Assembly: GCA_900318375.1 (NCBI GenBank)
Contig: ONKG01000029.1
Span: 1 to 37,900 of the forward strand
DNA length: 37,900 nucleotides
Origin: an uncultured Lachnospiraceae bacterium
GTDB lineage: Bacteria; Bacillota; Clostridia; Lachnospirales; Lachnospiraceae
Direction: 5' to 3'
This document shows, one piece after another, positions 1-37,900 of this stretch (positions are counted from its first letter, which is position 1; every line of letters begins with the position of its first letter). A program made the translations under genes and the position numbers. The notes under the pieces are model-generated. The model did no database searches. It was not told the DNA's origin and saw only the letters and a list, made by a program, of their open reading frames with translations.

Positions 1-2
1 TC

Positions 3-134
3 CCGGGCAAATGGGATGCGGGCTATGCACTGCATGCTTTGATGGAGGTTATCCTACACAAGTTCCGCGCGATGCAGGAAAAAACCGTTTCGAGCAGCCT
101 TTATCTCAGTGGGGGAAGCCCCCCGCTTCTATAA
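3..134 (+). CDS. 3' end of an unrecognised gene, possibly an IS605-type TnpB
   Basis: An open frame enters from the left edge and gives 43 residues before a TAA. It contains KWDAGYALHALMEVILHKF and ends SGGSPPLL. No start codon is inside the window, so this is a partial gene. The last codons run into a strong hairpin region that continues past the stop. C-termini rich in G, S and P that are encoded by a structured 3' end are common in TnpB-type proteins of IS200/IS605 elements, which is the only reason I mention that family. I cannot identify a catalytic motif in these 43 residues. It could equally be the tail of an unrelated protein or a remnant. Confidence 0.35.
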   Translation, partial: PGKWDAGYALHALMEVILHKFRAMQEKTVSSSLYLSGGSPPLL

Positions 135-198
135 GCGGTGGGATTAACAATTGTAACTTACCCGTCTCAGTGGCGGGTCACAATCCCCCACTGAGATA
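104..198. repeat. Multibranched stem-loop region after the partial gene
   Basis: A 16-bp perfect outer stem pairs TTTATCTCAGTGGGGG (104-119) with its complement at 183-198. Inside are a CCGCTT/AAGCGG hairpin (about 122-137) and an ACCCG/CGGGT hairpin (about 161-179). The shape is a three-way-junction-like fold. It could be the structured right end of an insertion sequence (an omega-RNA-like region) or another structured RNA. I do not recognise a named family. Confidence 0.45.
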
Positions 199-236
199 AA
201 CGCTCCTACACACCGAAGGTATGTTGGATGCAGAAC

Positions 237-288
237 GGGTGCGGGTTGACTTGGCTTTGCATTACAAAGACAAATCAACCCGCACCCG
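237..288. repeat. Long hairpin with 13-bp perfect stem
   Basis: GGGTGCGGGTTGA pairs perfectly with TCAACCCGCACCC, and an inner CTTTG/CAAAG stem lies in the loop. No T-run follows, so it does not look like an intrinsic terminator. A small REP-like palindrome follows at once (294-315). Confidence 0.5.
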
Positions 289-293
289 GCGCG

Positions 294-315
294 CAAGACT
301 CGCGAGCGAGTCTTG
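294..315. repeat. REP-like 22-bp palindrome, copy 1 (CAAGACTCGC arms)
   Basis: Arms CAAGACTCG and CGAGTCTTG face each other around a short centre. The same palindrome, differing only in the centre, recurs at 16273-16294 and 19449-19470, always between genes and each time followed by AA. This marks a dispersed short repeat family. Confidence 0.7.
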
Positions 316-338
316 AATTTAGCTCGTCAAATGTCCGC

Positions 339-369
339 AAATGCTCGAGCGAACCCGGCATTTGCGGCC
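339..369. repeat. Hairpin with CCGCAAATGC arms
   Basis: CCGCAAATGC and GCATTTGCGG form a 10-bp stem around a loop of about a dozen bases. It lies between the REP-like palindrome and the amt promoter. No T-run follows it. Confidence 0.45.
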
Positions 370-419
370 GCTTTCTTCTCTGCTTTAATCAAAGGTCACA
401 AAAAAACTGCTTAGAACAG

Positions 420-435
420 TGTATAATTGTATACA
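420..435. promoter_or_regulatory. Shared 16-bp palindromic operator upstream of amt
   Basis: TGTATAATTGTATACA is a dyad with TGTATA/TATACA half-sites and a 4-bp centre. The identical 16-mer occurs at 6302-6317 and 9337-9352, in each case 6-7 bp upstream of a -35 box. The constant position and sequence argue for one DNA-binding regulator acting on amt, glnN and gltB. Placement upstream of -35 fits an activator, but a repressor is not excluded. Confidence 0.8.
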
Positions 436-442
436 ATAACGT

Positions 443-470
443 TTGACTTTCTATATAAACCGTGTATAAT
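443..470 (+). promoter_or_regulatory. amt promoter
   Basis: TTGACT (443-448) and TATAAT (465-470) are separated by 16 bp, with CGTG directly before the -10. The glnN and gltB promoters have the same spacing and the same CGTGTATAATA core. Predicted transcription start is near 477, so the RNA begins only a few bases before the conserved 14-mer AAAGCAAAGGCGCT. Confidence 0.85.
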
Positions 471-480
471 AACAGACATA

Positions 481-530
481 AAAGCAAAGGCGCTGAGGAA
501 TCAATTTCCTGCAGCGCTTTTTCTTTTTTA
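481..530 (+). terminator. amt leader terminator/attenuator hairpin with conserved 14-mer
   Basis: AAAGCAAAGGCGCT (481-494) starts the leader. GCGCTG/CAGCGC and AGGAA/TTCCT form the stem, with a TCAAT loop and one bulged G, followed by a T-rich tract (518-529). The structure ends about 50 nt after the predicted start and about 435 nt before amt. The 14-mer is identical at the glnN and gltB leaders, while the rest of each stem differs in sequence but keeps pairing. Confidence 0.8.
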
Positions 531-531
531 T

Positions 532-751
532 CGCAGGGCTGCCGTAAGGTATCTTTCGCCTGAGGCGAACGGCAGCCCGCGGAAGGGCAGAGGGCGCATA
601 TGAACTGCATAGCAGTTCATATTGCCGTTTTTACCCTCTTAATATACGGCCCGCGAAAGGAATTTTCCGCCTGACGGCGGACGCGGGCCGGTCGGGGCAG
701 AGGGCGCATATAAACTGCATCACAGTTCATTGCCGCCTCCACCCTTTTAAG
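532..751 (+). ncRNA. Tandem structured element in the amt leader (two copies)
   Basis: Copies at about 532-641 and 642-751 share the same two-hairpin plan. Hairpin 1 has a GC-rich outer stem (GGGCTGCCG/CGGCAGCCC in copy 1; GGCCCGCG/CGCGGGCC in copy 2), a one-sided bulge (AAGGTATCT or AAAGGAATT) and an inner stem capped by TGA. Hairpin 2 starts GGGCAGAGGGCGCATAT, has an AACTG/CAGTT stem, and ends in a pyrimidine stretch with CCCT pairing back to AGGG. Stem bases change in both strands between copies while loops stay fixed, so RNA or DNA structure is conserved. The tandem arrangement inside a leader resembles a two-aptamer riboswitch, but no known class is recognised. Confidence 0.5.
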
Positions 752-810
752 ACAAGAATCGGTCCGCAGCAGAAAGCCGGCTTGCCCGGATCGGGATTCT
801 TCGGACAAGG

Positions 811-848
811 GAGTCCGGACTCGAGATGAGTCCGGGCTGTTTTGTTTT
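811..848 (+). terminator. Second terminator-like hairpin before amt
   Basis: AGTCCGGACTC pairs with GAGTCCGGGCT (one G-U pair) around GAGAT, then TGTTTTGTTTT follows. It sits about 120 nt upstream of the amt start and directly downstream of the tandem structured element, so it could act as that element's expression platform. Confidence 0.55.
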
Positions 849-964
849 CAGGGGGGGATTTTCGAAGGTTGTGTACGCATCATCAATTGGGTGTATACAC
901 AGACGATATTTTATTTCATTGGCGGCCGCTCTGGCGGGCGGCATGGTCGGAAAGTGAGAGAAAA

Positions 965-2740
965 ATGGAATTCAATGTATCTACCGTCACATGGGTGCTG
1001 ATCGCTACAGCACTGATCTACTTCATGCAGGCCGGTTTTGCCCTCTGCGAAGCCGGGCTGACGAGAGCAAAAAACACAGGCAACATCCTGATGAAGAACA
1101 TGATGGATTTCTGTATCGGGACTCCCTGTTTCTGGCTGGTTGGTTTCGGCCTGATGTTCGGCAGCACAGCTCCGCTCATCGGAAGACTGGATCCCATGAT
1201 CCGAGGCCTCTACGGTGCGGAAAATACAGTCGTGCCGCAGGCCATGCCCCTCTGGTGTTTTGTAATCTTCCAGACGGTATTCTGCGCGACAGCAGCAACG
1301 ATCGTGTCCGGCTCTATGGCAGAGCGAACCAATTTTAAGGCATACTGCCTGTACTCCGCGGCGATCTCGCTTCTGGTCTACCCGATCGGCGGACACTGGG
1401 CATGGGGCGGTGGCTGGCTGTCCGGTCTGGGCTTTCACGATTTTGCAGGCAGCGCAGTCGTTCACAACGTTGGCGGCGCAATCGCATGCCTGGGTGCCTG
1501 GATGCTTGGTCCCCGTATCGGCAAATATGACCGTGAGGGAAAAGCGCGTGCCATTCCCGGCCACAACATGTTGGCAGTTGCTCTGGGTGTCTTCATCCTG
1601 TGGTTCTGCTGGTTCGGATTCAACGGCGGATCAACAGCATCTATGGCGGACGGCGCGGACGCCTTTCACGCATCCCTGGCCTTTATGAATACCAACCTTG
1701 CAGCGGCGGTCGCCACCGTCGTGGCCATGTTCTTCACCTGGCTGCGCTACGGAAAACCGGATGTCTCCATGACGCTCAATGCGGCGCTGGCCGGTCTGGT
1801 CGCCATCACAGCCGGCTGTGACTGCGTGACCCCCTTCGGAGCTTTTGTCATCGGCCTCGTTGCAGGAGTTCTTGTTGTTTTGTCTGTTGAGTTTTTTGAC
1901 AATATCGCAAAGATCGATGATCCGGTCGGCGCGGTCTCCGTCCATATGGTGAACGGAATCTGGGGCACACTGGCTGTCGGCATCTTCTCCACCGGAGAAG
2001 ATGATGTGATGAAGGGTCTGTTCTACGGCGGCGGTGGCAGGCTTCTGGGCGTTCAGGCGGTTGGAGTAGCTGCCATCGATGCATATGTCCTTGTCGTCAT
2101 GTTTATCATATTTAAGCTGATCGATCGCTTTATCGGCCTGCGCGTACCTGCTGCAGTTGAAATCGACGGCCTGGACCAGCATGAGCACGGTCTTACCAGC
2201 GCTTATTCCGGATTTGCAATCAGCGATGTCACCAACATGCTGATGGATGTCAATGAAAATACGGATCTGGGTGAGGGCGACTATGAAAAGGCGACTCCTG
2301 AACAGATCCGGGCGGCAGTCAAAGTCCAGGGAGACACATCAAATAGCACGGCACCCGGTGTGGCAGCCGGCATGCTCCCGGACACAGGCATGTATCGTCT
2401 CTCCATCATCTGCAGGCTCAACAAGTTTGATGAGCTCAAGCGGGGCCTCAATGAGATCGGTGTGACCGGCATGACCATGACCCAGGTCATGGGCTGCGGC
2501 ATTCAGAGAGGCTCCACGGAACGATACAGGGGCGCCGTGGTCGACTCCACCCTTCTCCCCAAGGTAAAAGTGGAAGTCGTTGTCGCGAAGATTTCTGTAG
2601 AGAAGGTTATCGAAGCGGCACGCCGCGTCCTGTATACCGGCCATATCGGCGACGGCAAGATCTTCGTCTACAACGTGCTTCACGTCGTCAAGGTCCGCAC
2701 CGGAGAAGAGGATTTCGCGGCTCTCCAGGATGTGGAGTGA
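965..2740 (+). CDS. amt: Ammonium transporter with C-terminal P-II domain
   Basis: This 591-residue membrane protein conducts ammonium/ammonia into the cell. The N-terminal about 420 residues are a complete Amt/MEP channel: about 11 hydrophobic segments, the early ALCEAGLTRAKN segment, and the pore histidines in VVHNVGGA and SVHMVNG. From about residue 476 a P-II (GlnB/GlnK-like) domain follows, with QRGSTERYRG (T-loop including the tyrosine that GlnB proteins can have modified) and LLPKVKVEVVV, then IGDGKIFVYNV. In most bacteria GlnK is a separate protein that plugs AmtB; here channel and sensor are fused. The ATG at 965 is chosen because the Amt fold begins there and GGAAAGTGAGAG lies upstream; an in-frame extension to 842 would run into the leader. 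It is expressed from the shared nitrogen promoter at 443. Confidence 0.95.
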   Translation: MEFNVSTVTWVLIATALIYFMQAGFALCEAGLTRAKNTGNILMKNMMDFCIGTPCFWLVGFGLMFGSTAPLIGRLDPMIRGLYGAENTVVPQAMPLWCFVIFQTVFCATAATIVSGSMAERTNFKAYCLYSAAISLLVYPIGGHWAWGGGWLSGLGFHDFAGSAVVHNVGGAIACLGAWMLGPRIGKYDREGKARAIPGHNMLAVALGVFILWFCWFGFNGGSTASMADGADAFHASLAFMNTNLAAAVATVVAMFFTWLRYGKPDVSMTLNAALAGLVAITAGCDCVTPFGAFVIGLVAGVLVVLSVEFFDNIAKIDDPVGAVSVHMVNGIWGTLAVGIFSTGEDDVMKGLFYGGGGRLLGVQAVGVAAIDAYVLVVMFIIFKLIDRFIGLRVPAAVEIDGLDQHEHGLTSAYSGFAISDVTNMLMDVNENTDLGEGDYEKATPEQIRAAVKVQGDTSNSTAPGVAAGMLPDTGMYRLSIICRLNKFDELKRGLNEIGVTGMTMTQVMGCGIQRGSTERYRGAVVDSTLLPKVKVEVVVAKISVEKVIEAARRVLYTGHIGDGKIFVYNVLHVVKVRTGEEDFAALQDVE

Positions 2741-2782
2741 GCAGCAAAGTATCCGATTCTGTCAGCGAGGCGTTTAAATACG

Positions 2783-3062
2783 GGTTTGTCGCGTCCTTAG
2801 GAAGTCGCCTTCAAGTTATACCTCCTGTGTCGGTCAGCTTTTTTCGCAGAGTTGTACTAAGGCTCGCTTATGCTCAGGGCAGGCCGGGCCAAACTCGCCT
2901 CCCGTGTTGAAGACACGGTAGACTCAGACAGGTGGCCCTAAAACGCCCGGCCGTGAGGGCCGTGCGTTTTACCTGTCCTTCCCTATAAGCTTCGCCAAGT
3001 ACAACTGAGTGCTCAAAAAAATTCCCTCCCCAGGAGGTATAACTCGAAGGCTCCAATTTCCT
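2783..3062 (+). ncRNA. Large structured repeat, copy A (ncRNA or palindromic mobile element)
   Basis: It fills the space after amt. Outer arms at 2807-2827 and 3031-3051 pair over 21 nt with one mismatch. Nested inside are GTTGTACT/AGTACAAC (2851-2858 with 2998-3005), GGC/GCC (2861-2863 with 2994-2996), GGGCAGG/CCTGTCC (2877-2883 with 2972-2978), GGGCCA/TGGCCC (2886-2891 with 2933-2938), a CCGTGT/ACACGG hairpin and an AAAACGC/GCGTTTT hairpin. Copy B (8626-8895) has the same arm-to-arm length of 245 nt with compensatory changes in these stems. No protein gene is credible in it. Confidence 0.75.
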
Positions 3063-3238
3063 GCCGGGCTGTGGGATGGAGATATTCCACGGGTGCCATC
3101 ATACAGGCAGAAGTTTATATGCTTAACAAAAAGTCCAAACTGTCGGAAAATCTTGTATCTTTTACAAAAGAGGCGAGTTTGGAAAATCTAAGCTACTCTC
3201 TCTACATTGATCGACGGAGCGACAATCAGGGTCGAGGA

Positions 3239-3467
3239 CTGCACCTCTCTGGCGAGTGAATAGTTCGGAGTCATAGATGTACTTGCCGGAAAAAGGGCAG
3301 AGGGAAGGTAAAACGCCCAGCCCTCATGGCTGGGCGTTTTAGCGCATCGCATGTCTGAGCAGACCGGGCTTTCAGCACGGGATGCGAGTTAAAGCGGCCC
3401 TCACGATGCCCTTTTTCCGGCTTAGTACATCTTGATGACGAACTCCTAAACGAGCAGAGAGGTGCAG
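3239..3467 (-). ncRNA. Large structured repeat, copy C (reverse orientation, diverged)
   Basis: Read on the minus strand it has the same order of parts as copies A and B: an outer stem (GCACCTCTCTG/CAGAGAGGTGC), a GTACT/AGTAC stem, the segment AACTCGC.TCCCGTG.TGAA, CAGAC, then CTAAAACGCCC with a TGAGGG loop and a GCGTTTTACC return arm. Its GCCGGAAAAAGGGCA/TGCCCTTTTTCCGGC stem (+ strand 3284-3298 and 3407-3421) replaces the equivalent stem of A and B with different bases. It is shorter and diverged but clearly the same family. Between A and C (3063-3238) I see no gene. Confidence 0.6.
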
Positions 3468-3526
3468 CCGCAGACCCGTCCTTCACCTCTACAAACCCAT
3501 ATTTTGATCAAGAAAGGAGGCACTAC

Positions 3527-6151
3527 ATGGCAGCATTCGAGCGAATCCAATCCGGCATTCCGGCGATGGATGCCGCGTTGGACAATATCCGTCTGGGGGA
3601 CAATGTCGTCTGGCAGGTGTCTTCTTTGGACGAATTCCGTCTTTTTGCAAAACCTTTTGCAGAACAGGCGATTCGAGACGGGCGAAATCTCCTCTATATA
3701 CGATTTGCGGAGCACGATCCCATCCTACCGGAGATGGAGGGGCTGCGGATAGTGCATGTCCCTCTTTCTCACCGCTTTGAGACCTTCACGGTGGAGATTC
3801 ACAATATCATCGAAAAAGAGGGATATGACGCATTTTATGTCTTTGACTGTCTCTCCGAACTGGAGGCTGCCTGGGCGACAGACCTTCTTATGGGAGATTT
3901 TTTCCATCTGACCTGTCCTTTTCTGTTCATACTGGATACTGTAGCCTATTTTCCGGTGCTTCGCGGCCGGCATTCCAATGACGCTGTCAGCAAAATCCGG
4001 AACACGACACAGCTCTTTCTGGATGTCTTCACGGAGGAAAAAGAAGAAAACCAGATCCGGAGCATGTATGTGCGCCCGCTGAAGGTATGGGAGAGGTCTT
4101 CGGAGACCATGTTCCGTCCGCATCTCTACGACCTGCGCGCAGGTACCTTTCTGCCTGAGACGGAAAGTGTGCATCGCAGTCATTTATATCGGCAGATGAA
4201 CCTGACAGGGGCGAGCATCAATCAGAGCATGGACAGCTGGGAACGGTTTTTTCAGAGTGCCAGAATCAAGTATGAGAGCGGACTGGACATTACGCAGGAA
4301 TGCAGCCGGATGTGCAATATCATGCTGACGCGGGATGAGCGCCTGCGCGTCCTGATCAAGGAGCATTTCAAACCGGAAGACTATTTTGAAGTGCATGACC
4401 GCATGGTCGGCACCGGGATGATCGGCGGCAAGGCGACCGGCATGCTGCTGGCCAGGAAGCTGACGGAAAACCTTCGCGCGGACATCTATGAGCGGATCGA
4501 GCCGCATGATTCTTTCTACATCGGCTCAGATGTTTTCTACACCTATATTGTTGACAACGGACTCTGGGACCTGCGTGTGCGCCAGCGCACGGAGGAGGGC
4601 TATTTTACACTTGCTGAGGAAGTGGAGGGACGTCTGCTGCAGGGAGTGTTTTCAAACGCGATGGAAGAGGAATTCCGGCGTCTTCTGGAATACTATGGTG
4701 ATGATCCGGTCATCGTGCGCTCCAGTTCCATTCTGGAGGATGGTTTCGGAAATGCTTTTGCGGGAAAATATGAATCCGTGTTCTGCGCCGGGATCGGGTC
4801 GCCGGAGGAAAGGCTGGAGACATTTGAACAGGCAATCCGGACAGTCTATGCAAGTACCATGGGTCTGTCGGCTCTCGACTACCGCAAGCGCAGGGGTCTG
4901 GACAAGAGGGATGAGCAGATGGCGATCCTGGTCCAGCGAGTCTCCGGCTCCCGATATAAGGATTTCTACATGCCCTGTGCGGCCGGCGTGGGCTATTCTG
5001 TCAGTCCCTACCGCTTCAGCCCGGAGCATCCGAGCGAGGGTATGCTGCGCCTGGTCATGGGCCTGGGGACAGCTGCGGTGGACAGGCGTACCGGCTCTTA
5101 TCCGCGGATGGTGATGATGGAGGATCCCACCAAAGTGACATTGACATCATCCTCGGACAAGCATCAGTTTTCCCAGCGCCTGGTTGATGCTGTGAGTTTC
5201 GCGTCCGGAGAGGTGGAAGGGCTGGATCCGGACTTTGTCCGCAGGGAGATACCGGCCTATATGACACGCCTTCTTTTGTCCCACGACTGGGACGCGGAGC
5301 GGATTTTTACGGATCGCGGCGAGGACCGGCAGATTTTCTATGTCTCCTGCGAAGGTCTGGTTAAAAACAGACAGCTCATGGACGACATGCGGGGAATACT
5401 GAAGCTCCTGAAGGAAGCCTATGTTTATCCTGTGGATATTGAGTACACGATCAACGTCGCTCCCTCGGGGGATTATGTGATCGACCTGCTCCAGTGCCGG
5501 CCCCTTCAGCAGTCGAAAGAGGGAGATGCGGTCATCGTGCCTCAGGTGTCTCCGGAGCGGATCCTTTTGGAGACAAAGGGCGTTTCCATGGGATTTTCCC
5601 GGACCTTCCCCGTAGATCTGGTCATCTACATCGACCCGATCCTTTATTACGAGATGCCTTACAGGGACAAATTCCGGGTGAGGGATCTTTTGTCCGCCAT
5701 CAACTGGAAACTCCGGGGGCAGGGCAAGCGGATGCTGCTCCTTACGCCTGGCCGGATCTGCACATCTTCGGCAGAGCTGGGAGTGCCTTCCGCCTTCGCT
5801 GATATCAGTGAATTTGACATGATCGCGGAGATTTCTGAGACCAGGGCGGGATATGTCCCTGAGCTGAGCTATGGCAGCCATATTTTCCAGGATCTGGTGG
5901 AGGCAGAAATACTGTACACAGCAGTTTTTGAGACGCAGACCACTCTGCATTTCACACCTTCCCTGCTGGAACCCTATATTGCTCTTCTGTCCGACTATGC
6001 CGGGAAGGCGGATGGACTGGAGGGAATCCTGCAGGTGTACGACACGGGACAAAGCGGCCTGACACTGTACTACGACATGTCTCAGGAGCACTTGCAGATA
6101 TCTTTCATATCTGAAAAAGGGGTGATGGAGGAAGTATTTGTGCAGGATTGA
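3527..6151 (+). CDS. PEP/pyruvate-binding (PPDK N-terminal) domain protein with degenerate RecA/KaiC-like N-terminus
   Basis: This 874-residue protein is probably cytoplasmic. Residues 1 to about 200 resemble the KaiC/RadA fold opening (FERIQSGIPAMDAALDNIRLG), but where the Walker A GxxGxGKT should be it reads WQVSSLDEF, so ATP binding there looks lost. Residues about 290-660 carry the ATP-grasp-like nucleotide-binding domain of pyruvate phosphate dikinase and PEP synthase: GTGMIGGKATGM near 296, VIVRSSSILEDGFGNAFAGKYESVF-type core near 395, and DIEYTI...DLLQCRPLQ near 636. The swivelling phosphohistidine domain and the C-terminal PEP/pyruvate barrel are absent; about 210 residues of unrecognised sequence end the protein. 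It therefore cannot be a complete PPDK or PEP synthase, and its role is unknown. A textbook AAGAAAGGAGG site precedes the ATG. It sits between amt and glnN with no shared promoter element of its own. Confidence 0.85.
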   Translation: MAAFERIQSGIPAMDAALDNIRLGDNVVWQVSSLDEFRLFAKPFAEQAIRDGRNLLYIRFAEHDPILPEMEGLRIVHVPLSHRFETFTVEIHNIIEKEGYDAFYVFDCLSELEAAWATDLLMGDFFHLTCPFLFILDTVAYFPVLRGRHSNDAVSKIRNTTQLFLDVFTEEKEENQIRSMYVRPLKVWERSSETMFRPHLYDLRAGTFLPETESVHRSHLYRQMNLTGASINQSMDSWERFFQSARIKYESGLDITQECSRMCNIMLTRDERLRVLIKEHFKPEDYFEVHDRMVGTGMIGGKATGMLLARKLTENLRADIYERIEPHDSFYIGSDVFYTYIVDNGLWDLRVRQRTEEGYFTLAEEVEGRLLQGVFSNAMEEEFRRLLEYYGDDPVIVRSSSILEDGFGNAFAGKYESVFCAGIGSPEERLETFEQAIRTVYASTMGLSALDYRKRRGLDKRDEQMAILVQRVSGSRYKDFYMPCAAGVGYSVSPYRFSPEHPSEGMLRLVMGLGTAAVDRRTGSYPRMVMMEDPTKVTLTSSSDKHQFSQRLVDAVSFASGEVEGLDPDFVRREIPAYMTRLLLSHDWDAERIFTDRGEDRQIFYVSCEGLVKNRQLMDDMRGILKLLKEAYVYPVDIEYTINVAPSGDYVIDLLQCRPLQQSKEGDAVIVPQVSPERILLETKGVSMGFSRTFPVDLVIYIDPILYYEMPYRDKFRVRDLLSAINWKLRGQGKRMLLLTPGRICTSSAELGVPSAFADISEFDMIAEISETRAGYVPELSYGSHIFQDLVEAEILYTAVFETQTTLHFTPSLLEPYIALLSDYAGKADGLEGILQVYDTGQSGLTLYYDMSQEHLQISFISEKGVMEEVFVQD

Positions 6152-6301
6152 ACAGGGGTGTGCTGGATTGCCCAGGATAATCAAGATTTTCAAGAAGAAT
6201 TAGCGTTTCGAAAAAACTAAGCGATAGAGACGATTTGGAAGCGAAAGGTCACCACTGCAGGCGGGAGAAGACAGCGACCGAAGGGCACACGGAATTAAAT
6301 T

Positions 6302-6317
6302 TGTATAATTGTATACA
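6302..6317. promoter_or_regulatory. Shared 16-bp palindromic operator upstream of glnN
   Basis: Same 16-mer as at 420-435, here ending 6 bp before the -35 box. Flanking bases differ from the other two sites, so the 16-mer itself is what is conserved. Confidence 0.8.
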
Positions 6318-6323
6318 AAAGTG

Positions 6324-6351
6324 TTGACAGACCTATTTTCACGTGTATAAT
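6324..6351 (+). promoter_or_regulatory. glnN promoter
   Basis: TTGACA (6324-6329), 16-bp spacer, TATAAT (6346-6351) preceded by CGTG. The distance from the -10 to the leader 14-mer is 11 bases, exactly as at amt. The 150 bases between the previous stop (6151) and the operator hold no gene that I can support. Confidence 0.88.
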
Positions 6352-6361
6352 AAGAGTTCAT

Positions 6362-6420
6362 AAAGCAAAGGCGCTTGAAGAAACGGTATGAGCCCGTCTC
6401 TTCAGGCGCCTTTTCTTTTA
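6362..6420 (+). terminator. glnN leader terminator/attenuator hairpin with conserved 14-mer
   Basis: AAAGCAAAGGCGCT (6362-6375) begins the leader. GGCGCTTGAAGA pairs with TCTTCAGGCGCC (one G-U), with an inner ACGG/CCGT stem, then TTTTCTTTT. The hairpin ends about 90 nt before glnN. Readthrough must be allowed for glnN to be expressed from this promoter. Confidence 0.8.
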
Positions 6421-6507
6421 CCCGGAAACAGCATACGGATTTGTTCAGGTGTAAGTCACTTCAAGACAAATACATACAGATCCAGGTATGATCAGGAGGA
6501 AAATGAA

Positions 6508-8619
6508 ATGATGGAAAGCAATGCAAAAGTTCCCGAAATCTATGCCGGCATGGTCTTTAACGACAAGGTCATGCGGGAGCGTCTGCCCAAGGACGTCTAT
6601 AAGGCAGTCCGCAAGACCAGCAAGAACGGTACCCACCTGGAACTGGATGTGGCAAATACAGTTGCCGCAGCAATGAAGGAATGGGCAATTGAGAAGGGCG
6701 CTACCCACTTCACACACTGGTTCCAGCCTATGACAGGACTGACGGCAGAGAAGCATGATGGTTTCATTTCTCCGACCTCCGACGGAAGTGTCATTATGGA
6801 GTTCTCCGGCAAGGAACTGGTCAAGGGCGAACCGGATGCCTCAAGTTTCCCTTCGGGCGGCCTGCGCGCCACCTTCGAGGCACGAGGTTACACAGCCTGG
6901 GATCCCAGCTCCCCCGCCTTCATCAAGGACGGATCCCTCTACATTCCGACAGCCTTCTGCTCCTACGGCGGTGAGGCTCTGGATAAAAAGACTCCCCTCC
7001 TGCGTTCTATGGAAGCCCTGTCCGCGGCTGCCGTCAAGGTCCTGCGCCTTCTGGGCAACACGGATGTGACTCATGTAGATACCACAGTTGGTTCCGAGCA
7101 GGAATATTTCCTGATCGACAAGGAACTCTACAAAAAGAGAAAGGACCTGCTGCTGACCGGCCGCACCCTCATGGGAGCGCCTGCTCCCAAGGGACAGGAA
7201 ATGGAAGATCACTATTTCGGCGTCCTTAAACCCAAGGTGTCCGAGTATATGCATGCTCTGGACCGCGAGCTGTGGGAACTGGGTGTTCCGACCAAGACAA
7301 AACACAATGAAGTTGCTCCTTCCCAGCATGAACTGGCTCCGGTCTTTGAGACCGCCAATATCGCCGTCGATCACAACCAGCTGACTATGGAGGTCATGAA
7401 GAAAGTCGCCGACCGCTTCGGCTACGCCTGCCTCCTGCACGAGAAGCCTTTTGAGGGAATCAACGGATCCGGCAAGCACAACAACTGGTCCATCAGCACG
7501 GATAGCGGAGAGAACCTCCTCAATCCCGGAAAAACACCTGCGGAGAACCAGCAGTTCCTCGTATTCCTCCTGGCTGTGATCGCGGCTGTGGACGAGTATC
7601 AGGAGGTCCTGCGTGTCTCCGTCGCCACCGCAGGCAATGACCATCGTCTGGGCGGAAACGAAGCCCCGCCTGCCATCATTTCTATTTTCGTCGGTGACGA
7701 GCTGGCACAGGTCCTGGAGTCGATTGAGAATGACACCGTTTTCGCCGGCGGCGGCAAGACCCAGATGGGCATGGGCGCCCACGTTCTTCCGCATATTATG
7801 AGGGATACGACGGACCGCAACAGGACCTCTCCCTTTGCTTTCACCGGCAACAAGTTCGAGTTCCGTATGCCGGGCAGCTCCCTTTCCGTGGCAAACCCCA
7901 ACATCGTCCTCAACACGGCTGTTGCCGAGACCCTGACACAGATTTACGATGAGCTCAAAGATGTCTCTACTGGTCAGATGGACGATGCCGTCCACGCCCT
8001 TCTCAAGAAGCTGCTGGCAGAGCACAAACGCATCCTGTTTAACGGCAACGGATATACGGACGAGTGGGTCGAAGAGGCACACAGAAGAGGACTTGCGGAC
8101 CTCAAATCTCTGCCCGATGCAATGCCTTCCTTTATTGCTGACAAGAGCATCGAGCTCTTTACAAAGCATGGTATTTTCACCAGGGAAGAACTTGAATCCC
8201 GCTACGAGATTCTGCTGGAAAACTACGCCAAGACCATTCACATCGAGTCTCTGACCCTGCAGGAAATGGTGCGCAAAGACTTCACTGCCGGCCTTGTCCA
8301 GTATATGAAAGATGTCACTAACGAAGCTCTGAAAAAAAGAGACCTTCTGCCTGACAGCCGCTGCAGCTACGAAGGCCGCATTCTGCAGAAACTGGATGAG
8401 ACCAGTGAGCAGATTCTGGATGCCCTCGATGCTCTCGAGGCGGACACAAAGAAGGCGGAGGCCATCGACGACATTCTGGCCCAGGCTGCCTTCTACCAGG
8501 AGACCATCCTGGCTGAGATGGAGACACTGCGGAGCTGGACTGATCAGGCAGAAGCAATCATCCCCGATCAGTATCTGCCTTATCCCACCTACGAGCAGAT
8601 GCTGTTCTCCCTGAGATAA
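6508..8619 (+). CDS. glnN: Glutamine synthetase, type III
   Basis: This cytoplasmic enzyme joins ammonia to glutamate with ATP to make glutamine. At 703 residues it has the length of type III enzymes and is far longer than type I. Diagnostic stretches include GSEQEYFLIDKELY (metal-binding glutamates), HNEVAPSQHELAPVFE, NGSGKHNNWSI and NDHRLGGNEAPPAI, the last being a hallmark of the GSIII family. The start at 6508 follows AGGAGGA (6494-6500) with 7-bp spacing and gives MMESNAKVPEIYAG; an upstream in-frame ATG at 6388 lies inside the leader hairpin and is unlikely. Expression is from the operator/promoter/attenuator at 6302-6420. A second, type I, enzyme is encoded at 18149. Confidence 0.96.
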   Translation: MMESNAKVPEIYAGMVFNDKVMRERLPKDVYKAVRKTSKNGTHLELDVANTVAAAMKEWAIEKGATHFTHWFQPMTGLTAEKHDGFISPTSDGSVIMEFSGKELVKGEPDASSFPSGGLRATFEARGYTAWDPSSPAFIKDGSLYIPTAFCSYGGEALDKKTPLLRSMEALSAAAVKVLRLLGNTDVTHVDTTVGSEQEYFLIDKELYKKRKDLLLTGRTLMGAPAPKGQEMEDHYFGVLKPKVSEYMHALDRELWELGVPTKTKHNEVAPSQHELAPVFETANIAVDHNQLTMEVMKKVADRFGYACLLHEKPFEGINGSGKHNNWSISTDSGENLLNPGKTPAENQQFLVFLLAVIAAVDEYQEVLRVSVATAGNDHRLGGNEAPPAIISIFVGDELAQVLESIENDTVFAGGGKTQMGMGAHVLPHIMRDTTDRNRTSPFAFTGNKFEFRMPGSSLSVANPNIVLNTAVAETLTQIYDELKDVSTGQMDDAVHALLKKLLAEHKRILFNGNGYTDEWVEEAHRRGLADLKSLPDAMPSFIADKSIELFTKHGIFTREELESRYEILLENYAKTIHIESLTLQEMVRKDFTAGLVQYMKDVTNEALKKRDLLPDSRCSYEGRILQKLDETSEQILDALDALEADTKKAEAIDDILAQAAFYQETILAEMETLRSWTDQAEAIIPDQYLPYPTYEQMLFSLR

Positions 8620-8625
8620 ATACAT

Positions 8626-8895
8626 GTTTGCCGCGCCCTCAGGAAGTCGCCTTCAAGGTATACCTCCTGCGTCGATCAGATTTTTTCGCAGAGTTGTACT
8701 AAATCTCGCTTATGCTCAAAACGGATCGGACCAAACTCGTCTCCCGTGTTGAAGACACGGGAGACTCAGACAGGTGGTCCTAAAATGCCCGGCCATGAGG
8801 GCTGTGCATTTTATCCGTTCTTCCCTATAAGCTTCGATAAGTACAACTGACTGCTCAAAAAATTCACTCCGCCAGGAGGTATAACTTGAAGGCTC
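8626..8895 (+). ncRNA. Large structured repeat, copy B
   Basis: It starts within 10 bases of the glnN stop and lies before that gene's terminator, so it should be in the glnN 3' untranslated region. Arms at 8649-8669 and 8873-8893 are 245 nt from edge to edge, as in copy A. Compared with A, pairs change together: ATC/GAT (8703-8705 with 8836-8838) for GGC/GCC; AACGGAT/ATCCGTT (8720-8726 with 8813-8819) for the GGGCAGG stem; GGACCA/TGGTCC for GGGCCA/TGGCCC; AAAATGC/GCATTTT for AAAACGC/GCGTTTT. Unpaired segments such as GCTTATGCTCA and CTTCCCTATAAGCTTCG are identical. Confidence 0.75.
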
Positions 8896-8934
8896 ATCCC
8901 TCACCCTGTCCCTCCTCGACAAACTCGTATTTGA

Positions 8935-8973
8935 CTGCGCAAGAGCGAATTAACTCCTGCGCAGCCTTTTTTT
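8935..8973 (+). terminator. Intrinsic terminator downstream of glnN and copy B
   Basis: CTGCGCA pairs with TGCGCAG, extended by GAG/CTC, around a short A-rich loop, followed by CC and seven T (8967-8973). Confidence 0.75.
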
Positions 8974-9089
8974 GCGCCCTGCAGTGAGCAGACGTTGTTC
9001 GTGAACCTCCGTGAACCTTGCCTTCGTGATCCCTTGGACTTATAGAACTTCCGTGAACCTTGCTTCCGCCAATCTGTCGGGCTTTGTCT

Positions 9090-9313
9090 TTCTGTTATAT
9101 CCATATTCTGATAAAGACGACCATACTCTCGCGTCTGGTTCCGCTGGTCGTATTCTGTTCTGTCGCCGTGATGATAAAGGACATGGGCAGAGCGTCGCTG
9201 GTTTCTATCATCGGATATGCCGGGGTTTATCTGATCGCAATTGTCTGCATGATGCTCATATATGGTCTCATGGTTTTGCTTTTGGGCCGTTTAAACCCGA
9301 TCACCTTCTTTAA
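9090..9313 (+). pseudogene. Fragment of a dicarboxylate/amino-acid:cation symporter
   Basis: One frame encodes KTTILSRLVPLVVFCSVAVMI, then IGYAGVYLIAIVCMMLIYG and LLLGRLNPITFFKK. This matches the pattern of an internal segment of DAACS-family (GltP/DctA-like) symporters: a basic loop, two membrane helices and the conserved GRLNPxTFFKK. Only about 70 residues remain. There is no credible start, the upstream part is missing, and the similarity stops at a REP-like sequence (9316-9334) just before the gltB operator. Family assignment is from recall of the conserved motif. I infer a deletion or insertion that removed the rest of a glutamate/aspartate-type transporter gene. Confidence 0.6.
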
Positions 9314-9315
9314 AA

Positions 9316-9334
9316 AGAACCGTCCCCTGTCTCC
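9316..9334. repeat. REP-like element, copy 1 (GAACCGTCCCCTGTCTCC)
   Basis: AGAACCGTCCCCTGTCTCC recurs at 37568-37586, and as its reverse complement at 20139-20157; a diverged form lies at 24252-24288. The same core is familiar as a dispersed extragenic palindrome in many bacteria. Here it marks the break point of the symporter remnant and abuts the gltB operator. Confidence 0.65.
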
Positions 9335-9336
9335 CG

Positions 9337-9352
9337 TGTATAATTGTATACA
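9337..9352. promoter_or_regulatory. Shared 16-bp palindromic operator upstream of gltB
   Basis: Third identical copy of the 16-mer found at 420-435 and 6302-6317, ending 7 bp before the -35 box. Confidence 0.8.
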
Positions 9353-9359
9353 TTTTATA

Positions 9360-9387
9360 TTGACAATGCCTGTCACACGTGTATAAT
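9360..9387 (+). promoter_or_regulatory. gltB promoter
   Basis: TTGACA (9360-9365), 16-bp spacer, TATAAT (9382-9387) preceded by CGTG. Unlike amt and glnN, the leader 14-mer is 90 bases downstream of the -10, so this leader has about 85 extra bases. These include a 7-bp hairpin with a six-base loop (TGAAAGA/TCTTTCA, 9419-9438) and a CAGAATATTCTG palindrome (9441-9452). Confidence 0.87.
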
Positions 9388-9476
9388 AGCATTTATTAAT
9401 AGAACTTTTTTCGAGCAGTGAAAGAGAACATTCTTTCAATCAGAATATTCTGTCAATAATGAAATAGAACAGTGTA

Positions 9477-9532
9477 AAAGCAAAGGCGCTTAATGGATGA
9501 AGGAAACTTCATCTATTGGGCGCCTTTTTTTT
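9477..9532 (+). terminator. gltB leader terminator/attenuator hairpin with conserved 14-mer
   Basis: AAAGCAAAGGCGCT (9477-9490) leads into a stem of about 20 bp that is continuous if G-U pairs are allowed, capped by a GAAA tetraloop (near 9503), followed by eight T. This is the strongest of the three leader terminators. It ends 100 nt before gltB. Confidence 0.82.
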
Positions 9533-9631
9533 ATTCATTACGGATCCCGAAAATTCAGCGGCAGTTCCCGGGCAGCCGTGAGGCTGCGTCAGTCAGACCG
9601 GCGGAGCTGTACCGGCATAGGAGAAAAGAAG

Positions 9632-12600
9632 ATGTACCCTTTGATGGAACATGATGCCTGCGGCATCGGTACGATCGTGAATATTGACGGGCGGCAGGAC
9701 CGCCGGGTGGTGGATGACGCCCTGCATATCGTGGAGAAGCTGGAGCACCGGGCCGGCAAGGATGCCACCGGAGAAGTGGGCGACGGCGTGGGAATTCTCA
9801 CGCAGATTCCGCACGGTTTTTTCAGCAAGGCAGCGAAGGCGGCTGGAATTGAACTTCAAGTTTCAGGAGAAGCGGGACGGTATTCTCAGGAAAACATGGC
9901 CCGGGGCTGTGCAGGTTGTCAGGCAGGCGACTATGGAATCGGCATGTTCTTCCTGCCCCAGGATAACTTAAAGAGAACCTTCGCCATCCGCATGTTTGAG
10001 GTGATCGCGCAGAAGGAGGGCCTGGCGATTCTGGGCTGGCGCGATGTGCCGGTGCGGGAACAGGTTTTGGGAAAGGCAGCAGTCGACTGCATGCCCTGCA
10101 TCCGCCAGTGCTTCCTGGCGCGGCCAGCGGATGTGGAGAGGGGCATAGCTTTTGACAGGAAACTCTATGTGATCCGCAGGGAGTTTGAACAGTCGTCCGA
10201 GGATACTTACATATGCTCCCTCTCGTCGCGGACGATTGTGTACAAAGGAATGTTCCTGGTCGGTCAGCTGCGGCGCTTCTACGATGACCTGCAGTCTCCG
10301 GACTATGTGTCCGCAATCGCCATTGTGCACTCACGTTTTTCCACAAACACGACCCCCTCCTGGCACAGAGCCCATCCCTACCGCATGATCGCCCACAACG
10401 GTGAGATCAATACCATCCGCGGCAACATCGACAGGATGCTGGCCCGCGAGGAGACCATGACCAGTCCCGTCATGCAGGAGGACATCGACAAGATCTTCCC
10501 TGTCGTAGACCGCAGCGGCTCTGACTCTGCCATGCTGGACAACACGCTGGAATTCCTCTACATGAACGGTGTGCCCCTGGCCCTGGCTATGATGGTCATC
10601 ATCCCCGAGCCCTGGAAGCACAATACTTTTATGAGCGAGGATAAGCGCGATTTTTATCACTACTACGCCACCATGATGGAACCCTGGGACGGCCCGGCGG
10701 CAATCCTCTTTACAGACGGCGAGGTCCTGGGCGCGACCCTGGACCGGAACGGCCTCAGGCCTTCACGCTATTACATCACGGATGACAACCGGCTCATCCT
10801 GGCATCCGAAGTCGGCGTCCTGGACATTCCGGCATCCCATATAGTGAAAAAAGCCCGCCTGGAGCCCGGGCGGATCCTTCTGGTCGACACAAAACAGCAG
10901 AGGATCATTTCTGACGAGGAGTGCAAGTCCCATTACGCACTTCGAAAACCCTATGGAGAGTGGCTGGACAGGAATCTGCTGCATCTGGACCAGCTTCCCA
11001 TCCCCAATCACAAGATTCCGGTCCACACGCAGGAGATCCGCGACCGCCTTTACAAAGTCTTCGGCTACACCTACGAGGATGTCAAGGACCAGATTCTCCC
11101 CATGGCGGAAAACGCTGTTGAGCCCACTCTTTCCATGGGACATGACGCCCCTCTGGCGGTGCTCTCCGAGGCACACCAGCTTCTGTTTAACTATTTCAAG
11201 CAGCTGTTTGCCCAGGTGACCAATCCGCCCATCGACTCCCTGCGGGAAAAAATCGTGACCGACACGACCGTCTATATAGGTTCGGACGGTGATCTTTTAC
11301 AGGAAAAAAGCGGCAACTGCACCGTCCTGGAGGTCAACCATCCCATCCTGACCGGCGTGGATCTTCTGAAGATCCGCCATCTGGATCAGCCCGGCTTCAA
11401 GGCAAGGGAGATTTCCCTGCTCTACTATAAAAATACATCACTGGCAAAAGCGCTGGACCAGCTCAACATTACTGTGGACCGCGCAGCGGGAGAGGGCTGT
11501 AATATCATCATCCTGACCGACCGCGGCGTGGATGAAAACCATATGCCCATTCCTTCCCTGCTGGCAGTCTCCAGTGTCGAGCAGCATCTGGTGCAGACAA
11601 AACGGCGCACTGCCGTCTCCCTGATCCTGGAGAGCGGCGAGCCCCGGGACGTGCACCAGATGGCCACCCTTCTGGGCTTCGGCGCCCGGGCAATCTGCCC
11701 CTATCTGGCACATGAGTGCATAGGAGAACTGATTGATCTGGGAATCCTGGACAAGGATTACTACACAGCGGTCGAGGACTACAATGCAGCCCTGCTGGGA
11801 GGTGTCGTCAAGATCGCGGCCAAGATGGGAATCTCCACCATTCAGTCCTACCAGTCCGCCCGTATTTTCGAGGCGATCGGCCTGGGAGAAGATGTGATCA
11901 GTAAATACTTCACCGGTACGGTCAGCCGTGTCGGCGGAATCGGAATTGCGGAGATTGAGGAGGGTGTGACCTTCCGCCACGACCACGCCTTTGATCCTTT
12001 GGGGTTAGGTGTCGATACGACACTGGACTCTGTCGGCCTCCATTCCCTTCGCCGAGGAGAGGGCAGTGAGGATCACCTCTACAGTCCCGAGACCATCATC
12101 GCACTCCAGCAGGCTGTGCGAACCGGTTCCTATGAGCGCTTTGAGGAATATACACAGCTGGTGGATGACTCCAGACATCCCCATACACTGCGGGGGCTTC
12201 TGGAATTTGTTCCGGCAGGTCCCCCGGTTCCCCTGGAAGAGGTGGAATCTGTGGAGAGCATAGTACGCCGCTTCAAGACGGGTGCCATGAGTTTCGGTTC
12301 TCTTTCCAGAGAAGCCCACGAGACCCTGGCGCGGGCTATGAATTCGATCGGCGCAAAGTCCAATACCGGCGAGGGCGGCGAAGCACCGGAGCGCTTCGGC
12401 ACAGATGCCAACAGCCGCATCAAGCAGGTGGCTTCGGGACGCTTCGGCGTGACCAGTGCCTATCTGTGCAGCGCCGACGAGATCCAGATCAAAATGGCCC
12501 AGGGAGCCAAGCCCGGCGAGGGCGGTCATCTGCCGGGCAAAAAAGTCTATCCATGGGTGGCAAAGACCCGGTTCTCCACGCCCGGTGTTTCCCTGATCTC

Positions 12601-14335
12601 CCCGCCGCCCCATCACGATATTTATTCCATTGAGGACCTGGCCCAGCTGATCTATGACCTGAAAAACGCAAACCGCGACGCCAGGATCAATGTCAAGCTG
12701 GTCTCTGAGGCAGGGGTCGGGACCATCGCCTCCGGCGTCGCCAAGGCCGGCGCCCAGGTCATCCTGATCTCCGGCTATGACGGGGGAACCGGGGCGGCAC
12801 CCGGAAGCTCCATTCACAACGCGGGTCTCCCCTGGGAACTGGGGCTTTCCGAAGCCCACCGCTGCCTTGTCGAAAACGGACTTCGCAGCCGTGTCGTCCT
12901 GGAGACGGACGGCAAACTTATGAGCGGGCGAGATGTCGCCATAGCGGCACTTCTGGGGGCAGAGGAGTACGGTTTCGCGACAGCCCCCCTGGTGACCATG
13001 GGCTGCATGATGATGCGTGTCTGTTCCAAGGATACCTGTCCGGTCGGCATCGCGACCCAGAATGAAAAGCTGCGCTGCCGCTTCAAGGGAAAACCGGAAC
13101 ATGTTGTCTGCTTTATGACCTTTATCGCCAGACAGCTGCGGCAGATCATGGCAGACCTCGGCTTTACCAGGCTGGCGGATATGATCGGACGGACCGACTG
13201 CCTGCGCGTGCGCGAGAATCTGATCACGGACCGCGCCTTCAAGGTAGACCTGAAGCAGATTCTGGGCGATACCCCCTTCCCTGTATCTCCGGACAAGGAC
13301 TTGTACGACTTCCGTCTTGAGACCACCCCGGACCTGTCTGTTCTGATTCCGGCATTTGCCGAGGGACTGGCAAAGGGCGCCATGTCCGGCAGGCTTCCGG
13401 AAGCAATTTTGGAAAAACGGGATAAATCAGGTGCTGAAAAGAACAGTGGAAGAGATGCTTTTGCTTCCTACCTGAAAGAAAAAAGGACCGCTCTGGGCAG
13501 GCTTGCCTGTGAAAAAGAAGGTACCCGGGTCATCGGCCGCTGCGAAACCTCCCTGCAGGTTTCCTCCACCGACCGCGCCTTCGGGGCCATTCTGGGTTCC
13601 GAGGTCACCAAAAACTTCGGAAATACATTGGCGGACGATACCTTTGTTGTCAATGCCTTCGGCGGAGGCGGTCAGTCCTTCGGCGCATTTCTGCCCAAGG
13701 GTGTCACGATCCGTCTGACCGGAGACGCCAACGACGGTTTCGGAAAGGGACTTTCCGGCGGCAAACTCGTTGTTGTTCCGGACAAGGACAGCCCCTTTGA
13801 AGCAGACAAAAATATCATTGTCGGCAACGTCGCCCTTTTCGGCGCGACTTCCGGCAAGGCTTATTTCAACGGCATTGCGGGAGAGCGCTTCGGCGTGCGC
13901 AACTCCGGTGCCACCCTGGTCGCGGAGGGATGCGGAGATCACGGTCTGGAATATATGACAGGAGGCCGCGCTGTCATCCTCGGCGGTACAGGCAAAAACT
14001 TTGCGGCCGGCATGAGCGGCGGCATCGCCTATGTCCTGGATACGGACCACAGCCTCTACCGCAGGATGAACAAGGACATGACCATGCTGCAGGAACTTAC
14101 AGAGGACTATGATATTGCGGAGCTGCGGGGGATCCTGGAAGATTATGTGCATGAGACATCGTCGTCACTGGGACAAAAGATTCTTTCCGAATACACTGCT
14201 TATCTGCCCTATTTTAAGAAAATTGTCCCCAGGGATTATCAGCGGATGCTGACTGCCATCAGCAGACACGAAGAGCAGGGCATGCCGCATGACAAGGCCG
14301 TACTGGAGGCATTCCGGGAGATTTCCGCGGGATAA
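9632..14335 (+). CDS. gltB: Glutamate synthase, large subunit
   Basis: This 1567-residue enzyme transfers the glutamine amide nitrogen to 2-oxoglutarate, giving two glutamates, with electrons from GltD. The N-terminal glutaminase starts MYPLMEHDACGIGTIV, so Cys10 is the likely nucleophile exposed by removal of a short propeptide. The central and FMN/2-oxoglutarate domains follow (NTGEGGE, SGYDGGTGAAP). Cys1125, Cys1131 and Cys1136 have the spacing of the 3Fe-4S cluster ligands. The C-terminal GxGxG beta-helix domain is present (GGGGQSFGAF, GDANDGFGKGLSGG). The ATG at 9632 follows AGGAGAAAAGAAG; extending upstream to 9497 would translate the attenuator. gltD follows 132 bases later without a visible terminator, so gltBD is probably one operon. 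Confidence 0.97.
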   Translation: MYPLMEHDACGIGTIVNIDGRQDRRVVDDALHIVEKLEHRAGKDATGEVGDGVGILTQIPHGFFSKAAKAAGIELQVSGEAGRYSQENMARGCAGCQAGDYGIGMFFLPQDNLKRTFAIRMFEVIAQKEGLAILGWRDVPVREQVLGKAAVDCMPCIRQCFLARPADVERGIAFDRKLYVIRREFEQSSEDTYICSLSSRTIVYKGMFLVGQLRRFYDDLQSPDYVSAIAIVHSRFSTNTTPSWHRAHPYRMIAHNGEINTIRGNIDRMLAREETMTSPVMQEDIDKIFPVVDRSGSDSAMLDNTLEFLYMNGVPLALAMMVIIPEPWKHNTFMSEDKRDFYHYYATMMEPWDGPAAILFTDGEVLGATLDRNGLRPSRYYITDDNRLILASEVGVLDIPASHIVKKARLEPGRILLVDTKQQRIISDEECKSHYALRKPYGEWLDRNLLHLDQLPIPNHKIPVHTQEIRDRLYKVFGYTYEDVKDQILPMAENAVEPTLSMGHDAPLAVLSEAHQLLFNYFKQLFAQVTNPPIDSLREKIVTDTTVYIGSDGDLLQEKSGNCTVLEVNHPILTGVDLLKIRHLDQPGFKAREISLLYYKNTSLAKALDQLNITVDRAAGEGCNIIILTDRGVDENHMPIPSLLAVSSVEQHLVQTKRRTAVSLILESGEPRDVHQMATLLGFGARAICPYLAHECIGELIDLGILDKDYYTAVEDYNAALLGGVVKIAAKMGISTIQSYQSARIFEAIGLGEDVISKYFTGTVSRVGGIGIAEIEEGVTFRHDHAFDPLGLGVDTTLDSVGLHSLRRGEGSEDHLYSPETIIALQQAVRTGSYERFEEYTQLVDDSRHPHTLRGLLEFVPAGPPVPLEEVESVESIVRRFKTGAMSFGSLSREAHETLARAMNSIGAKSNTGEGGEAPERFGTDANSRIKQVASGRFGVTSAYLCSADEIQIKMAQGAKPGEGGHLPGKKVYPWVAKTRFSTPGVSLISPPPHHDIYSIEDLAQLIYDLKNANRDARINVKLVSEAGVGTIASGVAKAGAQVILISGYDGGTGAAPGSSIHNAGLPWELGLSEAHRCLVENGLRSRVVLETDGKLMSGRDVAIAALLGAEEYGFATAPLVTMGCMMMRVCSKDTCPVGIATQNEKLRCRFKGKPEHVVCFMTFIARQLRQIMADLGFTRLADMIGRTDCLRVRENLITDRAFKVDLKQILGDTPFPVSPDKDLYDFRLETTPDLSVLIPAFAEGLAKGAMSGRLPEAILEKRDKSGAEKNSGRDAFASYLKEKRTALGRLACEKEGTRVIGRCETSLQVSSTDRAFGAILGSEVTKNFGNTLADDTFVVNAFGGGGQSFGAFLPKGVTIRLTGDANDGFGKGLSGGKLVVVPDKDSPFEADKNIIVGNVALFGATSGKAYFNGIAGERFGVRNSGATLVAEGCGDHGLEYMTGGRAVILGGTGKNFAAGMSGGIAYVLDTDHSLYRRMNKDMTMLQELTEDYDIAELRGILEDYVHETSSSLGQKILSEYTAYLPYFKKIVPRDYQRMLTAISRHEEQGMPHDKAVLEAFREISAG

Positions 14336-14467
14336 AGATTTACGGATTTACGAAAGAAGGATTCTAAGGTCACATGTCCGCAGCAGGAACTGAATGCAGA
14401 TTATGCCGAATGATATTTTTTAAATACATATTCAACAACAGTTCCCGGGAAAATAAAGGAATCGATC

Positions 14468-16192
<1,725 letters not shown>

Positions 16193-16272
16193 TTGTGACG
16201 GGACAGCAATTGCTTCTGGCGGATACTTGCGGCGGAGGATGCTGCCCTTATGGGCAACCTGCATCCGGTGCA

Positions 16273-16294
16273 CAAGACTCGTAAGCGAGTCTTG
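16273..16294. repeat. REP-like 22-bp palindrome, copy 2 (CAAGACTCGT centre)
   Basis: Same arms as 294-315 with centre GTAAGC. It lies in the gltD-pyrG gap, just after a GGATGC/GCATCC hairpin (about 16228-16267). Confidence 0.7.
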
Positions 16295-16317
16295 AATTCT
16301 ACCGTCAACAGTTTTGA

Positions 16318-18126
<1,809 letters not shown>

Positions 18127-18148
18127 AACGTTCAGAAAGGAAATAGCA

Positions 18149-19363
18149 ATGCAGGAATACGAAGAACTGATGCAGTTTGTCGAGGAAGAAAATGTGGAGT
18201 TTATCCGGCTGGCCTATTTTGATGTCTTCGGACATCAGAAAAATATTGCCATCATGTCCGGTGAACTGGAGCGCGCAGTGCGGTGGGGAGTTTCCATCGA
18301 CGGCTCTGCAGTGGATGGCTTTGAGGCAGACGTGCGCAGCGACCTTTTTCTGAAACCGGATCTTTCGACGATCTCCATTGTGCCCTGGCGTCCTTCCGAC
18401 AGCAGGGTGTGCCGGATTTTCTGCGATGTAGTCTATCCTGACGGAACGCCGTTTGAGTCGGACACCAGATATATTCTGCGACAGGCTGTACGCGCCGCGG
18501 CCGCGCGCGGGATTGAAGTCAAATTCGGATCAGAAATGGAATTCTATGTTTTCCGGAGAGATGCCCAGGGACAGCCGACCACGACGCCGATCGACCGGGC
18601 GGGCTATATGGATGTAGAGCCTCTGGACGCCGGCGAGAACCTTCGGCGCGATATCTGCTTTGCCCTTCAGGAGATGGGCGTCACACCGGAATCCTCTCAC
18701 CATGAGCGCGGTCCCGGCCAGATGGAGATCGATTTCCGCTACAGTGACCCGATCACGGCAGCTGACAATACCTCGACTGTCCGCTGGGCGGTCCGCAATA
18801 TCTGCGCGGCGGACGGCTGTTTCGCGGACTTTTCCCCCAAGCCCCTTGCCGGGGAGCCGGGCAGCGGCATGCATCTCAATATTTCTGTCCACAGTGACGG
18901 GGAGAAGGATTACACAGACGAATTTCTGGCGGGAATCATGAAATATGTCCGTGACATCACGCTGTTTTTAAACCCCAGCCAGCAGTCCTACATGAGGCTG
19001 GGCAGGATGGAAGCGCCCCGCTATGTCAGCTGGGCGGTCCAGAACCGCAGCCAGCTCATCCGTATCCCTGCCGATCCCTCCGGACGCAGGCGGATCGAAC
19101 TCAGGTCTCCCGATCCTGAGGCAAATCCCTATCTGGCCTTTGCCCTTCTGATTCGGGCAGGCCTCTACGGAATCGAGCATCATCTCACCCTGCCTCTTCC
19201 TCTGGACGTCAACCTCTACAAGGCGGATCCCGTCCTGATGCGGGGCCTGGAACAGCTGCCGACCAGCCTTCAGGAGGCCGTACAGATCGCCCGCGCCAGC
19301 AGCATGGTGAAGGAATTCGTTCCCGCAGGCTGTCTTGAGGCCTATGCCCGAAACGCGGAATAG
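18149..19363 (+). CDS. glnA: Glutamine synthetase, short type I
   Basis: At 404 residues it is shorter than the roughly 440-470 of standard type I enzymes, yet the catalytic stretches are present: FGSEMEFYVF, HHERGPGQMEIDFRY, GSGMHLNISV, QNRSQLIRIP and RRIELRSPDPEANPYL. The missing length is spread through loops and the C-terminus rather than a domain loss. Chosen start 18149 follows AGAAAGGAAA and begins MQEYEELMQFVEEENVEFIRL, which matches the family start; the in-frame upstream codon at 18098 lies inside pyrG. It follows pyrG closely and is followed by a hairpin and the ANTAR gene. I cannot tell whether it is biosynthetic or a GS-like enzyme with other substrates, but glutamine synthesis is the simplest reading. 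Confidence 0.88.
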   Translation: MQEYEELMQFVEEENVEFIRLAYFDVFGHQKNIAIMSGELERAVRWGVSIDGSAVDGFEADVRSDLFLKPDLSTISIVPWRPSDSRVCRIFCDVVYPDGTPFESDTRYILRQAVRAAAARGIEVKFGSEMEFYVFRRDAQGQPTTTPIDRAGYMDVEPLDAGENLRRDICFALQEMGVTPESSHHERGPGQMEIDFRYSDPITAADNTSTVRWAVRNICAADGCFADFSPKPLAGEPGSGMHLNISVHSDGEKDYTDEFLAGIMKYVRDITLFLNPSQQSYMRLGRMEAPRYVSWAVQNRSQLIRIPADPSGRRRIELRSPDPEANPYLAFALLIRAGLYGIEHHLTLPLPLDVNLYKADPVLMRGLEQLPTSLQEAVQIARASSMVKEFVPAGCLEAYARNAE

Positions 19364-19389
19364 AATGGGCTTTTATGAGTTTTGAAAAA

Positions 19390-19438
19390 CAGCCGGCTCA
19401 TTCTTGTGACGTCAGTCATGATTCAGCCGGCTTTTATT
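19390..19438 (+). terminator. Terminator-like hairpin after glnA
   Basis: AGCCGGCT (19391-19398) pairs with an identical palindromic AGCCGGCT (about 19425-19432), with an inner GTGAC/GTCAT stem, then TTTATTCTT. The T-tract is interrupted, so some readthrough into the ANTAR gene is possible. Confidence 0.6.
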
Positions 19439-19448
19439 CTTCATTGCG

Positions 19449-19470
19449 CAAGACTCGCGCGCGAGTCTTG
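19449..19470. repeat. REP-like 22-bp palindrome, copy 3 (CAAGACTCGC)
   Basis: Same arms as 294-315 and 16273-16294, here only about 16 bases upstream of the ANTAR gene start. Confidence 0.7.
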
Positions 19471-19486
19471 AAACAGGAAACTGTGA

Positions 19487-20131
19487 ATGGAGGTCAAAGT
19501 CAACGATATGAAACAGACAGTCCCCCCTTGCAGCATCCTCGCCGCAGCAGGCAAACAGGAGACAATGGACGTTATACTGTCGATTCTGCAGGAATTGCAG
19601 TTGTCCGTGCAGCAGACCGGCCTTCTCCTTCGCGTAACACAAGCTCGGACAATCACCGAGATCAAGCAGAAAGCCGTCCCTTCAGGGGCTGTCCCCCGGC
19701 CGGAGATACTTTTGTACAGCATGTCCCGGAACGACACGGCCTGTCTGGATGACCTGCTGCTGATCGCGGGCAAAAACCCCCTGCTGCAGATCGTGCTGCT
19801 CGTTCGCAGCGAAGTACAGGCGCAGATCGCCTACCGCTGCAGAAAATATCAGATCTACGTCTTATCCATGCCCTTGCGCAGACAGGTCCTCACCGAGATG
19901 CTGCGCATGCTCCTTTACATGCGCGGACGCCTGATGGAACAAGAAGAAGAACTCCAGCGCATGCGCAGGAAGATCAATGAAATGAGCGTTGTCACCAGAG
20001 CCAAATGCCTGCTCATCCAGATGCGGCAGATGACGGAAGAGGAAGCCCACTATTACCTGGAGAAGAAAGCCATGGACGAAGGAAGTACCAAGCGGGAAAT
20101 CGCCCAGGGAATCATCAATATGTATACCTGA
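19487..20131 (+). CDS. ANTAR-domain RNA-binding regulator with degenerate receiver
   Basis: This 214-residue protein ends in an ANTAR domain (about 160-214; VVTRAKCLLIQMRQMTEEEAHYYLEKKAMD..., REIAQGIIN), the RNA-binding fold that blocks terminator formation in family members such as EutV, NasR and AmiR. A coiled-coil-like Q/E/R helix (about 140-165) joins it to an N-terminal receiver-like domain. That domain lacks the usual phosphoacceptor Asp (EILLYSMSRND where a D-containing strand end is expected) and the conserved Lys (LSMPLRR), so control is probably not by phosphorylation. Start is 19487 (AGGAAA upstream) or 19508 (GGAGGT upstream, 13-bp spacing). Location next to glnA and downstream of three attenuated nitrogen genes makes nitrogen antitermination its likely job; that is inference. 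Confidence 0.88.
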   Translation: MEVKVNDMKQTVPPCSILAAAGKQETMDVILSILQELQLSVQQTGLLLRVTQARTITEIKQKAVPSGAVPRPEILLYSMSRNDTACLDDLLLIAGKNPLLQIVLLVRSEVQAQIAYRCRKYQIYVLSMPLRRQVLTEMLRMLLYMRGRLMEQEEELQRMRRKINEMSVVTRAKCLLIQMRQMTEEEAHYYLEKKAMDEGSTKREIAQGIINMYT

Positions 20132-20138
20132 AATAAAG

Positions 20139-20164
20139 GAGACAGGGGACGGTTCTCTGTCTCT
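20139..20164. repeat. REP-like element, copy 2 (GGAGACAGGGGACGGTTCT)
   Basis: Reverse-complement orientation of the element at 9316-9334, with GGAGACAGGGGACGGTTCT followed by CTGTCTC. It lies directly after the ANTAR stop codon. The rest of the gap to 20346 shows no gene that I can support. Confidence 0.65.
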
Positions 20165-20346
20165 TTTCTGTCTCTACAGGAAGCAGTATAATATTGCCTG
20201 ATGGATGAGTAATTATTAATGGACAACCTGGGTAAGACCTGCATGTATGGTGCAGCTTGCCGCCGTTAATGCTGACGCGTTTTCAGGCGAATGGTTATCT
20301 TGTTAACTGATTGATTCTGAAATGTGATTTTTACAGGAGAAAAGAG

Positions 20347-20820
20347 ATGAAACTCACAACTGATATCTTTTCACAGTTTGATCAAACGTGGGGTCTTGTG
20401 ACTGCAGGCACCCCTGACAACTTCAACACCATGACCATAAGCTGGGGCGGCCTGGGCACCATCTGGGGCAGGCCGGTTGCTACAGTATACATCAGAACAT
20501 CCCGATATACCCACGAATTCGTTGACGCCAATGAATATTTTACCATCAGCTTCTATCCTGAGGAGTACAAAAAAGTGCTGGGCATTCTGGGCTCCAAATC
20601 CGGCAGGGATATTGATAAGATGCACAGCTCCGGGCTGACTCCCAGGTTTCTTGACAAAGGCATCACTTTCGAGGAGGCAAGGCTCACGATCATCTGCAGG
20701 AAACTTTTCAAGCAGCAGCTTGCAGTTGAGAATATTCCGGAGGATATAGCCGCCGACTATTATGAGAAAGATGCACCGCATGATATGTATATTGCGGAAG
20801 TGGTTGAGATTCGCACTTAA
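20347..20820 (+). CDS. Flavin reductase-like, FMN-binding split-barrel protein
   Basis: A 157-residue soluble protein. NTMTISWGGLGTIWGRPVATVYIRTSRYTHEFV matches the flavin-binding core of the flavin reductase-like split-barrel family, and EYFTISFYPEEYKKVLGILGSKSGRD continues the fold. Such proteins bind FMN and may reduce flavins or act as flavoproteins of unknown substrate. The start at 20347 follows ACAGGAGAAAAG with good spacing; an in-frame ATG at 20311 has no ribosome site. It is a single-gene unit closed by the terminator at 20844. Confidence 0.85.
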   Translation: MKLTTDIFSQFDQTWGLVTAGTPDNFNTMTISWGGLGTIWGRPVATVYIRTSRYTHEFVDANEYFTISFYPEEYKKVLGILGSKSGRDIDKMHSSGLTPRFLDKGITFEEARLTIICRKLFKQQLAVENIPEDIAADYYEKDAPHDMYIAEVVEIRT

Positions 20821-20843
20821 AAATCTTTTACTGCCCCATTCTT

Positions 20844-20875
20844 AAAAAAGAGAGAGCTTCGGCTCTCTTTTTTTG
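20844..20875 (+). terminator. Intrinsic terminator after the flavin reductase-like gene
   Basis: GAGAGC, a TTCG tetraloop, GCTCTC and seven T, flanked by an A-run that could also make it work on the minus strand. Confidence 0.9.
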
Positions 20876-20973
20876 GCAGCGCGTGCCTTAAGCGCAGTCA
20901 ATCATCTTTTAAAGAAACTGAAAATGATGTAGGATAAAACTAAAAGGACAAGAAGTCCGTAAGGGGGTGACCT

Positions 20974-22017
20974 TTGAAATTTAAAAGGATTATTTTGATC
21001 TGCCTGCTCCTGGTTCTTGCGGGAGCCGGAATCTGGTATGTGCAGTCGGAGAAGAGGAATACGGCATTCAAACCTTTGGAAAAAGAGGAAATACCTACGG
21101 AAACAGGCGCCTCTGTGAAATCAGGATCAGGATTAAATGAAATCGGGAAGTCAGAGTTTTTGAAAGTTCCGGAGAATGCCTTTGGGGAAGCCGGGGCAGC
21201 TGTATCACTACTGCCGGTAGATTTGGTTTTAGAATCTTCCCTGGAAAAATCAGGTGAACCAAACCTCGGAACAGCCCAGTTCATTGGAGGAAAAACGGTT
21301 CTTATCTCCATATTTGTCAATAACACGGAGTACAATTGGGACTTTGAGGATTCCGATGATGTCGATGCCTACAGCAGACTGTACTATAGACTGCAGTCAG
21401 CGGCTGAATGGATCGAAGAACTGGCAGACAACCGGGATGTCAGCTGCGATATTGTATGGGACTGGTATAATAATGATGATTTGTTTTATGTAACTGAGGA
21501 AGACTGTGACATGACTGGTCCCATAGATTCCCTGTATCCTTCGGTTTCTTCATGGATTCAGGCTCATGTCGATGTGGAACAAATAGTTTCGGAATATGAA
21601 GCGGACAATGTAATATTCATGTTTTATAACAATTCAGATCCGGATAATGACCAGCCTTCCTGTGCTTATGCATTTGATTTCTACAATCTGACAGATCAAC
21701 AGATAGGCTATGAGGCAGTATGGTTCAATATCGGCTACGTAGGCTTTACGAACGGAGCTCCTGCCCTGGCTCATGAGATACTGCACTGCTTCGGCGCAGT
21801 TGACCTGTATTACAGCAACGATCAGATCACTGATGAATATGTGGATTATCTTGCAAGTATCGACTCTGAGGATATTATGTACATGCTCTATGATGAGCCG
21901 GACGAAATCAATGAACAGTTTTCGGAATTGGATGCCTATTATGTTGGTCTGACACCCTATTCCTCTGACGCAGAGCAATTCGGACTCGGGCAGAGCTCCC
22001 ATTTCGCCGATCAATAG
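20974..22017 (+). CDS. Secreted or membrane-anchored metzincin-like zinc protease
   Basis: The 347-residue product starts with TTG behind a strong AAGGGGGTGA site. KFKRIILICLLLVLAGAGIWYV is a signal peptide or N-terminal anchor. The catalytic-looking motif HEILHCFGAVD (residues 267-277) fits HExxHxxGxxD, the metzincin form with Asp as third zinc ligand known from snapalysin. A downstream DIMYML could supply the Met-turn. The rest is acidic and tyrosine-rich (DFEDSDDVDAYSRLYYRL), as in extracellular proteins. I recognise no named family over the whole length. Base composition is clearly more AT-rich than the flanks, which suggests transfer. The gene is followed after 31 bases by another HExxH-containing gene, probably cotranscribed. 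Confidence 0.7.
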   Translation: MKFKRIILICLLLVLAGAGIWYVQSEKRNTAFKPLEKEEIPTETGASVKSGSGLNEIGKSEFLKVPENAFGEAGAAVSLLPVDLVLESSLEKSGEPNLGTAQFIGGKTVLISIFVNNTEYNWDFEDSDDVDAYSRLYYRLQSAAEWIEELADNRDVSCDIVWDWYNNDDLFYVTEEDCDMTGPIDSLYPSVSSWIQAHVDVEQIVSEYEADNVIFMFYNNSDPDNDQPSCAYAFDFYNLTDQQIGYEAVWFNIGYVGFTNGAPALAHEILHCFGAVDLYYSNDQITDEYVDYLASIDSEDIMYMLYDEPDEINEQFSELDAYYVGLTPYSSDAEQFGLGQSSHFADQ

Positions 22018-22048
22018 GTTTGTGAACAGGAGGTCATGGCACTGAAGT

Positions 22049-22666
22049 ATGGAATTTATTAATAATATAATAACTGCGCTGATGAATAATGTACCATTCC
22101 CTATAAATTACGGGATATTATCTATAATTACAGGCACTGTCTCATTCATGTTATTTCCTTTTTTCGGATATATTATAAATGAATTTGAGGAGATGGAAAT
22201 AAGAGTACTTGCCAGAATATTTGGAATGAACTTTGCACTATTTATTGCAGATAGACTTACTTTTATAGGAACAATAACTCATGAATGCGCACATGCATTT
22301 TTTGCCTGGCTTTTTGGAGCTAAAGTCGGAGAGGTAAAATTATTGACTTTCCATCATAGAAATGAATTGGGACACGTGCGGTATTTTCCGAGAGGAAATA
22401 TTATTATGCAGCATTTACAAATGTTTTTCACTTCCTGCGCGCCGGTAATAGTAAATACATTTTTAACAGCATTAATAATATATAATTGGAAAAACATACA
22501 TCATTGGTATTTATATATATTAGCAATCTATTTAATAATATCATTTATGAATCATGCATCTATGAGTGATACTGATTTGGATCATTATTTTCATTCAGGT
22601 AAAATAGTAATTCCCTTAACCATAGGAGTCCTGTTTATATGTTTGCTTATATTCAGACCAGTATAG
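22049..22666 (+). CDS. Membrane HExxH protein, possible M50-like metalloprotease
   Basis: A 205-residue, very AT-rich gene encoding about five hydrophobic segments. THECAHAFFAWLFGAKVGEV (HECAH at 78-82) lies in a membrane-embedded position, as in site-2-protease-like or related membrane metallopeptidases. A late MSDTDLDHYF could offer a further acidic ligand, but the NPDG-type motif of classical M50 enzymes is not seen. An AGGAGG lies 15 bases before the ATG, rather far; no better start is visible. Base composition and pairing with the preceding secreted protease gene suggest they arrived together. A role in regulated proteolysis or peptide maturation is speculative. Confidence 0.6.
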   Translation: MEFINNIITALMNNVPFPINYGILSIITGTVSFMLFPFFGYIINEFEEMEIRVLARIFGMNFALFIADRLTFIGTITHECAHAFFAWLFGAKVGEVKLLTFHHRNELGHVRYFPRGNIIMQHLQMFFTSCAPVIVNTFLTALIIYNWKNIHHWYLYILAIYLIISFMNHASMSDTDLDHYFHSGKIVIPLTIGVLFICLLIFRPV

Positions 22667-22849
22667 AGTCTGGATATAAAGAAACTGCGCATTGCTCCGC
22701 GCCGCTTGCGCTTTCGCAAGGCTCCGGCCATTCGGAATCCGCAAGTCAAGGCCACACTCATGAGTATTCGCGCAGGCACAACGCTCCCTCGGCTTTTCCT
22801 CACTGTTTATTCATATTAAAGAATAAAAAGCACCCGTTAAATAATAAAA

Positions 22850-22885
22850 AAGCACCCGGCTGCCAGTGTTGGCGGTCAGGTGCTT
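22850..22885 (-). terminator. Terminator of the ykvI-like gene (minus strand)
   Basis: On the minus strand AAGCACC pairs with GGTGCTT, with inner GCCA/TGGC, followed by a T-run (22841-22850). The stretch 22667-23021 otherwise holds a CTTGCG/CGCAAG hairpin (about 22705-22719) and no gene that I can support. Confidence 0.7.
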
Positions 22886-23021
22886 CTTTGTATTAATCGG
22901 GTATTATTCGGAAAAAACGTCCGGCTCTTTTTTTACATTGTCAGGTAAAAAACTGTCAGATAAGAAGATTATTCTTCCGGACATGCCGGGCTGCGTCGGT
23001 ACACAGGACCGTTCCGAACTA

Positions 23022-24161
23022 TCATTTGGTGTCAAACCTGGTGACGATCATGTGGATAATGTAAGGAATCAGGATGACCGGAATTGCCAGATAAGCGATC
23101 GTGCTGTAGGCCTTTGCAATCAGGTTGAGCAGACCGAACTGGGCGATTCCGAAGTCGACCAGGCAGCAGCAGAGCGCAATCAGGACAGTCTTCAGAATCG
23201 GCCTGCCCTGGTCTGTCAAGGCTTTTTCCTCGGGAGTCTCGATGGCGTTTCCTATACGTCTGACCATAGCTGCCACCATGTTGACAGCTGTCGTGACCGC
23301 GCCGAGAATGATCAGGATGGAAATGACGGGTGTCAGGAAAGCCGCACCGACGCCCTGCTGTACCATGAACAGGGTCGGGACAGAGGCCGATGACATGTCG
23401 GGATTGGCATAGACGGTCAAAAGTCCCAGGACGACGACCAGCATGAGAGCGGAGTTGATGATCCAGCCGATCAGCATGCTCTTTCCGGAATCATCCGCTT
23501 TTTCGAATACTCTGCCGTGCTGTACGAAGACGGCGACATTGCAGAGCTGGAAGGTGCCGTACAAAAAGGCCGAATACAGGGCTTTTCCGAAGGGTACCGG
23601 AGCGGCCTTCATGGCGGCGATTGATTCTCCGATGCCTGCCGAGTTGGCCAGGATGTTGGGAATATACACAGCCACCAGACCGACGATGATCACGATGGAC
23701 AAAACGGAGGAGACCCGGCGCACCAGGTCGGTTCCGAAGATGGCCACGATGAAAATAAAGATGCCGATGAGCAGGGTGCAGAGCAGGTAAGGAAGTCCCG
23801 TGACCGAGTTCAGTGTGGCTCCGCCTGTCGCGAAGGCTACGGCCGGAGCGACGCACATGACGACAATATACAGGAACTCAAAAAGGTTGGAAAAAACAGG
23901 GGCGTATTTTCCGTAGAAACTGTTGTTGTAGGAGCGGTAGTCATATACCTCATGTTTTCTGGCATAACGCAGGCAGTAGTAGAAAAAGAAGGCATTGTAG
24001 GCCATGGCCAGGACCGGCATGATCAGGCACCAGATTCCGTAACGGAGATAATAGGAGTAGAGCTGGGCGCCCGAGGCAAAACCGCCGCCGAAGTGCGTTG
24101 TGAACCAGACAAATGCTACTCCCATGATGATCGGAGCCGGTGTATTTTTTTTATTTGACAT
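23022..24161 (-). CDS. ykvI: YkvI-like integral membrane transporter
   Basis: 379 residues with about ten hydrophobic segments. The N-terminus MGVAFVWFTTHFGGGFASGAQLYSYYLRYG, with its small-residue break in helix 1, and the general organisation match the YkvI family of APC-superfamily-like membrane proteins, whose substrate is unknown. GGAGGT (24168-24173 on the plus strand, complementary) gives a good ribosome site. It lies 128 bases downstream of the GldA-like gene on the same strand with a REP-like element between, so cotranscription behind the tryptophan-type T-box is plausible. If so, an amino-acid-related substrate would be expected; this is inference. Confidence 0.85.
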   Translation of the reverse strand: MSNKKNTPAPIIMGVAFVWFTTHFGGGFASGAQLYSYYLRYGIWCLIMPVLAMAYNAFFFYYCLRYARKHEVYDYRSYNNSFYGKYAPVFSNLFEFLYIVVMCVAPAVAFATGGATLNSVTGLPYLLCTLLIGIFIFIVAIFGTDLVRRVSSVLSIVIIVGLVAVYIPNILANSAGIGESIAAMKAAPVPFGKALYSAFLYGTFQLCNVAVFVQHGRVFEKADDSGKSMLIGWIINSALMLVVVLGLLTVYANPDMSSASVPTLFMVQQGVGAAFLTPVISILIILGAVTTAVNMVAAMVRRIGNAIETPEEKALTDQGRPILKTVLIALCCCLVDFGIAQFGLLNLIAKAYSTIAYLAIPVILIPYIIHMIVTRFDTK

Positions 24162-24251
24162 GATTTACCTCCATTCTTTAAATAGAGCTTCCCCGGGTTG
24201 ACAGGGGTGTTGGGGAACGGACTTTTTATTTATGTACCCATGTTTTGTGCA

Positions 24252-24288
24252 GGGGGACAGAAACAAAAAGGACCGTCCCTTGTTCTCC
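24252..24288. repeat. REP-like element, diverged copy (GGGGACAG...GACCGTCCC)
   Basis: GGGGGACAG and AAGGACCGTCCCTTGTTCTCC form a loose inverted pair related to the elements at 9316, 20139 and 37568. It lies between the two minus-strand genes. Confidence 0.5.
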
Positions 24289-24289
24289 A

Positions 24290-25387
24290 TTAACTGCAGG
24301 CTCTGAGTTCCGCAAATGCCTTGACCAGCATGGGTCGGGTGATAGGATAAGGGTTGTGATCGATATCGGGCATGGCCAGTGCCTTGTCGATGACAGTGTC
24401 CGTGTCGGCTTCTGTCAGCCCCAGGTCCTCCAGGCGGACAGGGAGCTTTACGGCGCGGCTGAAAGCCAGCATTTTCCGGAATATTTCCTTATAGGAAGGA
24501 TCGATCTGGGCCTCGATCAGCAGAAGGTTCAGTACACCGAAAGAGACGATTTCTCCGTGCAGGTGATTGTGTTCCACCTCGGGATAAGAGGTCAGGCCGT
24601 AGTTGATCGCATGGGCGAGACCTGTGTTGTAATCGATGATCTTGTCCTTGGTGACCAGGATGGAGGTCAGGGCGGTCGTCACATTGATAGCCAGAACAAC
24701 GTTTTCCAGCGCCTCGGAAGCAATGCCGGCCTCGTTGTCTTTGAGGGCCTGTTCTCCGTATTTCAGGATGGGATCCAGGCACATGCGGCTGATCGTCACG
24801 CCCAGACCGACATAGTGGCTGAGCTCTTCACCGCGGGAGGACATATCCGCCTCGAAATATTTGGCGTAGGTGTCTCCCATGCCGGCCCACATGTAGCGGG
24901 AAGGGGCTGCGGCGATGATGTCCAGATCCAGGAAAGTATGGAGCGGGGGACGAGTGATGAAAAATGGCTTGAGGAAGCTCCCGTCCGGATGATACATGAT
25001 ACTGACGCTGGTGCAGCCCGCGCAGTTCGAAGTAATTGTCGGGAAGGAGAACACTGCCTTGTTGATCACCTCGCCCAGGGCTTTGACGGTGTCGGTGACC
25101 TTTCCGCCACCGACCGCGAACAGGAGTGTTGCCTGCTGTACCGCCGGATCCGCCTTCAGCATTTCAATATTTTCATAGGAACATTCTCCCCCGTACCAGA
25201 GGACGCCGGTGATCGTGATCTCGCTGTCCCGGCAGGCCTTCTCCACCTTTTCCTGCGCGGCTGCAAGTGCCTTGTGACCGCCGATGATCACTGCACTGGT
25301 TCCGTAGTCCCTGCAGACCTTACCTATTTTTTCATAGACACCATGTCCGATGGTGTAACAGGGAAAATACATGCTGTAGCCTTCCAT
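24290..25387 (-). CDS. GldA-like iron-containing alcohol (polyol) dehydrogenase
   Basis: 365 residues of the group that includes glycerol dehydrogenase. The N-terminal dinucleotide region holds LLFAVGGGKVTDTVK. Metal ligands are the Asp in AGMGDTYAKY and the histidines in EVEHNHLHGEIVSFG. AFPT-like PTITSNCAGCTSVSI follows the usual pattern. These enzymes oxidise polyols or reduce small ketones/aldehydes with NAD(H); glycerol is only one option. A clear AGGAAAGGAG site precedes the ATG at 25387. It is the first gene downstream of a Trp-type T-box on this strand, an unusual context for this enzyme family. Confidence 0.87.
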   Translation of the reverse strand: MEGYSMYFPCYTIGHGVYEKIGKVCRDYGTSAVIIGGHKALAAAQEKVEKACRDSEITITGVLWYGGECSYENIEMLKADPAVQQATLLFAVGGGKVTDTVKALGEVINKAVFSFPTITSNCAGCTSVSIMYHPDGSFLKPFFITRPPLHTFLDLDIIAAAPSRYMWAGMGDTYAKYFEADMSSRGEELSHYVGLGVTISRMCLDPILKYGEQALKDNEAGIASEALENVVLAINVTTALTSILVTKDKIIDYNTGLAHAINYGLTSYPEVEHNHLHGEIVSFGVLNLLLIEAQIDPSYKEIFRKMLAFSRAVKLPVRLEDLGLTEADTDTVIDKALAMPDIDHNPYPITRPMLVKAFAELRACS

Positions 25388-25550
25388 ATCTTCTCCTTTC
25401 CTGTAAATGACCGGAAGCGGTTTTTTACGAATTTATAAATGTTGTGTAACAGTATTGTGATTATGTCACAGGGCAGAGACGGTCCCGCAGCCCTCTGTTC
25501 CCCGGCTGTCCCCTGTCCGCAGCAGGGCGGAGGGGGAGGAACATACATTA

Positions 25551-25650
25551 CGCGGGCCGTGGAAAATTTACTGCGCGGGCTGTGGAAATTTCACTGCGCG
25601 GGCAGTAAATTTTACTGCGGGGCTGTGGAAATTTCACTGCGCGGGCCGTG
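25551..25650. repeat. 23-bp tandem repeats, about four and a half units
   Basis: Units of the form CGCGGGC(C/T)GTGGAAATTTCACTG start near 25551, 25574, 25597, 25618 and 25640. Each holds a near-palindromic GTGGAAATTTCAC core; the third reads AGTAAATTTTACT. Spacing is constant with no unique spacers, so it is not a CRISPR array. The array lies between the T-box terminator and the GldA-like gene. It may hold binding sites or simply be a minisatellite. Confidence 0.7.
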
Positions 25651-25654
25651 TCAT

Positions 25655-26110
25655 AAAAAAAAACCTGTCCCTGCAAATGAATGCTGGGACAGGTTGATCT
25701 TCCTGCGGTGCCACCCGGCTTGGTACAAAAATATACCCACTCAGTGCGTACTGACATACGCCGGCTTTTGTTTACGGAGCGCCATCTCCGTCTCACATAC
25801 TGGGATTCTGTTCTGCTATATACGGCATCGGATCTCAGATTCAAATCTCAGATTATGAGGGGATCCTGCCAGGATTCTGTTATAAGGAATCCTGGCACCG
25901 GAAATCTCTTTATAAGGAAATCTTTTTATAAATAGTATAAAGAGTCCATAAAGAGTCCTGTGCCATGAAACATATAAGCAAATAGATAATCTTTTCTGCT
26001 CGCCCTCGGAAGTCCATTCAACTGTACATTTGCCCGCTGTGCTCTCACCATCCACAGCTCTCTGTGCGGAAACCATACAGTCTACTCACTCTTCTTCAAC
26101 GGTTTACAGT
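25655..26110 (-). promoter_or_regulatory. T-box riboswitch leader, tryptophan specifier
   Basis: On the minus strand GGGTGGCACCGCA (25704-25716) is the T-box sequence that pairs with the tRNA acceptor end. Stem I upstream has AGTA (26083-26086), AGAGAG, GGTGAGAGC and, opposite AGTA, GAATGGAC, so the specifier reads TGG (26014-26016), tryptophan. A GGAGATGGCGCTCC stem lies between. The terminator AACCTGTCCC/GGGACAGGTT plus T-run is at 25655-25695. It is long because about 190 bases separate stem I from the antiterminator region. Uncharged tRNA-Trp should allow readthrough to the GldA-like and YkvI-like genes 255 bases further on. Confidence 0.8.
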
Positions 26111-26139
26111 AGTCTATCATCTGAGTTTCGCAATTGCAA
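26111..26139 (-). promoter_or_regulatory. Probable promoter of the T-box leader
   Basis: On the minus strand TTGCAA (26134-26139) and TAGACT (26111-26116) are 17 bp apart, predicting a start near 26104, just ahead of T-box stem I. Confidence 0.45.
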
Positions 26140-26287
26140 TCAGTTTTTTGCCTGTAGTCTGAAAAAACGGGCGAAAACAAGTGAAAAAACGTCTGGAATC
26201 CGCTTACCGGCAGAGCCCGCGCCGGGATAGAAGCACAGAAGTATAGAATATAGATAGTATAGATAAGTCGCATGCAATGTTTTTTTC

Positions 26288-26318
26288 TTGACATTGTTTT
26301 TTGCCTATGGCAATATAA
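26288..26318 (+). promoter_or_regulatory. Possible ileS promoter
   Basis: TTGACA at 26288-26293 is perfect; the -10 is uncertain because CAATAT (17-bp spacing) and ATATAA (longer spacing) overlap at 26311-26318. No T-box or other leader element is visible on the plus strand before ileS; the 200 bases after this promoter hold no other feature that I can support. Confidence 0.4.
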
Positions 26319-26533
26319 CTCCGTGGCTTTTTTTGATGCTTAAGAGAGTCCTGCGCTGTGTGGTCTGCCTTGATCAGTCTTTTTGCGGCTGATCCGGCCC
26401 GGTTTTCAAAGGAGAAAACACGGCAGGTCTCTTGTTATGCTGTATAAAAGCTGTTGTGACCGCGAAAGCGGCGCGGAATTGCGATTTTCATAGCAGCGTT
26501 CCGACAGAAGAGATAGGAAGGAAGCGAGACAGG

Positions 26534-29500
26534 ATGTACAAAAAGGTAAACCCGGACCTGAATTTTGTGGACCGCGAGCACGCGACCGTAGAGTTCTGGA
26601 AGGACAACAATATTTTCGAAAAGAGTATCGAGGAGCGCGAAGGCCGTCCCTTGTATATGTTTTATGACGGGCCGCCGACTGCAAACGGCAAGCCTCATAT
26701 CGGACATGTTCTGACACGTGTCATCAAAGATATGGTTCCCCGTTACCGCACCATGAAGGGATTCCAGGTTCCCCGTAAGGCCGGCTGGGACACCCACGGA
26801 CTGCCCGTTGAACTGGAAGTCGAGAAGGCCATCGGCATCGAAGGCAAGGACGAGATCGAAGCCTACGGCATCGAGCCCTTTATCAAAAAGTGCAAAGAGA
26901 GTGTCTGGCAGTACAAGGGTATGTGGGAGGATTTCTCCGGCATCGTCGGTTTCTGGGCGGACATGGACAACCCCTATGTCACCTACTATGACGACTATAT
27001 CGAGTCCGAGTGGTGGGCTCTGCAGGAGATCTGGAAGAAAGGCCTTCTCTACAAGGGCTTCAAGGTCGTTCCCTACTGCCCTCACTGCGGTACACCCCTT
27101 TCTTCCCACGAAGTTGCTCAGGGCTACAAGTCCCTGAAGGAGCGCTCCGCCATCGTCCGCTTCAAGGTCAAGGACGAGGACGCCTACTTCCTGGCATGGA
27201 CGACAACACCCTGGACACTGGCTTCCAACATCGGTCTGTGCGTGAACCCCGAGGAGACTTATGTCAAGGTAAAGGCCGCCGACGGCAATACCTATTATAT
27301 GGCCAAGGCTCTTCTGGACGCCGTCTTTGCTCCCGCAGCTCCCGCCGAGGACAACAACGAGGGCAAGAAGGGCAAGAAGAAAAAGAATAAGAAGCAGGAC
27401 GCTGAGGCAGCAGCATCCGCGGAAGCTGCGGAAGCTGCAAAGGCAGAAGAAGCAAAGAACGTTCCCCCTTACGAGATCCTCGAGGAGATGACCGGTAAGG
27501 ACCTGGAGTACAGAGAGTATGAGCCCCTCTACCAGTGCGCCGCGGATGCCGCAAGAAAGCAGCACAAGAAGGCTTTCTTCGTATACTGCGACGACTATGT
27601 AACTATGACAGACGGTACAGGTATCGTCCATATCGCTCCTGCATTCGGTGAAGACGACGCCCGGATCGGACGCAGATATGACGCTCCCTTCGTGCAGATG
27701 GTCGATGACAAGGGCGTGATGAAGCCCGAGACTCCCTTCGCCGGCATGCGCTGCAAACCCACTCAGGCCGAGATGGATGAGGGCGCGGTCAGTGCCGATC
27801 CCGAGGTCCTCAAGGAACTCGAGGCCAGAGGCATGCTCTTTGCAGCACCTAAGTTCGAGCACGACTACCCGCACTGCTGGCGCTGCAACACACCCCTCCT
27901 CTACTATGCACGCGAGTCCTGGTTCATCGAGATGACCAAGGTCCGCGATGACCTGGTGCGCAACAACAAGGAGATCAACTGGATCCCCGCCAACATCGGC
28001 GAAGGCCGTTTCGGCAACTGGCTGGAGAACATCCAGGACTGGGGTATCTCCAGAAACCGTTACTGGGGCACACCTCTCAACATCTGGGAGTGCCCGGACT
28101 GCGGACTGCGGAAAGCAGATCAGTGTCGGCAGCCGCAAGGAGCTTGCCGAGCTGACAGGCGACCCTTCCGCTGAGCAGACCGAGCTCCACAGACCTTACG
28201 TGGACAACTATTTCATCAAGTGCGCCGAGTGCGGCGGACAGATGAAGCGTGTCCCCGAGGTCATCGACTGCTGGTTTGACTCCGGCGCCATGCCTTTTGC
28301 CCAGTATCACTATCCTTTTGAAAATAAAGAGCTCTTTGAAAAGAACTTCCCTGCTTCCTTCATCAGCGAGGCAGTGGACCAGACCCGCGGCTGGTTCTAT
28401 TCCCTGCACGCGATCTCCACGCTTCTTTTCAATAAGCCCGCCTATAAGAACGTCATCGTACTGGGTCTTGTCCTCGACAAGGACGGAGAGAAGATGTCCA
28501 AGTCCAAGGGCAACGCCGTCGATCCCTTCGATGCTCTGCAGAAGCACGGCGCCGACGCGATCCGCTGGTATTTCTACTCCAACAGCGCGCCCTGGCTGCC
28601 CAATAAGTTCCACGACAAGGCCGTGCAGGAGGGCCAGAGAAAGTTCCTCGGCACACTTTGGAACACCTATGCCTTCTATACCCTGTACGCGGAGATCGAT
28701 CAGTTCGATCCCACCAAATACACTCTGGATTATGCAGGGCTCCCTGTCATGGACAAATGGCTCCTGTCCAGAATGAATTCCATGATCAGGAAGACGGACG
28801 ACAACCTGGACCGCTACAGGATCCCCGAGGCGGCCACAGCCCTGTCCGATTTCGTCGACGAGATGTCCAACTGGTATGTCCGCCGCTGCCGCGACCGCTT
28901 CTGGGCCAAGGGCATGGAGCAGGACAAAATCAATGCCTACATGACCCTCTACACCGCCCTGGTAGGCGTGTGCAAGGCGGCCGCTCCCATGATTCCCTTC
29001 ATGACCGAGGAGATCTACCAGAATATCGTCCGCAGCGTCGACAAGACTGCGCCCGAGAGCATCCACCTCTGCGATTTCCCCGCAGCGGATGAGACCATGA
29101 TCGATACCGCCCTCGAGAAATCCATGGCGGAAGTCCTCAAGGTCGTCGTTATGGGCCGTGCCTGCCGCAACCTTTCTGGCATCAAGAACCGCCAGCCCAT
29201 CGCGAAGATGTTCGTCAAGGCTCCCGGTCAGGATGGCGGAAAGCTGGAGGACTACTTCGTCGAGATCATTGAGAATGAGCTCAATGTCAAAAATGTGGAT
29301 TTCACGGACGATGTCCGCGAATTCACCAGCTATACCTTCAAGCCCCAGCTCCGCACTGTCGGTCCCAAGTACGGCAAGCAGCTGGGCGGCATCCGCAAAT
29401 ATCTGGCAGAGCTGGACGGCAACGCCGCCATGGATGAGCTGAATGAGAAGGGAAGCATTTCCTTTGATGTGGGCGGAACTACCGTCGAGCTGACCAGAGA

Positions 29501-29852
29501 AGATCTCCTGATCGAGATGACCCAGAAAGAGGGCTATATCTCCCAGGAGGACGGCGGATACACAGTCGTTCTGGACACCAACCTGACACCCGAACTGATC
29601 GAAGAGGGCTTTGTCTACGAGCTCATCAGCAAGATCCAGACCATGCGCAAGGATTCCGGATTCGAAGTCACAGACCGCATCCGTGTCGCTCTTTCCGACA
29701 ATGAGAAGCTGACGAAAGTCCTGCGCGCAAACGAGAAGGCCATTGCCGACAAGGTCCTGGCCGTAGAAGTTCTCGACAACCAGACCCTTGCCAACGCGAA
29801 GGAATGGGATATCAACGGCGAAAAGGCCGTGATCTCCGTCGAAAAAGTGTGA
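26534..29852 (+). pseudogene. ileS: Isoleucyl-tRNA synthetase, frameshifted by a 7-bp duplication
   Basis: It charges tRNA-Ile. HIGH (residues 55-58, within GKPHIGHVL) and KMSKS (about 651 after correction) are both present; the SKGNAVDPFDAL context and long C-terminus suggest the eukaryote-like (type 2) form. GGACTGC is present twice in tandem (28096-28102, 28103-28109). Removing one copy restores CPDCGKQISVGSRKEL and a continuous 1103-residue protein; as written, the first frame stops at 28174 and the rest continues in another frame. Both halves are otherwise intact, so the change is very recent or a sequence error. A Lys-rich then Ala/Glu-rich insertion (about 275-310) lies in the editing-domain region. 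Start 26534 (MYKKVNPDLNFVDREH) follows AGGAAGG. Confidence 0.92.
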
Positions 29853-29861
29853 GAATAAGTC

Positions 29862-29896
29862 TTACAGGTCACACACTTATCAGGTGTGACCTGTAA
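29862..29896. repeat. 13-bp perfect inverted repeat after ileS
   Basis: TTACAGGTCACAC and GTGTGACCTGTAA flank a 9-base loop. No T-run follows, so it is at best a weak terminator or an mRNA-end hairpin. The 350-base gap to glgP also holds ACATGGCATC/GATGCCATGT (30085-30094 with 30111-30120), a 10-bp stem, and a weaker AGG.CTG/CAG.CCT stem near 30048-30069; no gene is seen. Confidence 0.6.
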
Positions 29897-30202
29897 TGAA
29901 CAGACATAATCTGGTCTGATAATGACGGTTTTATAGAGCACCGGATGATATAATTCCTATGTTTATGGACATCTGTCCGCAATTTCCGGTGAACTGGCAG
30001 CCCATGCTGCGAGGGGAATTGGCACTCGTAAAAGTAATGTTTTGACCAGGTCTGTAAAAACAGGCCTGCAGAGGCAAAACAGTGACATGGCATCTGCGCG
30101 GAGCATCACGGATGCCATGTAGACAGGTGAAAACAAGCGGGCAGAACAGATAAGAGCCTGCAGCCTGTCAGGATTTTATGCTCCGGAATGAGGATATTAT
30201 TT

Positions 30203-32728
30203 ATGATAAAAAGACCTGCGATTGAATTTGACAAAGACCTTTTTAAGAGAAGCGTGGAGTACAATGTACGCACAATGTACCGCCGCACCATGAGGGAAGC
30301 AACGGAACAGCAGGTGTTCCAGGCTTCCGCACTGGCTCTCAAGGACCAGATCATTGACTGCTGGATGCGCACCCAGAAGGCATTTGACGATCAGGATCCC
30401 AAGAGACTGGTCTATCTCTCCATGGAATTCCTGATGGGACGTGCTTTCGGCAATGACGCGATCAACCTGATGGCCTATGAGCCTATCAAAGAAGCTCTCA
30501 AAGAGCTGGGCTTTAAGATGAATGCCATCGAGGACCAGGAGCCCGACGCGGCTCTGGGCAACGGCGGTCTCGGCCGTCTCGCGGCATGTTTCCTTGATTC
30601 CCTGGCAACCCTCAACTACGCCGCTTACGGCTGCGGCATCCGTTATCACTACGGCATGTTCAAGCAGAAGATCGAAGACGGCTATCAGAAGGAAGTTCCG
30701 GACAACTGGCTTGAGAACGGCAATCCTCTCGAGCTGCGCAGACCCGAGTACACCCAGGAGGTCCACTTCGGCGGCTATGTCAAATCCTATTACAGCGAGA
30801 GACTCGGCAGGACCATGTACAAGCAGGAAGGCTACAGCGCTGTCAAGGCTGTTCCCTATGACCTTCCCGTCATCGGCTACGGCAACGGCTTTGTAGACAC
30901 TCTCAGAATCTGGGATGCACAGCCCGTTGAGACCTTCAAGCTGGATTCCTTTGATAAGGGTGATTATCAGAAGGCTGTTGAGCAGGAATACCTGGCAAAG
31001 ACCATCTGTGACGTCCTTTATCCCAATGATGAGAATTATCAGGGTAAAGAGCTCCGCCTGAAACAGCAGTATTTCTTTGTTTCCGCTTCCCTGCAGGCAG
31101 CGATCCAGAAGTATCTGCAGACTCATGATGATGTCAGAAAACTCCATGAGAAGCTTGTCTTCCAGATGAATGACACACATCCGACACTGACTGTGCCGGA
31201 ACTGATGCGTCTGCTTATGGACGAGTATGAGCTGACCTGGGACGAGGCGTGGGATGTGACCACCAAGTGCACAGCTTACACAAACCACACCATCATGTCG
31301 GAAGCACTGGAGAAATGGCCCATCGACCTCTTCTCTCAGCTCCTTCCCCGTATTTACAGCATTGTCGAAGAGATCAACCGCCGCTTTGAGGCCCAGATCC
31401 ATCAGACCTATGACAATACAGGCGTCAATGTCCACGACAAGATCCGCAGCATGGGCATCATCTATGACGGCAAGGTCCGCATGGCAAACATGGCGATCGT
31501 GGCAGGATACTCTGTCAACGGTGTTGCCCGCCTGCACACCGAGATCCTCAAGAACCGCGAGCTGAAGGACTTCTACGAGATGTTCCCCGAGAAGTTCAAC
31601 AACAAGACCAACGGCATCACTCAGCGACGCTTCCTGCTGCACGGCAACCCCCTGCTGGCAGACTGGGTCACAGACCATATCGGCGACGAGTGGATCACTG
31701 ACCTCTCCCGCATGAAAGAGCTCAGAGTCTACGCGGATGACAAGAGATCCAGGAAGGAATTCCTGAACATCAAGTACAAGAACAAGGTCCGTCTTGCGGA
31801 TTATATCCTTGAGCACAACGGCATTGAAGTGGATCCCCGCTCCATCTTTGACGTACAGGTCAAGCGTCTGCACGAGTACAAACGTCAGCTGCTGAACATC
31901 CTGCACGTCATGTATCTGTACAACCAGATCAAGAAGGATCCCACTCTGGATATCCCCAAGCACACCTTCATCTTCGGCGCCAAGGCAGCTGCCGGCTATA
32001 AGACCGCCAAGCTGACCATCAAGCTGATCAACTCCGTGGCGGACGTTATCAACAACGACGAGTCCATCGACGACAAGATCAAGGTTGTCTTCATCGAGGA
32101 CTACAAGGTATCCAACGCCGAGATCATCATCGCGGCTGCAGATATTTCCGAGCAGATCTCCACAGCCAGTAAGGAAGCCTCCGGTACCGGCAACATGAAG
32201 TTCATGCTCAATGGTGCCATCACTCTGGGCACCATGGACGGAGCCAACGTCGAGATCGTCGAGGAAGTCGGCAGAGAGAATGCCTTCATCTTCGGTCTTT
32301 CCTCCGACGAAGTCATGAACTACGAGAAGAACGGCGGCTACGATCCCATGCAGATCTTCAATGAGGACGAAGAGATCCGCCAGGTACTGGTACAGCTTGT
32401 CAACGGAACCTACTCCCCCGACGACCCGGAGCGTTTCCGCCCCCTGTACAACAGCCTGCTGCAGAGAAACGGCATGGATCCTGCGGACCGCTATTTCATC
32501 CTCAAGGACTTCCGTTCCTACATCCAGGCGCAGCATGATATCTGCGAGGCCTACAAGGATCAGAAGCGCTGGGCTCAGATGGCCATCCTCAACGTCGCGC
32601 ATGTCGGCAAGTTCTCTTCCGACAGAACCATCCAGGAATACGTCGATGACATCTGGCACCTTGACAAGGTCAAACTTCCTGCAAGACGCCGCCGCAAAAA
32701 GACCACAGCAGCTTCTTCGGAAGATTAA
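30203..32728 (+). CDS. glgP: Glycogen/starch/alpha-glucan phosphorylase
   Basis: It releases glucose-1-phosphate from alpha-1,4-glucans using phosphate and pyridoxal phosphate. Length 841 residues is normal. DAALGNGGLGRLAACFLDS is the classic N-terminal signature, and EASGTGNMKFMLNGA carries the PLP lysine (K666). MNDTHPTL and RLHEYKRQLLN are also family-typical. I prefer the ATG at 30203 because GAGGAT lies 8 bases upstream; an in-frame ATG at 30188 lacks a good site. The C-terminus ends in a basic tail (ARRRRKKTT). The gene stands alone with its own terminator. Confidence 0.96.
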   Translation: MIKRPAIEFDKDLFKRSVEYNVRTMYRRTMREATEQQVFQASALALKDQIIDCWMRTQKAFDDQDPKRLVYLSMEFLMGRAFGNDAINLMAYEPIKEALKELGFKMNAIEDQEPDAALGNGGLGRLAACFLDSLATLNYAAYGCGIRYHYGMFKQKIEDGYQKEVPDNWLENGNPLELRRPEYTQEVHFGGYVKSYYSERLGRTMYKQEGYSAVKAVPYDLPVIGYGNGFVDTLRIWDAQPVETFKLDSFDKGDYQKAVEQEYLAKTICDVLYPNDENYQGKELRLKQQYFFVSASLQAAIQKYLQTHDDVRKLHEKLVFQMNDTHPTLTVPELMRLLMDEYELTWDEAWDVTTKCTAYTNHTIMSEALEKWPIDLFSQLLPRIYSIVEEINRRFEAQIHQTYDNTGVNVHDKIRSMGIIYDGKVRMANMAIVAGYSVNGVARLHTEILKNRELKDFYEMFPEKFNNKTNGITQRRFLLHGNPLLADWVTDHIGDEWITDLSRMKELRVYADDKRSRKEFLNIKYKNKVRLADYILEHNGIEVDPRSIFDVQVKRLHEYKRQLLNILHVMYLYNQIKKDPTLDIPKHTFIFGAKAAAGYKTAKLTIKLINSVADVINNDESIDDKIKVVFIEDYKVSNAEIIIAAADISEQISTASKEASGTGNMKFMLNGAITLGTMDGANVEIVEEVGRENAFIFGLSSDEVMNYEKNGGYDPMQIFNEDEEIRQVLVQLVNGTYSPDDPERFRPLYNSLLQRNGMDPADRYFILKDFRSYIQAQHDICEAYKDQKRWAQMAILNVAHVGKFSSDRTIQEYVDDIWHLDKVKLPARRRRKKTTAASSED

Positions 32729-32800
32729 GCCGGAACAGGCTGGAATAAGCTGCAGTATACACCCCCTGAGAGGGAGTGCATAAAATGATAAGTTAGAGGG

Positions 32801-32843
32801 CCGCAGGTCCGGCTGGACACAGCCGGTCCCTGCGGCTTCTTTG
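32801..32843 (+). terminator. Terminator after glgP
   Basis: GCCGCAGG/CCTGCGGC extended by CCGGCT/AGCCGG around GGACAC, followed by TTCTTT. Confidence 0.75.
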
Positions 32844-32971
32844 CGCGAAATTGTGCAAGCCATGCTTGCACCGCCATGCCCGCTGTTTTATCATTGAGAT
32901 ACCGGCTCGGCAACAGTATTTTTCTCAGGGGTCCGGCACCTAGAGCGCGGACTCCCACCGGAGGAAATCTT

Positions 32972-34111
32972 TTGAAACATAATAATACTTTGAAAGCCTT
33001 AAAAATCGTTGTTCTGTGCGGAGGACTCAGCACAGAGCGGAATATTTCATTTCTGACTGGTTCACGTGTCTGCGGCGCGCTCCGCGCAAGGGGACATAAG
33101 GCGGTCCTCGCAGACCTGTATATGGGCTTTGATGATGCGGACGAAACAAGAGAATTCGATCCGCAGGCACTTTTTGATGACCTTCCCGAAATTCCGCACT
33201 ATTCCTTTGAGGGGCAGGCGCCGGATCTGGAGGCTGTGAAAAAATCCAGAAAGTGGCAGAGCCCCGCGCTGTTTGGAAAACACGTCCTGGAGATCTGCGC
33301 GGCAGCGGATATTGTCTTTATCGCCCTGCACGGCAAAAACGGCGAGGACGGCCGGGTCCAGGCAGCCTTTGACATGCTTGGAATCCCATATACGGGTTCC
33401 GGCCACCTGGGCGCCGCCATGGCCATGGACAAGATGATCACCAAGATGATCGTCGGTCCCCGCGGTGTGCGTACGCCTGCCTTCCGCCGCTGGGAATTTA
33501 TAGGCAGAAATGACGGGAAGAAGACCGGAAAAACAGATGAGAAAGAGAAGTTTATCCGCTCTGTCTGCCGTCAGACAGATGTGCCCTGTGTGGTCAAGAC
33601 CCCGGACGGAGGCTCCTCTGTAGGCGTCTATATTGTCCGCCGCAGAGAGGATCTGGAGGATGCGGTCCGCAAATGTCTCTCTTTCGGAAATGCTTTCATG
33701 ACGGAGCAGTTCATTGACGGAAGGGAATTTACCTGCGGCGTCCTGTGCGGTCAGGCGCTTCCTTCCGTAGAGATCGTTCCCAAGATTAATTTCTATGATT
33801 ATTCGAATAAGTATATAGCAGGTGCCACCGAGGAAATCTGCCCCGGCCGCGTCAAGCCGGAAATTGAGAAAGAGATGGGACAGATGGCACTTCAAGTGCA
33901 CGAAATCATGGGACTTTCGACATATTCGCGCAGCGATTTTATGATCGATGACGAGGACAAGGTCTGGTTTATCGAGGTGAACACACTGCCGGGTATGACG
34001 AATACAAGCCTTGTTCCTCAGGAAGCGGCCGCCGTGGGTATCGACTACGAGGAACTGTGTGAGAAAATCGTCGAGGACGGTTTGAAGCTGCGCGGCGTAA
34101 ACATTCTGTAA
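32972..34111 (+). CDS. ddl: D-alanine--D-alanine ligase
   Basis: It makes the D-Ala-D-Ala dipeptide for peptidoglycan. The ATP-grasp fold shows VVLCGGLSTERNIS at the start, LHGKNGEDGRVQ, TPDGGSSVGVY, the serine-loop stretch NFYDYSNKYIAG and the metal site FIEVNTLPGMT. The start is TTG at 32972, 6 bases after GGAGGA; the open frame extends further upstream but without a site and with non-family sequence. Length 379 is at the long end because of an insertion of Lys/Asp-rich residues (GRNDGKKTGKTDEKEK) before the central domain. murF follows after 131 bases, so the product and the enzyme that uses it are encoded together. The tyrosine in the loop speaks for a D-Ala-D-Ala rather than a VanA-type ligase. 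Confidence 0.93.
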   Translation: MKHNNTLKALKIVVLCGGLSTERNISFLTGSRVCGALRARGHKAVLADLYMGFDDADETREFDPQALFDDLPEIPHYSFEGQAPDLEAVKKSRKWQSPALFGKHVLEICAAADIVFIALHGKNGEDGRVQAAFDMLGIPYTGSGHLGAAMAMDKMITKMIVGPRGVRTPAFRRWEFIGRNDGKKTGKTDEKEKFIRSVCRQTDVPCVVKTPDGGSSVGVYIVRRREDLEDAVRKCLSFGNAFMTEQFIDGREFTCGVLCGQALPSVEIVPKINFYDYSNKYIAGATEEICPGRVKPEIEKEMGQMALQVHEIMGLSTYSRSDFMIDDEDKVWFIEVNTLPGMTNTSLVPQEAAAVGIDYEELCEKIVEDGLKLRGVNIL

Positions 34112-34242
34112 CCGCATTGCTTATGCCGCTCCGGCGGGCAGTATGTCCGGCAGAATATGGATCAGCTGCGGGCAGGTGATCAGGAATCTGCCAAAAGCAG
34201 TCTGCCGCAGGGTGGTTCCGCGCAGACAGACGGAGGATGGAA

Positions 34243-35697
34243 ATGGAAAAAATATATCTTGAAGAACTGCTGCAGGCGACAGGCGGAAAGCTCCTCATGG
34301 CGCCGCAGGGGAAAGAAGAGACACTTTCTGTCCCCGCAGCAGAGATTCTGTCCGTTGTCACGGACAGCCGGAAGATCACGAAGAACTGCGTCTTTTTCGC
34401 GCTCAGCGGGGAACGCTTTGACGGACACGCCTACGTGGACGCTTCCCTGAAGCAGGGCGCCGCCGGCTGCGTGGTGAGCAAAGAGCCGGACAGCCTTCTT
34501 CCGGGGAAATTCTATGTTCTCGTGGAAGATACAAGGCATGCTCTGGGCGATCTGGCTCATTTTTACCGGATGAAATATGATGTAAAGGTGGTCGGAATTA
34601 CAGGCAGCGTCGGCAAGACGACCTGCCGCGAGATGGTCGCCTCCGTTCTGAGCAAACGTTTCCGGGTCCATGCGACCTCCGGAAATTTCAATAATGATAT
34701 CGGACTTCCCATGACGATCTTCGGTCTTTCGGCCGCAGATGAGGTCATGGTACTCGAGATGGGCATGAACCACCTGGGGGAAATCCGCCGTCTGTCGCAG
34801 ATCGCGGCACCGGACATAGCCGTGATCACCAATATCGGTACAGCCCACATCGGGATCCTGGGCAGCCGCGAGAATATTTTCCGGGCCAAAAAGGAGATTT
34901 TCGAGGGCATGTCATCGGGATCACAGGCAATTCTGTGCGGCGACGATGATTTTCTGCCGAAGATCGCCGTGGAGCCTGCCATGCTTGCAAGGCACAGGAT
35001 TTTCTATGCCGGAAAAGGAGATATCTGCAGCTATCGTGTCGTGGATGCCCATGTTGAGATCGGAAATGTGGATTCCAGTGCCTTTGAAGCGGAAATGTCT
35101 ACTGTCTGTACGATCAGAATGCCCGACGGAAGGGACTCTCTGCATGTCCGCATTCCTGCAGCCGGCATGCATCTGATCTATCCCGCCTCCATCGCGGCGG
35201 GCGTCGGGGACCTGCTTGGCATGACGTCCGAAGAGATCAGGGCAGGAATCGAAGATTTCACGGGGCAGCGTATGGCCTGTGAAAAATACGGCGACATCCT
35301 TCTTTTCGACGACACCTACAATGCCAGCCCCGATTCCATGAAATCCTCCCTGCAGGTACTTGCCTGCCTGCCCACGCAGAAAAAAGCGGCAGTACTGGGT
35401 GATATGCTCGAACAGGGAGACTTTGCCCAGCAGCTTCACCGCGAGGCCGGCGCCGCTGCCGCAGATGCCGGACTCGACACCCTGATCACAGTGGGAGAAC
35501 TTTCGGTGGATATGGCGGATGAGGCTAAGCAAAGAGGACTTTTGGATGTGCGGTCCTATCCGGACCGGGAATCCGCCGCAAAAGCGGTAGAGGAGATCAC
35601 GGTGCCGGGTACAGCACTGCTCTTTAAGGCATCCCACAGCATGGCCCTGGACAAGCTTGCTGCAATCAGCCGGAAAAAAGCCGTATCGCAGCTGTGA
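34243..35697 (+). CDS. murF: UDP-N-acetylmuramoyl-tripeptide--D-alanyl-D-alanine ligase
   Basis: It adds D-Ala-D-Ala to the UDP-MurNAc-tripeptide, the last cytoplasmic step of precursor assembly. SVVTDSRKI is the N-terminal Mur domain signature, GITGSVGKTTCREM (near residue 120) the ATP-binding loop, and TSGNFNNDIGLPMTI plus EMGMNHLGEI follow the MurF pattern; DDTYNASPDSMKSSL starts the C-terminal domain. Length 484. GGAGGA lies 5 bases before the ATG at 34243, while the ATG at 34237 overlaps that site, so 34243 is preferred. It lies directly downstream of ddl, its substrate supplier. Confidence 0.96.
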   Translation: MEKIYLEELLQATGGKLLMAPQGKEETLSVPAAEILSVVTDSRKITKNCVFFALSGERFDGHAYVDASLKQGAAGCVVSKEPDSLLPGKFYVLVEDTRHALGDLAHFYRMKYDVKVVGITGSVGKTTCREMVASVLSKRFRVHATSGNFNNDIGLPMTIFGLSAADEVMVLEMGMNHLGEIRRLSQIAAPDIAVITNIGTAHIGILGSRENIFRAKKEIFEGMSSGSQAILCGDDDFLPKIAVEPAMLARHRIFYAGKGDICSYRVVDAHVEIGNVDSSAFEAEMSTVCTIRMPDGRDSLHVRIPAAGMHLIYPASIAAGVGDLLGMTSEEIRAGIEDFTGQRMACEKYGDILLFDDTYNASPDSMKSSLQVLACLPTQKKAAVLGDMLEQGDFAQQLHREAGAAAADAGLDTLITVGELSVDMADEAKQRGLLDVRSYPDRESAAKAVEEITVPGTALLFKASHSMALDKLAAISRKKAVSQL

Positions 35698-35753
35698 TTC
35701 AGGAACAGGTGCGCGGCCATAGGAACAAGAATAAGTACAGGGAGGTATATGGT

Positions 35754-36491
35754 ATGGAGCATAAACTCCACAGGACAGACCGTCAGCTGGCGAGCGCAGG
35801 CGCGGTGCTGGAATTTTACAGAGATACCATGGTACTGCCCGACGGGCAGGTACAGACCTGGGACTATGTCCATCATAAAAAAGGCGGCGGCGCCTGTACA
35901 GTGCCGGTACTGCCGGACGGACGCATTCTGCTGATCCGCCAGTTCCGACCCGCGATCGACCGTGAAGCGCTGGAACTTCCGGCAGGTGCCAGAGACTCCT
36001 CGGGGGAGGATCCGGCTGTGACCGCGGCCCGCGAGCTGGAAGAGGAGACAGGATACCGCCCCGGCAGGATGACAAAGCTTGCCCACATCCTGACTGCGAT
36101 CGCCTGGTGCAATGAATCGACAGATATCTATCTGGCCAGAGACCTTGAACCTGTCAGCTCCCAGCACCTGGACGAGGCTGAGGAGATCGAGCTCTGCATC
36201 ATGCCCCTCGACGAGTTATGCCGCAAAATCTTTGAGGGAGAGATCCAGGACGCAAAGACCGTGGCCGGTATCATGGCCTATCGGAGCTTCCTTGCCATGG
36301 AGGAGCAGAAAAAGGCTGAAGAGCAGAAAAAGGCTGCAGGGCAGAAAAAGGCTGAGGAGCGAAAAAAGGCTGCGGGGCAGAAAAAAACTTCGGGACAGAA
36401 AAAGGCTGAGGAGCAGAAAAAAGGTTTCCGGCGCCCGGAGATCCTGCTTGATAAGATGAAGCGCCTCATCAAAAATGCCCGCACGGGTTGA
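35754..36491 (+). CDS. NUDIX hydrolase (ADP-ribose pyrophosphatase-like) with repetitive charged tail
   Basis: A 245-residue protein whose first about 180 residues are an ADP-ribose pyrophosphatase-type NUDIX domain: LIRQFRPAIDREALELPAG leads into the Nudix box ending EDPAVTAARELEEETGY, with one residue more than usual between the first Gly and Glu. It should hydrolyse nucleoside diphosphates linked to another moiety, ADP-ribose being the usual guess. Residues about 183-230 are repeats of the type QKKAEEQKKAAG, highly charged and helical, absent from ordinary family members. Start 35754 follows GGGAGGT with 8-base spacing. It comes 56 bases after murF and is probably cotranscribed. Confidence 0.9.
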   Translation: MEHKLHRTDRQLASAGAVLEFYRDTMVLPDGQVQTWDYVHHKKGGGACTVPVLPDGRILLIRQFRPAIDREALELPAGARDSSGEDPAVTAARELEEETGYRPGRMTKLAHILTAIAWCNESTDIYLARDLEPVSSQHLDEAEEIELCIMPLDELCRKIFEGEIQDAKTVAGIMAYRSFLAMEEQKKAEEQKKAAGQKKAEERKKAAGQKKTSGQKKAEEQKKGFRRPEILLDKMKRLIKNARTG

Positions 36492-36606
36492 GCTCCTGTG
36501 TGTGTGACCATGGTGCGGAGCAAAGTGAGTCTGGAAATATTCATGAATGCGGCAGCGGGACCATTGCCCTGACTGCGTATGTTACTGATATGAGGAGATA
36601 CTATCC

Positions 36607-37545
36607 ATGCAGCAGAAAAGTGCGGCGGATCGATTCGCACCGCTTTTTATACTGACCGCCGGGGCCATGTGGGGAAGCATGGGCCTCTTTGTGCGGGTTC
36701 TGGGGAAGATCGGATGTTCTTCCTTCGAAATCGTCTTTCTGAGGTCCATAGTGACTGCCATCTGTCTCTTTCTGGTTCTGGCAGTCAGGGACAGGAGTCT
36801 TTTTCGTGTGCGCCTGCGTGACCTCTGGTGCTTTTTCGGAACAGGCGTCCTCAGCATCGTATTTTTTAATCTCTGTTATTTTACAACCATCCGCCTGTCT
36901 TCTCTGGCGGTGGCGGCGGTTCTTCTTTACACCGCACCGGCCATTGTCATTGTCCTCTCCGCCATACTCTTTCAGGAAAAGATCACTTCCAGGAAACTGG
37001 TCGCTCTGATCCTGACTCTGGTGGGATGCATCTGCGTCAGCGGAATGCTTTCCGGAGACAGCGCCATGACCCTGCAGGGCTTTATCACCGGACTGGGTGC
37101 AGGCCTGGGCTACGCCCTATACTCGATCTTCGGTCGTTTTGCCCTTGAGCGGGGCTACAGGAGCTTTACGATCTCCTTCTATACCTTTTTGTTTGCTTCA
37201 ATTGGAACCATCCCCTTTATTTCCATGAATAATATCCGGCGGGCAGTGACCACATCCCCCTCCCAGACCGGGCTGGTCGTCCTCTACGGCGTGTTTACAA
37301 CGGTCCTTCCCTACATTCTGTATACACGGGGACTGCAGGGTGTCGAGAACGGACAGGCGGCGATCATCGCCTCGGTGGAGCCCGTCGTCGCCACCATCCT
37401 GGGGACAGTGATCTATCACGAGATGCTGAGCCTGTATGAGGTGATCGGGATCGTCCTGGTCCTGGGTGCGATCGTGATCAGCAACGGAAAAAGCCCGGCG
37501 GAAGAAACCGGACGCATCAGAAAAACAGTAAAAAAAACGGCATAA
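36607..37545 (+). CDS. EamA-family (DMT superfamily) transporter
   Basis: 312 residues with about ten hydrophobic helices in two EamA repeats. FILTAGAMWGSMGLFVRVL opens repeat 1 and GLGAGLGYALYSIFGRFAL opens repeat 2; VLLYTAPAIVIVLSAILFQEKI and SVEPVVATILGTVIYHEML are the typical helix-loop motifs before each repeat end. Such proteins export or import small metabolites, often amino acids; the substrate cannot be predicted here. GAGGAGA sits 8 bases before the ATG. A basic tail (RIRKTVKKT) ends the protein. It is the last gene of the ddl-murF-NUDIX run. Confidence 0.92.
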   Translation: MQQKSAADRFAPLFILTAGAMWGSMGLFVRVLGKIGCSSFEIVFLRSIVTAICLFLVLAVRDRSLFRVRLRDLWCFFGTGVLSIVFFNLCYFTTIRLSSLAVAAVLLYTAPAIVIVLSAILFQEKITSRKLVALILTLVGCICVSGMLSGDSAMTLQGFITGLGAGLGYALYSIFGRFALERGYRSFTISFYTFLFASIGTIPFISMNNIRRAVTTSPSQTGLVVLYGVFTTVLPYILYTRGLQGVENGQAAIIASVEPVVATILGTVIYHEMLSLYEVIGIVLVLGAIVISNGKSPAEETGRIRKTVKKTA

Positions 37546-37559
37546 ATGATAAGTGGTGA

Positions 37560-37586
37560 GGAGACAAAGAACCGTCCCCTGTCTCC
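37560..37586. repeat. REP-like element, copy 3 (GGAGACAAAGAACCGTCCCC)
   Basis: GGAGACA and TGTCTCC flank AAGAACCGTCCCC, giving a short inverted repeat of the same family as 9316 and 20139. A second CTGTCTCC follows at once (37589-37596). Confidence 0.65.
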
Positions 37587-37615
37587 ACCTGTCTCCAAAA
37601 AACGAAAAAACAGGC

Positions 37616-37645
37616 TTGACAAATCTCCCGATTATTTTTTAAAAT
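37616..37645 (+). promoter_or_regulatory. Promoter for a short leader or small RNA
   Basis: TTGACA (37616-37621) and TAAAAT (37640-37645) are 18 bp apart, predicting a start near 37652, four bases before a terminator hairpin. It lacks the 16-bp operator found at amt, glnN and gltB. Confidence 0.6.
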
Positions 37646-37655
37646 ACCTTCACAA

Positions 37656-37701
37656 CGTGTGGCGTAACTGCGTAAATCCGGTTGTCTGCCACACGTTTTT
37701 T
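37656..37701 (+). terminator. Terminator hairpin immediately after the promoter
   Basis: CGTGTGGC (37656-37663) pairs with GCCACACG (37688-37695), with a weaker inner AAC/GTT pairing, then six T. The layout (start, then hairpin within about 50 nt) parallels the nitrogen leaders, but the sequence is unrelated. It may be an attenuator for a gene beyond the window or a small RNA. Confidence 0.7.
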
Positions 37702-37736
37702 ATTGTAAAAAACGTCCGGGACTGAACCGGAAAGAA

Positions 37737-37791
37737 CAAAAGAGCGTGTGGCCCGCAGGAAAGAAATGCCTGCGGCCGCGCGCTCTTTTTC
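37737..37791 (+). terminator. Strong GC-rich terminator hairpin
   Basis: AGAGCG..TGGCC.GCAGG pairs with CCTGCGGCC..CGCTCT (37741-37786) around AAAGAAATG, with one bulge, followed by five T. Together with the upstream hairpin it brackets about 40 bases of non-coding sequence. Confidence 0.7.
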
Positions 37792-37880
37792 ATTATTGAT
37801 CAGAAAGCTTCCTGTAAGATCTAAATAGAGGAACTCAAAAGAAAGTGGGTGAAAGAAAAGATACCTCAATGTAATATAAA

Positions 37881-37900
37881 GTTTGCTGACCCTAGGAAGT
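37881..37900 (+). ncRNA. Possible start of large structured repeat, copy D (cut by window end)
   Basis: GTTTGCTGACCCTAGGAAGT resembles the first 22 bases of copy A (2784 onward) and copy B (8626 onward), matching the GTTTG start and the CC..AGGAAGT end, but is two bases shorter. The arms lie beyond the window, so this is only suggestive. Confidence 0.35.

Follow-up and report, generated by a model that had tools for sequence, protein, structure and literature searches.

The window, the whole analysed stretch of 37,900 nucleotides from an uncultured Lachnospiraceae bacterium, contains three ammonium-assimilation genes that are preceded by the same 16-mer, the same type of promoter and the same short leader. 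The question raised by this arrangement is which factors read these elements, at the DNA and at the RNA level. All features described here are on the forward strand. The three genes are amt, encoding a protein with a carboxy-terminal P-II domain (965–2740; PF00909 and PF00543), glnN, encoding a type III glutamine synthetase (6508–8619; PF12437, PF18318 and PF00120), and gltB, encoding the glutamate synthase large subunit (9632–14335, from the domain scan). The gltB gene is followed by a gltD-like reductase subunit gene (14468–16192, named by position and by eye, and located 3' of gltB here and in relatives), pyrG for CTP synthase (16414–18126, domain scan), a glnA-like gene for a type I glutamine synthetase (18143–19363, domain scan and PDB relatives) and a gene for an ANTAR protein. 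Literature searches on nitrogen regulons of the ANTAR or GntR type in this bacterial group gave no paper on the subject among the results listed.

Operator and promoters

A search of the window located exact copies of the 16-mer TGTATAATTGTATACA at 420–435 (amt), 6302–6317 (glnN) and 9337–9352 (gltB), as claimed in the first-pass annotation. The site is made up of a GntR-type core, TTGTATACAA, and a TTGTAT half-site. Allowing up to three mismatches, the window has four matches where 0.08 are expected, and none of 100 shuffles reached four; genome-wide, the exact 16-mer is present in four places, the fourth being ahead of asnB. Each copy is followed by a -35 box, at 7 bp for amt, 6 bp for glnN and 7 bp for gltB, a 16-bp spacer and a TATAAT -10 box, so that the common promoter design proposed earlier holds for all three genes. 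The amt promoter (443–470; TTGACT 443–448, TATAAT 465–470) and the glnN promoter (6324–6351; TTGACA 6324–6329, TATAAT 6346–6351) are kept in relatives; the gltB promoter is at 9360–9387 (TTGACA 9360–9365, TATAAT 9382–9387).

Two other assignments of the 16-mer were rejected. It contains TATAAT, but as an upstream promoter it would have no -35 box at a fitting distance before amt or glnN, as judged by eye. As an RNA hairpin P1 (TGTAT-AATTGT-ATACA), its loop would not have a G at position 4, and the promoter lies in between. A DNA site is preferred because the same site, in opposite orientation, covers the -10 box of a gntR gene. On our reading, the 16-mer is a DNA operator distinct from the leader and specific to this lineage.

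The operator-binding protein was previously listed as unknown; the site in its own promoter now points to a GntR/FCD regulator (PF00392 and PF07729), encoded beside icd, as the likely candidate. Compared with NCBIfam, this protein stays under the cut-off of every family listed. The icd gene is in the same locus as gntR in 30 of 30 loci, and in 29 of these 30 loci of relatives the operator lies over the gntR -10 box. For gdhA, 27 of 30 have the 10-bp core upstream, compared with 164 of 6000 shuffles. The operator, with up to three mismatches, accompanies 58 of the 78 leaders described below, the 18-mer ending 5–8 bp before the -35 box in 50 of the 58; the other 20 leaders have no operator, for instance in genome G016, although it has gntR. 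These positions suggest a probable new GntR regulon of nitrogen genes.

Alternatively, the 16-mer might be recognised by an NtcA-like protein of the Crp family or a GlnR/TnrA-like protein of the MerR family. Its GTA-N8-TAC matches the NtcA consensus, and its location near -50 resembles that of the site in TnrA promoters. In NtcA promoters, GTA-N8-TAC replaces the -35 box near -41.5; here a -35 box is present and the 16-mer lies near -50. Against these readings, the 16-mer is one base short of the 17-bp TGTNA-N7-TNACA sequence of TnrA and GlnR, and gntR is the only regulator gene seen adjoining any site with zero or one mismatch in its own genome, and it carries the site over its own -10 box, which makes reading by one of these other proteins unlikely, although not far-fetched.

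Leader hairpin and terminators

The leaders share a 14-mer, with exact copies at 481, 6362 and 9477. With up to three mismatches there are six matches in the window, a number also reached by 22 of 100 shuffles and therefore not unusual; the evidence is limited to the three exact copies. In amt and glnN, the start of the 14-mer is 11 nt past the last base of the -10 box, the distance read previously, and in gltB it is 90 nt past it. Genome-wide there are six exact copies; the fourth is ahead of asnB, and the copies on contigs C164 and C166 were discarded as parts of reading frames. The 14-mer forms a mini-hairpin, AGC-[AAAGGC]-GCU, with a hexaloop that has A at position 1 and G at position 4 (A1/G4). 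In amt this hairpin, P2, spans 483–494 (AGC 483–485, loop AAAGGC 486–491, GCU 492–494). The hairpins of glnN (6363–6376, loop AAAGGC 6367–6372) and gltB (9478–9491, loop AAAGGC 9482–9487) have AAGC and GCUU as stem strands. All overlap the 5' arm of a terminator: 480–527 in amt (-24.3 kcal/mol, z -4.8), which covaries and is mutually exclusive with P2, 6362–6418 in glnN (-32.4 kcal/mol, z -7.3) and 9474–9534 in gltB (-36.5 kcal/mol, z -9.7). The free P2 hairpin is weak, at -2.2 to -3.1 kcal/mol, values equalled by 47–55 of 200 shuffles. The 14-mer had been described as the base of the terminator; it overlaps the 5' arm, but it also forms this alternative hairpin, the stem of which covaries.

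Rfam covariance models gave no matches to the window at gathering score, and the 11 sub-threshold matches among those listed all belong to unrelated families. This agrees with the earlier reading, in which the leader was not recognised as a named riboswitch, although the leader is recognisable as a target hairpin of ANTAR proteins. Attenuated leaders ahead of nitrogen genes could also be small-molecule riboswitches or sense a metabolite directly in another way. We consider this most improbable: about 50 nt with one hairpin of 3–5 bp is, in our judgement, small for a ligand pocket, no Rfam family was matched at gathering score, and the leader co-occurs with an ANTAR protein (see below).

Conservation and covariation of the leader

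In related genomes, the orthologous genes carry the same module of operator, promoter and leader; its absence, looked for there, was not found. The leader search returned 105 matches, from which 26 rows with lower scores on the opposite strand and a duplicated locus (L100, the same place as L141) were removed. The remaining 78 leaders comprise 64 distinct ones over 30 nt and 57 over the first 24 nt (alignment A3). Leaders found with a sequence pattern were kept out of the covariation analysis because the pattern itself demands a stem of three and the core motif. In the 57 distinct leaders of the genus, 93.0% of the P2 stem cells are paired, with a stem score of 0.332 against 0.202 when shuffled (0 of 500 shuffles) and at most 0.149 when slid. 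Among 48 distinct leaders from the order and class, stem pairs 2, 3 and 4 are formed in 48, 48 and 42, against shuffled maxima of 47, 44 and 34. The terminator has a covariation score of 0.506, against 0.243. An A1/G4 hexaloop is present in 64 of 64 distinct leaders and in 48 of 48 order and class leaders, which is partly ascertainment, the models having been seeded with AAAGGC. The leader is found in the order and the class, a far wider range than that of the operator, which means that the two layers can be separated.

Given that the terminator is far more stable than the alternative hairpin, the structures could terminate transcription early and constitutively or insulate the start site, the 14-mer being merely a conserved promoter-proximal element. 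The small hairpin, however, has its 5' strand outside the terminator core, and this strand covaries with its partner; in addition, the leaders are specific to amt, glnN, gltB, asnB and carB; both observations make such a passive role very improbable.

The ANTAR protein

The gene at 19487–20131 encodes a NitR-like ANTAR protein, the probable antiterminator acting on the leaders, with a PF03861 match (E 1.3e-13) of 50.9 bits against a curated cut-off of 27.3. It is the sole ANTAR protein found in the genome, and its gene follows glnA within the gltB cluster. The NitR gene of Clostridium saccharobutylicum adjoins glnA, a position that we take to be NitR-defining, and the window gene is likewise beside glnA in a GS/GOGAT cluster. 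Of 20 loci picked from the 202 order-level genomes with an ANTAR protein, 18 have the glnA-like gene upstream of the ANTAR gene.

In an order-level sample of 295 genomes, an ANTAR protein is present in all 41 leader-bearing genomes and in 202 overall (Fisher 4e-8, which, like the genus values below, overstates the link because the genomes are related). No leader match at 1e-5 is present in 161 of these 202. In the genus, leaders were found at E 1e-3 in 42 of 53 genomes with an ANTAR match (two of the 53 matches being under the curated cut-off) and in one of nine without (Fisher 1.6e-4). The strength of this co-occurrence varies with the threshold: 47 of 53 and four of nine at 0.01 (p 0.006), 36 of 53 and one of nine at 1e-4 (p 0.002), and 23 of 53 and one of nine at 1e-5 (p 0.066). 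One exception, G072, is an ANTAR-negative genome of the genus, 99% complete, with a leader-like match at 7e-6.

For the alignment, 28 ANTAR proteins were delimited, with two further loci lacking a start, and 24 were aligned. The EutV methionine aligns with M196, which is invariant in 24 of 24 homologues. In the receiver-like domain, alignment to 1s8n places Ser78 opposite the phosphoacceptor Asp and a Met opposite the conserved Lys, so the Asp and Lys signature of an EutV-type phosphorylated receiver is absent from this alignment. By eye, the phosphoacceptor column has Asn in 10 of the 24 homologues and Asp in none. Taken from sequence comparison, the leaders are probably targets of the ANTAR protein from the gltB cluster. 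The earlier proposal that the nitrogen genes form a small regulon controlled at two levels, by a DNA operator with promoter and by an attenuated leader, is supported.

One hexaloop or two

According to the accessible text of two reports, the characterised ANTAR antiterminators described there use two hexaloops, and for EutV both are needed, P1 being obligatory in vivo (PMC3369931, PMC8934654). The leaders might thus be canonical dual-hexaloop targets that start further upstream and in which P1 was missed. Besides these precedents, gltB has a long leader, leader L278 of a relative has a second A1/G4 hexaloop on a perfect 5-bp stem, its promoter being set back to 30 nt, and the long glnN leaders L130 and L132 have a weak possible one. 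Against this, the three window leaders contain no second A1/G4 hexaloop with a stem of at least three between operator and terminator besides the 14-mer hairpin. A GAAAGA-GAACAU-UCUUUC hairpin in the long gltB leader was ruled out as P1, its loop beginning with G and having no G at position 4. The distance from the -10 box to the loop is 12–16 nt in 53 of 59 promoter-recognised leaders (78 leaders in all) and 12–17 nt in 28 of 34 order and class leaders with a promoter score of at least 10 (48 leaders), so most promoter-recognised leaders have no room for a second hexaloop. Within the 60 nt of DNA upstream of the loop, a stretch that includes the promoter, nine of the 78 leaders show any hexaloop of this kind. 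A missed P1 is therefore very improbable, and the leaders seem to be a natural single-hexaloop variant of the ANTAR target that is frequent in the class ahead of glnN and amt. If nitrogen mRNAs commonly work with a single ANTAR hexaloop, the two-hexaloop requirement is not general.

Proposed mechanism

Transcription would start about 7 nt past the -10 box, so that the 3–5 bp hairpin with the A-A-A-G-G-C hexaloop would be transcribed first. The hexaloop and the 3' strand would double as the 5' arm of the terminator, into which unbound RNA would refold after about 50 nt. Under nitrogen shortage, the ANTAR protein would hold the single hexaloop and block the terminator, allowing amt, glnN, gltBD-pyrG-glnA-ANTAR, asnB and carB to be read; located inside the gltB cluster, the ANTAR gene would boost its own expression. 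As the receiver-like domain has no phosphoacceptor, the signal should come through a partner and not through a kinase; the best candidate for this sensor role is the GlnA-like protein encoded next to it. At the DNA layer, in this lineage, the GntR/FCD regulator would bind TTGTATNATTGTATACAA. Judging by position, activation is likely at amt, glnN, gltB and asnB, where the site is a few bp upstream of the -35 box, autorepression is likely at gntR, where it covers the -10 box, and repression is possible at gdhA, where it is repeated upstream.

Conservation, covariation, co-occurrence and site positions were observed directly. A two-layer control of the ammonium-assimilation genes by ANTAR leader and GntR operator, for which we infer binding, start sites, signal and sign of regulation, has good support and is quite probable. 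The wider combination falls somewhat short of an even chance: class-wide single-hexaloop antitermination without a recruitment hairpin, an unphosphorylatable ANTAR protein reading nitrogen status via the GlnA-like protein encoded next to it, and, in one lineage, carbon control at initiation added by a GntR/FCD regulator whose gene is beside icd.

Comparison with known systems

In the ANTAR antitermination model, one of two hexaloops recruits the protein and the other blocks the terminator. Leaders in which the only hexaloop is transcribed first would be counter-examples from nature, small enough to make very compact test objects. For ammonium assimilation in a major group of gut bacteria, they offer both a target and a candidate regulator, and the single-hexaloop motif, which a search for dual hairpins would miss, is searchable. 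The GntR site suggests how the carbon state (icd, gdhA) may be coupled to the nitrogen state.

Like the ANTAR targets of eutP/EutV, nasF/NasR and amiE/AmiR, which have the dual-hexaloop motif, the leaders have an A1/G4 hexaloop hairpin that overlaps an intrinsic terminator at its 5' arm, an ANTAR protein in the genome and nitrogen genes downstream. They differ in having one hexaloop at the extreme 5' end of the RNA, with no P1 or linker, and in the receiver-like domain, which has no phosphoacceptor. In the accessible text of its description, NitR of Clostridium saccharobutylicum is an ANTAR protein reported to induce the GS/GOGAT genes under nitrogen limitation (PMC6316151), the same kind of protein with the same genes as probable targets here; in the present case, a candidate RNA target is put forward and traced through the order and class. 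The GntR/FCD regulator shares with the FadR subfamily its domains and the 10-bp palindromic core, but its probable site is 18 bp long and asymmetric, with an extra half-site, and its likely targets are nitrogen genes, icd and gdhA. In the NtcA and TnrA/GlnR regulons, assimilation genes are controlled together, with gdhA perhaps in the opposite sense; the same logic would apply here, with another regulator family, site and spacing.

Operator, promoter and leader modules

The operator, promoter and leader elements that the first-pass annotation had described for amt, glnN and gltB are all present where it had placed them. The single design proposed for them is borne out by amt and glnN, whose modules are near copies of each other; gltB shares their operator and promoter and has a longer leader. 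On folding, a strong terminator is formed in each of the three leaders. The genome's own assembly (3.93 Mb, 82% complete) contains six exact copies of the 14-mer shared by these leaders: besides the three of the window there is one ahead of asnB, and another two fall within reading frames. The asnB copy is accompanied by the fourth exact 16-mer operator of the assembly, carB is preceded by a one-mismatch copy of the 14-mer without an operator, and two tandem 14-mer variants are located at the edge of contig C78.

In the amt leader there is also a pair of 36-nt repeats (585 and 695), and two intergenic copies of 279 nt, 86% alike, lie downstream of amt (2775–3053) and of glnN (8617–8895). The ammonium transporter (965–2740) has a fused C-terminal P-II signalling domain. 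Between amt and glnN, an 874-residue protein is encoded (3527–6151) with a PEP-synthase-like domain (PF01326), which remains below every NCBIfam cut-off and, in a few loci of relatives, lies close to other nitrogen genes.

The leader hairpin and its occurrence in related genomes

The 14-mer AAAGCAAAGGCGCT folds as AGC-[AAAGGC]-GCU, a small hairpin (P2) that overlaps the 5' arm of the terminator. Targets of ANTAR proteins are reported to be short hairpins with a hexanucleotide loop, with A at position 1 and G at position 4 (A1/G4), overlapping a terminator (PMC3369931). In the tandem copies of contig C78, A1 and G4 are kept and the stem is altered on both sides (AAAC/GTTT and GAC/GTT).

A recurrence of the leader in related genomes, as the first-pass annotation had envisaged, was found with a covariance model built from seven leaders of the own genome (R1), which has matches in 51 of the 62 genomes of the genus sample at an E-value of 0.01. 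From 50 chosen sources, 105 matches to R1 were obtained, or 78 leaders without opposite-strand rows and one duplicate. Leaders found by pattern precede amt, glnN, asnB, gltB, carB and pyrG; some of these leaders, close to contig ends, have no downstream gene. In three genomes, a possible hexaloop terminator lies, further off, upstream of a murT/gatD-like gene pair, the genes being named by eye (L041 at 116; L116 at 303 and L118 at 185, both on the minus strand).

A second model, with the terminator as its sole structure (R2), was applied to samples of the order and class, which we take to be the ones that include Lachnospiraceae (class Clostridia). At 1e-5, 41 of the 295 genomes sampled from the order and 44 of the 391 from the class contain a leader. 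The loci fetched from both, at most one per genome and search, number 56, with 48 distinct leaders. In one set, 27 of 29 loci have one of the nitrogen genes tested (amt, a P-II gene, glnN, gltB or asnB) within 1.5 kb downstream; in the second, 24 of 27 do (glnN, amt and one weak asnB match).

In an alignment of 57 distinct leaders from the genus, pairing at the four P2 base pairs is intact in 93.0% of cells. Their covariation is 0.332, versus 0.202 when shuffled (reached in none of 500 shuffles) and at most 0.149 for slid versions. Neither the count of P2 pairs altered on both sides (reached by 165 of 500 shuffles) nor the number of pair types (234 of 500) is above the shuffles in this alignment. 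Covariation is also seen in the terminator stem. Among the 48 distinct order and class leaders, P2 pairs 2, 3 and 4 are formed in 48, 48 and 42, with shuffled maxima of 47, 44 and 34, while pairs 5 and 6 show no excess over chance; all 48 have A1/G4 loops, which the model favours by construction.

The ANTAR protein

In the own genome, a single ANTAR (PF03861) protein was detected; it is encoded in the window (19487–20131), behind a glnA-like gene, the cluster order being gltB-gltD-pyrG-glnA-ANTAR. Its phmmer relatives are AmiR, Rv1626, EutV and NasR; the six named loci with relatives belong to Sarcina sp. DSM 11001, where the cluster is on contig NZ_FNFZ01000015.1, to a Eubacteriales MAG and to four uncultured Lachnospiraceae. 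Tyr164 and Met172 of EutV are reported as hexaloop contacts (PMC8934654). By alignment and spacing, they would correspond to H188 and M196 of the window protein, of which M196 is invariant in 24 aligned homologues. In the receiver domain, the phosphoacceptor aspartate is aligned with serine and the lysine with methionine.

Of 20 order-level loci picked, 18 have a glnA-like gene upstream of the ANTAR gene on the same strand; loci L248 and L249 lack it, and both genomes hold a second ANTAR protein. The glnA-like protein might act as a sensor, modelled on the TnrA–glutamine synthetase pair; as the window protein keeps most glutamine synthetase motifs when the alignment is inspected by eye, this role is only a guess.

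ANTAR was detected in 53 of the 62 genus genomes, in 51 above the cut-off. At E-values of 0.01, 1e-3, 1e-4 and 1e-5, a leader is present in 47, 42, 36 and 23 of these 53 and in 4, 1, 1 and 1 of the nine genomes without ANTAR (p = 0.006, 0.00016, 0.002 and 0.066, respectively). One ANTAR-free genome, G072, is 99% complete and its leader match persists across thresholds, which counts against the link. In the order sample, all 41 leader-bearing genomes have ANTAR, versus 202 of 295 overall (Fisher 4e-8, inflated by relatedness); 161 ANTAR-containing order genomes have no R2 leader match at 1e-5.

The operator and its candidate regulator

The operator site TTGTATNATTGTATACAA is present, with up to three mismatches, in 58 of the 78 leaders, its core TTGTATACAA being nearly invariant. 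In 50 of these 58, the 18-mer ends 5–8 bp before the -35 box. A further palindrome, TGTATACA, resembling the core, is located shortly before the amt start codon (892–899). Among the 56 order and class loci, a good operator copy is present in L212 only and a poor one in L188. In L212 (near 1470), the operator is reversed and lies over the -10 box of glnN, which suggests repression where the own lineage has an upstream site. Upstream of asnB in L197 and L207, from another genus, the single-hexaloop leaders have another inverted repeat, TTGACAA...TTGTCAA, which overlaps their -35 box.

On contig C67, a one-mismatch site precedes a GntR/FCD gene (gntR), followed by icd; its product is the candidate reader of the operator. 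The gene is present at at least 68% identity in 56 of the 62 genus genomes, and icd accompanies it in all 30 loci fetched. In 29 of these 30 relatives' loci (27 of 29 when a narrower stretch was scanned), the operator covers the -10 box of a TTGA..-N16-18-TACAAT promoter at gntR; in L185 this pattern was unmatched. The region before gdhA contains the 10-bp core, allowing one mismatch, in 27 of 30 loci versus 164 of 6000 shuffles, and the 18-mer, allowing three, in 24 of 30. We infer the sign of GntR action at its sites. Genome G016 contains gntR and its site and has operator-free nitrogen leaders, so the two layers are wired independently. A possible further GntR target is a TAXI-type TRAP transporter, which a one-mismatch operator precedes in L043 (near 4590).

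One hexaloop and two

A promoter was recognised in 59 of the 78 genus leaders (the carB leaders are among the 19 without one), and in 53 of these 59 the distance from the -10 box to the loop is 12–16 nt. It is 12–17 nt in 28 of the 34 order and class leaders, of 48, with a promoter score of at least 10. Transcription generally starts about 7 nt after the -10 box, so from these presumed start sites few nucleotides would precede the stem. The gltB leader is 90 nt long in the window and short in the relatives L120 and L126, where the loop is reached after 29 and 30 nt. No second A1/G4 hexaloop is present in window gltB and seven other longer leaders checked; the longer glnN leaders of L130 and L132 contain a weak one.

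A clear second A1/G4 hexaloop, GATGC-AACGAG-GCATC, is found in the amt leader of L278 (near 1470–1520), from another family of the class, with the promoter 30 nt before the downstream one of the two loops. The two-loop form thus exists too, needing a longer leader, with L278 as an example of this canonical form next to the single one. L266 and L287 have, by eye, a similar upstream hairpin with a loop beginning with G. Single-hexaloop terminators are arranged in tandem, two in a row before one gene, in L042 (53–188) and in L211, L280 and L289 (near 1430–1560). Upstream of asnB in L091, a stretch between operator-promoter and hexaloop makes the leader longer.

Listings of freely readable papers, without supplements, on ANTAR and Lachnospiraceae contained nothing that looked related. 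The genome search of Ramesh et al. (2012) is reported to have used a dual-hairpin model (PMC3369931). Walshe et al. (2022) showed that EutV touches one hexaloop at a time, and they regard both as necessary for antitermination in vivo (PMC8934654). By its hairpin, terminator and partner, the leader described here is an ANTAR target, and in the window it is not a dual-hexaloop one. Nitrogen control by ANTAR antitermination is reported for NitR of C. saccharobutylicum (PMC6316151); for the present leader we infer a mechanism like ANTAR antitermination, under a nitrogen signal.
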